Below the pieces are notes generated by a model, which saw only the letters and a program-made list of their open reading frames with translations, was not told where the DNA came from and did not search any database. From positions 2,294,001 through 2,358,000 of the forward strand of contig NZ_CP012502.1 in NCBI RefSeq assembly GCF_001721685.1: a stretch of DNA of 64,000 nt. Reading direction: 5' to 3'. Below are positions 1-64,000 of this stretch, in pieces. Both the position numbers and the translations under genes were made by a program. The stretch is from Salisediminibacterium beveridgei. Lineage in GTDB: Bacteria > Bacillota > Bacilli > Bacillales > Salisediminibacteriaceae. The stretch's first letter is position 1; each line of letters begins with the position of its first letter.

Positions 1-2
1 AA

Positions 3-800
3 CCGCTGAACCGAAATGCCATCCGGCTCGCCAAGGAAGTTGCCAAAGAGCATCCGACGGAAGAAGCCCTGGTCGCCGGAAACATCTCAAACACGAACAT
101 TTTCGACCCGGAAGATCCCGCATCGAAAGACCAGGTCAGGGCGATGTTCGCCGAGATGATCCAATGGTCCAAAGAAGAAGGGGTGGATTTCATCAATGGC
201 GAAACCTTCTACTACCATGAAGAGGCCGTCATTGCCCTGGAGGAAATTCAGAAGCAGGACTTACCGGCCGTCATTACATTGGGGCTCATGGCGGAGAACA
301 AAATGCGTGAGGGCATGTCTGTCGAAGAATCGTGCAGGATCCTCTCGGAAAAAGGGGCGCTCGTTGTCGGCATGAACTGTTTTAGAGGACCGGATACGAT
401 GCAGCCATACCTGAAGAAAATCAGAGAAGCAGTGGACGGGTTTGTCGGAGGTTTGCCGATTCCGTACCGGACAACAGAAGAGCACCCGACGTTCTTCAAC
501 TTACCCGACGGCGGCTGCAGCTGTTCATTGCCAACGGAAACGACGTTTCCCACATCCCTCGACCCGCTTTACCATAACCGCTATGAGCTGGCCGCGTGGG
601 CAAAGGAAGCACAGGAGCTGGGTGTGAACTACATCGGCCTCTGCTGCGGCGCATCACCGGCGATGATCCGGGCGATCGCGGAAGCAACCGGCAACACAAC
701 CATCAATTCCAAGTACTCGCCAAACATGGAAAAACACTTTTTGTTTGGAAAAGATGAATCACTCAAGACCCACAATCAGGATTACCGGACAAAAGCATAG
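3..800 (+). CDS. Homocysteine S-methyltransferase family protein (5'-truncated by window edge)
   Basis: The reading frame is open from base 3 to the stop at 800, so the start lies outside the window. The protein belongs to the homocysteine S-methyltransferase (betaine/S-methylmethionine type) family, which moves a methyl group to the thiol of homocysteine held by a three-cysteine zinc site. The zinc ligands are visible: one Cys in the segment GMNCFRGPD and a C-terminal Cys pair in GLCCGASP. The methyl donor cannot be deduced. It is followed by a 14-bp hairpin. Codon use and G+C fit the metabolic flank and not the AT-rich island further right. Family assignment is firm; substrate is open. Confidence 0.8.
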   Translation, partial: PLNRNAIRLAKEVAKEHPTEEALVAGNISNTNIFDPEDPASKDQVRAMFAEMIQWSKEEGVDFINGETFYYHEEAVIALEEIQKQDLPAVITLGLMAENKMREGMSVEESCRILSEKGALVVGMNCFRGPDTMQPYLKKIREAVDGFVGGLPIPYRTTEEHPTFFNLPDGGCSCSLPTETTFPTSLDPLYHNRYELAAWAKEAQELGVNYIGLCCGASPAMIRAIAEATGNTTINSKYSPNMEKHFLFGKDESLKTHNQDYRTKA

Positions 801-811
801 AGAATACACTT

Positions 812-850
812 TGACCCCCGTCGCATAATGCCAAATTGCGACGGGGGTCA
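812..850. repeat. Perfect 14-bp hairpin with CCCCYGTCGCA core
   Basis: Bases 812-825 and 837-850 are perfect inverted copies around an 11-nt loop. It could end transcription of the methyltransferase gene, but there is no clear T-run after it. The stem core (CCCC, then GTCGCA) recurs in the hairpin at 2801-2838, so this looks like a dispersed palindromic repeat and not only a terminator. Confidence 0.6.
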
Positions 851-864
851 GTTATTGATGTTGA

Positions 865-1113
865 TTATTCTTCTACTTCTTTTAACTCAATGCGAGCTTC
901 TTTAACTAGATGCTTAGCCGCCCAAGCGTTTAGACTTTCACCCGAATACGCAGCAGCAACCGTAATCAGTTTATGCTCCTCTAGCGACAATCTCAGAACA
1001 AACTTACCGGAATATGGCTTCTCGGGTTTTACACCTTCGGCTTCGCAAAATGCAAGATAATCATCAATGGAATCCTCGAATGCTTTTTTTAGTTCAGCCA
1101 CATTATTCACCAT
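865..1113 (-). pseudogene. HicB-type antitoxin remnant (N-terminally truncated)
   Basis: The 82-residue product matches the C-terminal half of HicB antitoxins: a DYLAFCEAEG-like helix, then PEKPYSGKF and a ribbon-helix-helix-like tail with SLNAWAAKHL. HicB proteins of this type normally begin about 30 residues earlier with a beta-rich HicA-binding domain. Here that part is missing, there is no ribosome binding site before the ATG, the upstream frame meets a stop at 1147-1149, and no hicA lies next to it. I read it as a decayed solo antitoxin. An orphan DNA-binding regulator is the alternative. Confidence 0.5.
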
Positions 1114-1146
1114 AACCGCAAACGTCTTGACGCATCTCCATACATC

Positions 1147-1665
1147 CTAAACGGGTGGAATTAAAAATATGGGGACTAAAATTAAACCTAAAGTCCAAAG
1201 ATATGCTAAATGAGCCGTCTTTTCATCCCGCTCTTCATGATCACGGTTTTTAGAAACCACTGAAAAGACAAAAACAAATACCAGAAATATAAAATAACTC
1301 ATCAGTCCATATATCAAATAGCCCCAGTCCTGCGTCCAATGAAACAAGGGACCGGTTGCAAAAGCGATCATAAAAATAATAAGTGATACTGCACCGACAC
1401 CAAAAACAATGAATGGCATCTTCCGCCAAACGTCATGAACGAACAGGTTGTTTTCTTTTTTCGTTTCAAACAGAAAAATCAAATAAAAACAGCCGACGAC
1501 TATACCAACAAATAGAATGAGTGGTATACCGCTGTTTACTTGCCCGGAGGCTTGCGCTGATGCCCCTGGATTCATCGTTCCTCTTATAAGTTCAGCCAGA
1601 ATAAATATACCTATGAGTGCTGCCACCGTCAGACCTTGATAGAAATGCCATTTTGAAAGTACCAT
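1147..1665 (-). CDS. Hypothetical membrane protein, about five transmembrane segments
   Basis: The 172-residue product is very hydrophobic, with likely membrane segments near residues 8-25, 45-66, 84-106, 114-140 and 152-170. A charged loop (SKNRDHEERDEK) precedes the last segment. No family is recognised. The ATG at 1665 has a purine-rich GAGAGGG sequence upstream. It stands alone: the SDR gene to the right is transcribed in the same direction but is 294 bp away and has its own terminator. Function unknown. Confidence 0.6.
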   Translation of the reverse strand: MVLSKWHFYQGLTVAALIGIFILAELIRGTMNPGASAQASGQVNSGIPLILFVGIVVGCFYLIFLFETKKENNLFVHDVWRKMPFIVFGVGAVSLIIFMIAFATGPLFHWTQDWGYLIYGLMSYFIFLVFVFVFSVVSKNRDHEERDEKTAHLAYLWTLGLILVPIFLIPPV

Positions 1666-1914
1666 GATAACCCTCTCTTTCCAATAAATACACTATAACA
1701 CAAAGAGGTGTCATGGTGTCTCAGGAGCAATACGAATCATTGATTAAAGAAATTGAAGACATCCCAAAACACAGATAACCGAATGAGAAGCTGAATAGCG
1801 ATCACTGACTGAAACAGTTCCACATACTCAGACCCGGAAGTCCGAGGTACGAAATCAGAGGAACCTCCTGTCATCGGCGACGAAGACGGGTGGTCATAAA
1901 ACAGCTCATGAGAG

Positions 1915-1943
1915 AAAAAACTCCGCTCACGGCGGAGTTTTTT
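1915..1943 (-). terminator. Terminator after the SDR gene
   Basis: A CTCCGC / GCGGAG stem (1921-1926, 1932-1937) is flanked by an A-run on the left and a T-run on the right, so it can work in both directions. It lies just beyond the SDR stop codon at 1960. The rest of 1666-1959 shows no convincing gene. Confidence 0.8.
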
Positions 1944-1959
1944 CAGGTATTCACCTGAC

Positions 1960-2709
1960 CTATTTCGTATTCGTAAATCCTCCGTCAATCCGGATCACAT
2001 CACCGTTGATGTATTTCGCTTTTGACGTAAGTAAAAACACAACCAGTTCAGCCACTTCCGCCGATGTCCCGAGCCGTTTTTGCGGGATACCCTGTTCGGC
2101 GCTTTCTTTCATTTCCGGATTGGCTTCAAAATACTTTTTCACCATCGGGGTCTCTGTTGGACCGGGAGCCACCGCATTGACACGCAGCCCATCTTTGGCA
2201 TATTCCGCCACCATACTTTTCGTCATGCCTACCATGCCATGTTTGGTTGCCGAATAGGTGACGACGGTGCTCTGGCCAATGACACCGGCACTGGACGCCA
2301 TATTGACGATCGAACCGCCTCCATGGTTCACCATCTCTTCTGCCACGAATCGCATCCCATAGAGTGCGCCAAGCATATTGATTGCGACGATCTGTTCAAT
2401 CTCCGCCACTTCGGTCTTCAAAAATGGTTGACCGCTGCCGGAAATCCCGGCGTTGTTAAAGAAATAATCGATGCGGCCAAATGCATCTTTCGTTTCCTTT
2501 ACATAGCGCTTCACATCTTCCACCTTGGATACATCCGCTTCAATGAAAATCGCTTTCGCCCCTTTTTCTTCGACGAGTCTGACGGTTTCGTGCCCGCCGT
2601 CCTGATCAATATCCACAACCGCAATCTGCACCCCTTGTTCAGCCAATAAGAGCGCTGTGGCCTGCCCTATACCGCTTCCTGCACCTGTGATAATCGCTGT
2701 TTCACTCAT
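1960..2709 (-). CDS. SDR family NAD(P)-dependent oxidoreductase
   Basis: A classical short-chain dehydrogenase/reductase of 249 residues, the usual length. The Rossmann glycine motif TGAGSGIG is at residues 8-15, an acidic VVDID at the end of beta-2 (which favours NAD over NADP), NNAG near 86-89, active-site Ser near 139, and the catalytic pair Tyr152/Lys156 in TYSATK. The C-terminus has the family's IRIDGG signature. The ATG at 2709 has an AAGGAG ribosome binding site. It is monocistronic, with a terminator at 1915-1943. Substrate cannot be inferred; glucose-1-dehydrogenase-like and FabG-like roles are both possible. Confidence 0.85.
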   Translation of the reverse strand: MSETAIITGAGSGIGQATALLLAEQGVQIAVVDIDQDGGHETVRLVEEKGAKAIFIEADVSKVEDVKRYVKETKDAFGRIDYFFNNAGISGSGQPFLKTEVAEIEQIVAINMLGALYGMRFVAEEMVNHGGGSIVNMASSAGVIGQSTVVTYSATKHGMVGMTKSMVAEYAKDGLRVNAVAPGPTETPMVKKYFEANPEMKESAEQGIPQKRLGTSAEVAELVVFLLTSKAKYINGDVIRIDGGFTNTK

Positions 2710-2800
2710 GGTATCGTCTCCTTCAATTTAGCTTACACTTCCTCTATTCCTTGATCAGAGACGATTGAAACTGGCCAAAAAAACGTAACGAACAGAGTTC

Positions 2801-2838
2801 TGCCCCTTGTCGCATGATTGAACATGCGGCAAGGGGCA
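2801..2838. repeat. Second CCCCYGTCGCA-type hairpin
   Basis: Arms 2801-2816 and 2823-2838 pair over 16 bp with one G-T type mismatch around a 6-nt loop. There is no T-run, so it is a poor terminator for the antiporter gene on the minus strand. It shares its stem core with the hairpin at 812-850 and is likely the same repeat family. Confidence 0.55.
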
Positions 2839-2895
2839 CTTAAATGTCACTGATGAGTGGATGTATGACAGAAAACAGTCGGCCGAAGCTGATCA

Positions 2896-4089
2896 TCAAG
2901 AATCGTCACTGAGCTTCTTTGTCAGCGGATGAATCAACAGGCTCTGAAGCACAACCGACATCAGAACCACCGTAAAACTGATGGTTGCAACAATCGCCGT
3001 ATCACCGATCGGTTCGAACTCCAGGGTGAGGATCAATACGACGGAGACCACCCCTTTCAGCCCTGCCACACTGAGGATCGCCGCATGTGCAAAAGACACA
3101 CGTGGCCTTGAAAATGGCAGGACGTTGGACAAGCCATAAACGGTCACCCAGCGGATGAGCAGATACGAGATCAAAATCAAAAATGCCAAGAGCCAGGATG
3201 TATCGAGCAGGAGCTCTGCACTGACGATCCCGATGACAAGAAAGAGAAAAGAGACGAGGGTCACCTCGATAATGGTCCAGAATCCATCCAGGGAGTCACG
3301 GAAATGCCTCTCGACAGCACTTCGTTCAAACGTCCGTGACAACAGGATCCCTGCAGTCACCACCGCAATGACGCCACTGGCCCCGGCCAGTTCCGCCAGA
3401 TGAAAAGACCCGTAAGCGACGATAATGGAGAGCATGACCTGATAATGCCTGTCATGCGTCAGGTGGACCGCCCACTGCAACAGCCAGCCAAATACGAGAC
3501 CGAGTAACACACCGAACAAAATGACAAACAGAAAATTGAACGTCACCGAACCAAAGGAATATCCCTGTTCTCCGGCAACCATGCCGGCGATCAGCGTAAA
3601 GATGACAATACTCGTGCCGTCGTTTAAGAGCGACTCCCCTTCGACCATCTCAGCAAGTTCCGCATCGTCCGCCGACTGCTTCAAAATCGAGACCACCGAT
3701 ACCGGATCCGTCGGGGTCAGGATCGCCGCAATCAACAGCGCCACCAGAAAAGGCAGGTCAAAAAAGAGTGACCCGAGAAGGTAAATGGCGCCACCAAGGG
3801 CAAAGACGGTGATGAGAAGCCCGATCGTCGCCTGGCTGATGATCCAGACCGACAGTCGCTTAAAATCCTGAAACGGAAATTGATAGGCCGATACAAATAA
3901 CAAGGCCGGTAAAAAGACATCATACATCAGTTCCCCGGTCAGGGAAATCTCCCGGTACACCGGTACAAACGACAAACCGATCCCGATGAGGACGAGCAGC
4001 ACAGGTACAGGGACGTTCTCCTTATGCGTATCCAATGTGAAAATCAGATACCCCACCAACAGCAGACTGATGACGACAAGCACATCCAT
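2896..4089 (-). CDS. CPA1-family cation:proton antiporter (NhaP-like)
   Basis: The product is a polytopic membrane protein of 397 residues with about 11-12 hydrophobic segments. It carries the CPA1 hallmarks: TPTDPVS at residues 125-131 and EGESLLNDGT at 150-159, whose acidic residues bind the cation and proton. It should exchange Na+ or K+ for H+ at the cytoplasmic membrane. I place the start at 4089, because GGAGGGG lies six bases upstream; an ATG 15 bases earlier would put this site inside the gene. It follows the amidase by 67 bases with no terminator, so it may belong to the TPP-riboswitch operon. No cytoplasmic regulatory tail is present. Confidence 0.85.
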   Translation of the reverse strand: MDVLVVISLLLVGYLIFTLDTHKENVPVPVLLVLIGIGLSFVPVYREISLTGELMYDVFLPALLFVSAYQFPFQDFKRLSVWIISQATIGLLITVFALGGAIYLLGSLFFDLPFLVALLIAAILTPTDPVSVVSILKQSADDAELAEMVEGESLLNDGTSIVIFTLIAGMVAGEQGYSFGSVTFNFLFVILFGVLLGLVFGWLLQWAVHLTHDRHYQVMLSIIVAYGSFHLAELAGASGVIAVVTAGILLSRTFERSAVERHFRDSLDGFWTIIEVTLVSFLFLVIGIVSAELLLDTSWLLAFLILISYLLIRWVTVYGLSNVLPFSRPRVSFAHAAILSVAGLKGVVSVVLILTLEFEPIGDTAIVATISFTVVLMSVVLQSLLIHPLTKKLSDDS

Positions 4090-4156
4090 CCCGTACCCCT
4101 CCATCCGTCAATCGGTTTCGACCTGCCCGGGTCGAGACGCCGGTTGTCACCACTGT

Positions 4157-5605
4157 TTAGCTAAAGCGCAGTACCTCTTCTTCAATTAACTCTCCGACAT
4201 GCAGTAAATCCATATCGCTTTTGGCTTTCCCGATCAGGGTGATGCCCACCGGTTCACCGGTTTCACGCTTATACCCCGGCAAGGTCAGTGCCGGATAGCC
4301 GGACGTGGCGTACAGGGTTGTCGCGTAGTTACTGATCGTCACCAGCACATCCACGTGCTGGAAGGCCTCGTCCAGTGCCGCTTTGGCAACGGCCTGATTA
4401 TGAGCCACCTGCTCTTCGATCTCTGATGCGGTGAACGTCTGGGTACTCGACTCGACGAGCAGATCCTGCCCGTGCGGAGAGCGGTTCTTTTCATCCTCGA
4501 GGTTAAAGGCAACCACATCTTTCAACGTGGCGGGCTGTGAACTCTCTTTAAAAAAGGCTTTGACCCCTTCGTTGAACTCATACTTCAGCACATCCACAAT
4601 ATTCAGCCGATGGGCTTCGGGTGCGACGGTAATCCCTTGCACACCGGCACCGGTTTTCGCCATCCGCTGACGAAAATCCGCCAATACCGCTTCATCTTCT
4701 CCCCGGTAAACGTCTTTCAGCGCCTCGTCCTCGAGAAACCCGAACGTGTACTTCGACAAGGGTAATCTTCGATCCGCAAGCAGCCCGTCAAGGGTTTCCA
4801 TGCCCGCCAGCAGATAGTAGCAGTCCCGGACGGTGTTCGCCATCGGACCTGCGGTATCATGGGATTTGGCAACGGGTATGATGCCTTCCTGGGGGACGGT
4901 TGTGAGCGTCGGTTTCAGCCCGACGATGCCGTTTTGACTGGCGGGATAAATCACCGAACCGGCGGTTTCCGTCCCGATCGCCACAGGGCTCATGCGCTTT
5001 GCTACCGCCACCCCGCTCCCTGCGCTGGAGCCGCCCACATCAAAGGAGCCATACGGATTCTTCGCCTGACCCCCGACGGCGGAATAACCGTTGGCACTTT
5101 TCGTCGTCATGAAGTTCGCCCATTCGGACAGATTCGTCTTCCCGAGAATGAGCGCCCCTTTCGCTTTTAAACGCTTGATGATCGCTGCGTCCTGTTTCGG
5201 CATAAAATCCTTCAGGTATACTGCACCACCGGTCGTCGGCATCTCCGTTGTGGCGATGTTATCCTTCACCAGCACCGGGATCCCGTATAACGGATCGTGT
5301 CTCTCCAAATAATCCAGCTTCCTCGCTTCACTGATCACCGCCTGATTCAGGGTAATGACGGCGCGACTGTCATGATGAAGCAGCACCTGGTTATAGAAAG
5401 CCTTGGCGATGTCTTCATAAGTCGCCATCTCCTCTTTCACCATCTTCTGAAGACCGGCAATATCACTGGCTGTAATCCGCTTCATCAGCGCCTCATCCAT
5501 GTCGAATGGTTCCCCGTAGAGATCGACCTGCTCACTGGAGTGCGGGGGTTCAACGTATTGCTTTGTAATCTGATTCTGTAAGTATGCATCGCTGTTAAAT
5601 GCCAT
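4157..5605 (-). CDS. Amidase signature family enzyme
   Basis: A Ser-cisSer-Lys amidase of 482 residues. The catalytic Lys is in VKDNI (Lys114), the cis-Ser in GGSSAGSG (Ser193/194) and the nucleophile in GTETAGS (Ser217). The family hydrolyses amides ranging from peptides to small aryl amides; the substrate is not evident. The frame is open for 38 more codons upstream, but the ATG at 5605 has GAAGGA at good spacing and the extra stretch overlaps the preceding SDR gene, so I use 5605. It lies 53 bases after the SDR gene and probably shares its TPP-riboswitch transcript. A role in salvage or modification of a thiamine-related amide would fit that, but is only inferred. Confidence 0.8.
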   Translation of the reverse strand: MAFNSDAYLQNQITKQYVEPPHSSEQVDLYGEPFDMDEALMKRITASDIAGLQKMVKEEMATYEDIAKAFYNQVLLHHDSRAVITLNQAVISEARKLDYLERHDPLYGIPVLVKDNIATTEMPTTGGAVYLKDFMPKQDAAIIKRLKAKGALILGKTNLSEWANFMTTKSANGYSAVGGQAKNPYGSFDVGGSSAGSGVAVAKRMSPVAIGTETAGSVIYPASQNGIVGLKPTLTTVPQEGIIPVAKSHDTAGPMANTVRDCYYLLAGMETLDGLLADRRLPLSKYTFGFLEDEALKDVYRGEDEAVLADFRQRMAKTGAGVQGITVAPEAHRLNIVDVLKYEFNEGVKAFFKESSQPATLKDVVAFNLEDEKNRSPHGQDLLVESSTQTFTASEIEEQVAHNQAVAKAALDEAFQHVDVLVTISNYATTLYATSGYPALTLPGYKRETGEPVGITLIGKAKSDMDLLHVGELIEEEVLRFS

Positions 5606-5658
5606 TATTTCACGTCCTTCTGTCGATTTTGCATGTGCCCTGCCATAAGACACGGCTG

Positions 5659-6420
5659 CTATTTCATGACAAGTCCGCCGTCCACAATCAGATTCTGCCC
5701 GGTGACTGCTCTCGACCATTCGGAGGCAAAGAATAAGGTCACATCCGCCAGTTCATCAGGGGTCGTGACTTTTTGCAACGGGGTTGTGGCCTCGATGATG
5801 TCAAAGACCTCCCTTGTGGTCACCGCACTGGCGTCGGTTTCCCGAAGGAGCCCGCCGGAGATCATATTCACGGTAATACCGTCGGCCCCCAGTTCCTTGG
5901 CGAAGTTTCTCGTCAGTCCGAGTAGTCCCGCTTTTCCTGTTGTATATTCATGGTAGGCCACCACCGGATTTTGCACCAGATTCGTGCCGATGTTAATAAT
6001 GCGGCCGAATTCCGCTTCTTTCATATCCGCAAGACAGGCCTGGATCGTATGAAATGACCCCCTCACACTGCCTTCCAGTTGGGTTTGAAAGTCGGACCAG
6101 CTCAGCTCTCCCACCGGCTTTTGTTCCCCAGGATCAAAACGGAAATCCACGAGGGCGTTGTTGACGATCGTTGTGATCGGCTGATCGAAATGCGCTTTCC
6201 CCTGATCCACCATGCTTCTCACATCATCTTCCGAGCGGACATCGGCCTGAATGGCAATGGCCTTATCACCCAGCTCCTCAACCAGTGCCAGCGCCTTTTC
6301 TTCACTTTGATAATAATTGACAATGACATTTGCGCCTTCACGAACGAAGCTTCTGGCAATGCTTGCCCCTAACCCACGACTGGCTCCAGTAATCAACACG
6401 GTTTGCGCTGAAATTTTCAT
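5659..6420 (-). CDS. SDR oxidoreductase (FabG-like) under TPP riboswitch
   Basis: A short-chain dehydrogenase of 253 residues with the cofactor motif TGASRGLG (residues 11-18), a VNNA motif near 86 (the usual Gly is Leu here), and the catalytic pair Tyr159/Lys163. The normal active-site Ser position reads Thr in NIGTN, a mild oddity. The ATG at 6420 has a GAGGAGG ribosome binding site. The mRNA leader contains a TPP riboswitch and terminator (6448-6590), so expression should fall when thiamine pyrophosphate is plentiful. Oxidoreductases of this type under THI elements have been predicted in comparative studies of thiamine regulons (oarX, from memory). The reaction is unknown. Confidence 0.8.
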   Translation of the reverse strand: MKISAQTVLITGASRGLGASIARSFVREGANVIVNYYQSEEKALALVEELGDKAIAIQADVRSEDDVRSMVDQGKAHFDQPITTIVNNALVDFRFDPGEQKPVGELSWSDFQTQLEGSVRGSFHTIQACLADMKEAEFGRIINIGTNLVQNPVVAYHEYTTGKAGLLGLTRNFAKELGADGITVNMISGGLLRETDASAVTTREVFDIIEATTPLQKVTTPDELADVTLFFASEWSRAVTGQNLIVDGGLVMK

Positions 6421-6447
6421 GTGTCATCCTCCTCGTTATCCAGGGAC

Positions 6448-6493
6448 AAAAAAAGATCCAGTTCCTTTGAAACCTGATCAAAGCAGCTGGATC
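6448..6493 (-). terminator. Riboswitch-controlled terminator
   Basis: On the minus strand a GATCCAG/CTGGATC stem (6487-6493 with 6455-6461) and an inner CTTTGA/TCAAAG stem are followed by seven T residues (6454-6448). It sits between the TPP aptamer and the ribosome binding site of the SDR gene, the normal expression platform position in Gram-positive bacteria. Confidence 0.8.
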
Positions 6494-6498
6494 CACTT

Positions 6499-6590
6499 GG
6501 CTACTTTCCCACGCTGGCATAATCCAGATCAGGTCCCAAGGGTCAAAAAGTGCTCCTTTTCTCTCAGCCGGAACAAACCGGCTCCCCCAG
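6499..6590 (-). promoter_or_regulatory. TPP riboswitch (THI element)
   Basis: Read on the minus strand, the conserved aptamer blocks appear in order: GGGGGAGCC, GGCTGAGAG (6561-6569), GACCCTTGGGACCTGATCTG, ATGCCAGCG and GGGAAAG. These are the standard thiamine pyrophosphate aptamer elements (the GGCTGAGA and ACCTGAT cores). It precedes a terminator and the SDR-amidase-antiporter gene run. Recognition by sequence is strong. Confidence 0.93.
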
Positions 6591-6599
6591 TAGTGCAAT

Positions 6600-6891
6600 T
6601 ATTCTGTTAATATCATCATACTATGGGGAGGGAAGGAAGCACAATGAAAAGGTTGAACGGGTGTATAACGGCGCATTTCCCCGCTGAATAATCAGAGGTA
6701 TCTTGCCGGCATATTTGCCCATCATTAAACAAATATTTTCATATTTAGATATACGTGGTTTGATAGCACTACGATTCATAAAACTCCACTTGCTTCTCGA
6801 TACGAATAATCTCAACCTAAACTAAAACCATTATTACATTCGGCGGTTTCATTTTATTGGATCAACACTCTCCACAATTATTAATGATTGA
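6600..6891. other. Gene-free stretch at the left edge of the AT-rich island
   Basis: No convincing gene is present. A short minus-strand frame here lacks a ribosome binding site and any recognisable feature. G+C falls visibly across this stretch, which marks the change from the metabolic flank to the island. I see no tRNA end, direct repeat or insertion sequence terminus. Confidence 0.5.
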
Positions 6892-6895
6892 ATGA

Positions 6896-7900
6896 CTATA
6901 AAATCGTTTTTTCAATGATCTTACGGATCAATTCTAGAAATTTGGTTTCTTTGAAATCAAAGTTTTTAAAGTCTTTCGAATGAATGATTAACCTTAAAAC
7001 GTCATGATTCTCTCCATTCACAACAGGGTTCATGTGAGACGTATCCGTAGGGTGATCAACTTCGCTTTTAAACGGCAGACCGATTGCTGATTTGAGTTCT
7101 GCGATTGAAAACGTCCCTGAAGGATAATCCAGATCAATTCTCAGATGATCAATGCCTCTATGAATTTTACCCCAAATAGGGGAGCGCACTTTCCATGATA
7201 AGCCTGAAGTACTTAAAATGTTGAAACTCTCATTTTCCTGATTGTATACTTCAACTTTGCATTTTGGGAAAGATTCAATAAGGTTAATAAATGAGGCCCG
7301 TTTATGAGCTATGATATCCTTTTTTCCATCTTCAATAATCGTATCCAAAAAAGCATCTAAAGCTCTTTTCATCCTGGTCATTTCAACTGCAATTCGATGT
7401 GCTGTTTCATCTGCATCGTCCAGATTGATTACAACAAATTGTTTATACAAAGGTTCCCCTGTACGAAACTCCAAATTGATCCCTTCATGTTCTGCAGCCT
7501 TTATGGCCATTTTCAATACTTCTTCAGGAAGTTCCATCATTCTATCTTTCAATTCCTTTAAACAACGAATCGAGAGTCTGATACAATCCGCATTTTCCAT
7601 GTCTCTATATTTACGGATATCCCAGTATCGGACAGAAATCTGATTTTCTTTTTTTCCATAATGTCTTCCATTCCAATCGAACTCAGGGTAAAGATCTCCT
7701 TTGCCAATTTTATTCGTATCATTTGAAAATTGCATGACCCAAGCTACATTTTTTGAATGACTGTTTTCCCATGCACTGTTTGTGTATTCAGCTGTATCCG
7801 AGAATATACGATTTAAAAATTGCGTCAATTGTTCTTCTGCGAATTTTAACGCAAAGTAGTCATTTATGTATAATTTTCCTGCACGGTTGAGTTCATTCAT
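6896..7900 (-). CDS. Hypothetical protein paired with a PD-(D/E)XK nuclease
   Basis: The 334-residue product is soluble and mixed alpha/beta, with no motif I recognise. The ATG at 7900 has GAGGTGG nine bases upstream; a GTG 12 bases earlier is an alternative. Its start overlaps the stop of the nuclease gene by 8 bases, so the two are probably translationally coupled and act together. Its AT-rich composition matches the island. It may be the partner of the nuclease (specificity, sensing or immunity), but nothing in the sequence decides this. Confidence 0.6.
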   Translation of the reverse strand: MNELNRAGKLYINDYFALKFAEEQLTQFLNRIFSDTAEYTNSAWENSHSKNVAWVMQFSNDTNKIGKGDLYPEFDWNGRHYGKKENQISVRYWDIRKYRDMENADCIRLSIRCLKELKDRMMELPEEVLKMAIKAAEHEGINLEFRTGEPLYKQFVVINLDDADETAHRIAVEMTRMKRALDAFLDTIIEDGKKDIIAHKRASFINLIESFPKCKVEVYNQENESFNILSTSGLSWKVRSPIWGKIHRGIDHLRIDLDYPSGTFSIAELKSAIGLPFKSEVDHPTDTSHMNPVVNGENHDVLRLIIHSKDFKNFDFKETKFLELIRKIIEKTIL

Positions 7901-8741
7901 TCTCTCTGCCACCTCTCACAATATCAAATAAACGATTGTATTCCTCCACTGACTTCAGTAATGCCGTTGCTCTAGGGATGAAATAATCATGTTCTCTGAT
8001 CTCACAAGCACGAGAAAGCAAATCCAAAAACAGATTTGCTTTATTTTTATAAGGGCCCATACTCAAATCCATTAATAAACGTCTCAGATTTTCGATAGCC
8101 GTTTGAGAATAATCTTTTTCATTTAAAAGAGGGATCAGTCTTTCTGTTAATTCTTTATGGGATAGGGATACCCAATCAGGACTTGAACCAGAAGCTTTTT
8201 TTGTTGGGGTCAGATATATTTTAACCACTTCAACATCTTTCAATGATTCATTCTGTTCAATTGCCTTTGCATATCGATTTAATTGACTGAACTCGGTTTC
8301 ATTATTGTTACTTTCACCACTGAATATCTTCTGTTCAATACAGATTGCAAAATCGTGCCCTTTTATAAGGATGTCCAGATAGCTCTGAACACCCTGAACG
8401 ATTCCCAACGGGTATTCAGCAAAGACTTCACACTCTTCAGACCAGTTCTCAGCGAGCCCTGCTTTTAACGCTTCCTGGTTGAAAGCAGCTTTCAACACCC
8501 GATCATTAAAACCATGCAAATACCGATGATTTAAATAGTACGTTAAGTATTTTGTATAGCGAACTTCATGAGATCCGTGTCCGCATACAGATAATACTGG
8601 TGTCGGTAATCCATGACAAGAAATATCCTTTAGCCGGTTAATCAATAAATCAATTTGACATTTCATTTCCTGGTTCACTTCTTTCGAAATTCGATCAATC
8701 GTACATTCAATCTCTTTTATATCATAAGCCATTATCCCCAT
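7893..8741 (-). CDS. PD-(D/E)XK nuclease superfamily protein
   Basis: The 282-residue product contains the core D-x(n)-ExK pattern of the PDDEXK_4-like group: Asp123 in YLDILI, then Glu136 and Lys138 in IEQKIFSGE, followed by a QLNRYAKAI helix. A likely metal-dependent DNase. The start at 8741 is chosen because GGAGGAG lies directly before that ATG and inside the longer frame. It overlaps the next gene, forming a two-gene unit. Such nucleases are common in anti-phage loci, where they are usually coupled to a sensor; no sensor domain is visible in either product. Confidence 0.75.
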   Translation of the reverse strand: MGIMAYDIKEIECTIDRISKEVNQEMKCQIDLLINRLKDISCHGLPTPVLSVCGHGSHEVRYTKYLTYYLNHRYLHGFNDRVLKAAFNQEALKAGLAENWSEECEVFAEYPLGIVQGVQSYLDILIKGHDFAICIEQKIFSGESNNNETEFSQLNRYAKAIEQNESLKDVEVVKIYLTPTKKASGSSPDWVSLSHKELTERLIPLLNEKDYSQTAIENLRRLLMDLSMGPYKNKANLFLDLLSRACEIREHDYFIPRATALLKSVEEYNRLFDIVRGGRENE

Positions 8742-8826
8742 CAGCTCCTCCTGGAACATATACGCTTCGTGGCAAAACTCTTTACAGACGATTCACTAAT
8801 ATCGGCTTAAAAAACCAGCTCTAAAG

Positions 8827-9219
8827 TCAATCCCACATCAACAATCCTGTCTCCACGAGCGTTTTTTCTTTACAGTTCGGACAAGGGCAATCAAGCAATG
8901 CGTCCTCTTCCACTGGCACCAGTCGTCGGCTTCTGCATTTGCTGCACCGAAACGACGTCTCATAGGTCTGATCGTCATCGTAGCGAATAAACATATATGG
9001 CTTATTCATGATTTCATCGCAAGCCTCGCAGGCATAGATCCGGTTTTCAAAGTCATAGTCATGTACCTGAAATTTGACCAGTTGGTTAATTCTCTTTCTC
9101 GTAGATGGCGCACAGCTTTCCAGACAGTTCTCAAAAGTTGAATGACGCATACCAATACCTGAATTGATTTTTGTTGAATACTCGCATTGGTTGCAACTCA
9201 GCATGATTCGAGTGCCCAT
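8827..9219 (-). CDS. Hypothetical zinc-ribbon protein
   Basis: A 131-residue protein with several paired cysteines: CNQC near the N-terminus, CEAC in the middle, CSKC, and CPCPNC near the end. These can build two or more zinc ribbons. There is no catalytic motif. The start at 9219 has GGAGG eight bases upstream; the ATG two codons earlier is too close to it. It lies 85 bases before the nuclease gene in the same direction. It may bind nucleic acid or another protein; function unknown. Confidence 0.6.
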   Translation of the reverse strand: MGTRIMLSCNQCEYSTKINSGIGMRHSTFENCLESCAPSTRKRINQLVKFQVHDYDFENRIYACEACDEIMNKPYMFIRYDDDQTYETSFRCSKCRSRRLVPVEEDALLDCPCPNCKEKTLVETGLLMWD

Positions 9220-9278
9220 AACCATGTCCTCCGATCAGAGATTCATTTTCAATTTTCTGTATCGATTGAGAAATTCAA

Positions 9279-9692
9279 TCATTCATACGAAGTGGCTTTT
9301 TCCGGTTTAAACAGGTAACCAAATTTCTGAATGACCGGTAATTTCGAAAAGGGTTTAACTCCACCCTTCAAACCTTTGCCCATAATGAATGTCTGCTTCT
9401 TTTCCTCGCCATCAATTTCAAAGTAGATGTTATATTGTACGATCGATTCATGTAAGCCATATCCCTCATATTCAATTAACTGACTGCTTCTTGACTCCAG
9501 TGTGCCATATTGTTTAGCCGTTGATGACAATGTCACGGGGTTTTCATCTGAAGTGAAAAAACCACCAGAGTCAATCGCAAAATGTTCGAGATCCTCATCG
9601 GTATTGTTTACATAGTAAATCGCAAAGTGATGGATCGAAGAGCTTTCAGCATCAGATAAACGGCAGATAGCAATGAAGTAAGGATGTTCCAT
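9279..9692 (-). CDS. Hypothetical protein
   Basis: A 137-residue soluble protein, predicted largely beta, with a segment of YVNNTDEDLEHFAID type that suggests an extracellular-like beta-sandwich, although there is no signal peptide. No family recognised. The ATG at 9692 has AAGGTGG at proper spacing; an upstream GTG is possible. It lies between two other unknown genes with gaps of about 40-60 bases, so it is likely co-transcribed with them. Confidence 0.5.
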   Translation of the reverse strand: MEHPYFIAICRLSDAESSSIHHFAIYYVNNTDEDLEHFAIDSGGFFTSDENPVTLSSTAKQYGTLESRSSQLIEYEGYGLHESIVQYNIYFEIDGEEKKQTFIMGKGLKGGVKPFSKLPVIQKFGYLFKPEKATSYE

Positions 9693-9731
9693 GTTTTCGA
9701 CCACCTTAGTTTAAGTGTATATATTTATCAA

Positions 9732-10328
9732 TTAATTAAAGTGATTTTTCCCTAAAAGCCATAAATATCGATCCATTTGCTTCAAGGTATATTTTTCTAA
9801 TTTGAAATGTGATTGAAATTTTTTGAAAATCTCAACGAAACAAGGATAGTTTTTTAAGTCATCATTTTTAAACGATGCAAATTTATCATGATACCTGTAG
9901 TAACGAAAAACTCTGTCGATATAGCTGTCATATATAGGATAGTTCAGAGGGAAGTGATGACTGCAGTATTTAGTTGCAAATGAATAAAAATTTTTAATTC
10001 CCCTCCCCCCCAAATCAACTAAAGCTATTTTATTAACTAATTTTTTATCATGACACTTCAAATCATTGTCAATTTTCAAACTTTGCACATGTTTAGCCAC
10101 CGTATATACTGAAAAGATATTTGTACTGTAAAAATCGTTTAATGAAGCCACTTTAATTAGAACTTCATCTATTTTAGAGTTATTACAATAAGTTTCATTA
10201 AATAAACGGTTCAATGCAGACTCTTGATGTTTATAATCTTCAAGAGCTCCCCATTTTTTTAAATAAAATTCAACTTCATCTTCACTTGGCATAGGTAAGT
10301 CTTTATCGAGATAATTATTTTTCTTCAA
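9732..10328 (-). CDS. Hypothetical protein with helical ATKYC...YPIYDSYI segment
   Basis: A 198-residue, mostly helical protein. The central part (FATKYCSHHFP, then YPIYDSYIDRVF) resembles a motif seen in small uncharacterised proteins with a helix-hairpin-helix glycosylase-like arrangement; this is a weak resemblance and no catalytic residue can be pointed out. Translation probably starts at a TTG preceded by GAGGAG. It is the first gene of a five-gene minus-strand cluster running to 6896. Confidence 0.5.
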   Translation of the reverse strand: MKKNNYLDKDLPMPSEDEVEFYLKKWGALEDYKHQESALNRLFNETYCNNSKIDEVLIKVASLNDFYSTNIFSVYTVAKHVQSLKIDNDLKCHDKKLVNKIALVDLGGRGIKNFYSFATKYCSHHFPLNYPIYDSYIDRVFRYYRYHDKFASFKNDDLKNYPCFVEIFKKFQSHFKLEKYTLKQMDRYLWLLGKNHFN

Positions 10329-10735
10329 GATAGAAGTCTCCTCTTTTTTTATAGACTTATAAAAGATTTGGACGGGAATTTTAAATTCTTAATCTGGGAA
10401 AAATGCACATAAATATTAATTTCAATTATTTAGACCAAAGAACATTTTCTAATTATTTCACTGATAGATGCAAACCTGGTAATTTTAAAATGATTTTTGA
10501 TATCAATATAACTAAGATCAGACTAATTATCGGATTGAAATTGACACAAAGCAGATCAAGTGATAATTGGTTTATAGGTCACCCGACTTATTTGATTCTA
10601 CAAGACATTGATTTCCTTGGATTTCAATAATATAGCTTCCTTACCCATAGCAGTCACAACCTTCAACTTTAAAAAATTGATATTATGGGGAACTGTCACT
10701 ATACATAAATTGAGTTATGGATTGGGACAGTTCCT
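10329..10735. other. AT-rich gap with an inverted repeat
   Basis: About 400 bases with no supported gene; a short plus-strand frame has no ribosome binding site. Near the right end, GGAACTGTC (10689-10697) and GACAGTTCC (10726-10734) form a 9-bp inverted repeat directly against the stop codon of the large ATPase gene. No T-run follows on the minus strand. It may be a weak terminator or a palindromic repeat. Confidence 0.45.
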
Positions 10736-13700
10736 TTACTGAGTAACATTTTCTAATAAAGCTGCAAAATACTCCAAGTGAAGATTGCTAAGAACGATTT
10801 GTTTTTGTTCACTATTATGAGTAATGGTGACAACAAAAAAGTCACCATTATAAGCCTCTACTTCTTGAGGGAATGTTTCCTGCTGGATCAACAATTCTGC
10901 TTCATGGAGTATTAACGTTAAATCAATTGACCCTCCGTGTTTTGCGAGTGCATTGCAGTTTGGACACAAACATAATGTATTGAATGGACGATCTTTCCAC
11001 CATGCACCGTCTTTTGCTTCTTTAATACGATAAACATCAAAATATTTTTTACCGTTGGCCATGATCAATTGTGTTTCACAAATCTGGCACCGGCCGTCAT
11101 ATTCATTTAAAAGAAACTCTTTTGGATGTTGACTGTTTTGATCTATGATTTTATATTTTCTTTTTTGTTTCTTTCTTTCTTTAATTTCTTTAATCTCCGG
11201 TCCATCCTTAAGAGATCCTTGTAGATTATCCCGAATAGTATTTCTGATTCTTTCTCCATCTTCCGGGTCTAGTGCCAATTTCCAGTTTTGCTTTGATATT
11301 GAAATATCTTCTTCATGAGCAAGCACATCTGATAATTGTTCTAAAACCTGGTTCATTGTCAGTTCCACTTCTTGATGCTTTTCATTATTTTTGATCTTGG
11401 ATCCCTCAATTAATTCCTCGTCACTCTTGAATTTTTTTGAGTTTGAACTTCCTGAACTTCTATCTTGTTCTGGTTTTCGCATGTCTTTAGAAGTTGAATT
11501 CAATGATTTTTTTTGCTGACTACTTTTATCAACATCTTGGGTTGCTTTTTCTTTTTCGTTATTGATTGGTCTCAGGGTCACATACAAATCCTTGAAATCC
11601 CTTATCGCACTTCGATATGTTGTAAAACCAAAAATACTTAATAAACGTGCAGAAATTTCTGGCATCGAAGCATCATGTTGAATATACAATGACTCATTTG
11701 ATGTGTCAAAATAAGGAATAGCTAAAGGTACCTTAATTCCAGAAACGACTTTTTCAAGATTCTTTGTCCGGAAAATTAAAATTTGGAGATTTGATTGTCC
11801 TCCAAATTTCGTTAATAAACCATAAAATCGTTCAGCCTCTTTTTGCTCTAATTCCTGAGCATAGAGATCAAGCATTTTTTCTATCAGTTCCTCTTCATTC
11901 TCATTCAAAGCTACCGAGTCTGATGATTGAATTGTTCCTGTGTCTTCTATTAATTTAAAACCAATATCTTTAGCAGCCTTTTTTAATAGATAAAGTTCTT
12001 TTGTTGTGCATGAAAGATGAATGACAAAAGGACTTGATGATTTTAATCTTTTATAAAGATCTTCTTCATTAAACAAAATCAGCGTATCCTGTTCGATATT
12101 ATTATTCATTTTTAATGAGTTGATATGCTGGATTAACTTACTTTTATCACTTACTTGCAATGATTGTATTTGTATCAACAAGCGCATCATATTGCTTTGG
12201 ACCCACTCATCAGAACATGTCTGCAAATAAAAGATGTTGAGTATATCTAACAGCGGTGCTACTTCTGATTCCACTAATAGCTTAAGTTTTTGACCTAATT
12301 TTTTACCCATTTCCCCGTATTGTTCTTCAATATATGGTGTATTTTTAGAAAGGGATTTTCCGAGTTTAAAATGATTTATCGGACGTAATTTATTAGAATC
12401 TTTATCTAATATACGCAGATTTGAAAAGTCGATATTCAAATGACTCAATTCATAGGTTACTTGCAATAGATCATCGACATTGTGCGAGGAATGATCAAGC
12501 CACACCTTGTTAATATCTTCAATTGATAGTGACTTCACATTTAATGTATCCAGGAAAAATGAATGATATCCATTACTACCTTCGTTTAAAACAAGATCAA
12601 AATACTCAACAGATTTACCTAAGCCGCGAGAATCATTAACTTTAAAAGCTTTACCTGCATTCGTTAATTGTCCTTTTAAAGTCAATAGTGGTATTTGATC
12701 ATGTTCCAAACCTGCCCATAGTTCATCACGAACTATCATTTTTTTCTCTTCGCGGCGTTTATACGAAAATTTTATAAAACCTGGGGGCGGATTATAACGG
12801 TAATAGTTTGAATCTATATTATCTAATTTTCCGAAATATGATTGCAACCATTCGTTATAAAGTCCATCGGCGATTTCTTTGGATACATTATTATGTTTAA
12901 TAAACTGCTGGGTTGCTGAATCAAGAGTAACCGTTACTAGCGTCACTATATTGTTATGAGTATAATCATTTTTATTTTTTATGATCCATTTACTATAAAT
13001 TCCTGGTGAATTTTTTTTCAGTTCGAAAGCATTGTCATACTTTATTTCGCCAATGTGAAATTGAGGGCCGTTTGCTACTCCACAATGTAAAAGAAAAGAA
13101 CGTAGCTTTCGAAAGTATATTTTTTTTCTTTCTTCTAAATCTTCTCCTTTGACGGAAGGTTCATACCATGTATCTGGAAGTTTTAAACTCTCCATACCTG
13201 CGTGAGAATATAAAAAATCCTCGTTAAAAAACCTTAAATTCTCTGGAAGAATTAACTGATTTAGTTTTTTTAATCCGCCTTTGGTTCCATACATCAATGC
13301 ATTTGAAAGCTTGCCTAATTCATCTAAATAAGACTGATCAAAAGAAGTTTTGGATTGAAAAACTTCAAACATCGATAGAAAAACTTTGATTCTAATTACA
13401 GCACTTTCTTCAGATAGAATATTTTTTTCATTTAATAGAAATGGAACTTGTATATCAGATATTAGTTTTGTTTCAGTGAGTTCAGAAATTCCTATATATC
13501 TTAACAATTGTCGCAGTTTTAAATTGCGATCATTTATCTTCTCCGCTTCCTGTTTTCGATCCTGATTGAAATCTGAACTTATCTGAATATTATAAGTGTA
13601 TTCTGGATCGATCAATTCTATATCAGTTGCTCCTTCAATTCCTGTGGTTCGTTTAGTTCTACCTCGCATCCAATAAATCTTTATGCTTTTATCAATAAAT

Positions 13701-15298
13701 GGTTTCATGGACTTGAATTCTCCACTACTGAACGGATAGATTTTCATTGAATTTAGATTTTCAATAAAATATTTTTTTTTCGCGAAGTGTTTTATTGTAT
13801 CGTACTCTTTCAACAGAATACTATATACAGTCGTTATGTTGTCGCTATTGTCAAAAAAATTAGTAGGTAATTTAACAAATCTGAATATTTTAATCAGGTC
13901 CGTCCAGTTTAAAGATTCTATATGATATTTATTCCATTTTTGTTTCCAGTTACTATTTAATGCCCAATCTTCGTACATAAATTTCTTCCCTAAAATCGTT
14001 TCAATTCGTTCTCGAAAACCTAGATACTCATCGAACCATTTGTACCAGAATGGTTTTGCTAAAATAATCCTTTCTGGTGATTCCCATCCATCGTAAGTTT
14101 TGACCCATGGCTCTGTTTTGCATTGTTTTATAACTCGTTCAAACACCTTACAAAGCTGGTCTGATCCTGAATAGTCCGGGACGTAATTCGGTAACACTTT
14201 CGACAGGTTCTCATTTTTTCTCCAACTGAGTATTGTTCTTATCAGGAAATCTGGTAAATTCCTTACTAAATAACGATTCCAAGAGTTACTTTCTACGTCA
14301 AGCAGTCGTTCCCGATCCGCTTTTAAGTGACCATCTATTTGTAAAAATATCGGGATAGGCAACTTCACCTCAGTTGGTAAATAACAAAATAAACGACCAA
14401 GTTCAGGTTCAATTTCAGCAGAAGTTTCCAATGCTGCTACAGCTATTTTACGCCTTAAAGTGTGCTTTGTACCTAACCGCTCCCATCGTGAACCAACGAG
14501 TTCTCCAGGAAATTCAATGTCTTCTTCATATAAATAATAATCCCGGGTTAGTTCATCTGGGTATGTCTTCATAGTAAGCGTATCATGCTCATTATTGGGA
14601 AGAATTGATAATTTTTTTGCAACAAAATGAGAATCTCTTAAATCTTGATATTCGAATACTTTCAAAGTTTGGAGAAATAGAAATGATTCCAATTGCTTCG
14701 TCACTAATTTTCTCAGTTCATCAGCTACCAACTTCACACTTTCTTCGTTCGAAAAAAAGACGCGTAATTTAGTTCCATTAGTAAAAGTTTCTTTTGAATT
14801 TAGCGCTTCAGGAACAATGTAATTATCCTTATGAAGCTTAAAACCCCAAGGTCCACTTTCTATGTGAACTTCTTCTGCCAAAGCAAATACAGATTTAAAA
14901 CCAATCCCTTTTTCCCCGATAAATGAATTCGCACCTAGTTTATTTGCAGTCTTTGTAGAAGCGCCTGTGCCTGTAATTGAAATGACATCATTTGTTGTGA
15001 ATCCATTCTCATTATAAGTAATTTCCAAACTATCATGATGAATGGAAAATGAAATGAACTTTTTTTCACCATCAAAAACGGCATCATCTGCGTTTTGTAT
15101 CAGTTCCAATAAAAAGTGCTTCCTGTCCTCATAAGTAGTATCGCCAAGTATAGTCAATGAATTCCGGTAATCATCAATGGCGCTGTCAAATTCCTTACGA
15201 AGCTTATGAAGTTTTCTTAATGCATCATTTCCTGGTGTCGAATTTCTGACCTCCTTCAAAAGCCGGTCTCTCTCATGTTTGAAGTGGCTGACTGTCAT
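10736..15298 (-). CDS. Very large GHKL/HSP90-like ATPase (sacsin N-terminal-like) with C-terminal Cys4 module
   Basis: A 1520-residue protein. The N-terminus holds a GHKL ATP-binding fold: N-box ELIQNADDA at about 64-73, NENGFTTNDV as the degenerate G1 motif, and GEKGIGFKS at about 128-136. This matches sacsin N-terminal-like ATPases. The long middle has no recognised domain. A charged linker near 1260-1330 precedes a C-terminal module with CQIC (about 1404) and CPNC (about 1448) like an HNH domain, but the catalytic His position is not conserved. The gene overlaps the helicase stop by 4 bases (ATGA) with GGAGGA upstream, so they form a pair. A role in anti-phage defence is inferred from partner and island. 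Confidence 0.8.
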   Translation of the reverse strand: MTVSHFKHERDRLLKEVRNSTPGNDALRKLHKLRKEFDSAIDDYRNSLTILGDTTYEDRKHFLLELIQNADDAVFDGEKKFISFSIHHDSLEITYNENGFTTNDVISITGTGASTKTANKLGANSFIGEKGIGFKSVFALAEEVHIESGPWGFKLHKDNYIVPEALNSKETFTNGTKLRVFFSNEESVKLVADELRKLVTKQLESFLFLQTLKVFEYQDLRDSHFVAKKLSILPNNEHDTLTMKTYPDELTRDYYLYEEDIEFPGELVGSRWERLGTKHTLRRKIAVAALETSAEIEPELGRLFCYLPTEVKLPIPIFLQIDGHLKADRERLLDVESNSWNRYLVRNLPDFLIRTILSWRKNENLSKVLPNYVPDYSGSDQLCKVFERVIKQCKTEPWVKTYDGWESPERIILAKPFWYKWFDEYLGFRERIETILGKKFMYEDWALNSNWKQKWNKYHIESLNWTDLIKIFRFVKLPTNFFDNSDNITTVYSILLKEYDTIKHFAKKKYFIENLNSMKIYPFSSGEFKSMKPFIDKSIKIYWMRGRTKRTTGIEGATDIELIDPEYTYNIQISSDFNQDRKQEAEKINDRNLKLRQLLRYIGISELTETKLISDIQVPFLLNEKNILSEESAVIRIKVFLSMFEVFQSKTSFDQSYLDELGKLSNALMYGTKGGLKKLNQLILPENLRFFNEDFLYSHAGMESLKLPDTWYEPSVKGEDLEERKKIYFRKLRSFLLHCGVANGPQFHIGEIKYDNAFELKKNSPGIYSKWIIKNKNDYTHNNIVTLVTVTLDSATQQFIKHNNVSKEIADGLYNEWLQSYFGKLDNIDSNYYRYNPPPGFIKFSYKRREEKKMIVRDELWAGLEHDQIPLLTLKGQLTNAGKAFKVNDSRGLGKSVEYFDLVLNEGSNGYHSFFLDTLNVKSLSIEDINKVWLDHSSHNVDDLLQVTYELSHLNIDFSNLRILDKDSNKLRPINHFKLGKSLSKNTPYIEEQYGEMGKKLGQKLKLLVESEVAPLLDILNIFYLQTCSDEWVQSNMMRLLIQIQSLQVSDKSKLIQHINSLKMNNNIEQDTLILFNEEDLYKRLKSSSPFVIHLSCTTKELYLLKKAAKDIGFKLIEDTGTIQSSDSVALNENEEELIEKMLDLYAQELEQKEAERFYGLLTKFGGQSNLQILIFRTKNLEKVVSGIKVPLAIPYFDTSNESLYIQHDASMPEISARLLSIFGFTTYRSAIRDFKDLYVTLRPINNEKEKATQDVDKSSQQKKSLNSTSKDMRKPEQDRSSGSSNSKKFKSDEELIEGSKIKNNEKHQEVELTMNQVLEQLSDVLAHEEDISISKQNWKLALDPEDGERIRNTIRDNLQGSLKDGPEIKEIKERKKQKRKYKIIDQNSQHPKEFLLNEYDGRCQICETQLIMANGKKYFDVYRIKEAKDGAWWKDRPFNTLCLCPNCNALAKHGGSIDLTLILHEAELLIQQETFPQEVEAYNGDFFVVTITHNSEQKQIVLSNLHLEYFAALLENVTQ

Positions 15299-18200
15299 GA
15301 AAGGTCCTCCTTAACTTGCAATAAAATGACACCTGCTATACTTAACGAAAAAGAGATATCCTTTTTTTCGTTAAGTAAATCTATTCTTGAACTTGTTCTT
15401 TTTGCTTCATTTTCAATTCTTGCTTCTAATGATTTAATGTAATTCTTACTATTTTCGTTCAAACCCCCCGGATTACGGTCCTTATGATCCTTTAACATTT
15501 GCAATAAATTATCAATTTTCCCTTTCGAACCCTTTTTGAGCGAGGCAATATGAGCAGTTACAATTGTATCGTTCTCCAATCGAAGATTCTCCACATGTTC
15601 ATTCATAAACGCCTCCAATTCAATTCGACCTTTATCAATCAATTCTTTTAAGAGCTCTTGTTCAAACTCCCATTCAACATCGATAATACTATATCTCCCA
15701 CTAAATTCACGGGTTGATTGAATATAATTGCACGGGATTACCTTCTCTTGGTTTAAATCAATCGGCACAACTGCCAGTTGGTGTTCAGACTTAATTCCCT
15801 CTACTGCAATTTCAAAGATCGGAATCAAGTATTCACCAGCTTCCAAAAAACTATCCTCATAATCGATCGCATAACTGAAAGCACGTTTTATCTGATTGTT
15901 GTTTTCTAATGTGTGTATAATGAATCGCATCCAGAACCCAGCCGGCGGCAAAAATATATGTTTACTGTCGTTTGCTTTGGACCCATTAAAAATGACCGTT
16001 TTCGCGCTTTTGGAATGTAGTAAAGGATCCAGTTCATTAATACTTCCTTCACTTTTGGGAAGCCTTGTGAATCTTTCAAGATTACCTATAATGGAATCAG
16101 TCAGCTTCAATTTCCCACTTTCTTTATCCAATTCTTTATAAGATCCCCCGTATTGATCAATAAATATCTTTGTTAAATCTGCTGCATCAGATGGATTTAG
16201 AAAGTCATTTTTTTCAGAGATTCCTGTAATTAACTTTTGGAATTCTTCCTCTCCTAATAGTTCATTTCTTTGTTTTTCAAAATGATCATATTCCAACCTG
16301 CTCTTCTCCAATGATATGGAGATTTCATGTGATCGATTCTGTATTTGTTCTTCACTTAATGACCCAGTAATAATATCTTTTTGGAAATCCAATAATTTTC
16401 TACTGAGAATCGGTTCAAATGCTCCAATACTGTCATGAACAATATTGATTCTTTGATACAACAATTCATATATACGTTCATCAACTGTATCCGCTAAATA
16501 CATACTTGCTATAAATACTTTTTCTGCTGTCTGTCCAAAACGATCAATACGACCAATCCTCTGTTCAACTTTCATTGGATTATAAGGCAGGTCATAATTT
16601 ATCATCGCTTGGCAAAATTGAAAATCAAGTCCTTCTCCACCAACATCACTGGATAACAATATTTGAAATTCTTTGTTCTTAAATTGATCTATGATTTCGT
16701 ATCTTCCAGTGACGTTGTTTTTATTTACGAGAGGAGTTCGACCACTGATAACATTGACTGAAAAACCATCCTCTGATAGACGTTTTTCAAGATAGGTCAA
16801 CGTACGAATAAAAAACGAGAATACAATGACCTGTTTATTCTCCAAACTGGAAAGTAAAGTTGAGAGGTATTGTTTGAATTGATCGTATTTACTATCCTCT
16901 TCACCTATTGCCTCGGCAATTTCCAAAAGTTCTTCATATTTATCTCGAAGGGCTGGCGTTAGAATTGCCTCGTGAAGACTCGAATCGTCACCAATGTCAT
17001 CAAAATTTTCTTCATACAATTCCTCTTCATCCTGCTCAACAGGTACTCCAGTAACATATATGTTATGATCAAGACTCCATTCTAAATATTCTTTTGTTGC
17101 CGGAATACAGCTTGCTGCCATTCTTCTTGGCATATTCGTAACAAATCCAAGTGCAGCTACATTACCACCTTTTGCTAAAAACAGTTCCTCAGAAAGTGCA
17201 ATTACAGCATTATAAAATTTCTTCTCATCTTCAGTCATATCTACAGGTATTTTTGATACTTCCCTTACCACCTTTTGTTCAAAAGCTTCCTTTTTCAATG
17301 TCCTGGTATATGATTTTTCCAAGGGATTTAAACTCGTTAAGAGCTTTTCATACTTGACAATATCTTCAACCTCTATTTTTTCTTCTCTCAATAATTGCTG
17401 CTTTAATGATTGAACACCCTTATTCGATCTTACGATATCGCCAATTGACATACTTTCAAGTTCTTGAATCAAATCAAGGATCCTTGAATAGCTTTCTGTT
17501 TTATTCAACAATAATTCATGCTTGGTTTGGTTAATAATTTTTATAGGTTCAAGTAATGCTTCAAATGAATTATGATCAGGATAAGTATCCGGATTCAAAA
17601 TGTGCATAATTTGAAAAAAATCAGCGTCACGTAAGTTTAAAGGCGTTGCGGATAGCATAATCATCATATCTGATAATTCACTCAATAACTTACCCAATGA
17701 ATTGCTTTTAGTTCCTAGATTCCTCATGTGATGTGCTTCGTCGACAATAACTAAAGACCACACTGATTCTAATTTCTTTTCATCAAATTTTTCCAGAGTT
17801 TTTAAAAAATCTTCATTTCGCATCACTTGAATACTTACAATCCCAAACATTTCATAGTCAGAAAAGCGACCATCCATCGCATTCTGAAATGCTGTCTTCA
17901 GCGATCGGCTATCATGTAACATGAAATCCAGACTGAATCGTTCTTTCATTTCCTTTTGCCATTTGGGACCTAATGCATTCGGGCAAACAATCAGGACAGG
18001 ATCTTTTCTTGAAATTCTCCCCCTTGCCAATAATTCAGTTAAAATAATTCCTGTTTCGATCGTTTTACCAACGCCCACTTCATCCGCAATTAAAATCCGT
18101 TCCGATGACTGATAATGCAGAAATTTAATTAATGGCTTAAATTGAAATGGGTTGAAAATAGTCTTGCTGCTTAAATAGCTGTAATAATTTCCTTCCAACG

Positions 18201-18468
18201 GTTTTTTTAAACGAATCCAAGTATTGAAAATTTTGTAGTCTTCAAAATCACCCAGATTCTGCATAGCGATGTCATCATAAATCTCTTGTTCTGGATCAAT
18301 TATTCTTTCCAAGTATTTTTCCTGCAGAACCGCTGTTTTACCTTCGAAAGTAACCCGATAGCCAATGTTGTTTCCTTTATCAAGAACCTCATTCACTGTT
18401 CCTATTTTCCCGGTTGAGATTTGTCGAACATTATCACCTTTTTGAAAACTGGCTACTTTATCTTTCAA
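15295..18468 (-). CDS. SNF2/RapA-type DEAH helicase
   Basis: A 1057-residue superfamily 2 ATPase. Walker A is in ADEVGVGKT (about residue 129), the DEAHH box near 244, motif III is SATPLNL, and the C-terminal helicase lobe ends with EQRIGRIDRFGQ. The arrangement is like RapA and the DrmD helicase of DISARM. About 330 residues follow with helical, charged content. The start is a TTG with GGGG upstream. It is divergent from dndB across 285 bases and translationally coupled to the large GHKL ATPase. No drmA, drmB or methylase is nearby, so this is not DISARM. Confidence 0.85.
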   Translation of the reverse strand: MKDKVASFQKGDNVRQISTGKIGTVNEVLDKGNNIGYRVTFEGKTAVLQEKYLERIIDPEQEIYDDIAMQNLGDFEDYKIFNTWIRLKKPLEGNYYSYLSSKTIFNPFQFKPLIKFLHYQSSERILIADEVGVGKTIETGIILTELLARGRISRKDPVLIVCPNALGPKWQKEMKERFSLDFMLHDSRSLKTAFQNAMDGRFSDYEMFGIVSIQVMRNEDFLKTLEKFDEKKLESVWSLVIVDEAHHMRNLGTKSNSLGKLLSELSDMMIMLSATPLNLRDADFFQIMHILNPDTYPDHNSFEALLEPIKIINQTKHELLLNKTESYSRILDLIQELESMSIGDIVRSNKGVQSLKQQLLREEKIEVEDIVKYEKLLTSLNPLEKSYTRTLKKEAFEQKVVREVSKIPVDMTEDEKKFYNAVIALSEELFLAKGGNVAALGFVTNMPRRMAASCIPATKEYLEWSLDHNIYVTGVPVEQDEEELYEENFDDIGDDSSLHEAILTPALRDKYEELLEIAEAIGEEDSKYDQFKQYLSTLLSSLENKQVIVFSFFIRTLTYLEKRLSEDGFSVNVISGRTPLVNKNNVTGRYEIIDQFKNKEFQILLSSDVGGEGLDFQFCQAMINYDLPYNPMKVEQRIGRIDRFGQTAEKVFIASMYLADTVDERIYELLYQRINIVHDSIGAFEPILSRKLLDFQKDIITGSLSEEQIQNRSHEISISLEKSRLEYDHFEKQRNELLGEEEFQKLITGISEKNDFLNPSDAADLTKIFIDQYGGSYKELDKESGKLKLTDSIIGNLERFTRLPKSEGSINELDPLLHSKSAKTVIFNGSKANDSKHIFLPPAGFWMRFIIHTLENNNQIKRAFSYAIDYEDSFLEAGEYLIPIFEIAVEGIKSEHQLAVVPIDLNQEKVIPCNYIQSTREFSGRYSIIDVEWEFEQELLKELIDKGRIELEAFMNEHVENLRLENDTIVTAHIASLKKGSKGKIDNLLQMLKDHKDRNPGGLNENSKNYIKSLEARIENEAKRTSSRIDLLNEKKDISFSLSIAGVILLQVKEDLS

Positions 18469-18643
18469 TTGAACTACCCCACTTTCCGAAAATAGATAAT
18501 TAAAATCAAAAGGGGAATTCCATTCTCAACATCACGTTAATTAAGGTTTATTTTACCATACTTTTAGTTATTTCATTGTTACAATATCGAAATATTCCGA
18601 TAATTTAACCGAAATATTTCAATTAATATACTATTATTAACTC

Positions 18644-18736
18644 CATACAAAAACTCACTGAGTAGTGTCAATAATATGACTCTTTGTATGTACAAAATCA
18701 GCAAAACATGATATTTTATAGTTATTACGTACGTAA
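18644..18736 (+). promoter_or_regulatory. Divergent control region before dndB with two palindromes
   Basis: The 285-bp gap between the helicase and dndB is AT-rich. CATACAAA (18644-18651) and TTTGTATG (18683-18690) form an inverted repeat that extends imperfectly to 14 bp per arm. A perfect 12-bp palindrome, TTACGTACGTAA, lies at 18725-18736 immediately before the GGAGG site. A weak promoter can be drawn (TTGTAT at 18684, CATGAT at 18707, 17-bp spacer). DndB-family proteins repress their own dnd promoters, so these are candidate operators. The exact site is inferred. Confidence 0.4.
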
Positions 18737-18753
18737 ACGGAGGTTATTACACT

Positions 18754-19848
18754 ATGAAGTATGATTTCTCTTATTCATTCCCTGCAGTTCGAGGACTACA
18801 GGCAAAGCGCCAATACTATATTGCAATGTGTCCACTTAAATTAATCCCAAAATTGTTCTTATTTGATGAAGAAGAAATCCCTGTTGAATATCGCTCCCAA
18901 AGAGTTATTAACAGACGAAGAATACCTGAAATTTCAAATTATATACTTGAGAATCCTGATGATTATGTTTTCAGCTCCATCACAGCAAGCATTGATGGTG
19001 ACATGGAATTTATCAGCCAGGGAGAAGATGCTAATCAAAATGTAGGAATGCTAATGATAAGTATGGAGGCCAGATTTTTAATCAATGATGGACAGCACCG
19101 AAGAGCTGCGATTGAAGAGGCATTGAATATCAATCCGGAACTTGGCAATGAGACTATTTCAGTCGTTTTTTTTGAAGATCAAGGTTTACTGAGGAGCCAG
19201 CAGCTATTTTCAGATCTTAATAAGCACGCTGTAAATACAACTAAATCAATTGGCATATTATATGATTCAAGAGATCACTTGGCTACCATTACAAAAAATA
19301 TTATTCAAGAGAATGATGTTCTACGAAAATTAACTGATCTTGAGAGTTCTTCGCTCTCAAAATTCAGCCCCAAAGTATTTACTCTTAGTACGATCCATTC
19401 AACAAATAAGCGGATATTAGGAGTCAAAAAAAATGATACAATAGCATTTGATTCAGAAGAATTCCTGGTTTCATTCTGGGATGAACTGGTTCACTCTATT
19501 TCTGAGTGGAATGCAGTTCACAACAAAGAATTATCAGCCAGTGAATTAAGAAAGAATTACATTTGTTCCTATGGTATCGTCCTCGAAGCGATTGGAATGA
19601 TTGGTCATGAAATGTTCAAAGCCCGTCCTGATGATTGGAATAATAGATTAAAAGGATTAAATAAAATTGACTGGTCGAGAAACAATAGAACGCTTTGGTT
19701 AAATCGAGTTTATAATCAGAGTGGGAGAATCAATAAAAATCTCCATTCGATTAAACTAACCAAAAATCAGATAAAAAAAGAATTAGATCTCGAATTAAAT
19801 TATGATGAATTAGAAATGGAAGAGCAATTCCTTAAGGAGGAATATTAA
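18754..19848 (+). CDS. dndB: DNA phosphorothioation regulator DndB
   Basis: A 364-residue DGQHR-domain protein; the DGQHR motif is at residues 112-116 and is followed by a helical region. Members of this family act as transcriptional regulators of dnd genes and influence how often sites are modified. It opens the operon, with GGAGG upstream of the ATG, and is followed after one base by dndC, which has its own AAGGAGG inside the dndB end. The length is normal. Control of the divergent helicase/ATPase pair by DndB is possible, because they share the upstream region. Confidence 0.9.
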   Translation: MKYDFSYSFPAVRGLQAKRQYYIAMCPLKLIPKLFLFDEEEIPVEYRSQRVINRRRIPEISNYILENPDDYVFSSITASIDGDMEFISQGEDANQNVGMLMISMEARFLINDGQHRRAAIEEALNINPELGNETISVVFFEDQGLLRSQQLFSDLNKHAVNTTKSIGILYDSRDHLATITKNIIQENDVLRKLTDLESSSLSKFSPKVFTLSTIHSTNKRILGVKKNDTIAFDSEEFLVSFWDELVHSISEWNAVHNKELSASELRKNYICSYGIVLEAIGMIGHEMFKARPDDWNNRLKGLNKIDWSRNNRTLWLNRVYNQSGRINKNLHSIKLTKNQIKKELDLELNYDELEMEEQFLKEEY

Positions 19849-19849
19849 T

Positions 19850-21253
19850 ATGGATTTGATGTATTTCAAAGACAATAAAAAAGAAGATTTATATAAACAG
19901 ATTCAACAAATATACACTGCAGATGAACGGCCTTGGGTTATTGGATTTAGTGGAGGAAAAGACTCTACTGTCGTCGTCCAGGCTATATTCTACGCTCTTA
20001 AAGATCTTCCAAAGAATAAATTAACCAAACCCGTTTATGTCATTTCATCAGATACAATGGTGGAGAATCCTAAAATTATCAGCCACATCGAAACACAGCT
20101 GAATAATATGAAAAAAGCCGCCAACGATCTGAACATCCCCATTCATGTACAAAAAGTTATGCCTAATGTAAAAGATTCTTTTTGGGTTAATCTCATTGGT
20201 AAAGGATACCCTGCACCCCGTCAAAAATTCAGGTGGTGTACTGATCGACTTAAAATAGATCCTGCCAATGATTTCATTTTAAAAACCGTTTCGGAATTTG
20301 GTGAGGCAATCGTTGTTCTTGGTGTTCGGAAATCCGAAAGCTCAACTCGGGCTCAAGTCATGAACACGCACAAAATTGAAGGTAAGACACTCAGACGGCA
20401 TTCAAATTTACCTAATTCATATGTGTTTGCTCCGATTGAAGATTTTTCACTTGGTGACGTTTGGACATACCTACTGCAAGTACCGAACCCTTGGGGAAGC
20501 AACAATCATGACTTACTGTCCCTCTATGAAGACAGCAATTCAGGCGAGTGCCCACTTGTAATTGATCAATCCACTCCCAGCTGTGGTAACAGCCGCTTTG
20601 GCTGCTGGGTCTGTACTGTTGTATCAGAAGATAAATCACTCAGCGGATTTATTGACTCCGGAAAAAATCAAGAACAATCAAACGACTGGCTCATACCATT
20701 ACAACAATTCAGAAATTGGTTATCAGAGAACAGGGATATTCCTGAGAATCGTGAGAAAAAGCGCATGAATGGCATGGTTTATTTAGTCGGGGATGAAGAC
20801 AATCGAAGAAAAGGACTCGGACCTTACACATTGGAACACCGCCAGGAAATTCTTCAGTATTTATTACAAATTGAAAAAGAAATCCAGAACCCTGAAGACC
20901 CTTCATATGAACTCATTACAATCGATGAACTAAAGGAAATTCGCAGAATATGGTTTGAGAAGGGCGATTGGAACGATTCCTTACCGGATATATACAGAGA
21001 AGTATACGACACTGAGCCAGATTGGGAAATTGAACAAAGCGAATTCATGGACCCAAATGATATTAAAGAACTTAAATCACTTTGTGATTCAGAGGGTGTT
21101 GAATTTGAATTAATTCAAAAACTTGTAAACATTGAAAACAAACATTATGGCTATAAGAGAAGACACGGTGTACTAAAAGACATCAACCGTACGTTAAATG
21201 AAGAATGGATCCACTTTGATAAAATTCAAGGAGAAGACTATGCAGATAAATAA
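19850..21253 (+). CDS. dndC: DNA phosphorothioation sulfurtransferase DndC
   Basis: A 467-residue PAPS-reductase-like ATPase. The PP-loop SGGKDS is at residues 34-39. Four cysteines suited to a 4Fe-4S cluster are present: Cys130 in RWCTD and Cys245, Cys252, Cys255 in CGNSRFGCWVC. The family activates the DNA backbone with ATP and helps transfer the sulfur supplied by DndA. It sits between dndB and dndD, overlapping dndD by 14 bases, the canonical order. All expected catalytic features are intact. Confidence 0.93.
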   Translation: MDLMYFKDNKKEDLYKQIQQIYTADERPWVIGFSGGKDSTVVVQAIFYALKDLPKNKLTKPVYVISSDTMVENPKIISHIETQLNNMKKAANDLNIPIHVQKVMPNVKDSFWVNLIGKGYPAPRQKFRWCTDRLKIDPANDFILKTVSEFGEAIVVLGVRKSESSTRAQVMNTHKIEGKTLRRHSNLPNSYVFAPIEDFSLGDVWTYLLQVPNPWGSNNHDLLSLYEDSNSGECPLVIDQSTPSCGNSRFGCWVCTVVSEDKSLSGFIDSGKNQEQSNDWLIPLQQFRNWLSENRDIPENREKKRMNGMVYLVGDEDNRRKGLGPYTLEHRQEILQYLLQIEKEIQNPEDPSYELITIDELKEIRRIWFEKGDWNDSLPDIYREVYDTEPDWEIEQSEFMDPNDIKELKSLCDSEGVEFELIQKLVNIENKHYGYKRRHGVLKDINRTLNEEWIHFDKIQGEDYADK

Positions 21254-23288
21254 TATAACTCTTAAAAATTTTGGAATATACTATGGTGAAAATCAATTTG
21301 ATTTTGACAAATCTGAATCAGATCAGAATATTACCCTTATCGGGGGGAAAAACGGGTCAGGCAAAACTACTTTGCTGAGTGCGATTAAAATCGCACTCTA
21401 TGGCCCTCTTTTTTTGGGATATAAATCAGCCAATCAAGAATACCTCAACTATGTGGAAAGTAAAATGAATTCCTATGCTATAGAAGAAGGAAATACGAAC
21501 TCCAAAATCATTCTCAACTTTCAATTCAGAGACAAGGGTGAACTGATTAAATTTCGTATTGAACGATCTTGGAATTTAAATCATAACGGATTAAAGGAGA
21601 ATTATTTAGTCTATAGAAATAGTCAATTGCTTGGTTCTAGAGAAATCGAAGATTTTCTTCAATACTTGAAAAGGTATCTGCCTCCTACTTTATTTGATTT
21701 CTTCTTCTTCGATGGAGAAAGAGTTCACCAATATGTTCTGGACAGTAAATTCGAAGAAAATATAAAAGAAGCATTTATGACTCTTTTTAATCTTGATTTA
21801 TTCGAAAATCTGAACAGTGATCTCCATAAGTATTTACGTCAAGAAAATATTTTTAAATCATTAACAGATGAACAACGAAAATATACTTCTCTGGACATGG
21901 AAATCGAAGCGAAAAAACAATCAATTCGATCCCTTGAGAATCGAGTATCAGAACTTAAAAATGAAAGAAAGAATATTAATGTAATGATGGAAGAACTGGA
22001 ACAGGAATTCTCTGCTCACGGTGGAATCGTTGCTGAAGAAAGACAAACATTAACCCAAAAAATTGCAGAATATGAACTGAAGAAAAAAGAGCTTTCCGAA
22101 AGTATTAAATCAGATGCAGCTCATATTATCCCTCTCAAATTAGTTGAAAAATTATTACAAAAAACCCAAAATCAAGTCTCGCAAGAAGAAGAAGTGGAAA
22201 AATTTAATAAACTTCAGTCTGATATTTCCGAGGAAAATATCCACCGGATGATTAAATCTTTAACACCTACATTCTCAATTGAGAACGAAAACTCTGAAAA
22301 CCCTGAAAAAGAACTAGCTAATGCACTTTCTAAAGAATTTAATCAGTCATTAAAGCCAAAAGGAATGAACATAGATTCTTTCAAGCCTATTCACAATATG
22401 AACAAAGAACAAAAAGAAGCCCTTCATGAATGGTTGAAAAAAGTAAATCAATTTGATGGTAATTCAGTTAAAGAAAGATTCAATGACATTTCCAAATATA
22501 TTAATGAAATCTATGAAACTAGAAAAAATATCGAACATAGCATTGAAGACCAGTCATTAAAAGACATTATGCATAAGATTAACGAAAACACCAAGAAGGT
22601 CGAACAAATTAATTACGAGATCACTGGCAATGAAGAGAAGATCCGTAATGGGAAACAACATCTGAATGAATTAACTTATGAAATCGAAAAAATTTCTAAG
22701 AAAGTGCATCAGGCTAAGAAGGATGAAAATATATTTGAAGTAACTCAAAAAATAAATACGGTTCTATCAAAATACAAACAAAATCAAGTGGAAAAATATC
22801 TTGATTCAGTTGAAAAGTACTTCTTACAAATGTTCAATTCGCTTATGAGAAAAGGCCAATTTCTAGAATCTTTTAAAATTGATCCAAATTCATTTAACAT
22901 TAAAATGAAAAATCATACAGGTAACTCGATATTCAAACACTCATTTTCAGCTGGTGAAACGCAATTATTCTTTCTGACACTTTTGTGGTCACTGTTGAAA
23001 GCTTCAGGTCAAAAAATACCACTTGTCCTGGATACTTTATTTGCACGTTTAGATAAAACACATAAAGAAAATCTCATAAATATTTTCCTACCCGTAGCCA
23101 GCGAGCAAGTAATTATTCTGTCTACAGATACTGAAATAGATGAATATTATCACGAAATGCTTAAACCTTATGTAAAAGATGAATACTCACTAATTTATAA
23201 TCGTACAACAAACGATGTAAGTATAGTTAATGATTATATTATTGAGAGAGGCGGGGATTATCATGTTATTTCGACTAAAAACAGCTGA
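21240..23288 (+). CDS. dndD: DNA phosphorothioation ATPase DndD
   Basis: A 682-residue SMC/Rad50-like ATPase. Walker A GGKNGSGKT is at residues 35-43, a long coiled-coil region fills about 190-540, and the C-terminal lobe has the ABC signature FSAGETQ, Walker B PLVLDTLFARLD and the STDTEID end motif. DndD is thought to use ATP hydrolysis to open or nick DNA for sulfur insertion. The ATG at 21240 is preferred over an upstream frame extension because AAGGAG precedes it. It overlaps dndC by 14 bases and dndE by 26 bases. Confidence 0.92.
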   Translation: MQINNITLKNFGIYYGENQFDFDKSESDQNITLIGGKNGSGKTTLLSAIKIALYGPLFLGYKSANQEYLNYVESKMNSYAIEEGNTNSKIILNFQFRDKGELIKFRIERSWNLNHNGLKENYLVYRNSQLLGSREIEDFLQYLKRYLPPTLFDFFFFDGERVHQYVLDSKFEENIKEAFMTLFNLDLFENLNSDLHKYLRQENIFKSLTDEQRKYTSLDMEIEAKKQSIRSLENRVSELKNERKNINVMMEELEQEFSAHGGIVAEERQTLTQKIAEYELKKKELSESIKSDAAHIIPLKLVEKLLQKTQNQVSQEEEVEKFNKLQSDISEENIHRMIKSLTPTFSIENENSENPEKELANALSKEFNQSLKPKGMNIDSFKPIHNMNKEQKEALHEWLKKVNQFDGNSVKERFNDISKYINEIYETRKNIEHSIEDQSLKDIMHKINENTKKVEQINYEITGNEEKIRNGKQHLNELTYEIEKISKKVHQAKKDENIFEVTQKINTVLSKYKQNQVEKYLDSVEKYFLQMFNSLMRKGQFLESFKIDPNSFNIKMKNHTGNSIFKHSFSAGETQLFFLTLLWSLLKASGQKIPLVLDTLFARLDKTHKENLINIFLPVASEQVIILSTDTEIDEYYHEMLKPYVKDEYSLIYNRTTNDVSIVNDYIIERGGDYHVISTKNS

Positions 23289-23652
23289 AAGAACCCAAAT
23301 GATACTCGAAAATTTATATAGCAGTACTCATTTGACTCCAAATATACTCTCGCGAATTGCTATCTCCCTCTCCTTACTGGACGAAAATACAGATATAGAA
23401 AATATGAACTATGATAGCCGCGGAATTGAATTTAACAGAAATACCTTAACTGGGGATTTGGATTTCATTTATAAATCATTGATTTCTCAGTCGTTACAAA
23501 GAGAAATTACTGACGAAGAATATTTCCCCACATTGATCAAAAAACATCTTGATCGTGGAGCGCGCTTACTGGAAAATGAATATAAATATTCAGGGAACTA
23601 CGAAAAATTCCTTAGCTCAATTGCGAGCTTGGATATTGAGGTGTTGAGATGA
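23263..23652 (+). CDS. dndE: DNA phosphorothioation protein DndE
   Basis: A 129-residue small helical protein. It has the RTQMILENLYSSTHLTPNIL start and a GDLDFIYKSLISQ helix that fits DndE, a compact tetrameric protein that binds nicked DNA. The start at 23263 is preceded by GAGAGGCGGGG; a start 33 bases earlier is less likely. It overlaps dndD upstream and dndA downstream (4 bases, ATGA), so the genes are tightly coupled. Confidence 0.9.
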   Translation: MLFRLKTAERTQMILENLYSSTHLTPNILSRIAISLSLLDENTDIENMNYDSRGIEFNRNTLTGDLDFIYKSLISQSLQREITDEEYFPTLIKKHLDRGARLLENEYKYSGNYEKFLSSIASLDIEVLR

Positions 23653-24800
23653 TTTATTTCGATAACAGTTCCACTACCCCCCTTCATCCAGAGGTCAAAG
23701 AAGCGATGTGGCCTTATATAAATGAGGAATTTGGCAATCCATCTTCTAAATATTATACGCTCGCTGAGAACGCTAAAAACGCTGTTGAAGAATCCAGACA
23801 ACAAATCAGTTCGTTAATTGGTTCTCAGTCATCGGAGATTATTTTCACCAGTTGTTCTACAGAAAGCAATAATTTCATATTAAAAGGAATAGCTAATGAT
23901 CACCAAAAAACAGGCCGACATATCATTACAAGTAAAGTTGAGCATAAATCCGTATTGGATACTTGTGAATACCTCAATAATAATGGCTTCGAAGTAGAAT
24001 ATCTGGATGTTAATGAATTCGGCCAGGTTAGCTCTGATACACTAGTCAGCTCAATTAGAGAGGATACCATTCTCGTTTCACTCATTTGGGGAAATAATGA
24101 AATTGGTTCTCTGAATGATATTGAGGAGCTGGCTAAATGCACAAAAAAAAATAACCCCAACACTTTTTTTCATACGGATGCAACTCAAGTTCTTGGCAAG
24201 GTATCGGTTGATTTGAATAAATCAGGTAATATCGATTTCTTATCCGGCTCCGGTCATAAACTCTTCGGTCCAAAAGGAATTGGAATATGCTACATCAAAA
24301 AGCAACCTGAAGGTCATCGTACAAAGATCACCCCCCTGCTGCATGGGGGTGACCAAGAGTTTGGCTATCGTGCGGGTACATTAAGTGTCCATAACATAGT
24401 AGGTATGGGCAAAGCATCCGAAATTGCTAAAAAAGAAATGAAGCAGAATAATGAATTTCTTTCAAAATTAGATATTCAAATCAAAGACAGCCTAACCAAG
24501 CAATTTGATCACATAACATTTAATACACCTGATGAAAACAAAATACCTGGCGTGCTAAACTTCACGATTCCCGGTGCAAATAATGAATTAATTATTCGTG
24601 CCCTGAAAAATGATTTTGCCATTTCCACCGGTTCAGCTTGCTCTTTAAACGAACCGTCTTACGTTCTAAGTGCAATTGGTTTAAATGCTGTTCAGGTTAG
24701 TAATTCATTTAGAATATCACTGTCTAAGTTTAATAAGACAGACGAAATTAATCAATTCATCAGTAAAATGGATAAAACAATTAATATGTATTCAATTTGA
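23649..24800 (+). CDS. dndA: Cysteine desulfurase DndA
   Basis: A 383-residue class V aminotransferase-fold enzyme that depends on pyridoxal phosphate. The PLP lysine is Lys204 in SGSGHKLFG and the persulfide-carrying cysteine is Cys331 in TGSACSL. It removes sulfur from L-cysteine and passes it to DndC. Many dnd clusters lack dndA and borrow IscS; here it is present as the fifth gene. A strong terminator follows at 24816-24849, so the core operon ends here. Confidence 0.9.
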   Translation: MIYFDNSSTTPLHPEVKEAMWPYINEEFGNPSSKYYTLAENAKNAVEESRQQISSLIGSQSSEIIFTSCSTESNNFILKGIANDHQKTGRHIITSKVEHKSVLDTCEYLNNNGFEVEYLDVNEFGQVSSDTLVSSIREDTILVSLIWGNNEIGSLNDIEELAKCTKKNNPNTFFHTDATQVLGKVSVDLNKSGNIDFLSGSGHKLFGPKGIGICYIKKQPEGHRTKITPLLHGGDQEFGYRAGTLSVHNIVGMGKASEIAKKEMKQNNEFLSKLDIQIKDSLTKQFDHITFNTPDENKIPGVLNFTIPGANNELIIRALKNDFAISTGSACSLNEPSYVLSAIGLNAVQVSNSFRISLSKFNKTDEINQFISKMDKTINMYSI

Positions 24801-24815
24801 TATATGTTTAATTAT

Positions 24816-24849
24816 AAAGTTGAGATTAATAATTATTAATCTCAACTTT
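24816..24849 (+). terminator. Terminator after dndA
   Basis: A perfect 17-bp inverted repeat (24816-24832 with 24833-24849), essentially without loop, beginning AAAGTTGAG and ending in CAACTTTT. It can act in both orientations. It separates the core dnd genes from the additional small-protein/dndD-like module. Confidence 0.75.
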
Positions 24850-24948
24850 TACTGTATATTAACAAATATCTCTATGTTGTAATTAATAAATGTAGTAAAA
24901 TAATGGTATGATTCCGCATTGTTCAAAATCATTTAAAGAGGTGTTTGA

Positions 24949-25134
24949 ATGATGAATCCAAAAGAAAAAGAAATCTTAAAAAAAGTAGCTCAGAAACATA
25001 ATATCCCCGAGAGTGTATTTGAGAAGATCTTGACTGAGGGTCAAAAATTATCATATAGCGATAAAAGTAATAGAGTCAGACAGGATGAGTTACTGAAAGA
25101 AATCACTTTTTATTTTAATAACTCAGAATGGTGA
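24949..25134 (+). CDS. Small Dnd-associated protein
   Basis: A 61-residue acidic/basic helical protein (EKEILKKVAQKHNIPESVFEKIL segment). It resembles short proteins seen beside DNA modification genes. An ATG at 24949, or the next codon at 24952, follows GAGGTG. It ends one base before the second DndD-like gene, whose ribosome binding site overlaps its stop, so it is part of that three-gene unit. It has no enzymatic motif and may be an adaptor or DNA-binding partner. Confidence 0.65.
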   Translation: MMNPKEKEILKKVAQKHNIPESVFEKILTEGQKLSYSDKSNRVRQDELLKEITFYFNNSEW

Positions 25135-25144
25135 GGTGCTCAAT

Positions 25145-27154
25145 TTGAAATTTAAATACATACAATTCAACAATTTCAAAACATTCTATGGAAATCAAAT
25201 GATTGATTTATACATTCCTGAAAGTTCAACATCACGATCAAATCCAAACATTATTTTAATCGGTGGTCTAAACGGGGCTGGTAAAACAACGATTTTAAAA
25301 GCTATTCATTTCGCACTCTTCGGTAAACGCGAGATGTCTTCAAGTGATTATGAAAGAATTTTCGCCAATGTTCTAAACAATCAATATGCAAGTGAAGGCG
25401 GTCGCGAAGCTTCTGTTACACTTTCTTTAGAAACTGATAACTATGATACACTTGAAATCAAAGTTATCTGGCAATTTGACAAAAATAAAAAACTGATCCA
25501 CGAAGACCGGCAGATTAAGTATTATAAAGCTGGTTCAAATTTTGCTACCTCTCAGAGAGTTGAGGACCCCAAATCTTATGAAAGAATGATTGACAAATTA
25601 ATCCCAATTCATGCTGCTCCATTTTTCATTTTTGATGGTGAAGAATTGAAAGATATAATCATCCGTCAAAAAAGGTCTGGATTAAAGGAGTCAATCGATA
25701 GAATAACTGGTATAACAATGTACAATCGATACCTCAATGATTTACAACAAATTCAAAGTAACCTTCAAAGTGATCTATCAAAAACAACCAGTCTGCGAGA
25801 GACTGAAAGAAATCAAACGAGAGTCAATGAGATAGATAATGAATTGAAAAAAATCTCAGAAGATATAAAATATTATTCGGATAAAAAAACAATTGTTTAT
25901 AATAAACGACAAAGAACAAGAGAAGAAATCGATAACAAATTAAAGAACAATCAAAATTCGAGAGATGAACTTATAAACGAGCGAAATATAATTGAATCTA
26001 AGATTACGAATATCGAATCTGATTACATTAAAAATATGATCCCTCATCTGCCAGAACTCCTTTTGGCTGATAAAATCAAAATACTGCAAGAAAGACTATA
26101 CAAAGAAAGAGAATACAATAAACACATACTCCGTAGAGAGACATCTTTAGAACCTTACTATAAATTTATGAATCAGCTGTTCAACGAAGATATATCACCA
26201 CCACTCACCGATGTTCAAAAAAATAAAATCAAGAACTTAGGTGAACAAATTTGGCTAAAAGATTCATCACAAAATCAAGAATATCCATTAGAAGGTCCAA
26301 TAAGACACCAACTTTCAGATCAAGATATCAATATGATTCGAAATATCAGTTTCCAAAATACAGAACAATTTAAAACAAACATAAAAAATATGAAGGAGTT
26401 ACAAGAACAGTTAATTACAATTAAAGAGCGAATTGAAAATGCACCTGGTGCACAAGATATTTCAAAAGAACAAGCAGAAGCTGAACGCTTAGCTCTTTTA
26501 AATCGGGATTTAGAGAGAAAAATCAAAAGCATCTATAGCAAAAAAGATAAACTTGATGATGAGAAGCGAAGACTTAACAGGAAAATCACAGATGCGATCA
26601 ATAAAGGTTCAAATGCTTCAAAACTGCACGATCAGTATAACAGCGTAACTAAATTAATTGCTGCAAGTGATGAATTTATCACAAAATTAAGAGAGCATAA
26701 ATCAGAGACAATCAGCTCTGAGTTTGCCCAAATGCTAAATACACTGTTTCGAAAGAAAGATGAATTCGGTGATGTTTTTTTTGATATTAATGACTATCAA
26801 ATTAAAATACACAGTTCTACCGGTCAGCTATTATCCATTACTGATCGTTCTGCCGGAGAAATGCAAATGATATCTTCTGCCTTTATATGGGCCCTTACAA
26901 AAGCATCGAATTTAAAACTTCCAATGGTTATCGATACCCCACTCGGCCGCTTGGACAGTTATCACAGAAACGAATTGATCCATAATTACTACAAGAATTT
27001 AAGCGATCAGGTAATTATTCTTTCAACAGATACAGAAATCACAAAAGAATATATCGATTTTATGAAGGAACATTCGTATAAACAATATTTATTAGAATAC
27101 AATGAAGAAAAAAAATATACACTGGTACGAGCTGACTACTTCAGTTTCGTTTAA
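25145..27154 (+). CDS. Second DndD-like SMC-type ATPase
   Basis: A 669-residue paralogue of DndD. Walker A GGLNGAGKT lies at about residues 40-48, a coiled-coil region fills the middle, and the C-terminal lobe has the signature RSAGEMQ, Walker B PMVIDTPLGRLD and the same ILSTDTEI end seen in the first DndD. I choose a TTG at 25145, because GAGGTG sits six bases upstream; a GTG at 25136 is the alternative but has no such site. It is flanked by a small protein and a DndE-like protein, so the unit repeats the dndD-dndE order without dndC or dndA. Confidence 0.8.
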   Translation: MKFKYIQFNNFKTFYGNQMIDLYIPESSTSRSNPNIILIGGLNGAGKTTILKAIHFALFGKREMSSSDYERIFANVLNNQYASEGGREASVTLSLETDNYDTLEIKVIWQFDKNKKLIHEDRQIKYYKAGSNFATSQRVEDPKSYERMIDKLIPIHAAPFFIFDGEELKDIIIRQKRSGLKESIDRITGITMYNRYLNDLQQIQSNLQSDLSKTTSLRETERNQTRVNEIDNELKKISEDIKYYSDKKTIVYNKRQRTREEIDNKLKNNQNSRDELINERNIIESKITNIESDYIKNMIPHLPELLLADKIKILQERLYKEREYNKHILRRETSLEPYYKFMNQLFNEDISPPLTDVQKNKIKNLGEQIWLKDSSQNQEYPLEGPIRHQLSDQDINMIRNISFQNTEQFKTNIKNMKELQEQLITIKERIENAPGAQDISKEQAEAERLALLNRDLERKIKSIYSKKDKLDDEKRRLNRKITDAINKGSNASKLHDQYNSVTKLIAASDEFITKLREHKSETISSEFAQMLNTLFRKKDEFGDVFFDINDYQIKIHSSTGQLLSITDRSAGEMQMISSAFIWALTKASNLKLPMVIDTPLGRLDSYHRNELIHNYYKNLSDQVIILSTDTEITKEYIDFMKEHSYKQYLLEYNEEKKYTLVRADYFSFV

Positions 27155-27169
27155 AGGCAGGTGAAAAAT

Positions 27170-27553
27170 ATGGGTACACCTCGGATGCATATAAATTACG
27201 ATGCATATGAAGTGATCAACGATCTTAAAAATCACTTGAATTGTGAAAGACCCCAAGCAATAGAAATCGCATTTGCAAAAGGAATGTCATCTCCAGAAAA
27301 TGATTTTTCTTCAACAAATAAAAGTAACTCAAAGAAATGGGAGGTCCCTGTGAATATAATTAAAGGCGACAAATATACTTTATACAAGGCGCTGATTATT
27401 GAAGAACTGAAGGAAGATTCATTGACCGAGGACGAATTAAAAAATCAATTTGTGTATTTCATCGAAAAAGGTGCAGCAATTATAAAATTAGAATTAAATC
27501 GTCTTAATGATTTAACCGATTATCGAATAGCAATTTTAAACCAGGATCGTTGA
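27170..27553 (+). CDS. Second DndE-like protein
   Basis: A 127-residue protein. Its body, with IIKGDKYTLYKALIIEEL and later ELKNQFVYFIEKGAAI, lines up by eye with the GDLDFIYKSLISQSL and LIKKHLDRGARLL parts of the DndE at 23263. The N-terminus is a different short helical segment. The start at 27170 has AGGTG upstream. It likely partners the second DndD as DndE partners DndD. Its stop falls inside the convergent terminator with dptH. Confidence 0.7.
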   Translation: MGTPRMHINYDAYEVINDLKNHLNCERPQAIEIAFAKGMSSPENDFSSTNKSNSKKWEVPVNIIKGDKYTLYKALIIEELKEDSLTEDELKNQFVYFIEKGAAIIKLELNRLNDLTDYRIAILNQDR

Positions 27554-27571
27554 AATCAACGATCCTGGTTT
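27538..27571. terminator. Bidirectional terminator between dnd and dpt operons
   Basis: A perfect 16-bp inverted repeat (27538-27553 with 27556-27571) with A/T at the edges. It contains the stop codon of the DndE-like gene and lies five bases from the dptH stop codon. It ends two convergent operons. Confidence 0.8.
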
Positions 27572-27575
27572 AATT

Positions 27576-30500
27576 TTAATTCCGATTCTCAAATGGCGTG
27601 ATTTCCACAAGATTAGCAATATTATTACTCAATTCTCCGTTGTTGCTTATTGGACCATGAACAATGCATTTGCCTTTTGAAAGAGTCGATAATTTTCTTT
27701 CCCAATGTTTCTTATCTTCATTTTGATTTACTAAATTTCCTGCAATTGGACCGATTTCACTTTCAGGTGGGGCGAAATATACTTTTTCACCTGCATTTTG
27801 TAGACGCGTTAATTCATCAGTACCAAACTGTGATTTAAGAAATTGAGTTGCATACCAAGCAGACCATCCAAACTTACGTCCTTCAGTTAAAATCCTGGCA
27901 GATGGAGAATCTTTTCGATGATCGAGATTTTGCGCTTCATCCATTATAACAGGAATGGGTATATTTTTATCTCCGTTTCTAACAGAATAACTCCACAAAT
28001 CCCATAGCATAAACTCAGTGATCATCAACTGTACTTCTCTGCTATACCCTGTTAGCTGGATAATATTCACATCGCCATCACTTAATATTATTTTACTCCA
28101 GTCCATCTCGCCATCTTGACTATCAAAAGGATTACGATCTATAAAACTGCGTATTTGTGATAATGTTGTTTTTGCGTAATTCGTTTCTAATGCCTCAAGT
28201 TCATTTCCTAGCTGTGTTAACGACATATTATTCTTTAATTTCTTAACCCCATTTTGAGTCGCCTGATAAATAGCATTCAATTGTTGAACGCCAAGTGAAC
28301 TGTAAACAGATGAGAAAACACTTTTAATTCTTTCTGCGACATCTGTTTCATTTTCTTCCAGGACAATGCCTCCGATGTTCTTTTCATGCTGTTTGAACGG
28401 GTTTATTGGCAGCTTATCGTTAAATACTATATGTTGTTTGATTTTCCCTTCCAGTCTATTTACAAATTCTGTTTCCAACTGATTAGGTAAAAACCCTTCA
28501 GTATAATCAACCACAATACTTGGGATTCCCTGCTTCGATAATTCATATAATATGCATTGCATAAAATATGTCTTACCTTGACCTGATTTTCCTGAAATTA
28601 ATAAATGACGATTTGCTAAATTTTTATTTCCGTATTCCCAATATATATTTTTATTGCTTCCTAAGGCTTTCCCAATTAAAATTCTTACGTCTTCGATTGG
28701 AACACTATTTTGTGATTGACAACTGGGCGTCTTATCAACAGGCGGATCATTTGTTTCGACTGGGGTATACTGATCTTCATTTCCATTATTTAATACATCA
28801 ATCGGTTCTGCTTTTTTCTCTGATTGATTATTATAGTCAGTTTTTTCAACAGTCACATCCGGAACTTTTTCGGTGTTTTGACTGTTACGATAGATTAGAC
28901 TCAATAATCTGTCGGAAGAAAGATCTAACTTCCCACTCACTAGTCTTTGTCTATGTTCTTCAATTGACTCTATAATACCTTTAGTGCCATCAAACTCATT
29001 AAATCTTAAAATTGTAATTTGATCTTCGAATTCCGCTCGAGCAATTGGATTACCGTCCTTTTCAAACGAAACGATGCACCCTTTGCCAATAAGCGAGTTT
29101 AGAGTGGTTGAAATTGAAAACTCATCATTCACAATTTTCGACTTAATATTTTCACTTAATCCATAATACTTTTCATTCCAAAAGTTACTTTGTACCATCT
29201 TATTATAATTTGATAAAAATAATTGGATGAAAAATTGTCTGTAAAATTTAATTTCAAATGAGTTGTCTAACTCATCGTTATAAATCAGGTGATTTTGAAA
29301 TAAGGCCGAAGTTGAATTAATTTGTTTTTTAGCCTTATCAATTACTCCAGACTGATTCCATCCTATCTTTACTTCGATGGGATAAAAATGAAATTCAATA
29401 CCTTTCTCATTCTGTTCCATACCTATAAAAAGTATATCGTCACTATGACTTCCAGTGACTCCTAAGTTCTTTGCAGTAAAAACACCACCTTGTTTACTTA
29501 GTCCAAATGCCCCTGCAACCCTGATTACTTCTTCAAGTGAAACGGGCACCCACAAAATATCAGGGTGATCAAAATAACTCAAACAATATTTAATCCCTGA
29601 CAAAATACTGAGTTTTTCTCTATCAAATTGTCCTTTACTTCCGATGACTCTTAATAACCATTCACCATTGAATGCATTAAAGGCTTTAATAGCTGATTCA
29701 ATATGCTCTTCAGAAACTTTTAAGTCCTTGGATAATAAATATTCATTTATAACATTGTAGTACTGCTCTGACTTATTCGTCACTGTGATCGCATCATACC
29801 TCGAAGATGATGAATACTGATCACTGTAGTGAATTACTACCAGACTGTCATTAAAAGATTGAAAATAATCTAAATCAACATCCGGATCAACAAACGTCAC
29901 CCAGTGAGAAGCTCTAAAAATTGAGTTAAGTTCTTGTTCAGTTTCAACATTTTTCCGAGATATAATCGACACATCTTTATAATATTTGTCGTTACCTGCG
30001 TTTTTATTATTCGCACAAAGTTCATTTTGATATTTCACTGTTTTTACAAGTTGTGAATTTGAAAAACTTTCAAATCCCTTAAGCCCAAAACCCGATTGAT
30101 ACCCAGCATTAGTTCTCATTTTTGACGTGGTTGTTAATAAACCATTTAAACTGATACCTGATTTCATATCGAATACTTGCTCAATTGCATATCTTTCATC
30201 GGTACCCATTTTATAAAACGTTAAATGAGCATATGAATATTCATTTTTTAAACTATGTTTATAATAAAATAGTTTCTCTCTGATCACTCTGATCATATCA
30301 ATTTCATCATAGTTTTTAGACCTTAAATCTAACTTAAACTCATTAGCTATTTCTTTTGAACTTTTCATTCTTGAAAAATAATCAAAAGATGAATCTGCAT
30401 AATTATTAGAATAAATTGAGACCTGGATTTCTCTCACATTTTCCAATCCATATGTTTTGATATTATGGATCATCCAATTTAAAATCCCAGAAAGAATTTC

Positions 30501-32768
30501 ATGATCATTATTGATATTTACAACATTTATGCGATAAGGTGCTGATGATTCTTTCATGAATAAATAATCAAAATGATTTTGGAATTGCATCATTTTATCC
30601 TCGACCACTTTGGATAAATAATTCATGCTATCGGTAAATGATATATTCTCACCGGGCTTATACTTGATCCATTGCTTAAGAGGGTTTTCTTCATCGACTT
30701 TCATATTTTCCCCCTTCCTATTATAGATAAAAGGAACAAGGGAGTTCATTGTCAATCTTTCTAAAATACTGGATGGATACTCATCACTAGATAATTGTTT
30801 TGAAACTTCTAACTGATAAGCGATTGATATTGGATGAAATGCCGTAATAAGAAATTCTTCATTATTTTTTATACAGCAAAAGTTCATCATATCTACACGT
30901 TCTTTCGGTGTTCCTTCCATACTCACTCTTTCAATTTGATTTAAATATTCAGCAATAAAACTTTCAGCTATTTGAAAATATTCTGAAGAGACATATGCTA
31001 AACTCGGAAGTGTAGAATATTTATTAAAATAATTTGTAATATGACTAAACGCATCCGCTAGATCTTCATGAATAACAATATCTTTTCTTTGTAATTGCCC
31101 GGCAAGCACTTCTCCAGAATAAAGTCCTTGCTGCAACCACTCATTTTCCCATTTTAAAAACGTTGAATACTCAGGACGAGTATAGTATTCATCAGTGCCA
31201 ATAAACAATTTACCATCTAAATATTTAAAATGATCTTGTCTTTCTCTTTTCATTTTCCAAATGTTTAATGCAGTTATTGGAATGGCCTCAGTTAATTCTG
31301 TTGTTAACAAAAAAGTGAATGTGACATTTTGAATAACCGCGGAAAATCTTAATTGATCCATCTCATTATAAGCTGTCAATGAAGGTACTAATGTAGTATT
31401 TATTTCGTTATCAAGTTGAATCGTTTGGTCGAATTTATCTATTGAATAATTTTGATTTCGACCATTGCCAATTTTCAATTCCGAAATATCATCAGTAATT
31501 TCAATCCATTTTTTCTTCGCATCAATATTAAATCTAGTTTTTATATCTAAAAAAATCGACTCTTCAAATGGCAAAATCGCAATTTTAAATTCTCCGCCCA
31601 ATGAAATTTTATCTTCATGTTTGTAGGTTAAATGAATATAAACAATTTCATCAGGATTCCCTTTTAATTTTAAATTAATTGTTTTTTGTTTTACATACTG
31701 TTCGACAACGTATTCGCCACCAGAGGATATTTTCAAAAATTTTGAATTTAAACTTTTTTCTTTACCTCCTGTTATATTAAATTTAATATTAAGCTCAATA
31801 TATTCATGGTTTTCTTCATTAAATACCAGCAGACTTCTTTTTCTTCGTCCTGCTACTGTTTCCTTATAATATTTCTCCCAGCATACCCCTGGTTGAAGAT
31901 CAATTTTATCTATATATATTTTTGTTTGCTTATCTTCAATCTTTTTCTCTTCAATAGATTTAGCAACCTCTGAATATGATACAGTTTCCCAATCATCTTT
32001 TTTAAGAAGCCTCACGCCTTTCTCACTGAATATTTTAGGCAATTCTTCATCTGGATTCCCAAAATCATGCATTCTTCTAACCTGTTCAAACAATTCACGA
32101 TTATCGGTTAATCTATTCTTTATTTCTTTTGGCCTTTTTCCATAAAGGTCATCATCAACGAATAATGAAATTTTCTCATAATCCTTATTTTCTATAATTC
32201 CTTGATTTAATATTCCAAACACTTCTTTGAAATCTAGCAATGAGTATCCGTCAATTGCATCTGTCTGCAACATGTTGTCCAAGTGATCTATCAAAATAAC
32301 TTTTTCAAACGATTCAAGTGAACTTTCTTCAATTTTGTTTTTTAAGTCAATCTTTAGCATATTTGAGTTAAAAGGCATTCCCCTTTTTTGTAAATCACTG
32401 CTGCCGCCTTTTATACTATCCAAATCCTTACAAATAATACTAAGTAAAGACGTTTTATCCCAATCGGCTGATTGATCACTGACTTTGTTTCTTAATGTGA
32501 CAAGAAAGTCCGGAGTTGTACCCTTTGATGTTCCATCTGTAATTATAGTCGTATCGTTACCGCTAAATTGTATTGCTCTATATTCAGTGTTTGAATCAAG
32601 CTGATAGTTACTTTCGAAAGTCTTCTCATGATTTTCAATTGCCAAGAGTAAAGATTCTACTTCTTCTTCATAGTCCAGTTTAAGAAAATAACGTGCTCCC
32701 GGATGAGCAATTTTTTGTAATTCCTCAATTAACAACCCTGCTATAAAATTATAAAATTGATTTAACAT
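27576..32768 (-). CDS. dptH: Phosphorothioation-dependent restriction ATPase DptH
   Basis: A 1730-residue DptH protein. The N-terminal 1300 residues are large and family-specific. The C-terminal part is a HerA/FtsK-like ATPase with Walker A in SGKSGQGKT (about 1390) and Walker B in VIMDEAQ (about 1608), so it can drive DNA translocation or unwinding. DptFGH degrade or damage DNA that lacks phosphorothioate. I place the start at 32768; the open frame begins seven codons earlier at a GTG. It overlaps dptG by 20 bases, which couples translation. Complete by length. Confidence 0.88.
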   Translation of the reverse strand: MLNQFYNFIAGLLIEELQKIAHPGARYFLKLDYEEEVESLLLAIENHEKTFESNYQLDSNTEYRAIQFSGNDTTIITDGTSKGTTPDFLVTLRNKVSDQSADWDKTSLLSIICKDLDSIKGGSSDLQKRGMPFNSNMLKIDLKNKIEESSLESFEKVILIDHLDNMLQTDAIDGYSLLDFKEVFGILNQGIIENKDYEKISLFVDDDLYGKRPKEIKNRLTDNRELFEQVRRMHDFGNPDEELPKIFSEKGVRLLKKDDWETVSYSEVAKSIEEKKIEDKQTKIYIDKIDLQPGVCWEKYYKETVAGRRKRSLLVFNEENHEYIELNIKFNITGGKEKSLNSKFLKISSGGEYVVEQYVKQKTINLKLKGNPDEIVYIHLTYKHEDKISLGGEFKIAILPFEESIFLDIKTRFNIDAKKKWIEITDDISELKIGNGRNQNYSIDKFDQTIQLDNEINTTLVPSLTAYNEMDQLRFSAVIQNVTFTFLLTTELTEAIPITALNIWKMKRERQDHFKYLDGKLFIGTDEYYTRPEYSTFLKWENEWLQQGLYSGEVLAGQLQRKDIVIHEDLADAFSHITNYFNKYSTLPSLAYVSSEYFQIAESFIAEYLNQIERVSMEGTPKERVDMMNFCCIKNNEEFLITAFHPISIAYQLEVSKQLSSDEYPSSILERLTMNSLVPFIYNRKGENMKVDEENPLKQWIKYKPGENISFTDSMNYLSKVVEDKMMQFQNHFDYLFMKESSAPYRINVVNINNDHEILSGILNWMIHNIKTYGLENVREIQVSIYSNNYADSSFDYFSRMKSSKEIANEFKLDLRSKNYDEIDMIRVIREKLFYYKHSLKNEYSYAHLTFYKMGTDERYAIEQVFDMKSGISLNGLLTTTSKMRTNAGYQSGFGLKGFESFSNSQLVKTVKYQNELCANNKNAGNDKYYKDVSIISRKNVETEQELNSIFRASHWVTFVDPDVDLDYFQSFNDSLVVIHYSDQYSSSSRYDAITVTNKSEQYYNVINEYLLSKDLKVSEEHIESAIKAFNAFNGEWLLRVIGSKGQFDREKLSILSGIKYCLSYFDHPDILWVPVSLEEVIRVAGAFGLSKQGGVFTAKNLGVTGSHSDDILFIGMEQNEKGIEFHFYPIEVKIGWNQSGVIDKAKKQINSTSALFQNHLIYNDELDNSFEIKFYRQFFIQLFLSNYNKMVQSNFWNEKYYGLSENIKSKIVNDEFSISTTLNSLIGKGCIVSFEKDGNPIARAEFEDQITILRFNEFDGTKGIIESIEEHRQRLVSGKLDLSSDRLLSLIYRNSQNTEKVPDVTVEKTDYNNQSEKKAEPIDVLNNGNEDQYTPVETNDPPVDKTPSCQSQNSVPIEDVRILIGKALGSNKNIYWEYGNKNLANRHLLISGKSGQGKTYFMQCILYELSKQGIPSIVVDYTEGFLPNQLETEFVNRLEGKIKQHIVFNDKLPINPFKQHEKNIGGIVLEENETDVAERIKSVFSSVYSSLGVQQLNAIYQATQNGVKKLKNNMSLTQLGNELEALETNYAKTTLSQIRSFIDRNPFDSQDGEMDWSKIILSDGDVNIIQLTGYSREVQLMITEFMLWDLWSYSVRNGDKNIPIPVIMDEAQNLDHRKDSPSARILTEGRKFGWSAWYATQFLKSQFGTDELTRLQNAGEKVYFAPPESEIGPIAGNLVNQNEDKKHWERKLSTLSKGKCIVHGPISNNGELSNNIANLVEITPFENRN

Positions 32769-34164
32769 ATTGTGCGTCACCACTATCACTCTTCTTTTCT
32801 ATAATATTTATACTGTCCAGAAGATCAATTATTTTTTCTTTAGAATACTGATCAAATTGAACCCCTCTGTTCTCAAGTTCTTTAAAATATTCTTTTAATG
32901 TGATTTTAGTTTTACCTTGAGTAGCAAGTGCGGTAACCAAAATTAAAAATTCTTGAGTGATATTTAATGAATATCCCAGGCTCCCTCTGAATTTCAGAAA
33001 TTGACCATGCATAATATTTTCTAAACTTTTTCCGTAATTTTCGCATACACTTGTACTCATTGACGTTCTCATATAGTGAAACAATTTCTCTATTGCTTGC
33101 TGTATTGTTTCAACAGGTCCTTCATATGTTACATCACCTCGTATTTCACAGTATTTCTGCAACCATTCATTTAATGATTGAAGAAATTCTCGACGTTCTT
33201 CTTCCTCATCTAATAATTCCATTAAATCTTTATAAGTTTGAAATCGCTTTTCTTTTACATCAATTTCGTTTTTTAAAAGATGACTCAGTTGAGATTGGCA
33301 ATGAATATGCACAAAAGTCGACTTATAGATATCTCTCAAATTTTTATAGCTTAAAGAGTCTGATATACTTGGTCTTCGTTTACTTAGGGTTTCCCAATCT
33401 AAACCATAATATAGAGGGAAAATGGTATTATGATCACCCTTGTCAAATCTATGAAAGTTCAAAGCTAATTGAGACACATAAAAAAATAAATAGTACTGAA
33501 ATAAAAGTTCAACATGGTCCAAAAAGAATTCTCTGTGTCTGCTTATAAATATAAAATCTTGTTGGAACATCGTAATAACGTTACTATTAAGAGCTTGATA
33601 TTTGTTACCTTTAGAACTGTTTTTTAAATTCTCCAAGTGATCTAAAATTAATTTAATTAACAAATCATCTTCTTCACTTTTATCAAACACTTTGGAAAGT
33701 TTGTCATTATTATAACCAAGTATATCCTTTGCAAACTGAGCTACTTTTTTCTCATAATCTTTTTGATTTTTATTATCTGATAAAGGATAATATAAAAAAA
33801 CATGAGGGTGAATCGGCCGAATGATATTGTTCTCTTTACGGTCAGATAAAATAATCTCAATTAATCTTCTCAAGTCATCACGACTGCTTTCATCATCCAC
33901 AGTAACCTGTTTAGAGATCTTTTCTCCAATTGTTACTTCTTCTGTAAAATATTCTCCTGTGTCTTCTTTACTCAACAAAGGGGCCGTTTCATTTTCTAAT
34001 GCACTGCTTTTTATCAGGCGGCTAAACTCTCCCAGGATATTCTTAAAATCACCATTAACTTTAATTCCTTTATCATTAGCTCTGAATGGGAGAATATCAT
34101 GAATATTTCCGGTGCTGTGCTGACCTTTTGCTAATTTTTTTAATTCTTCTATATTTAACTTCAT
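32749..34164 (-). CDS. dptG: Phosphorothioation-dependent restriction protein DptG
   Basis: A 471-residue soluble, largely helical protein with no recognisable catalytic motif, of the size and position of DptG. It lies between dptF and dptH in the canonical order. The ATG at 34164 follows AGGGAG at the end of dptF; a TTG at 34170 is also possible. It overlaps dptH by 20 bases. DptG is needed for restriction but its biochemical role is not clear. Confidence 0.8.
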   Translation of the reverse strand: MKLNIEELKKLAKGQHSTGNIHDILPFRANDKGIKVNGDFKNILGEFSRLIKSSALENETAPLLSKEDTGEYFTEEVTIGEKISKQVTVDDESSRDDLRRLIEIILSDRKENNIIRPIHPHVFLYYPLSDNKNQKDYEKKVAQFAKDILGYNNDKLSKVFDKSEEDDLLIKLILDHLENLKNSSKGNKYQALNSNVITMFQQDFIFISRHREFFLDHVELLFQYYLFFYVSQLALNFHRFDKGDHNTIFPLYYGLDWETLSKRRPSISDSLSYKNLRDIYKSTFVHIHCQSQLSHLLKNEIDVKEKRFQTYKDLMELLDEEEERREFLQSLNEWLQKYCEIRGDVTYEGPVETIQQAIEKLFHYMRTSMSTSVCENYGKSLENIMHGQFLKFRGSLGYSLNITQEFLILVTALATQGKTKITLKEYFKELENRGVQFDQYSKEKIIDLLDSINIIEKKSDSGDAQYVKSIL

Positions 34165-34172
34165 AACCAATT

Positions 34173-37016
34173 CTACTCCCTGTCAAAAGTATATCCTGAA
34201 AGGTCAGAATACTCTAATCTGTATATTTTCTTTTCTTTAGGCATATGAATCAATAATTCTTCTTCATTATTTGAGCAACTGATAATTCGATCAATAAATT
34301 CTATGAAGTTTATTGCATCTTCCATATCTTTGTAATTTTGTTGATATCCTTTTTCTACTGCTAACAATAATTGATATAAATAATAATCAATATCCAAATA
34401 AATCGTTTTCTTTGAGTGTTTTTCTGTAAATCCAACTCTTATGATCAAATCAAATGATCTTAAAAGGTCTCCTTGCACCGCTTTTAGATGATCTGCGCTT
34501 GCATTGATGTTAAGTTTTTGAGCTACTTTGAATTCAAAATAATCTTTTATATAAATATAATTATTTTTAGGGGTTCCTCTCCATTTCATCATTGCGCTGT
34601 ACACGATCATACTGAATTTTCTTATTTCTTCAGTATTACGTTTATTAAAAGAGTACAAATTTCTTAAAAATGAAATGTAGGAATCAGGAATTAAATTTTT
34701 ATAAAATTCACTGTTTGTTAAAAAAGATACTCTTATAAGCATTTTCGATAGTTGAGTATTCGATAAAAGTGAACTATTCGCACCCTGTGAGTCAGTTTCA
34801 AAAATTTTCTGATACAGCGGAAAGTAATCATTGTTACTCAAATGCTCATCAACTACTTTTTTTCGATCTTCTTTGGTATTGATATCAAGAATTATGTTAT
34901 CAATATCTTTATTACGATAATGAATAGGGTCAATTTCTGCCATAGCATCGAGCATTATTGATCTGTTTTTTCTGTTAAACATTAAGTTTGGAAAACTATT
35001 TTCGAAAAAATCCCCGTCGCTCCAACCGAATTCTAGTTCTTCATCATATCCTTCTGGAATAATAATATTTGCAATGAAATTGAATACAGCTCTTGTTGAT
35101 ACAACAATTTTTTTCATCAATATTGCTCTAATCATTGACTGAACTACAACATACTGCACTTGAGAATTCATTAAATATTGATAGTTATAATGTAATATCC
35201 CTTTGAACCCTTTATGTTCATTTACATCAAGTTTGAATGCTTCATAAAATGGATTTGAATCGGATTCTACAAAAATTCTATTCAAAATACCCTGAAAAAA
35301 CTCAGATTGTGCACCATTTTCACTCAACTCAAAAGGAGGATACTCACTGAAAGTCACAATACTGTATGGTTTCTCAGAAAAATACGGTGAATGATCGCGT
35401 TCAAACACTTTGCTTTTTTCAATAAATTCTTTTAATTTAAAATATGAATATTCTCCATGATCGGCTTCCAAGAACTTATTTAAAATACCTAAGTTCATCG
35501 CAATAATCATTTTTTCATTATTTTTATCTAGATGTTGATCTGAAAATGAAATCAACTCTTCAGTTAATGTTTCAACCGCAGTTTTCTTTCTATCATAGCT
35601 TTCAGTGGCATCATTATATATCTTAAAATTACTTATTTCCGGAAGATTTTCTTTGAAGTAAGACAATAAATGTGATTTCCCATCACCAACGCTGCCACTC
35701 AATATAATTAAAGACGATTTATTGGACTCACTTTCTTCTTTAATAATCGCTTCGATATCAGATTGGATTTTTCTGTCGACGTGCATATACTGCTTGAATT
35801 TGCTAAACTCTTCTGGACTTTCAACTGCCTCCATTGATGATTCTTGAAGTCTTCTGAGTTCTCTTAATAAATAACTTTTCCCAGTCGGTAAATCCTCTTT
35901 TATTAGAGTGTTTTTTTCGGTTTCCAAATTATCTTCATTTTGTTTAATCTCAGATTTATTTGAATCCGGCATCATAAAATTCACCTGTTTTTCTTTCAGT
36001 AATTCATTCAATACTGATTCTAATTGGTCTTTTGGAATGAACTCCTGGCGACTCTTGAGGGGTTCGCGATATTTAGGTATTTGAATACTTCCATCACCAT
36101 AAACTTCTGCAAACCAAGAAGCTACAACGAACGATTCCCTATATAATTTGATAGCATCTTCAATACTTGAAAAATCTTTATCGTGAATAGCTTTGTTCCC
36201 GGTTTTTCTGATAATATACATTGAATTGAAGACTTTAGGATCAGACTTCGGCAGATACCCTTCCATGTTGATAAATTTAATTTTTTCAACTAACGGCTGA
36301 CTTAATACATCTAACTTTTGTTCATTTTTCAAAACATTTTCTAAAATTGATTCTAATAAACTTCTTGCATACATACATGAAGCTTTCGGATCATCAAAAA
36401 GTCTGTCCTCCATCTTGGATGCTAAATTATATAATTCTTCTTCTATGTTTTTTAAAAAATAAAACAATTCGTCTGAATGTCCCATAATTTCAACTCCATT
36501 CTCTTCATATGACTGCTCCATATTGGATTCTTGTGTCTCAGGAAGATACAATCTTTTTTTGATGTCATACTGTATTGAATCAGCCCAAAACTTATTAAGT
36601 ATAAAGCTACTGACCAATGCTCTGTTATCTTCACTTTCTATAAGTAGATCAAAAACACCTTCTACAAAAAATCCATATGTTTCAGTATCTCTCATTATTT
36701 TTTTGGATACTTTATCATCAGAAATTACACCAAGACCGTATTTACTTTTAATTTCCCAAATATTAGAACTGACTAAATAATTAAATGGTTGTTCCGGCAT
36801 ACTACTTCTTAGCCTTCTTCCGCCAAATAATTTTATTAAATCATCCAAATCATCTTCCAATTCTTTAAAAATAAATTTGTTTTCTGAAATTTGCCCGCGA
36901 TGTATTATTGAAATCAGTAATAACAATAGCAACGGCTTTTTCAGAGAAACTCCTTGATTCTTTTGTTTATGTAAATTTATTTTATCGATCTCCTCTAGTA
37001 ATTCACTAAGTTTCAT
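34173..37016 (-). CDS. dptF: DptF fused to N-terminal sulfur-binding and DUF4145-like domains
   Basis: A 947-residue, three-part protein. Residues 1-160 are a sulfur-binding domain about 60 percent identical by eye to the N-terminus of the adjacent HNH enzyme. Residues about 180-310 look like a DUF4145 domain (ARSLLESILENVL, then RKTGNKAIHDKD). Residues about 380-947 are the DptF ATPase with Walker A GSVGDGKSH at 441-449. That last part alone has roughly the length I would expect of a normal DptF. The ATG at 37016 has GGAGG upstream; the frame is open 20 codons further. It heads dptF-dptG-dptH. The fusion suggests that the restriction complex reads phosphorothioate DNA. Confidence 0.85.
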   Translation of the reverse strand: MKLSELLEEIDKINLHKQKNQGVSLKKPLLLLLLISIIHRGQISENKFIFKELEDDLDDLIKLFGGRRLRSSMPEQPFNYLVSSNIWEIKSKYGLGVISDDKVSKKIMRDTETYGFFVEGVFDLLIESEDNRALVSSFILNKFWADSIQYDIKKRLYLPETQESNMEQSYEENGVEIMGHSDELFYFLKNIEEELYNLASKMEDRLFDDPKASCMYARSLLESILENVLKNEQKLDVLSQPLVEKIKFINMEGYLPKSDPKVFNSMYIIRKTGNKAIHDKDFSSIEDAIKLYRESFVVASWFAEVYGDGSIQIPKYREPLKSRQEFIPKDQLESVLNELLKEKQVNFMMPDSNKSEIKQNEDNLETEKNTLIKEDLPTGKSYLLRELRRLQESSMEAVESPEEFSKFKQYMHVDRKIQSDIEAIIKEESESNKSSLIILSGSVGDGKSHLLSYFKENLPEISNFKIYNDATESYDRKKTAVETLTEELISFSDQHLDKNNEKMIIAMNLGILNKFLEADHGEYSYFKLKEFIEKSKVFERDHSPYFSEKPYSIVTFSEYPPFELSENGAQSEFFQGILNRIFVESDSNPFYEAFKLDVNEHKGFKGILHYNYQYLMNSQVQYVVVQSMIRAILMKKIVVSTRAVFNFIANIIIPEGYDEELEFGWSDGDFFENSFPNLMFNRKNRSIMLDAMAEIDPIHYRNKDIDNIILDINTKEDRKKVVDEHLSNNDYFPLYQKIFETDSQGANSSLLSNTQLSKMLIRVSFLTNSEFYKNLIPDSYISFLRNLYSFNKRNTEEIRKFSMIVYSAMMKWRGTPKNNYIYIKDYFEFKVAQKLNINASADHLKAVQGDLLRSFDLIIRVGFTEKHSKKTIYLDIDYYLYQLLLAVEKGYQQNYKDMEDAINFIEFIDRIISCSNNEEELLIHMPKEKKIYRLEYSDLSGYTFDRE

Positions 37017-37169
37017 TTTCAAGCCTCCGTTGGAATTACTCAGTTTTCCTCTCTTCATTTCTTTGTGATAACACACTCCATTAAATCCAGTTATTGATTA
37101 TTTTTTAAAAGAGCCTCATGAGGAAGCCCTAATAGAAAAGAATAGTAAATTAATTTAAAAATTAAAAAA

Positions 37170-38063
37170 TCACTTAACAAAAACATTATTATGATGCCAT
37201 TCAATATATTCGTTCGCCGGACCACCCGCTTGACTTGACCTCAATTTCTTCCCTGCTAAATTTGTGATTAAATTAGAACTGATATTATCCGAGGATCTAA
37301 ATTGAGACGAAACAGTGATTTCGTAAGTTCTTGGTTGAAACGTATAGATACCTCTGTCAAGTGCCCAGTGGTGAAGCTTACAAAGTGCAAGACCGTTATC
37401 TTTCGTATCCGGACCCTCATATGCGTGCCACATAATGTGAGCAGCATCGATACCAAACGGAGTATCATTAAAAACTGATGAAAATCCACAAACTGCGCAG
37501 CTGTTGCGATAGTTTGATAATACTTCAATCGTAAATTGAGGATCTCTCTTCCTTTGATCATAATAGTCCAAACCAGGTACGATTCCTTCAGGAAGACCCA
37601 GCATATTTTTGATATCCTGCTGAATAGTATCAGGCCAAAATTTTTTCAGTATAAATGAACTGACTATTGCTCTGTTTTTCTCACTTGCATGTAGCAGTTC
37701 ATATACATCCTCATTAAAATATCCATACGTTTCAGCATTTCTCAGAACTTTTTTAGATAATTTATCATCTCGGATTACCCCTGTCCCATAAGGGCTCCTC
37801 ACTTCCCAAATCATCGAACTTGCTAAATAATTAAATGGCTGTTCTGGTCTACTTGCATAATTTCTGCCTCCAAAAGATTTTATTAACATATCCAGTTCAT
37901 GCTCGAGTAAATGAAAAGAGAAGCGATTCTGCTTAACTTTGTTTTGATCTATGAGAGAGATCAGTAATAACAAAAACAATGGTTTTTTAAGAGATGCACC
38001 TATTTTCTTTTGTTTATGTAACTTCAATTTCTCTACTTCGACTATCAAGTCCTCTATTTTCAA
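37170..38063 (-). CDS. Sulfur-binding-domain HNH endonuclease (phosphorothioate-dependent type)
   Basis: A 297-residue enzyme like the ScoMcrA/SprMcrA group. Residues 1-160 form the sulfur-binding domain, with PEQPFNYL and IWEV segments. The C-terminal HNH has zinc Cys189, Cys192 and Cys228 and catalytic His209, Asn223 and His232, all apparently intact. Such enzymes recognise phosphorothioate DNA and cleave near it, which would harm a cell that modifies its own DNA. Here it stands beside a complete dnd operon. Translation appears to start at a TTG with AGGGGG upstream, five bases after the DUF2075 gene. A gap of 153 bases separates it from dptF. Confidence 0.85.
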   Translation of the reverse strand: MKIEDLIVEVEKLKLHKQKKIGASLKKPLFLLLLISLIDQNKVKQNRFSFHLLEHELDMLIKSFGGRNYASRPEQPFNYLASSMIWEVRSPYGTGVIRDDKLSKKVLRNAETYGYFNEDVYELLHASEKNRAIVSSFILKKFWPDTIQQDIKNMLGLPEGIVPGLDYYDQRKRDPQFTIEVLSNYRNSCAVCGFSSVFNDTPFGIDAAHIMWHAYEGPDTKDNGLALCKLHHWALDRGIYTFQPRTYEITVSSQFRSSDNISSNLITNLAGKKLRSSQAGGPANEYIEWHHNNVFVK

Positions 38064-38067
38064 AAGA

Positions 38068-39926
38068 TTAAATCCCCCTGTCGCTATTTGTTCGTAAATA
38101 CTCCCTCAACCCTTCATCCACGCAATACACATAACACCCTCTCATCCCCCTGGTCAGAAGTGTCTTATATGTATTCCTCACCAGCCGATCGAGATCGTCG
38201 GTTTTGTAATTGCCCTTTGGTTTCGCCGGTCTTGCGCCTTTGTCTTTGAAATTCTCTCTTTTGACTTCGATTTGCTCTGTCTCAGGATTATAGGTCAGAT
38301 CATTTCCGATAATGACACCCACATAACCCATCTCGAGCCCTTGAACGGTATGGATGCAGCCAACCTGTTCCCGTCCTTCCGGGTGAATGCCCAGTCAATC
38401 CGGTTGGGGTCATTCCAGGGCATGGCGAAGTCTGCAGCTTCAATCGCGACGTCTTTTGGCAGTTCACCGTTAACGAGTTCCTTGTTCCACTCCCAGGCGT
38501 AACCGGCAACGAGCCGTCCGTCTTTCTCTTCCACGACTTTGTCATAGAGCTCGTTTGGTGAGTCCACCAGTTGAAAATCGAAATCCCCTTCCAAAGGAAT
38601 GTCTTTTCCTTGTTCAAACAGGACATTGTCCAGCCATTCGAGGAAATTCCCCGATCCCCCGCAGCGGAACTGGGAGTCCAGTTCCACCTCATGCAAAATG
38701 GCGCCTTGTTTTTCCGCTTCTTCTTGAATGAGTTTGACGTTGCCGATGTCTTTTTTGGAGATCATTTGTTCATCGTCGATGAAAAAGACGCTGATTTTAC
38801 TGGCACGCATAATCTGTGTCGCCTGATTTTCGCCCTCGATCTTCTTTTGCATATGCCCCTGATTCTTGAGGCGGTGGGCTTCGTCACAGATCAGAACGTC
38901 AAAGTAATTCTCGGGTGTCTGTGTATAAGATCCAGAGCCTTTGAAGAGATTCCGCACTTCCGTAAATCCGCTTCTGCCCACGAGCTTCTTCTTGAGGATT
39001 TCCCGGAAGGACTGGTTCGGTGTGATGTATTCAACGTTGGCCTCGTCTTTCAGGAAGTCATTCATAAGGTTCAGTCCAATAACGGACTTACCGGTGCCGG
39101 GGCCGCCTTTAATCAGGACGACTTCTTTTTGGGCCGTTTCCAGATCCGCCTGCTGATAGACGGCAAGGACCTTCTCATAAGCAACTTTCTGTTCATCGAG
39201 GAGAATGAACTCCTCATTGCCTTCGAGGAGGGATTGCACAGACTCCACCAATTTTTTCGATGGGCGGATCCGGCCATGTTCAATCCGGCTGGCAATGTCT
39301 GCCCCTTTACCATTGGCTACTTTTTCTTTAATCGCGGTTGTGAGCTCCCGGTCGTCGAACTGAAAATAAACCGGGGACTGACGCAGATAGTTTTGGTAAC
39401 GGTCGTCGAGCAGTGGTTCGTTGTGTCTGTCTTGGATGTAATTATGTAAGTAGGAGCACGAGCTTAACTGGATGGAGGTATCATCATAGAGGGCTTCATT
39501 GAAGTTCTCCAGATAACGTTGGTACGAAAGGGACTGGTAGGATGGGTGAACGGTTTCCCGGATGCCTTTACCGAGAAAGGTTTTGACAATGCCGTCGCCA
39601 TCGGCCACTTGCGACTTTTGCCATTGCTTTAATTCCACAATGAGGGCATTCTGAATCCCTGCCTCGTTTTCTCCGGTAATGAGAAAGTCGATCCGCTTCT
39701 CTGAAGAAGGCAGTTTGTATTCAAGGAGGACATGGGTATCCGAAGCCAGGTCTGCATCCCGGATGACCTTGGCCATTTGAGGGAGAGAGTTCGTCCACGA
39801 ACGGATCTCGCTGCCGGAAACAGAATGATTGATCTTCTCTTTGACTTTATCAAGCAGCACATCCTCGATCCGCTGTTCGAGGACATGGGCAATGAATGCA
39901 TTGGACGGTTCATTGTATATGATCAT
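38068..39926 (-). pseudogene. DUF2075 nuclease-helicase, frameshifted
   Basis: The first 500 residues match DUF2075 proteins: an N-terminal nuclease-like part (RIDFLI then IVELKQW) and a helicase core with GGPGTGKS (about 276) and DEAHR (about 348). Near 38385 the frame fails. The protein continues, in another frame, with HPEGREQVGCIHTVQGLEM and an RGMRGCYVY end as in intact family members, so one base is missing around the WA/IHPEG junction. This may be a true lesion or a sequence error. The start at 39926 has GAGGGGAAC upstream. It is directly upstream of the sulfur-binding HNH gene and may be its operon partner. Confidence 0.75.
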
Positions 39927-40419
39927 GACGTTCCCCTCACTCGTTGGTTTCTTGATTACGTCGAAGCAGGCATACTGCCAGGCACGCAAGATGTGATGCG
40001 TACCGGGAAGATCCACCTGATCCATGTATTCAGTTCATTTTAAGATGATGGGTATATAGGGTGATTTTACCACATATCATGACCTGTTTGTTCGTCAATT
40101 TTCTGACTATTTTCGACACTTTACTTTGCCTTATCGTTTTCATGCAGTGCTTAAAAGCACTCAGACAGTCTGATTTCAAAGCACTTTGTCTAAGCAACAG
40201 GATTCTTCCTCTTCACTGCATTGCTTTTACCAGTTGACCATTTCATTCACAAGCCTGTCCATTGGCCTATTACAAATATGTGAAGGTCGCTATATATTTA
40301 ACATAAGTGGTTCATCAGTAAGCATGTTGTCACCAGCCTACTTCATCCGTCAGATCGGTACTGATCAGTCACAAATTCCCACGTAATGTTTTAAAAATCA
40401 TTCAAGGGAGATGAAGAAC
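39927..40419. other. Gene-free stretch between the DUF2075 and Ltp genes
   Basis: Nearly 500 bases between divergent genes with no supported gene. It contains a small TCAGAC-A-GTCTGA palindrome near 40155-40175. Promoters for both neighbours must lie here, but no perfect sigma-A match stands out. A plus-strand frame at 40186-40386 lacks a ribosome binding site and is probably not coding. Confidence 0.45.
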
Positions 40420-41214
40420 ATGGGGAAAACAAGTACTTACTTGAAAACGAAAGGGGCGCTCTTGCTGTTTGCACTGATGTCGATTGTTCTGATCGCGGGT
40501 TGCCAAAATGATGCGGATGTTGAGGAAGTTGCAGAAGCGGAGCCGGTCGAAGAAGACAATGAGAATGAAAATGAGGTAAATGAGGAAGAGAACAATAACG
40601 AGCCTGATGAGCCGGTCATTGAAATTGTTGAAGAACCGGAAGCCGAAAAACCTGAGGTGGAAGAAGAACCTGACAACCAGGAGAACGAACCGGAGGCTGA
40701 GGAAGAAATCATTGAAGAAGAGGCAGAAGAACAAGAAGAAAACACCGAACCAGACGTACCAGGAGAATTCCAATCTGCCAAAAACAAAGCAAATGATTAT
40801 CTGGCCTTCTCCGCCTTCTCTGAAAAAGGCCTCTATGATCAACTGACTTCCCAGCACGGGGAAGGCTTTTCTTCCGACGCAGCAACCTATGCCCTGGAAA
40901 CGATCTCCGTGGACTGGAACGAACAGGCGCTGAAATCCGCTGAAACCTACAACGGGGTGATGCCGTTTTCCAAGAAGGGGCTCTATGATCAGCTCGTCTC
41001 AGAGTACGGAGAGGGATTCACCGCTGATCAGGCACAGTATGCGATCGACAACGTCACCATCGACTACAAACAGAATGCACTGGAATCCGCCAGGCAATAT
41101 CAGGACCTGATGGACATGTCACCCAGTATGATCCACGACCAGTTGACGTCATCCTACGGGGAAGGCTATACGAAGGAAGAAGCCGACTACGCCATTGCAA
41201 ATCTCGGCAATTAA
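40420..41214 (+). CDS. Ltp family surface lipoprotein with three repeats
   Basis: A 264-residue lipoprotein. A signal peptide ends in the lipobox IAGC, followed by a strongly acidic spacer rich in Glu, Asp, Asn and Pro (about residues 25-110). Three copies of a 45-50-residue helical repeat follow; each contains a variant of LYDQL-x4-GEGF/Y and a YAL/YAI helix. This is the host-surface lipoprotein domain found in phage TP-J34 Ltp, which blocks superinfecting phage DNA entry. ATG 40420 is preferred, since AAGGGAG lies ten bases upstream. It lies inside the defence island, between dpt and Zorya. A chromosomal envelope role is equally possible. Confidence 0.75.
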   Translation: MGKTSTYLKTKGALLLFALMSIVLIAGCQNDADVEEVAEAEPVEEDNENENEVNEEENNNEPDEPVIEIVEEPEAEKPEVEEEPDNQENEPEAEEEIIEEEAEEQEENTEPDVPGEFQSAKNKANDYLAFSAFSEKGLYDQLTSQHGEGFSSDAATYALETISVDWNEQALKSAETYNGVMPFSKKGLYDQLVSEYGEGFTADQAQYAIDNVTIDYKQNALESARQYQDLMDMSPSMIHDQLTSSYGEGYTKEEADYAIANLGN

Positions 41215-41222
41215 ATGGTTTG

Positions 41223-41258
41223 GCCAGACATCCATATAGAGGTGTCTGGCTTTTTTTT
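41223..41258 (+). terminator. Terminator after the Ltp lipoprotein gene
   Basis: GCCAGACA (41223-41230) pairs with TGTCTGGC (41243-41250), followed by eight T residues. Confidence 0.9.
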
Positions 41259-41266
41259 AACTATAG

Positions 41267-41557
41267 TTATTTCAAAAAGCGCTCCTCATCCAGGTCATAA
41301 TAAACAGTCAGATGTTCCGTGAAAGATTCTTTTACATACGCAGCGATGACTTCAACCACCTCTTTCATGCTGGATGAGAACGGATCCGGGCTGTCATACA
41401 GGAGCTCAAGGGCTTCAATCTTCTTTCGGCCGAACAGCCTGAACCTGACACCATACTCCTCCACTTCCCCGCAACCGATCTGATCTGCCATGATCAGCGG
41501 CTTTCCGTTCAAAAAGATCGTCTCCACGGTTTTCACGTCTTTCAATTTGCTCATCAT
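41267..41557 (-). CDS. Hypothetical protein
   Basis: A 96-residue soluble protein with no recognised motif; a central segment GVRFRLFGRKKIEALELLY and a helical C-terminus are the only structure seen. The ATG at 41557 has AAAGGAG at good spacing; the frame extends 20 codons further but without support. Its G+C is higher than the Zorya genes next to it. Function unknown. Confidence 0.6.
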   Translation of the reverse strand: MMSKLKDVKTVETIFLNGKPLIMADQIGCGEVEEYGVRFRLFGRKKIEALELLYDSPDPFSSSMKEVVEVIAAYVKESFTEHLTVYYDLDEERFLK

Positions 41558-41621
41558 CTCACTCCTTTCGATTGTCTTGCATATATATATAAAGAAGTGC
41601 GGAAGTTCGGACAGCAAATCG

Positions 41622-41649
41622 AAAAAACGCAGGCTTTTTCTGCCTGCGT
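41622..41649 (-). terminator. Terminator of the Zorya operon
   Basis: On the minus strand an ACGCAGGC/GCCTGCGT stem is followed by a T-run (A residues 41622-41627 on the plus strand), 14 bases after the zorD stop codon. Confidence 0.85.
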
Positions 41650-41662
41650 CTCTCGTTACTAA

Positions 41663-44410
41663 TTAATGCTTCAACTGTCCCATTATTTCTTTTTTTATGT
41701 CACCTTGTTTACTTGGGATAATAACATTATTAGACAACTCTTTTTTATTCTCGATGATACGATGTATTATTTGTTCAACGGTTTCTCCCTGACTTTGTTC
41801 GGTTGACACGATAGGATAGTAAACCGTGACATCCCGCTCTTGACCAATGCGATAAACCCGGTCTGTTGCTTGGTTTTCGACAGCCGGGTTCCACCAGCGG
41901 GTGTAATGAATGACATGATTTGCTGAGGTAATCGTCAGTCCTGTTCCTGCAGCTTTTGGAGAAAGAATCATCACATCGAATCCTTCTTTACGGTTAAAGT
42001 GATCCACGACAACCTGTCTTCGATTGGTTTTTCCATTTATAATGACTGGTTCTATACCGAAGGTGTTCATAATATGCCGTTTTAATATGACTTGCATATC
42101 AATATATTCGGTGAAGATCAAGACTTTTTCGCCCTTACTTTGAATGTTTTTAATCAGGTTCAATGTTTGAAAAAGTTTTGGTACCTCTTTGATCTTGATA
42201 CTTTGTAAACTTTTGTTTTCGAGTCCTGGATGAGAGCATATTCGCTTTAAATACTGGATCGCTTCCAAAGGTACAATCTCTTTATTCTTTGCACGTTCTA
42301 ATACATTTGCATACAGCTGTTTTTGCTTATTACCAAAAGGCACTGAAAAGAGTTCCTCTCTCTTCTCAGGAAGTTGTCCTTTTAATTCACCCGTTTTTGT
42401 CCGCCTTTTGTAAACAGAACTGATCGTGGTGATAATTTGATTTTCTAGTTCATCGTAGTTCCCTGATTTTTCGAAGGTGTCGATGTATTTTGCCTTGAAT
42501 TCATTCAAACTTCCCAAAAGTCCTGGTTGAACAAAATCCATAATGCTCCATAATTCAGAGAGACTATTTTCCACTGGTGTACCGGTCATAGCAAGCCTTC
42601 TTTTTGCTTTCATGGCTTTGAGGGCTTTCGAACGTGATGTTGTCGGATTTTTGATAGCCTGTGCTTCATCACATACGCAAATACTCCAGTCAATTCGACC
42701 AAGCAGGAGTTGATCACGTGAGAGCGTGTCATAGGTCGTAATAACAAGTTTATAATGCTCAATAGATCTTACATTGGTGAGTCTTTTGTTTCCTGAATGA
42801 ACATAAATATTCGGTGAAAGTTCCGGGTAAAATTTTTGAGCTTCATTGATCCAATTTTCAATTAAAGTCTTTGGCACAATAATTAATCCTGGTTGCAATT
42901 CTTGACGCTCGTCCAGATATGCCAGTAATGCCAATACCTGAATGGTTTTCCCCAATCCCATGTCATCTGCGAGAAGTCCTCCAAGACCTTGATGACTGAG
43001 GCTTTTCATCCACACGTAGCCATCTTGCTGGAATGGTCTAAGTACTGCTCTAAAACCACCTGGTACGTCTTTACTTAAAATGTTCGGATCATCAATCAAT
43101 TCTTTATAAGATAATAACTCTGGACTGTATTCGAGTTTAGCCACATTTTCGAAAATTTCCAGAACATAAGGTATTTTTCCAGGTGGATAATGGGTTTCTT
43201 TCCCTTCTTGAAGTTCAGTAACCGTTTTTGATGCTTCAATGAATTCATCTACTTCTTCCGGAATCTCCACCCAACCATCGTCCCAAGGAATGAAATCTTC
43301 TCCCTTTTCACGAGCCTGTTGAGTTAATGATGTAAGCTCATCAACATCCATAGCACTCATAATATCGCCATTTTCATTCTTGATATCTGCTCCAAGTTCA
43401 AGTTCAAACCAGCCTTTTTCACTTTCACGCCCGTGAACAAATGGCTGAGTTTTATACACTTTAATCCCCAACTCTTTGACCCGTTCACTAAACATACTAA
43501 TATCAAGGTCGATTTCTTCTGTATCAATGTATGCTTCCGGGTTGTTCACAAATTTCGGGATATCTGATCCTGAAATTGGGCGCATATTATTAATTGCTGC
43601 CGAATGCTTCTGGACAGATGGATCAACAAAATATTTGGACGTTCCATCTTTTTTATAAATCAAATCATTTTTCTGTATGTCCTGAAGTACATGAGTTTCT
43701 ACCCGATCTTCTGCAGATTGATATTCAGGTTTAAATTCAATGCTTTTTCCATCATAAGTCATATCCACATCAACATGATCAACAAATCGATAATCCTGTT
43801 TTTCTATAAAAGAAGAGATCGACAAGCCCAATTGCTGAGCAAAGTGTTTCACTCTGGCAATATAGCGAAGGATTTCCTGGTTATTGGAGCTTTTTGGTCG
43901 TCTGTCAATTTCTTTAAGAACTTTAAAAATCGCTTCCGGCATTAAAACCGTCTGATGACCAGGCAAAGTTATAAAAGGCCCTTGAACAGAGCCTGTCTTT
44001 TGAATTTGACTATAATGGGTATTTTGCAGATTTAGAAACAGTTCAAATGAAGTTGATCCGATATAACCGGAAGCTTGTAATTCAGCTTTGATATCGTTAG
44101 CAGTATCAGGAATGTTAATGTATTCCTTCACTTCATCCAGTTCACCGGAATATAACGAATCTGACCTGATTAAATAGCCTTCCGCATGCTGTTTTAATCT
44201 ATCCTCATCCCATAAATATTGAAGCGACTGCAGTAATTCCATATCGCTGTTACTCAGGGAACTGAAGTCCTGAATGGTCATTTGAAGAGGGAAATTCAGA
44301 TGTTCATCGTTACGGAGGATCCGATAGTTTATTCCATCACTTTCTAACTCGGTTTGGATTTGAATTTTTACTTTACCGCGATTCGTTTTAAAAAAGTCCT
44401 TTAACGCCAT
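41663..44410 (-). CDS. zorD: Zorya type I helicase ZorD
   Basis: A 915-residue SNF2-family ATPase. Walker A is in LADDMGLGKT (about residue 482), the DEAQAIK box near 582, motif III is MTGTPVEN, and the last lobe ends RVYRIGQERDV. The N-terminal 450 residues are family-specific. In Zorya, ZorD acts on invading DNA in the cytoplasm after the membrane complex is triggered. It is the last gene of zorA-B-C-D, overlaps zorC by 10 bases, and is followed by a terminator. Confidence 0.88.
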   Translation of the reverse strand: MALKDFFKTNRGKVKIQIQTELESDGINYRILRNDEHLNFPLQMTIQDFSSLSNSDMELLQSLQYLWDEDRLKQHAEGYLIRSDSLYSGELDEVKEYINIPDTANDIKAELQASGYIGSTSFELFLNLQNTHYSQIQKTGSVQGPFITLPGHQTVLMPEAIFKVLKEIDRRPKSSNNQEILRYIARVKHFAQQLGLSISSFIEKQDYRFVDHVDVDMTYDGKSIEFKPEYQSAEDRVETHVLQDIQKNDLIYKKDGTSKYFVDPSVQKHSAAINNMRPISGSDIPKFVNNPEAYIDTEEIDLDISMFSERVKELGIKVYKTQPFVHGRESEKGWFELELGADIKNENGDIMSAMDVDELTSLTQQAREKGEDFIPWDDGWVEIPEEVDEFIEASKTVTELQEGKETHYPPGKIPYVLEIFENVAKLEYSPELLSYKELIDDPNILSKDVPGGFRAVLRPFQQDGYVWMKSLSHQGLGGLLADDMGLGKTIQVLALLAYLDERQELQPGLIIVPKTLIENWINEAQKFYPELSPNIYVHSGNKRLTNVRSIEHYKLVITTYDTLSRDQLLLGRIDWSICVCDEAQAIKNPTTSRSKALKAMKAKRRLAMTGTPVENSLSELWSIMDFVQPGLLGSLNEFKAKYIDTFEKSGNYDELENQIITTISSVYKRRTKTGELKGQLPEKREELFSVPFGNKQKQLYANVLERAKNKEIVPLEAIQYLKRICSHPGLENKSLQSIKIKEVPKLFQTLNLIKNIQSKGEKVLIFTEYIDMQVILKRHIMNTFGIEPVIINGKTNRRQVVVDHFNRKEGFDVMILSPKAAGTGLTITSANHVIHYTRWWNPAVENQATDRVYRIGQERDVTVYYPIVSTEQSQGETVEQIIHRIIENKKELSNNVIIPSKQGDIKKEIMGQLKH

Positions 44411-45666
44411 CTGTTTGATTGCACCTCCTCAAAATTCCCGTTGAGATAGTTGGACATATACAAATTAAATCTTCGCTGCCATCCACTATGATGAGGATAA
44501 GAATTTATATACAGTTGGGCACCAGTTCGCCGATCTTTAAATTCGTCTTTCCTTTTGAAAAGACCGTTTATTCCTTCTGCTGAGTTTAAATGCCGAAATC
44601 TTTCACTGTTTTTCACCGGTAAAATCACCTTTTCGAATCCTTCTTCATGATAAAAATAGGCTGCTCCCTTTTTCCCGAACTCCACTACCGCAAAGCCTTC
44701 AAAACGCATTAATATAATTGGTTGCTTCTTGATCAAATAGGCTTCTTTCATATGCTGAATGTAGTTTTTCCAGAATTCAAATCGTTCATTATCTTTATCA
44801 GATGCAAAAACCTCTTCAATATTTGATAGCATAAGCCAGTTATTCAGTTTCTCCAGTTGATTGTAATTCAGAAAATCCCAGCGATGATTATGATTCTTAA
44901 TGGATCCAAAATCTTTAAAGGCCATATCCAAAATGGATCGGTTAAAATACTGAAATTCTTTTGATTCGATATAATTCATGATGGCACGCTTCTTTTTATT
45001 TAAATCCATTTTGTTAAATTGTTTAATAATGCCTTCAAGAGTCTCGATTTGAACATATTGATCATCTGGGATATTTTTGATGAGCATTTCTTCTACTAAA
45101 TAGATTCCGAGCGTGCTTTTTTCATCAATGTTTATAACATTTAACCGTTCTGAAACTGCTCCATTCATCCCCTCGATCACTGAATAAATAGCTTCATGAA
45201 TTACTGTTGAATCAAAAGCCTTCTGCAACTCGAGTCTAAGAGAATTATTAATAATGCCCAGTTCGTTAATGATTTCAGGTCGATTTGTCAATGTATATAA
45301 TACAAAATCATTTAAGTACATTCTTTGATAAGTACGCCATAATCGGGTAGGAACTAAATCACTCTCAACTTTGCTTAATAGCAATGCGCATTTGTTTAAT
45401 GTCTCTTCAGACTCTTTCATATCAGGAAATACCGATAGAAGAGTTCGCGTTTCTTTTTCCTTAATTTCTGAGCTGAAAGTATCAATCGCTTCGTCTGTAT
45501 TCTCCAGCAGCCTGATTTTTCTCATCAGTCTGTCCAGTCTTTTCTGATGTTTTGACTGAGACACAATGCCTGTATTCTCATCGTATTTATCAGACAACTG
45601 TTTCGTGACGATTTTCATTTTGGTCGGTTTAAAGTAAAAGAGAAACGTATCATGAAATCTGCTCAT
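44401..45666 (-). CDS. zorC: Zorya type I protein ZorC (EH signature)
   Basis: A 421-residue soluble protein. The C-terminal 120 residues contain the EH signature pattern: FEFWKNYIQHM, then VVEFGKKGAAYFYHEEGFE and a terminal HHSGWQRRF. It is required in type I Zorya together with ZorD and is thought to link membrane sensing to DNA targeting. The start codon shares one base with the zorB stop (TAATG). Confidence 0.85.
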   Translation of the reverse strand: MSRFHDTFLFYFKPTKMKIVTKQLSDKYDENTGIVSQSKHQKRLDRLMRKIRLLENTDEAIDTFSSEIKEKETRTLLSVFPDMKESEETLNKCALLLSKVESDLVPTRLWRTYQRMYLNDFVLYTLTNRPEIINELGIINNSLRLELQKAFDSTVIHEAIYSVIEGMNGAVSERLNVINIDEKSTLGIYLVEEMLIKNIPDDQYVQIETLEGIIKQFNKMDLNKKKRAIMNYIESKEFQYFNRSILDMAFKDFGSIKNHNHRWDFLNYNQLEKLNNWLMLSNIEEVFASDKDNERFEFWKNYIQHMKEAYLIKKQPIILMRFEGFAVVEFGKKGAAYFYHEEGFEKVILPVKNSERFRHLNSAEGINGLFKRKDEFKDRRTGAQLYINSYPHHSGWQRRFNLYMSNYLNGNFEEVQSNRWR

Positions 45667-46370
45667 TAACGCATCATCTCCTGGATTTCCTCGATTAATT
45701 CTTCATCTTTGAGCCGGAACTTAAACTCCACCCTTCTGGATTCATCAGCTATCACTTCACCCTCATCATCCTTAATGGGTTCACTGAATGAACGTCCGTT
45801 TGCAGTCATGATACTGCGAAGAACATCTGAATGTTGAAAATCTGTAAAATCATCATCCAAGATGATTTCAACAACAGATAAAGCACGATTCTGGGACAGA
45901 TTTAAATTGTATATATAAGATCCTTGTGTATCGGTGTGACCTTCAACGATAATCTGACCAATCTGTTCACGAAACTGCGGGGACAGAAGTATTCCAATGT
46001 ACTGGGGAATAAATTGTTCAAGGTAGTCAACACCAGTTTCAGATACTTCTGTATCATCCAGATCAAAGAACACGCCACCTGAAAAGCGGATTGCCCCGGT
46101 TTGTTCATCCACTTCAAGTTCCAATGCTGAATCCTCAAATGCGGATACTAATTCCTCAATTAAGTCGGCTCTGACGCCAATCAAATCTTCAATCATCTGA
46201 TCCTTTGCTTCTATTGACGATTGATTATCCATAATGGATACGGTTAAAAATAGTGCGAACATTAATAATAAAGCTGACATGAGGTCAGAGTAAGACATCC
46301 AGAAACTGCTCTTATCTTCTTCTCCAGACCCTTGTGAAAATCGCCTTTTGTTCCGGTACCCTCTTGCCAT
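45666..46370 (-). CDS. zorB: Zorya protein ZorB (MotB/OmpA-like)
   Basis: A 234-residue membrane protein with one N-terminal transmembrane helix at about 26-45. It carries Asp29 in the SYSDLMS motif, the counterpart of the proton-binding Asp of MotB. The C-terminal OmpA-like peptidoglycan-binding domain has EGHTDTQG and LSQNRALSV. It pairs with ZorA as a proton-driven motor-like complex, anchored in the cell wall. Gap to zorA is 12 bases. Confidence 0.9.
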   Translation of the reverse strand: MARGYRNKRRFSQGSGEEDKSSFWMSYSDLMSALLLMFALFLTVSIMDNQSSIEAKDQMIEDLIGVRADLIEELVSAFEDSALELEVDEQTGAIRFSGGVFFDLDDTEVSETGVDYLEQFIPQYIGILLSPQFREQIGQIIVEGHTDTQGSYIYNLNLSQNRALSVVEIILDDDFTDFQHSDVLRSIMTANGRSFSEPIKDDEGEVIADESRRVEFKFRLKDEELIEEIQEMMR

Positions 46371-46382
46371 CTGTCAGCCTCC

Positions 46383-48311
46383 TTAATTTTCAGGTTTCTG
46401 TTTTTGATATTCTTGATTAAATTCTTTGAGTTTTTTTCCGAATTCATCAATTTGCGGTGGTAAATCATCTACACTGTCCTGAATCATTTCAACTGCACTA
46501 CTTAAATGATTAACGGTCTTGGATAGTTCTTCATCAAACTCTTCGAATGTCCGATTTAGCCCTTTATGAAGTTGAGTCGCAAATGAAGACATGGCTGAAT
46601 CCAACTGTTTGTTTAATTCTTCGAACCTCTTATTGGCGTCAGTCCAAACGTGATGTAATGCTTCATTTGCGCTTCTGATTTCTTCAACCTGTAATTCACG
46701 TTGTTCCGCAATTTCTCTGGTTTGGGAAGTTGTTTTCTCATAATCAGATAATACTTCTGAAGATAATTTTTGCCAGTCATTTTGAACAGAGAGCAGGTGA
46801 TTGCTTTGTTTTTCAATCGAGGACAGTACACCCGTCATGTTTGATGTAATATCAGCCAGTTCCTTTGTATTTGTTTCGTATTGAGACAACATAGTCGCAT
46901 TGGTTTCCATAGATGCGTCAAAAGAAGTCAGCATAATATTCGATCGATCAAGCACAGTTTCAATCGATTCATTGAGTGATTGTTGTCGTTGATAGTGTTC
47001 TCGGATATTTACTGCATATTGATCCATCACAGAAAGTTGTTCATATAGCGATTTCGTAAATCGTTCCTGTTCCTGACCAAGGTTTGTCAATAATTCAGAT
47101 GCTTTTTCATTCACAATTGCATTGTTGGCCGTTACTTCTTCAAAGGATTCAAGAGTGGCTAATTGACGTTCTTCCGATTCCGTAAGTTTATTCACATAGG
47201 TTTCAACTTGAGCCGAGAGGTCGTGTGTGGTTTTTGCCATCTGCTGCTGATTTTGGGCAGATTCTGTCATAGAATCAACCAGTTCAGTCATCTGTCCATG
47301 TACATTTTCTGTCCAATTGATGGTTTTATCCAATGTATCTGATAGTTTGTCCATATAATCTTTCGTATTATCTCCAAGAGATTGAATAAAATTATCCGTT
47401 AAGTCCTGTATGGCTCCAAAATTCTGATCATTGGCTTTAAGCATCGCTTCGTTTATGATTTCATTAGTCTGTTCCATTTGAGGTCTAAGTGAATCTGCCA
47501 CCTCATTACCAATCCCTTTTACTAATTGTGGGATCATTTGCTCCGACATGAATTCTTGGAATCCTTTCAACTGTTCCTGTTGATTTTCAACCATCTGTTG
47601 AAGGTAATGACCTTCGTCCTGTGATGGAAAAGTGATATCCATTTCATTCAATGTGTCCCGATGTGCAGAAACAAGAAGGGGATAGAATAAAACTTTATCG
47701 ATCAAATGCCATAAAAGAGAGAGTGTAATCCCCAAAATAGATGAATAGAATGTGATCTCCATACCACCAAGCAGATCTTGAACACCCATTCTCATTTCTT
47801 CTGATTGTGCATCAAGATTCAGATCAGAAATTCCCGAAACTAAACCAATAAAGGTTCCCAATATCCCTGCTGAGACAAAAACTACAGGAATTGTTTCAGC
47901 TAATTTTCTATTTCCATATTTATGTACTATATTTTCCTCAAACATATAATCATAGACATCCGGAACAAACTGTTCTCCTTTTCGGACATATTCATCATAT
48001 TGATTATAATAATTCCCCCAAGATTTATACCATTCATAGTTACCAAAAACCCTCTTAATCCAGGAAGCTTTTATTTGTTCGTTAAACATATGTAATCGAT
48101 TCGAAATGATTTCTTCGTCCTGAATAGAACGAAGCTTACTTCTAATAGATATCCCCATAATCCAAAATTTCAGATACCATATAATTGTCCATAACCCTAA
48201 AATGACAAATATATTGATCATCCATTGCAAATAAGTATTTGCGAAATCAGTAAGTTCCATTGAACCTATATAGCCAATTAAATCAAAAAAGACATCTAGC
48301 AAACTTCCCAT
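46383..48311 (-). CDS. zorA: Zorya protein ZorA (MotA-like with long tail)
   Basis: A 642-residue protein with transmembrane segments at about 30-52, 141-162 and 186-207, matching the MotA/TolQ/ExbB fold. The remaining 430 residues form a long, Gln/Glu-rich coiled-coil tail reaching into the cytoplasm, as is typical of ZorA. GAGGGTGG precedes the ATG at 48311. It opens the four-gene Zorya operon and, with ZorB, forms the membrane sensor. Confidence 0.9.
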   Translation of the reverse strand: MGSLLDVFFDLIGYIGSMELTDFANTYLQWMINIFVILGLWTIIWYLKFWIMGISIRSKLRSIQDEEIISNRLHMFNEQIKASWIKRVFGNYEWYKSWGNYYNQYDEYVRKGEQFVPDVYDYMFEENIVHKYGNRKLAETIPVVFVSAGILGTFIGLVSGISDLNLDAQSEEMRMGVQDLLGGMEITFYSSILGITLSLLWHLIDKVLFYPLLVSAHRDTLNEMDITFPSQDEGHYLQQMVENQQEQLKGFQEFMSEQMIPQLVKGIGNEVADSLRPQMEQTNEIINEAMLKANDQNFGAIQDLTDNFIQSLGDNTKDYMDKLSDTLDKTINWTENVHGQMTELVDSMTESAQNQQQMAKTTHDLSAQVETYVNKLTESEERQLATLESFEEVTANNAIVNEKASELLTNLGQEQERFTKSLYEQLSVMDQYAVNIREHYQRQQSLNESIETVLDRSNIMLTSFDASMETNATMLSQYETNTKELADITSNMTGVLSSIEKQSNHLLSVQNDWQKLSSEVLSDYEKTTSQTREIAEQRELQVEEIRSANEALHHVWTDANKRFEELNKQLDSAMSSFATQLHKGLNRTFEEFDEELSKTVNHLSSAVEMIQDSVDDLPPQIDEFGKKLKEFNQEYQKQKPEN

Positions 48312-48822
48312 ATATAACCACCCTCATCTATCGAATCTTAGTTAAACCAGTAGGAATATCGCATTAATCATACCATATAAACCCATATGAACTATCTTCA
48401 ATCAGCAAATTTATTAAGGATTTTCTCATTTTTTTTATTCATTTGTAGTGATATATTCAGCAGTTCTTATTCGTCATGATTACTTTTCAAAGCTTTATTC
48501 AGAAAACTTTATATTTCGAAATAGTTAACAAAATGAATCGATAATATGAAATATGCAGTGTTTTTTGTAGAGATAAGATTATAAGTATGAAAGAGATATC
48601 TATTTTTTCTAAAGGAACGCTTCACATAAAAGAGACATAGCAGGCCATTGACCTTTCCTCCAATTAAATTATTTTGCAGATGAACTGTGAAGGACGTTAG
48701 CTTTTTCGAACTTTTACTTATCGACAAGTCACGTAAAGTGCGTAAAATATGAAGCATTTGTGTAGTAAGCGCTTTATCTACAGCTTCTTTTGCATCCTTT
48801 TACCCAATTTCAGTGCGCTTTG
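48312..48822. other. Gene-free stretch at the right edge of the island
   Basis: About 500 AT-rich bases with no supported gene. A minus-strand frame at 48509-48757 has no ribosome binding site and no sensible protein features. The Zorya promoter must lie close to 48312-48400. The G+C rises again after 48900, so the island's right edge lies here; no direct repeat or integrase was seen. Confidence 0.45.
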
Positions 48823-48878
48823 TTTACATACCCCTTAGGGCATGTTAAAGTTCCCCTATCACATACCTTTAGGGGTAT
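48823..48878 (+). promoter_or_regulatory. Promoter with two CsoR/CstR-like operators
   Basis: TTTACA (48823-48828), a 17-bp spacer and TAAAGT (48846-48851) with an extended TG at -14/-15 make a reasonable sigma-A promoter. ATACCCCTTAGGGCAT (48828-48843) lies within the spacer, and ATACCTTTAGGGGTAT (48863-48878) lies downstream of the start point. Both have the ATACC...GGGTAT-type shape of CsoR-family (copper or persulfide sensing) operators. No CsoR gene is visible in the window. Confidence 0.5.
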
Positions 48879-48899
48879 AATTACCAGGAGGGTCAACTC

Positions 48900-50114
48900 A
48901 TGACAAAGACGTACAATCCTATTTATTTTTTAGCCGCGCTTGGCAATGGCGGTCTCGCTGTTTCATTCTTTATGTATTTTATGTTTATGGTGCCACATCC
49001 GGATACACCCATGGCCACGTTTAACCACATCTTCCCGTATCTGATGAATGGCAGCCTGCTCGTCCAGGCTGGTATCGTCACTGCGGTGATCGGAATGATC
49101 TATTTCACGATCCGACACTTCCAGAAGCTGTTCTGGAATCTGTCCGAATGGAAGACATTCAAACAGAGCGATGCGTATGAGAAGATGCGCGGGACAAATG
49201 CGGAGGCGAGCTTCATGGCGGTGCCGTTAACGCTCTCGATGACGGTCAATGTTCTCTTCGTTCTCGGCGCTGTCTTCGTGCCGAATCTCTGGAACGTGAT
49301 TCAGCTGCTCTTGCCCTTCTCATTGGCTGCGTTCGCAGCTATCGGGGTTTATGCCCTGACGCTGTTCATTCCGATGATGACGCGCTTCTTCACTGACAAT
49401 GGCTTCAAAATGGAAGCCAACAATAACTTCAGTCAGCTGCTTCCGGTGTTTGCCTTTACGATGATCGCCGTTGGTCTTGCAGCACCTGCTGCCATGAGCA
49501 CGGTCACGTTTGTCTCTGCCACAGGCATGATCCTGTCGATTCTGTTTTTGACCGTTGCTGCCGGGCTTCTCGTCATTCAGGGGACACTTGCACTGGCTTC
49601 GATTTTCAAAAATGGCATTGCCAAAGAAGGCAGCGCGACCGTCTGGATCCTGATTCCGATTCTGACGCTGGTCGGTATCACATTCGTCCGGCTTGCTTCC
49701 GGGGTATCGCATAACCTGCTCGCAACCGACCCAAGTCCAGTGATGATGTTCATCGTCCTCGGTGCAATTCTTTCGGTGCAGACGTTCGTCGGCCTGTTCG
49801 GATATTCCGTGCTCCGCCGTAACGGCTACTTTGCTGAATTCACCAATGGCGAAGGGAAGAGCCCAGGCAGTTACGGCCTCATCTGCCCTGGGGTTGCCTA
49901 CTTCGTTCTCGGCATGTTTTTCGTGCAGTGGGGGCTTGTCGATACGGGGATTGTTACGAAGTTCTCGCTTACGTATTTCCTCATTCTCACACCGCTCGTT
50001 CTGATCCAGCTGAAAACCATTCAGGTGCTCGGTAAACTCAACTTGAAGCACTTTGGAAAAGAAGCTATACAGTCAGACAGCAAACTGTCCGGTCAAACTG
50101 CAAAAGCTTCGTAA
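48900..50114 (+). CDS. Polytopic membrane protein, about ten segments
   Basis: A 404-residue very hydrophobic protein with about ten membrane segments and no cofactor or transport motif that I can assign. A conserved-looking stretch is GGLAVSFFMYFMFMVPHPDT at the N-terminus. AGGAGGG precedes the ATG. The upstream operators point to control by a CsoR/CstR-type repressor, so a link to copper or sulfur (persulfide, sulfite, thiosulfate) stress is plausible. It is not TauE/SafE-like to my eye. Monocistronic, with a strong terminator at 50150. Confidence 0.6.
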   Translation: MTKTYNPIYFLAALGNGGLAVSFFMYFMFMVPHPDTPMATFNHIFPYLMNGSLLVQAGIVTAVIGMIYFTIRHFQKLFWNLSEWKTFKQSDAYEKMRGTNAEASFMAVPLTLSMTVNVLFVLGAVFVPNLWNVIQLLLPFSLAAFAAIGVYALTLFIPMMTRFFTDNGFKMEANNNFSQLLPVFAFTMIAVGLAAPAAMSTVTFVSATGMILSILFLTVAAGLLVIQGTLALASIFKNGIAKEGSATVWILIPILTLVGITFVRLASGVSHNLLATDPSPVMMFIVLGAILSVQTFVGLFGYSVLRRNGYFAEFTNGEGKSPGSYGLICPGVAYFVLGMFFVQWGLVDTGIVTKFSLTYFLILTPLVLIQLKTIQVLGKLNLKHFGKEAIQSDSKLSGQTAKAS

Positions 50115-50149
50115 CTAACTGGTCGTTGATTGAAACACATGTTATAAGT

Positions 50150-50198
50150 AAAACAGGCGACTTCCTCTATTAATATATAAGAGGAAGTCGCCTGTTTT
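50150..50198 (+). terminator. Strong terminator, possibly bidirectional
   Basis: A 19-bp perfect stem (50150-50168 with 50180-50198) flanked by A and T stretches, 35 bases after the membrane protein stop codon. Confidence 0.9.
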
Positions 50199-50283
50199 TA
50201 CATGGGGCGTGAGGATCAACCTTAACAATACAATTGATTTCGAAAGTAAACGTGCTCTTTTTCAACTATGAAAAGGTCCGTTA

Positions 50284-51678
50284 TCAACGCTTGATTTTCT
50301 GATACACGTTGAAAAGCGTCTCTTCCTCTCCAACATTACCGGGAAATATGATATATGGTGTATCTGGAAACTTACTATCCGAATCTGGCTTCCAAACTGA
50401 AATTCCTTTCTCTATTTGTCCCAACACAAGTGCTCGATAAATATTTAAAGACTTAACAGCTATATCACTGGAGGTTATCCCACCTTTCGATAAAATAAAT
50501 CTCGGAGGAGTTGATATATTTTTCACTATTTCTACAAGTGCTTCAGAAACACCGACAGAAAATTCTAATTCACTTAGTTCTGTGTTGTCTGGTTTCACAT
50601 ATTCTCTCGAAGTGTAAATACAAACATCATCATTACTTCCTTCGTAAAAATCCACAATATTATTCAACTCTTCTTTTATTGATTCCTTGCTTTTTAAGCT
50701 GTTTACATTTAGCTCAATGGTGCTGAGGTTTTTCTCATGATTCATCAGGTAATGAAGTTGTTTGGTTGTCATATCAACGTGAGAACCAACAAGCATCAAC
50801 CCTTTACGATTGCTTAAGGGAGGCTCCATGAAACTTCTGGCTTTCACCCCTGAAATGATTTTGACGAATGATGCAGCTGTTCTGAATAAATAGTTATGAG
50901 AATCCAATTCAAAAAAAGCGATCAGGAAAATCTTCAAATCATTTTCATTTAAAGCATTCACAATAATTCGCTTATAAGATGAATTGGATGTGAGTTTCTT
51001 TTTGATTTCCGCTATTTTTTTCATTCTCAATTCTTCAATCGAAATCGAAATTATATCTTGATCGTCTATCTTTCTTTCACTTTTTTCCTTAATATATGAG
51101 GGTAGATGCGCATTTTCAAAGCCAAAGGTTTTATCATCTGCAAATTCAGTTTCATTAACAGGAACTAGATACTCACCCTTTTTGATATAGTGCACATCAT
51201 TGCATGTATAGCGGTTTCCTTCAAAAAATGCCGGGATCAGTATTTCACCTTCATAAACCGGTCTGGCCTTGTATAGGCTTTCTAATTCCAAAGGATAGTG
51301 ACCTCGGAGCGTTGAATCTCCTCTGCTGATAATCAAATATTTCTTCTCATGGATTCGAGCGATTTTTTCAATCGTTTGGCCGATTTTCAAGTGAAGGATT
51401 TCCGTCTGGCTTTCAGTCATCGCTCTGGAATTCGTTAGTATATACACCGTTTTAGACTCTTCCATAAAAACATGATTTATGGCTTTGTCATCATACTCCG
51501 TATAAACAGGAATAGAATGTACCGTTTGCGTACCGGTTGGATCATCATCCAATACGATCACCTTATAATCCATTTTATCAATATATTGATCTACTTTATC
51601 GTCCAACAGATCATAGATCTCATTATTGCGATATTCACTGATGAAATCAGAATAGAGTAAATGAGTATTCTCGGCCAT
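50284..51678 (-). CDS. Four-carbon acid sugar kinase family protein
   Basis: A 464-residue protein of the DUF1537 family (OtnK/DtnK-like). The N-terminal substrate domain has VIVLDDDPTGTQTVHSIPVYT, and the C-terminal nucleotide-binding domain has FILSKGGITSSDIA. These enzymes phosphorylate four-carbon sugar acids such as erythronate or threonate. It is the last gene of an operon with an HpcH-type aldolase and a tripartite tricarboxylate-type transporter, so it probably phosphorylates the imported acid. The start has GAGGT upstream and lies 7 bases after the tctA stop. Confidence 0.85.
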   Translation of the reverse strand: MAENTHLLYSDFISEYRNNEIYDLLDDKVDQYIDKMDYKVIVLDDDPTGTQTVHSIPVYTEYDDKAINHVFMEESKTVYILTNSRAMTESQTEILHLKIGQTIEKIARIHEKKYLIISRGDSTLRGHYPLELESLYKARPVYEGEILIPAFFEGNRYTCNDVHYIKKGEYLVPVNETEFADDKTFGFENAHLPSYIKEKSERKIDDQDIISISIEELRMKKIAEIKKKLTSNSSYKRIIVNALNENDLKIFLIAFFELDSHNYLFRTAASFVKIISGVKARSFMEPPLSNRKGLMLVGSHVDMTTKQLHYLMNHEKNLSTIELNVNSLKSKESIKEELNNIVDFYEGSNDDVCIYTSREYVKPDNTELSELEFSVGVSEALVEIVKNISTPPRFILSKGGITSSDIAVKSLNIYRALVLGQIEKGISVWKPDSDSKFPDTPYIIFPGNVGEEETLFNVYQKIKR

Positions 51679-51685
51679 TATTAAT

Positions 51686-53172
51686 TTACCTCACTTTTTT
51701 CAGAAATAGTTTTTTGAAGTCAAAAATTGTGCTAAGAATGAACAATGCAGCTAAAATAATAAACAGCAAACTGAAAGGTCTTGTGAAGAAAATGCCAAAA
51801 TTGCCATTTGAAATCATCATGCTCTGGACATAAGCGCTCTCAATAATGCCACTTAATATTAAGCCCAAGATCAGTGGGGCAATATCGAAATTATACGTCT
51901 TGAATAAAAATCCTAATACGCCGAAGAAGATTCCAAATGCAATGAAAATAGTAGACGAACCAGCAGCGAAGGATCCCGCCAATGCGATGATACCAATAGC
52001 AGGCAGAAGAAGAGACTTCCTTACTAGAGCAAGTCGGATTAAATATTTAGCCCCAAACAATCCAACTATCAAAAATGCAAAATTCGTTAAAAATGTACTA
52101 ATAAATATGACATTAATTAGCTCTTGGTTATCCCTGAATAACAATGGTCCAACTGGTAAACCATGAATCAGAAAAGCACTCAACATGATTGCCGTAAACT
52201 GGTCGCCGGGAATCCCTAACGTGATCGTCGGAATTAATGTACCACCAACTGTCGCATTATTTGCACTCTCTGATACTGCAATTCCTTCTTCAGATCCTTT
52301 CCCGAATTGTTCAGGCGTTTTAGATACTTTCTTTTCCATGTTGTATCCTACAAATGCTGCAATGCTTCCGCCGGCTCCAGGTAAGAAGCCAATAAAAGAA
52401 CCAACGAATGATCCCCTCAGCCACGTTTTCCATAATTTCTTAACTTTTGACCAGCCAGGGAGAACGACTTTCACTTTGTCTGATTTATTTCTTGGGGGAT
52501 CAATTTGCGGATTGTTGATGTGATCAATGATTTGGCTGATCGCAAATAAGCCAACCACCGTCGGAATTAAAGGTACACCAACACTTAAAATATCGGCTCC
52601 AAAGTTATACCTGAACGTACTGAAAAGGTCGACCCCCACCGCTCCAAGCAATAAACCAATCATCGTTGTGATGACACTTTTTAATTTATCTTCTCCTAAA
52701 GTAATCACAGCAATTAAACCAAACAATGCCAGTGAAAAATATTCCGGAGAACCAAATTGTAGTGCCACTCTTCCCAATTGAGGTCCTAACAAAATCAACA
52801 TCGTTGCACTGAATATTCCACCCATTACAGATGAGATGGTCGCTAAACCAATCGCTTCTCCTCCTTTACCGGCTTTGAAAAGAGGATACCCATCAAACGA
52901 AGTACAAATAGAGCCTGGAGAACCTGGAACATTGATTGCAATTGCCGTCAGAGATCCCCCATAGACGGTTCCCCCGAGCATGCCGATAATAAATACAAAA
53001 GCTGTTTCAGGTGCTAAACCATAAGTGAATGGTAAAAGAAGAGCGAGAGCGAGCGTACCAGTCAACCCAGGCACCGCACTGAAAAATGTACCAATTACTG
53101 CACCTAAAAATAATGCCAGAATCACTCTGTAATCCAAAAAACGATTAAAGCACTCAATAGATTTTCAATCAT
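51686..53172 (-). pseudogene. TctA family permease with a frameshift near its start
   Basis: From 53137 down, the frame encodes 483 residues of the large TctA subunit: many membrane helices with PGLTGTLALALLLP and NVPGSPGS motifs. A well-placed start (ATG at 53172, GGGAGG eight bases upstream) encodes MIENLLSALIVF and then goes out of frame in a six-A run on the plus strand (53136-53141). Seven A residues would restore a typical TctA start. It is a sequencing error, a true mutation, or slipped-strand phase variation. The only in-frame start after it is TTG without a good ribosome binding site. Confidence 0.7.
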
Positions 53173-53206
53173 TAATTATTCCTCCCACTAGTATTTATAA
53201 GATGCA

Positions 53207-53650
53207 TTAAAACAAAACCCCAGCCGGGAGGTATATCCCTAATATTGAGAAAAAGAAAAATATAATGGTAACGATAATAATTGGAAAAACAAACGTGTCG
53301 AAGACTTTCTTCTCATTCACTTGAATCATCAAAGCAAACACAATGGTCAAAAGTGTTCCTGCAATCAGGAAACCTAAATATGGCAACACTAAATAAAATA
53401 GAATAATTGCAGCAATTGTAACCATTGTCTTCACTGTGATCTTGTTCGGAATTTTATTTTGTAATTTGTATTCAACATAAAACTGCTTTATGAGAAGAAT
53501 AGTTGAAGATATAATTAACAAAATTGAAACAAACACAGGAAATGTTGCGGATGTAGCATAAAGATGTTGGGCATCCTGATAATTTAAACCTTCAACAAGG
53601 AATATCACACCAAACAAAAGTATTGCTGCAGAAAAAATCTTCTCTCCCAA
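53207..53650 (-). CDS. TctB family small transporter subunit
   Basis: A 147-residue membrane protein with four segments, of the poorly conserved TctB family (small membrane subunit of tripartite tricarboxylate transporters). I choose a TTG start at 53650, since AGGGGG is nine bases upstream and the protein then begins like other TctB proteins (GEKIFSAAILLFG). The frame is open for 38 codons more but without support. It lies between tctC and tctA genes, as usual. Confidence 0.75.
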   Translation of the reverse strand: MGEKIFSAAILLFGVIFLVEGLNYQDAQHLYATSATFPVFVSILLIISSTILLIKQFYVEYKLQNKIPNKITVKTMVTIAAIILFYLVLPYLGFLIAGTLLTIVFALMIQVNEKKVFDTFVFPIIIVTIIFFFFSILGIYLPAGVLF

Positions 53651-53808
53651 ATTTATTCGCCCCCTAAAGGTTTTCTCCACTTTGTAATAAACGATTTCAT
53701 CGAAAAAATACGTTCCAGAATTTAAGGAACCACCTTTTATAGTGGAGAAGAAAATTGTCATCAATTTAATCCACTATAAAAGATGGGTAAACGGATCAAA
53801 AATCCTTA

Positions 53809-54759
53809 TTATTCAACTTTCTCAAGAAGTTGAGTCATGACATCCAACCTGGAATTCAACATTTCCTTCGAATCTTCTCTGTTCATATATTGAGGTGACA
53901 AGTTGGACTCTTCAGCAAAATCCAAATACGTTGGACTATTATAAGCGGTTTCAAAAAGATCGTCTAAATACGATAAGCTCTCTTCTGGTGTTCCTGCCGG
54001 TGCAGCAATCATTCTGAAACTCCCTGCATCGATATCCATTCCATACTCTTTGATGACAGGTGTATCAGGCATTTCTTCATTCTCCTCTTGAGAGAATATA
54101 GCCAAAACTTTCATATCTGACCGACTGGCAATTTCAGGAACATTGGATATGGTAGCGTCAACATTTCCTCCTAAGACCGCCGCAATTCCTTCTGCCCCCC
54201 CATCAAAAGGGATATGATCAAAAGTATTGTCCAAATTTGCTTCTTCTTCTAATTGCATAGCTGTTAAATGATCATTCTGACCCAATCCATCATTGGCTAT
54301 GCTTAGTTTACGTTCATTTGCTGTTTCAATAAAATCATCAAGGTCTTCCCATTCGGAATCTGCATCTACAGCTATCACAGCCGGATATTGAGACATCAGA
54401 GCAATCGGTTCAAAATCATCCAGTGTAACATTCGCCTCATTGGCTGAGTGAATAAGTATATCGGCTGTCAGTACGGTTAACGTATACCCGTCTGACTCGG
54501 ATTGCCTGGCTTCATTCCAACCCACAGCACCTGCTCCACCCGTTACATTTCTTACTAAAAATGAAGCGTCCGTCTCTTCTTCTGCTGCTTGCAGAAATTG
54601 TCTTGCTGTAATATCAGTTCCACCACCAGAAGACCAGGTGACGATTACGTCGATATCTTTTTCGGGATAATTCTCAGATGACTGTGATTCTGCATTATCA
54701 TTGCAAGCTGCCAGTAATACTGCAGACACGACCAATAAAGACCCAATTGCTTTTTTCAT
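53809..54759 (-). CDS. TctC-type substrate-binding lipoprotein
   Basis: A 316-residue extracytoplasmic solute receptor of the Bug/TctC family. The signal peptide ends in the lipobox LLAAC. Family motifs such as GGGTDITARQF and NVTGGAGAVGWNEA are present. It captures a carboxylate outside the membrane and delivers it to TctA/TctB. AAGGAG precedes the ATG. Confidence 0.85.
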   Translation of the reverse strand: MKKAIGSLLVVSAVLLAACNDNAESQSSENYPEKDIDVIVTWSSGGGTDITARQFLQAAEEETDASFLVRNVTGGAGAVGWNEARQSESDGYTLTVLTADILIHSANEANVTLDDFEPIALMSQYPAVIAVDADSEWEDLDDFIETANERKLSIANDGLGQNDHLTAMQLEEEANLDNTFDHIPFDGGAEGIAAVLGGNVDATISNVPEIASRSDMKVLAIFSQEENEEMPDTPVIKEYGMDIDAGSFRMIAAPAGTPEESLSYLDDLFETAYNSPTYLDFAEESNLSPQYMNREDSKEMLNSRLDVMTQLLEKVE

Positions 54760-54813
54760 TTATATTCGCTCCTTTTGATTTAAGTTTTATACGATTAAAC
54801 TAGATGATTTCAT

Positions 54814-55587
54814 TCAGAGTTTAACTTTTCTTTTTAATTCATTAATTGCACTTTTAGCACCATTGATAATGAATCCCTGATCAGAGCTAATTGCGATATA
54901 TTGAAATCCTTTTTCTATTAATCTTTCAGCTTCTGAAGTATCACTCGCAACTGTGCCTAAGGCTTTTCCATATTTTTTGGTAATTGAAATGATCGTTTCG
55001 ATTGCATGAACAACATTTGAATCATTTACGTCTCCAGGAACATTGAATGCTTGACTTAAATCCATTGGACCAATAAAGACCACATCTATATTGTTTACGG
55101 TCAAAATTGCTTCGAGATTATCAAGCGATTCTTTTGATTCACAATGAATGACTGTTAAGGTTTTATCATTACTGTTTTTGATGAATTCCTTTTTATTGAT
55201 TAGATTGTAATTTGCTGCCCTGTGAGAAGGGGCAAAGCCTCTTGATCCAGCTGGAGAGTACTTCACTGCATCAATTACTTTTTCCGCATCTGCTTTTTTA
55301 TTCACATTAGGAACTTGTACTCCTACCGCACCAGAATCTAAAAATTGTAAAATATCAGTTTTGGATGTATCTTTCGTGCGAATAATCGTACTTAAGCCTA
55401 CATTTTCTGAAGCTCTAATAATATTCACAATATTTTCTTTGTTCATGGCGACATGTTCATTATCGACAACGGCAAAATCAAAATCCAATAATCCTATTAT
55501 TTCTGCTGAACTTGGATCTGTCATTTTAATAAAAGTTCCAAAAAGCACCTCCCCACTCTTTAACCTTTGCCTCAAACCTAATTTCAT
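54814..55587 (-). CDS. HpcH/HpaI family aldolase
   Basis: A 257-residue class II aldolase-like TIM barrel. It has VVDNEH, IIRT, GAVGVQVPNV, GSRGF, the metal-binding Glu in HCESKE and the FIGPMDLS motif. The family cleaves 2-keto-3-deoxy or 4-hydroxy-2-oxo acids to pyruvate and an aldehyde. ATG 55587 has GGAGG upstream. It is the first gene of an operon with the TctCBA transporter and the kinase, behind a sigma-54 promoter at 55626. Confidence 0.85.
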   Translation of the reverse strand: MKLGLRQRLKSGEVLFGTFIKMTDPSSAEIIGLLDFDFAVVDNEHVAMNKENIVNIIRASENVGLSTIIRTKDTSKTDILQFLDSGAVGVQVPNVNKKADAEKVIDAVKYSPAGSRGFAPSHRAANYNLINKKEFIKNSNDKTLTVIHCESKESLDNLEAILTVNNIDVVFIGPMDLSQAFNVPGDVNDSNVVHAIETIISITKKYGKALGTVASDTSEAERLIEKGFQYIAISSDQGFIINGAKSAINELKRKVKL

Positions 55588-55625
55588 CAAAAAACCTCCT
55601 TTTATTTTGTCACCCTATATACATA

Positions 55626-55641
55626 AGCAAGTTCCATGCCA
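55626..55641 (-). promoter_or_regulatory. Sigma-54 (-24/-12) promoter of the transporter operon
   Basis: On the minus strand the sequence reads TGGCATGGAACTTGCT. It matches the sigma-54 consensus TGGCACG-N4-TTGCW with one mismatch and exact GG-to-GC spacing of 12. It lies about 40 bases upstream of the aldolase start, with the enhancer-binding activator gene next to it. Confidence 0.8.
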
Positions 55642-55704
55642 AAATAAATGATTTCTTCGAATTTTTTTCAATGCCGATTAAACCGCTTTCAAAGATAGGA
55701 ACAA

Positions 55705-55737
55705 ATTTCTTGGTACTGCATCTGACAACCAAGAAAT
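55705..55737. promoter_or_regulatory. Candidate upstream activator site
   Basis: ATTTCTTGGT (55705-55714) and ACCAAGAAAT (55728-55737) are perfect 10-bp inverted copies. They lie 60-100 bases upstream of the sigma-54 promoter, the right place for an enhancer-binding protein. A terminator role is possible but no long T-run is present. Confidence 0.5.
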
Positions 55738-55776
55738 GAAACAGGTTGAAACATGAACGTTTCAACCTGTTTCATT
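55735..55776 (-). terminator. Hairpin at the end of the activator gene
   Basis: Arms 55735-55752 and 55759-55776 form a perfect 18-bp stem with a 6-nt loop, covering the stop codon of the activator gene. The T-run after it is short. It could also serve as an activator-binding palindrome. Confidence 0.55.
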
Positions 55777-57652
55777 TATTCAAATACCTCCAAAGAGTCG
55801 TTCGGCTTATGCCCAACTCCTCGGCGGTTATAGTTTTATTATAATTATTTTTTTCCAATGACTCTTTTATTTTTTCTTTCATCGAAAATTCTTTCTTGTC
55901 TTCTGTCACTTCATTTTCAAGAACTAAACGGACGTCTTCATTAAATATTTCTTCTTTACAAATCACCGTCAATCTCTCACAGATATTCTGAAGTTCTCTT
56001 ACGTTCCCTTCCCAATATGCGTCTTGCAATCGCTGCAATGCCCCATTTGATACCATCATTTTTTTATTATTTTCTTTTGCAAACTCTTGTATGAATTTCG
56101 ATGCTAGTAATGGAATATCTTCCGGTCTTTCATTTAAAGAGGGTATTCGAATATTCAGGACATTCAACCTGTAAAACAAATCGATTCGAAATTCATTTTT
56201 ACTGCTTAACTTTTTAATGTCCTTATTTGTTGCTGCAATGACTCTGATATCAACTGGAATGACTTTATCATCGCCCAACTTCATTACTTCCTTTTCTTGA
56301 AGTACTCTCAACATCCTGCCCTGAAGATTTATAGGCATTTCACTTATTTCATCAAGAAAAATAGTCCCTTTATGAGCTAATTCAAAGACTCCTTTTTTGC
56401 CTCCTTTGGTAGCACCCGTAAATGCGCCTTCCGCATATCCAAATAATGTACTTTCTAAAAGGGACTCATTAAATGCAGCACAGTTAACAGCCACAAAAGG
56501 TTCATCACATCTACTACTATGGTTATGAATACTTTGAGCAAACATTTCTTTACCTGTTCCGGATTCACCTTCCAAGAGAATATTAGAATTTGTTTCACTG
56601 AATTTCATCGCTGTTTGAATTGTCCGATTCATAGAATCGTTTTCTGAATGCAGATCGTGAAATTGGATCTTTGCAACATGACCTTTCAAATGCAATTTTC
56701 TTCTTATGATATTTTCCTGATACTCGATTCCTGAAATATCTTGAAAATTCAGTACCACCCCAACTTTTTTATTCTGCATACTTATGAATCTGGTGTTCAA
56801 CAACAAATTCTTATTATTGATTTTAATGACTTCCTGGTCCGTTTCCCTTTCTTTCAATGCATATGATTTAAGTTCTAAGATTTCTTTCGTTTTAACATCT
56901 GAAATATTTTTACCAATGATTTTAGTATTTTCTTTGATGGCTAGAAGATTCATGGCAGCTTTATTGAAAAGCGTAATAGTACCTGAATTATCAATTGCTA
57001 AAATACCTTCATGGGCACTGCTGATAATAGTCTTATACTTCAGCGTTTCTTCTTTTTCTTCTCTATGAAGTATTGCTAATCGTTTCGCTTCAGTTAGAGA
57101 TTGCCAAAAAGATTCTTTTGAGGTTTTGATTAATAATGTATTTAACCCTTTCGACAATGCATATTTACATGCTTTAACTCCTCCTATTATAGTGTCGAAT
57201 CCTTCTGAGTAGGCACTTTCTACATAATTTTCGCTAAGTTCAAGGCTATCAATAATATACGCCTTAATATTTACACCCAATACTTTTGATAATCCTTCTG
57301 CTCCAAAAATCATATTTTGAGAACCGATTACAGCAATGTTCACAGAATTATAATTCTTTTTGGCATCATACAATGTTTCTATTAAATCATTTCCCGAAAC
57401 CGGTATATCTACGATAGGGACAGCTTTGTTATTTCTTTTAAGAATTTGAGATGTGATCCCCCTGGAAATAATCACATCTGCGTTTGATTGAATTTCATAC
57501 CCTTTTTCATTTGACACTTCTTCTTCGATTATCTGAAAAGATAAACTCTCTTCATTTCCATAAAACTCATTAAAAGTATTGTGTTCATCGAAAATCAACT
57601 TGGCATTCTCTATAAATCCCGCATGAGGAACTGCCAATACAATTGTAATCAA
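55772..57652 (-). CDS. Sigma-54-dependent activator with PrpR-type N-terminus
   Basis: A 626-residue enhancer-binding protein. Residues 1-190 are PrpR_N-like (sensing a small ligand), 205-310 a PAS domain, about 335-560 the AAA+ domain with Walker A GESGTGKE and the sigma-54 contact motif EGAFTGAT, and the last 45 residues a Fis-type helix-turn-helix (SRTTLWRYL). It should activate the adjacent operon through the -24/-12 promoter at 55626 when its inducer, probably the imported acid or a product, is present. Confidence 0.9.
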
Positions 57653-57948
57653 ATCAATCCCTCCCGATTATTGATAATAAAACGATCTCATTCATCTCAC
57701 CCAACATTATTTTTGCATCCATGACGTTTATGACCCGTAAATAAGTGATGGTTATGTTCTTTCACGCTCTATTTATAAATCATAGTATGAAACATTTAGA
57801 ACAACAAGATGATCATTGAGTTTTCCTGTTATTTCAGAACATTTTATCTTTGGATGAAATGAATTGCTATTTCCCGTTTGCGCCATGATACTTCTTTTGT
57901 CATAATCAGGATAACTACGATTGATCCTAACAAAAAGCAGGTGCTGTT
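57653..57948. other. Gap with no visible gene
   Basis: About 300 AT-rich bases. I see no gene, strong hairpin or obvious repeat. It must hold the activator promoter (left) and that of the small membrane protein (right); no clear sigma-A match was found. Confidence 0.4.
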
Positions 57949-58176
57949 ATGCTGAACAACATCAAAGACTTCATGACTGATCCAAATAAATTCCCGAAGA
58001 GTAAATTAGCACTCGTTCTTCTGCTCATTGCCGCCTCCTGGGCGTCGAGCCGGATTTGGGGACCGGGGAATCTGGTGGGAACCATCATTTTCATCCTGTT
58101 TATGATCATTTTTGTTCTTCATATCATGCATCTGATCCAGCAAAAACGATCGGGGAATGACAAACGGCGCACCTGA
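57949..58176 (+). CDS. Small membrane protein, two segments
   Basis: A 75-residue protein with two membrane segments (about 19-37 and 44-64) and charged ends. AGGTG lies five bases before the ATG. A terminator overlaps its end. No family recognised. Confidence 0.55.
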   Translation: MLNNIKDFMTDPNKFPKSKLALVLLLIAASWASSRIWGPGNLVGTIIFILFMIIFVLHIMHLIQQKRSGNDKRRT

Positions 58177-58193
58177 ATGACAGGGGCGCCGTT
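58163..58193. terminator. Terminator between convergent genes
   Basis: AACGGCGC (58163-58170) pairs with GCGCCGTT (58186-58193), followed by TTATT. It includes the stop codon of the small membrane protein and lies just before the chemoreceptor stop codon. Confidence 0.7.
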
Positions 58194-58206
58194 TTATTAT
58201 ATCGCG

Positions 58207-59757
58207 TCAGGATGCTTTCTCGATTGAGTTGAAGGAAGTTCGCTTCTCTGACTCGGTGCTGACAAGCTGCCGGTAAATGGAGTCAATCGCGTCTTTAATG
58301 ACATCGACTTCTTCAGACAAGCGTTTTGTTGCAGTGGTTTGTTCTTCAATGGATGCTGAGATCTCTTCCGAAGTGGATGCGTTCTCTTCGGAGACAGCCG
58401 CCAGGTGTTCCATAACCTCGATCAATGCATTCTTCTTATCAATCATCGTTTCTTTCGATTGTTCCAGCGTACCAATCAGATCAAGGGACGTTTTCAGTGA
58501 CGCTGCGATCTGATCGAAGGAGGATGTGGTCTCTTCCAATGCCTTGTTTTGATTGATGGATAGTTCACGAACATTCTCGACCGAGTTAACGGCACCTTTT
58601 GCCTGGTTGGATAATGTACCAATCACGCCGGCAATTTCACTGTTAAAGGTGGACGACTGTTCGGCCAGTTTCCGGATTTCATCGGCAACCACCGAGAATC
58701 CGCGTCCGGCTTCACCTGCACGGGCAGCTTCGATCGACGCATTTAAAGCGAGTAGGTTGGTCTGATCAGAAATGCTTGCGATTTGCGAGCTTGCCTTTTC
58801 GATTGTCTTGACGCTCTTCTCTGTATTTACGATGACTTCCTGGATCGCCTGGATGGATGAACTGCTTTCTTTTGATTTCTCAATCAGATCATTCAAGGTC
58901 AAGATCCCTTCTTCTTTTAGCTCATTGGCTTCTTGATTGACGCGGATCAGTTCTTCTACATATTTCTCGTGCTGATTCAGTATGTCACTCAATTCATGAA
59001 GGCTGGTATTGCCCTTATCGGTATTTTCCGCTTGATCAGAGGCGCTTTGTGCTATCTCATGAATCGCGTGAGCGACATCTTCTGAGGTTGAATACAAGTT
59101 TTTCGATGTCTCTGCAATGGACTCAGAGCTCTTCGAAGCACTCTTCATCGACATGTTGGCATTGTCGACAACGTCTTCAAGAATGGCTGATTTCTCTTCG
59201 GCTGTTGCGGACGTTTCCTGCGACGCCACGATCAGCTTCTCCCCTTGCCAGCAGACAAAGTAAAGGACAGATGACGACATCAAAAAGAGGACATAGATCA
59301 ATGTTAAGTCAAACGCATCTTCGAATGGAATCAAGTTCGTTGACGATGCATAGATGATCGCAGCCAAACCGATGGCACCGGATAACAAAACGATCTTCCG
59401 GTTGAAGTAAAGGAGTGACAAACCGAGGTAAATAAAAATCACAGACCAGGTCACCATGGAAGGCAGAATTGAAATGACGAGAATCGCAATCACATATGAT
59501 AATATAACGATCATGTATTTTGTTGCCGAACGCTCTTTAAAGGATTGGAACAGAAACAAAATACCGCCTGATACAACAGCTGATATCACCAGGTAGCTGG
59601 TCAGTTCGACCCCGCTGATGAAATCATAGTAGCTGAACAACAGTAAAATTGGATACGATAATAAAGTTAAACTGATCAGGATTACGGACAATAATTTTGT
59701 AGCATACATTTCATAGGTCGCTTCTTCTCTTGATATCCATTGGAACACTTTATTCAT
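58207..59757 (-). CDS. Methyl-accepting chemotaxis protein, multi-pass N-terminus
   Basis: A 516-residue receptor. The first 180 residues contain about six membrane helices and no large outside domain, so it may sense a membrane-related cue. The rest is the chemoreceptor signalling domain, with the hairpin tip [19 protein letters not shown] and [14 protein letters not shown]. No HAMP domain is visible. GAGGAGG precedes the ATG. It is a single-gene unit. Confidence 0.9.
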
Positions 59758-59905
59758 TTTTCAAATATCCTCCTCGATTATAACCCAGAGTATTATATCA
59801 CGAAAATTTTTAGGTTGGTATTAAATGCTCATGGATTATACAAGGATTTTTATTCATTACCTGATCAGCTATCTGAAGCGGGACTTTACTCACCATCAGG
59901 TATGT

Positions 59906-61207
59906 TCAGACTTCCGTTTGCCCCTGATTGAAGCTGAACGACACGTTCGTCTCTTCCCCTGTCGCCATATTCTTCAGCTGGTACTCATTCCGGGAGACTT
60001 CGTCTTCCCCGATCACGATGACATAGGGGATGTTGTCTTTATTGGCCTTATCCAGTGCCTTTCTCAGCTTCTTGCCGGTGAGTTCAAGTTCCACCCTATA
60101 CCCTTGCCGTCGAAGATCCCTGGCGAGCATCATGGAAGCCTTCGGGGTATTGATCGGAATGATGCAGTAGTCCACAAAGGATTCCTCGGCCTCGTCTGTT
60201 TCTTTTGCACTCAGTGCCGTGAAGATCACGTCCAGGCCGAAGGAAATCCCGACGGTGGCAAAGTCCTCCTCACTGCCGATCAGTCCGCCGATGGCGTTGT
60301 CATAGCGCCCGCCGCTCCCGATGCTTGAGCGAACGGATCCTTCTTTCATAAACACTTCGTAAATCGTCCCGGTGTAGATATCCAGTCCTCTGGCAAGAAA
60401 GGGGTTGAACACGCATTGCTTGTTCATATCCAGTGCCTGAAGGTAGCCTTCCAGCTCCTTCAATTCGTCGAGCCCTTCCTGAACCCGTTTATTTCCTCCA
60501 CTGAAAGCTGCATAATCGTCATGCGTCATCGTTTTGCCCTTGTCTAAGAAGGCTGCGATGTTCGTCAGGGAATCAGGTGAGAGCTCCAATCCCTGGAGGT
60601 CTTTCATGACTACCTCCTTCCCCACCTTGTCCAGTTTATCCAGAATAAGAACCACCGGATTGATCTGTTCCAGATCCGTGCCACAGGTCTCGAGCATGCC
60701 CGTGAGGAGCTTGCGGTTGTTGTATTGAATCGTGATGTCGAGACGCATTTTTTCAAAGGCGTCCAGCGCCATCACCATGAGTTCCGCTTCGGCCATTTGG
60801 CTTTTCACACCGGCGATGTCCACATCACACTGGGTGAACTCCCGGAAGCGTCCGGTTTTAATCGGCCCGTCCCGGAAGACCTTCCCGATTTCGTACCGTT
60901 TAAAGGGCATGCCTATCGCCGGGTTCATCGCTACCACTTTGGCAAATGGAATCGTCAGGTCATAGCGTAACGCCAAGTCCCGCTCCCCGCGATCCGTCAA
61001 GCGGTACATTTCTTTTAGAATTTCAGATCCCCCGGCGTATTTGGACGCCATCAGGGACGTTTCGTTCAGGATCGGCGTTTCCAGAGGCTTGCAGCCGTAT
61101 TGCTCAAAGACTTCTTCCAAAATCCGTCTCACCTTTAATCGCTGCGCTGCTTCCTGCGGTAAATAATCTTTCGTGCCTTTCACATTTTGATAAGCCATCT
61201 TTCTCAT
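59906..61207 (-). CDS. hisS: Histidine--tRNA ligase, archaeal/eukaryotic-like type
   Basis: A 433-residue class II synthetase that charges tRNA-His. Motif 2 reads RYDLTIPFAKVVAMN then KRYEIGKVFRDGP and FTQCDVDIAG, and the histidine motif is RGLDIYTGTIYEVF. These are closer to archaeal/eukaryotic HisRS than to the usual bacterial LRPEGT form. It is not followed by aspS, unlike the B. subtilis locus, so it may be a second copy. GGAGG precedes ATG 61207. The leader holds a His-rich peptide and a terminator, and no T-box signature (GGTGG) is seen. Confidence 0.88.
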   Translation of the reverse strand: MRKMAYQNVKGTKDYLPQEAAQRLKVRRILEEVFEQYGCKPLETPILNETSLMASKYAGGSEILKEMYRLTDRGERDLALRYDLTIPFAKVVAMNPAIGMPFKRYEIGKVFRDGPIKTGRFREFTQCDVDIAGVKSQMAEAELMVMALDAFEKMRLDITIQYNNRKLLTGMLETCGTDLEQINPVVLILDKLDKVGKEVVMKDLQGLELSPDSLTNIAAFLDKGKTMTHDDYAAFSGGNKRVQEGLDELKELEGYLQALDMNKQCVFNPFLARGLDIYTGTIYEVFMKEGSVRSSIGSGGRYDNAIGGLIGSEEDFATVGISFGLDVIFTALSAKETDEAEESFVDYCIIPINTPKASMMLARDLRRQGYRVELELTGKKLRKALDKANKDNIPYVIVIGEDEVSRNEYQLKNMATGEETNVSFSFNQGQTEV

Positions 61208-61242
61208 GATTTAGCCTCCTATTATTCTTTTTTTATAACGAC

Positions 61243-61285
61243 AAAAAACGCCCATTGATTAACAAAGGTTATTAATCAATGGGCG
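61243..61285 (-). terminator. Leader terminator before hisS
   Basis: On the minus strand a 14-bp stem (61272-61285 with 61249-61262) is followed by six T residues (61248-61243). It is 36 bases before the hisS start, so it must be bypassed for expression: a classical attenuator position. Confidence 0.85.
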
Positions 61286-61330
61286 TGCATGATAAATTGT
61301 CTTCCTAATGGCCGGTTTTTGACAAACCGC

Positions 61331-61390
61331 TTAGCAAGACAACGATGTATGATGATGGATTGTTGCGGTTTGGCTCATGCGTGACAGCAT
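61331..61390 (-). CDS. Candidate histidine leader peptide of hisS
   Basis: A 19-codon frame, too short for usual calling, reads MLSRMSQTATIHHHTSLSC. It has GAGGTG six bases before the ATG and three consecutive histidine codons (CAT CAT CAT). Two alternative stems touch it: CAAACCGC in codons 7-9 can pair with GCGGTTTG just after the stop; alternatively TTGTCTT (61336-61342) pairs with AAGACAA (61297-61303) around an inner CGGTTT/AAACCG stem. The transcription terminator lies 46 bases after the stop. This resembles ribosome-mediated attenuation, responding to charged tRNA-His. Confidence 0.6.
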   Translation of the reverse strand: MLSRMSQTATIHHHTSLSC

Positions 61391-61455
61391 GGTGATCACC
61401 TCGTGTTTTATAATCTAGCACAGGCGGTTTTGGAATGCAACCGAAGGTTCCGCTG

Positions 61456-61563
61456 TCAACTCATCGGTTCATTTAAATAAACAACTCTCTTGTAACGAAC
61501 ATATACATCACCACAAATGAACAGCATGATCGCGAAACTCAGGATCAAAATAAGCCACTTCAT
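61456..61563 (-). CDS. Possible 35-residue single-span membrane peptide
   Basis: A short frame reading MKWLILILSFAIMLFICGD and a basic tail. It has a clear hydrophobic helix, but no good ribosome binding site. It lies between the DeoR-type regulator and the hisS leader. Reality uncertain. Confidence 0.3.
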   Translation of the reverse strand: MKWLILILSFAIMLFICGDVYVRYKRVVYLNEPMS

Positions 61564-61621
61564 CCAAACTGGCGCAATGAAAAGGGCGACTGTAAAAGCC
61601 TCTTATCCTGTTTCGGCTGTT

Positions 61622-62374
61622 TCACACCGTCAGGACGGAGATGTCCTGGCTTCCGTATAACCTCAGAATATCCGGCTGAATGTCTTCCGTTACTAAATAG
61701 GTCAACACATTCGCCGGAGACACGATGTGGTTGGAGAAGGTGTTTAATTTATCGGACGTGACCATGCTCAGGACTTCATTCGATACGGCCGCCATCTTCC
61801 GTTTCACCGCAGCCTCCGCCAGATTCGGCAGGCTGATCCCGATGTTTGCATCAATTTTATGAATGCCCATCACATACAAATCCGCCCGCATATTATTTAA
61901 CGATTCCACCGTTTCAATCCCGAGGTTGACCATGGATTCCTTGAACAAGCCGCCCCCGATCATGATCACTTCAACTTCACTATGGTTGGACAGCGCCATC
62001 GCGATTGGCGGACTGTTGGTAATGACCGTACCTTTATATGAAAGGGGCAGTTGATTGACGAAATTTAAATTGCTGGTTCCCCCGTCGATCAAGAGAACCA
62101 TATTCTCCTTCACCACTTCCATCGCCTTATTGGCCAGGCGCACTTTAATGTCACTTTTGACGTTTTGCCGGGTATAGAAGTCGACGACCGGCGGGCCGAT
62201 CCGCAGCGCCCCGCTGTGCACGCGCTTGACCAGTTCCTTGCGGTCAAGTTCCTTCAAATCCCTCCGGATCGTGTCTTCCGATACAGACAGCCGCTGGCTC
62301 AAATCACTGGCGATCACTTTTTGTTCCTCGTTTAAAATCTTTAGTATTTTCTGTTGCCTCTCCTGTTTAAGCAT
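61622..62374 (-). CDS. DeoR/GlpR family transcriptional regulator
   Basis: A 250-residue regulator. The N-terminal winged helix has the DeoR signature (VIASDLSQRLSVSEDTIRRD), and the C-terminal sugar-phosphate sensing domain has LLIDGGTSN and MIGGG. It is divergent from the epimerase/hexuloisomerase pair and probably represses it until a sugar phosphate binds. Confidence 0.88.
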   Translation of the reverse strand: MLKQERQQKILKILNEEQKVIASDLSQRLSVSEDTIRRDLKELDRKELVKRVHSGALRIGPPVVDFYTRQNVKSDIKVRLANKAMEVVKENMVLLIDGGTSNLNFVNQLPLSYKGTVITNSPPIAMALSNHSEVEVIMIGGGLFKESMVNLGIETVESLNNMRADLYVMGIHKIDANIGISLPNLAEAAVKRKMAAVSNEVLSMVTSDKLNTFSNHIVSPANVLTYLVTEDIQPDILRLYGSQDISVLTV

Positions 62375-62714
62375 GATGCCTCACCCTTCATTTAAATTCG
62401 TTTATTTCCTATAGTTTACCATAAACGCGTATACCCGCGCAAAAAATCTGACAACATGCAGAAAAAAGCAATTTTAGTGCAAAAAAACGCAATAAAGGTA
62501 TTTACATTTGCATGTAATCGTTTTATAATTCAATTAACAGCAAGAAAGCGCACTAACATGCATAAAATAATGCAGAAAGGAGTCTGATATTGCCTGCATT
62601 CCATGTTCACTTGGCAAGAAAGGGCTGAAACGCTGCTGTTATCTTCGTAATCAAGCCTGGATGTCAGTAAAATGCTTGTCGTTTCACGTTAAATAAGCGT
62701 AAGGAGGCAGAAAC
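62375..62714 (+). promoter_or_regulatory. Intergenic control region with sigma-A promoter and repeated motifs
   Basis: TTTACA (62501-62506), a 17-bp spacer and a perfect TATAAT (62524-62529) form a strong promoter for the epimerase operon. Around it the motif ATGCA/TGCAAAAAA...GCAA recurs (near 62455, 62479, 62510, 62560 and 62570), as expected of tandem DeoR-family operators. A leader of about 170 bases follows, with no recognised structure. Confidence 0.6.
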
Positions 62715-63425
62715 ATGCAAAAGGAGACTATTACAATCTCTCCATCGATTATGAGTTCAGATTTACTCAACTTGGAGAAGAGTATCAGAGACATTGAACA
62801 AGAAGGGATCGATACGTTACACGTTGACATCATCGACGGGGCATTCAGCCCGAGCATGCCACTGGGGATCGATACGGTGAAGCAGCTCCGAAAAATAACG
62901 GATATCAACTTCGATGTTCACCTCATGACAAACAATAACGAATTTTTCATCCAGGAGATGATTGATATCGGTGTTGAACAAATCTCATTCCACCTGGAAA
63001 CGAGCGTTCACGTCGACCGATACATCAACCTGATCCGTAAGAGTGGCGCAAAAGTCGGGGTCGCGTTAACACCGTCCACACCACTTTCGTCACTGGAATA
63101 TATCTTACCGCAGGTTGACACCGTGTTATTGATGCTGATCAATCCAGGGTTTGCGACAGATAAAAATGAAAATCAGGTCGCATACGCCGTTCAGAAAGTA
63201 AATGACCTGAAGAAGCTGATCGAGAAACATGGCCTGAATACACGGATAGAAGTTGATGGCCGGGTGTCTTTAGAGACGATCCCGGGATTAGTGGGTGCAG
63301 GTGCCGATATCCTCGTCGCCGGAAGCACAAGTCTGTTCATTAAGGGCAGAAGTCTCGCGGAAAACAAAGTCATTATGGAAGAGAAAATGAATGAAGGACT
63401 TTCACAAAGGGAGGAAGTAAAATAA
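62715..63425 (+). CDS. Ribulose/allulose-phosphate 3-epimerase family protein
   Basis: A 236-residue TIM-barrel epimerase. Family motifs are ISPSIMSSDLL, HVDIIDGAFSPSMPLG, FDVHLM, VLLMLINPGF and the IEVDGRV loop. It interconverts ketose 5- or 6-phosphates at C3. The partner is a hexuloisomerase and the regulator is DeoR-type, which favours allulose-6-phosphate epimerase (AlsE-like) over the pentose pathway enzyme. AAGGAGG precedes the ATG. Confidence 0.85.
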   Translation: MQKETITISPSIMSSDLLNLEKSIRDIEQEGIDTLHVDIIDGAFSPSMPLGIDTVKQLRKITDINFDVHLMTNNNEFFIQEMIDIGVEQISFHLETSVHVDRYINLIRKSGAKVGVALTPSTPLSSLEYILPQVDTVLLMLINPGFATDKNENQVAYAVQKVNDLKKLIEKHGLNTRIEVDGRVSLETIPGLVGAGADILVAGSTSLFIKGRSLAENKVIMEEKMNEGLSQREEVK

Positions 63426-63982
63426 TGAGTTACAACGACGTGCAAAACGAGATCAAAGCGGAGCTCTCCAATACGCTCGAGTCTATCGACAATGACAGCG
63501 TGGAGACACTGTTAAAAGAAATCAAGCAGGCAGACAAAGTATTCTTCGTCGGTGTCGGCAGAGTGCTATTGTCTTTGCAGGCAGTCGCCAAGCGCCTGGC
63601 ACACCTCGGTGTCAAGACATACGTCGTCGGTCAGATCACAGAACCGGCCATCACCGATAAGGATTTACTGATTGTCGGCTCCGGCAGTGGTGAATCGGCA
63701 TTTCCGCTGATCATTGCCAAAAAAGCCAAACAATTCGATGCCAGGGTCGCACATATCGGCGCAAACCCGGATTGTTCGATGAAAGATTATTCCGATCATT
63801 TTGTCCGCATTCCAGTGGCGACAAAGTTTAATTTACCGAATGAAACGCCGTCTGTACAGCCGATGACCAGCCTGTTCGAACAGAGCCTGCTTTTATTGGG
63901 TGATTCCCTCGCATTGATGCTGGTTCGTGAGCAGAATATTGATATGCACAGTTTGTGGGAGTATCACGCAAACCTCGAATAG
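63425..63982 (+). CDS. 6-phospho-3-hexuloisomerase-like SIS protein
   Basis: A 185-residue SIS-domain isomerase with FVGVGRVLLSLQAVAKRL and IVGSGSGES, close to HxlB. HxlB converts 3-hexulose-6-phosphate to fructose-6-phosphate. Its start shares one base with the epimerase stop, so they are coupled. With no HxlA synthase, it more likely works in catabolism of a rare hexose than in formaldehyde fixation. The gene is complete just before the window end. Confidence 0.82.
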   Translation: MSYNDVQNEIKAELSNTLESIDNDSVETLLKEIKQADKVFFVGVGRVLLSLQAVAKRLAHLGVKTYVVGQITEPAITDKDLLIVGSGSGESAFPLIIAKKAKQFDARVAHIGANPDCSMKDYSDHFVRIPVATKFNLPNETPSVQPMTSLFEQSLLLLGDSLALMLVREQNIDMHSLWEYHANLE

Positions 63983-64000
63983 ACATGCCACATCACCATT

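Follow-up and report, generated by a model that had tools for sequence, protein, structure and literature searches.

The DptF ATPase of Salisediminibacterium beveridgei carries a sulfur-binding domain (SBD) at its N-terminus, closely related to that of the HNH nuclease encoded next to it. The gene lies in the 64,000-nucleotide stretch of DNA that we analysed (the window; Table 1), in a frame found open throughout in the ORF listing (34173-37076, minus strand). We rejected the GTG at 37076 used by the ORF lister, which is not preceded by GGAG or GAGG at a suitable spacing in the sequence examined, in favour of the ATG at 37016, which has GGAGG 7 nt upstream. This is also the start chosen in an earlier interpretation of the letters and open reading frames by a model (the sequence-only reading), and it gives a protein of 947 amino acids. 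That reading had aligned residues 1-160 to the SBD of the HNH neighbour (37170-38063) at about 60% identity without large gaps, and we counted 98 of 160 residues identical (61%) with one gap position (E 3e-51). The NCBIfam profile PT-DNA_restrict (NF045808) matched residues 5-159 (8e-16, profile positions 2-153) with 58 bits, below the whole-protein cut-off of 180 because the SBD part alone is present; with an SBD and no HNH, the protein falls outside the PT-dependent endonucleases. An AlphaFold2 model of residues 1-165 (pLDDT 91) has the overall fold of the ScoMcrA and SprMcrA SBDs, and its best structural matches were solved SBD-phosphorothioate-DNA complexes, agreeing with the sequence-only assignment. 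A profile search was needed to find SBD structures, as a single-sequence PDB search with DptF gave one unrelated match only.

The rest of the protein is, as had been read from the sequence, a DUF4145-like domain followed by a full-length DptF ATPase. The Pfam DUF4145 match at residues 206-290 is above the gathering score, and TIGR03238 (DptF) matched residues 404-946 with 300 bits against a cut-off of 50. With its Walker A motif intact and its gene clustered with dptG and dptH, the protein belongs to DptF/DndF. Modelled residues 166-345 have a HEPN fold, and a DUF4145 profile search of solved structures returned nothing significant. The HEPN ribonuclease motif is R-x4-6-H; R270 and H278, with seven residues between them, are invariant in all 25 rows of our DUF4145 alignment (A5). 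Residues 184-408 also matched the N-terminus of PRK11448, a profile of type I restriction endonucleases, with 62 bits (far under the cut-off of 729), so DUF4145 and the segment following it seem to be shared with HsdR-like proteins.

Table 1. Features of the dnd/dpt locus in the window, with the parts of DptF.
Feature	Position	Strand	Remarks
dptF (SBD + DUF4145 + DptF)	34173..37016	-	947 aa
SBD-like N-terminus of DptF, residues 1-160	36537..37016	-	pocket K26, K27, Q76, P77, Y80
Linker of DptF, residues 161-178	36483..36536	-	final codon is the ATG of M178 (36485-36483)
DUF4145 / HEPN-fold domain, residues 166-345 as modelled	35982..36521	-	first residues overlap the linker; Pfam match 206-290
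DptF core, residues 404-946	34173..35807	-	drawn to the stop codon; TIGR03238, Walker A GSVGDGKS
SBD-HNH nuclease gene (P0003)	37170..38063	-	adjoins dptF upstream, same strand, 153 nt gap
dptG	32749..34170	-	TIGR03236
dptH with HerA/DUF87 domain	27576..32789	-	TIGR03237, PF01935
Phosphorothioate writer set dndB, dndC, dndD, dndE, dndA	18754..24800	+	NCBIfam

Since the writer set lies in the same locus, the host is expected to carry its own phosphorothioate mark. DndB, DndC and DndD exceeded their NCBIfam cut-offs, whereas DndE reached 64 of 72 bits and DndA reached 427 of 480. After the dndBCDEA operon, the plus strand at 25136-27553 holds a second DndD-like ATPase gene (TIGR03185, above cut-off) and beside it a small gene that matched DndE weakly in PADLOC (3e-5) and had no NCBIfam match; relatives of this pair adjoin dptH in other loci of the order (L152, L158, L161). 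Neither DndD of the window contains a cysteine, so the second one is not of the CxC zinc-hook type. On the minus strand at 41663-48311 we found matches to ZorA, ZorB and ZorD with an unmatched gene between the last two, and with this Zorya-like system near the dnd/dpt locus the window looks like a defence island. Also on the minus strand, at 10736-18468, a DrmD-like SNF2 helicase gene (PADLOC 3e-120, under the NCBIfam cut-off) has a 4-nt overlap with a gene of 1520 aa whose product contains a sacsin-type ATP-binding domain (PADLOC TmtA), adjoining dndB on the opposite strand. A Schlafen-group-3 helicase gene (38295-40025, minus strand) lies beside the SBD-HNH gene; its match ends at profile position 256 of 354, and the gene seems to be truncated where the dnd/dpt locus ends.

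An assembly join, which the sequence-only reading had named as a way for the fusion to be spurious, was ruled out, as the genome is a single 3,582,268-base contig and a second protein has the same layout. A search with residues 1-165, in which 932 candidates of 0.55-1.75 times the length were scored, returned two proteins, the window DptF (P0001) and this second one (P0002; 949 aa), which are 73% identical over 947 residues with no gap. P0002 and an SBD-HNH protein, P0005, are each reported on a 20,326-base contig and so probably share one contig. DptF above cut-off is present in 30 of 397 genomes of the order and, in a sample of the phylum, in 3 of 398, the window's own included. The open frames of the 29 other DptFs of the order are 735-808 aa (27) or 592-593 aa (2) long, against 974 aa for the window frame, and 25 of the 29 genomes have a DUF4145 match ahead of the DptF core. 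When we surveyed DptF N-termini in a large database, P0001 and P0002 alone had an SBD among the best 120 of 1079 DptF-like proteins, the other 118 being 742-803 aa long with no SBD motif in their first 250 residues. No relative was found by whole-DptF scans of genome contigs and viral contigs or by tblastn of the SBD against plasmids, and none of the nine plasmid records matched by DptF aligned across residues 1-174.

To place the domain among its relatives, we used a tree of 39 SBDs, in which P0001 and P0002 formed a clade (100/99) nested in SBDs of HNH proteins with the lysine pair (KK) described below. The fusions grouped with the HNH proteins P0003 (the neighbour), P0004 and P0005 (100/100), and the nearest HNH was not separated (93/58). 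We read the DptF SBD as having arisen by duplication from the neighbouring SBD-HNH lineage, and the simplest reading is that one duplication, predating the split of the two fused lineages, was joined in frame before a ready-made DUF4145-DptF gene. A neutral accident without function would fit the rarity of the fusion, with two proteins found, and the faster divergence of the SBD (59% identical between P0001 and P0002) than of the DptF core (79%); the linker between SBD and DUF4145 is 45% identical. We consider such an accident very unlikely, as two DptFs that differ at 27% of positions have each retained the open frame, W87 and the five residues of the pocket.

The pocket was read by aligning the profile of a 48-row SBD alignment (A4) to ScoMcrA; A4 leaves out P0002, which at full length had distorted the preceding alignment (A3). 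The A4 block ALkKP aligned to ALH116R117P of ScoMcrA and the block eqPFshL to Y164-P165-F-W-A168-L. The sequence-only reading had held that missing sulfur-pocket residues would speak against it, and this is partly the case: P165 is kept as P77 and R117 is replaced by another basic residue, K27, but H116 (Y31 in SprMcrA), Y164 and A168 are K26, Q76 and Y80. K27 and P77 are invariant in the 48 aligned SBDs and supply the proline and the basic residue (R117 or K) of an SBD pocket. In the binding data reported for ScoMcrA (PMC6224610), binding disappeared with P165N or when R117 lost its charge, was not appreciably affected by R117K, and tolerated A168H and A168R. Y164 is conserved in 7 of the 23 homologues shown there, and is thus variable in known SBDs; Y164M strengthens binding and Y164I lowers it by 89%. 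H116 is among the most conserved SBD positions, and H116I reduced binding by 94%. For SprMcrA, where the cavity is formed by Y31, Q32, Y78, P79 and A82, the strongest weakening is reported for either Tyr-to-Ala change (PMC7470945).

Of the 27 high-scoring Bacillales SBD-HNH proteins with a readable motif (30 were fetched), 8 likewise have glutamine at position 164, and the lysine at 116 is the unusual pocket change of the DptF SBD. KK at 116/117 is present in 25 of the 26 best-matching proteins (P0001-P0026), P0002 among them, and the remaining one lacks that end. With the proline and K27 invariant as well, the KK/QP pocket is, by its conservation, a maintained variant and not a decayed one. 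The claim of a phosphorothioate-reading N-terminus on DptF was right in domain identity and architecture, and phosphorothioate reading itself is plausible only, given a pocket altered at H116 and Y164.

We propose that the SBD docks DptFGH onto phosphorothioate sites written by the host DndABCDE, and that docking would hold the DptF ATPase, and with it translocation and nicking, repressed on self DNA. Unmarked invader DNA would offer the SBD nothing to hold, and the complex would run. We hold this tentatively, as a reading that comes close to being probable. It builds on what the sequence shows of the domains, their fold, the relationship to HNH SBDs and the writer set of the locus, and under it the SBD would bind phosphorothioate DNA, would do so in the host's own sequence context, and would inhibit on docking, not activate. 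The repression comes from the literature: DndF, DndG and DndH are described as a 2:2:1 complex that harms cells without the mark, and phosphorothioates repress its ATP hydrolysis and hence its translocation on self DNA (PMC11662687). Marked sites were preferred for DndFGH binding in earlier work reported in PMC10853773, which gives the sparing of unmarked host sites as an open question. The sequence-only statement that how DptFGH tells modified DNA apart is not settled was half right, the ATPase repression being published and the sparing of unmarked sites open; these accounts do not name the subunit by which the mark is sensed. Since the other DndFGH complexes respond to phosphorothioates with no SBD mentioned in these accounts, no SBD is needed for the response, and the one on DptF would at most supplement or strengthen sensing in this lineage. 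Further points against docking are the lysine at H116, in view of the H116I and Y164I losses and the SprMcrA Tyr-to-Ala changes cited above, the divergence of the SBD ahead of the core, and the count of two fusions among the proteins searched. Bsp48385I, the only enzyme of the nine tested to have dnd and dndFGH genes as neighbours, may or may not be of the KK type; it is reported to have low activity and to have hardly discriminated a modified plasmid, although PCR DNA was cut better with phosphorothioates than in normal form (PMC7461809).

The strongest rival to docking is loss of sulfur preference, with the KK/QP SBD acting as a general or sequence-specific winged-helix DNA binder, or preferring unmodified phosphate, and giving DptFGH extra grip on DNA. 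With lysine at 116 the pocket gains another positive charge, Y164 is replaced by Q, and the plasmid result with Bsp48385I points the same way. KK-type HNH genes also sit in loci holding dnd writers (L005, L148, L149 and L150; L002 and L003 come from the genomes of L149 and L150), where a nuclease that depends on sulfur would be expected to kill its own host. We nevertheless think this rival unlikely, as the pocket proline, K27 and the KK pair are so widely kept and Q164 recurs in the high-scoring Bacillales proteins. In addition, 13 of the 31 SBD-HNH loci with an HK pocket are dnd-linked, so dnd linkage needs no pocket change.

We compared low- and high-scoring NF045808 matches for co-occurrence with DptF. 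Low-scoring matches above the cut-off (188-227 bits) came from 7 genomes of the order, with DptF in five and within 20 kb in four, the window's own genome included; high-scoring ones (>300 bits) came from 30 genomes, with DptF in three and within 20 kb in two (Fisher p 0.0023 for co-occurrence, relatedness of genomes ignored). Six of the seven low-scoring genomes gave a readable KK motif, the exception being G157. Among the 80 loci kept, of 150 found, as closest to the window HNH, dndB or dndC was present in the available flank of 36; as likeness to a dnd-linked HNH had decided which loci were kept, the count is not directly comparable with the <3.6% of the SBD-HNH set adjoined by dnd genes in PMC7461809. 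Proteins with wHTH, SAD and HNH are noted in many Dnd loci in PMC10853773. Loss of H116 as a mark of dnd-linked SBD-HNH proteins gave no simple rule, as dnd linkage was seen for 14 of 33 loci carrying H, 11 of 13 carrying Y, 5 of 10 carrying N and 3 of 13 carrying K, a tally that omits 11 of the 80 loci with no readable motif (five of them dnd-linked) and may miss linkage for several KK loci on contigs under 13 kb. Y or N stands at this position in 23 of the 69 readable loci of L002-L081. Most of L020-L081 come from cyanobacteria and Poribacteria, and in many of them dndC/dndD matches adjoin an SBD-HNH protein of about 300-370 aa.

The HNH neighbour itself scored 198 bits over the full length of NF045808, above the cut-off of 180, and keeps H209, N223, C189 and C192. 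Its pocket has the same KKP / QPFNY residues as the DptF SBD, and 17 of 25 positions of the putative base-contact loop are identical. With two such similar domains encoded by adjoining genes on one strand, the DptF SBD could shield host phosphorothioate sites from the nuclease in an immunity-like manner. This seems to us the least probable of the alternatives and hardly worth crediting, as three genomes of the order (L148, L149 and L150) have a KK SBD-HNH next to dnd and dpt genes and a DptF that has no SBD (frames of 770, 768 and 593 aa), so that shielding is not required. Coevolution of the DNA-contact loop within a locus was not supported, since the HNH P0005 matches the DptF P0002 at 20 of 25 positions and the HNH P0003 at 15, the window pair standing between them.

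An opposite sign of regulation, with DptFGH brought by the SBD to DNA bearing the sulfur mark and activated there, as against a phage or plasmid marked by another host, would accord with known proteins whose SBDs direct nucleases to phosphorothioate DNA (PMC7461809, PMC6224610) and with the stimulation of the SspE and DndI NTPases by the mark (PMC11662687). It is improbable in our judgement: the host has writer genes, and its own chromosome would be attacked unless the sequence contexts differ. DndFGH is moreover reported to be repressed by phosphorothioates, and DndI is described as responding in a way that takes it off marked self DNA and avoids autoimmunity (PMC11662687).

The start of dptF before the fusion still seems to be visible at M178. 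In 24 of 25 DUF4145-DptF proteins (one near-duplicate omitted) the start lies 7-36 residues before an invariant phenylalanine of the DUF4145 domain, in 19 of the 24 within 7-13, and M178 lies 9 residues before the same phenylalanine, aligned with the starts of DptFs that have no SBD. The window DptF and P0002 share ENGVE-x-M before DUF4145. GGAG stands 8 nt upstream of the M178 ATG in the window, and across 26 window genes 11 of 309 internal in-frame ATGs have GGAG or GAGG 5-10 nt before them. It is possible that a second product starting at M178 is made, with no SBD. As DndFGH is reported with two F subunits (PMC11662687), two products would allow complexes with zero, one or two readers. A phosphorothioate sensor in cis with the DndFGH ATPase, made from both starts (37016 and M178) and acting as a graded self switch, is an idea to which we give quite little credence.

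Compared with known SBD proteins, the DptF N-terminus shares its fold and pocket frame with ScoMcrA, SprMcrA and EcoWI (SBD-HNH and SBD-SRA-HNH), and it groups inside the SBDs of HNH proteins. It differs from them in being attached to the ATPase of a restriction complex with no nuclease, and in having K for H116 and Q for Y164; SBDs are described as followed almost exclusively by HNH motifs (PMC7470945). N-terminal fusions of DndF listed in PMC10853773 include HEPN, NERD, S/T/Y kinase, GNAT, wHTH and Zn-ribbon domains, a pattern into which the DUF4145 (HEPN fold) plus DptF form common in the order fits well. That paper lists wHTH fused to DndF and identifies the SBD with wHTH, its three main-text mentions of the SBD all concern HNH proteins, and it reads the domains fused to DndF as backup effectors, whereas the SBD on DptF here is a candidate sensor. 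Our full-text literature search returned no statement of an SBD on DndF or of an SBD as its sensor; the PMC10853773 supplement, outside the scope of that search, may list an example. Like SspE and DndI, SBD-DptF would join in cis the NTPase of an anti-phage system and a reader of the sulfur mark, but those two are described as DUF262 (ParB-like) proteins that sense the mark through a hydrophobic patch, with the NTPase stimulated (PMC11662687). The Salmonella and E. coli systems have the same F-G-H complex and writer set, with an ATPase reported to be repressed by phosphorothioates, and in the accounts we cite their DndFs have no described SBD.

How DndFGH spares a host genome with sulfur at a fraction of its sites is an open question according to PMC10853773. 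An SBD on the ATPase subunit makes the sensing step separable, mutable (K26, K27, P77) and assayable alone, and self-recognition directly testable. If our proposal of docking is true, the SBD would here serve as a regulator rather than as a guide for a nuclease.
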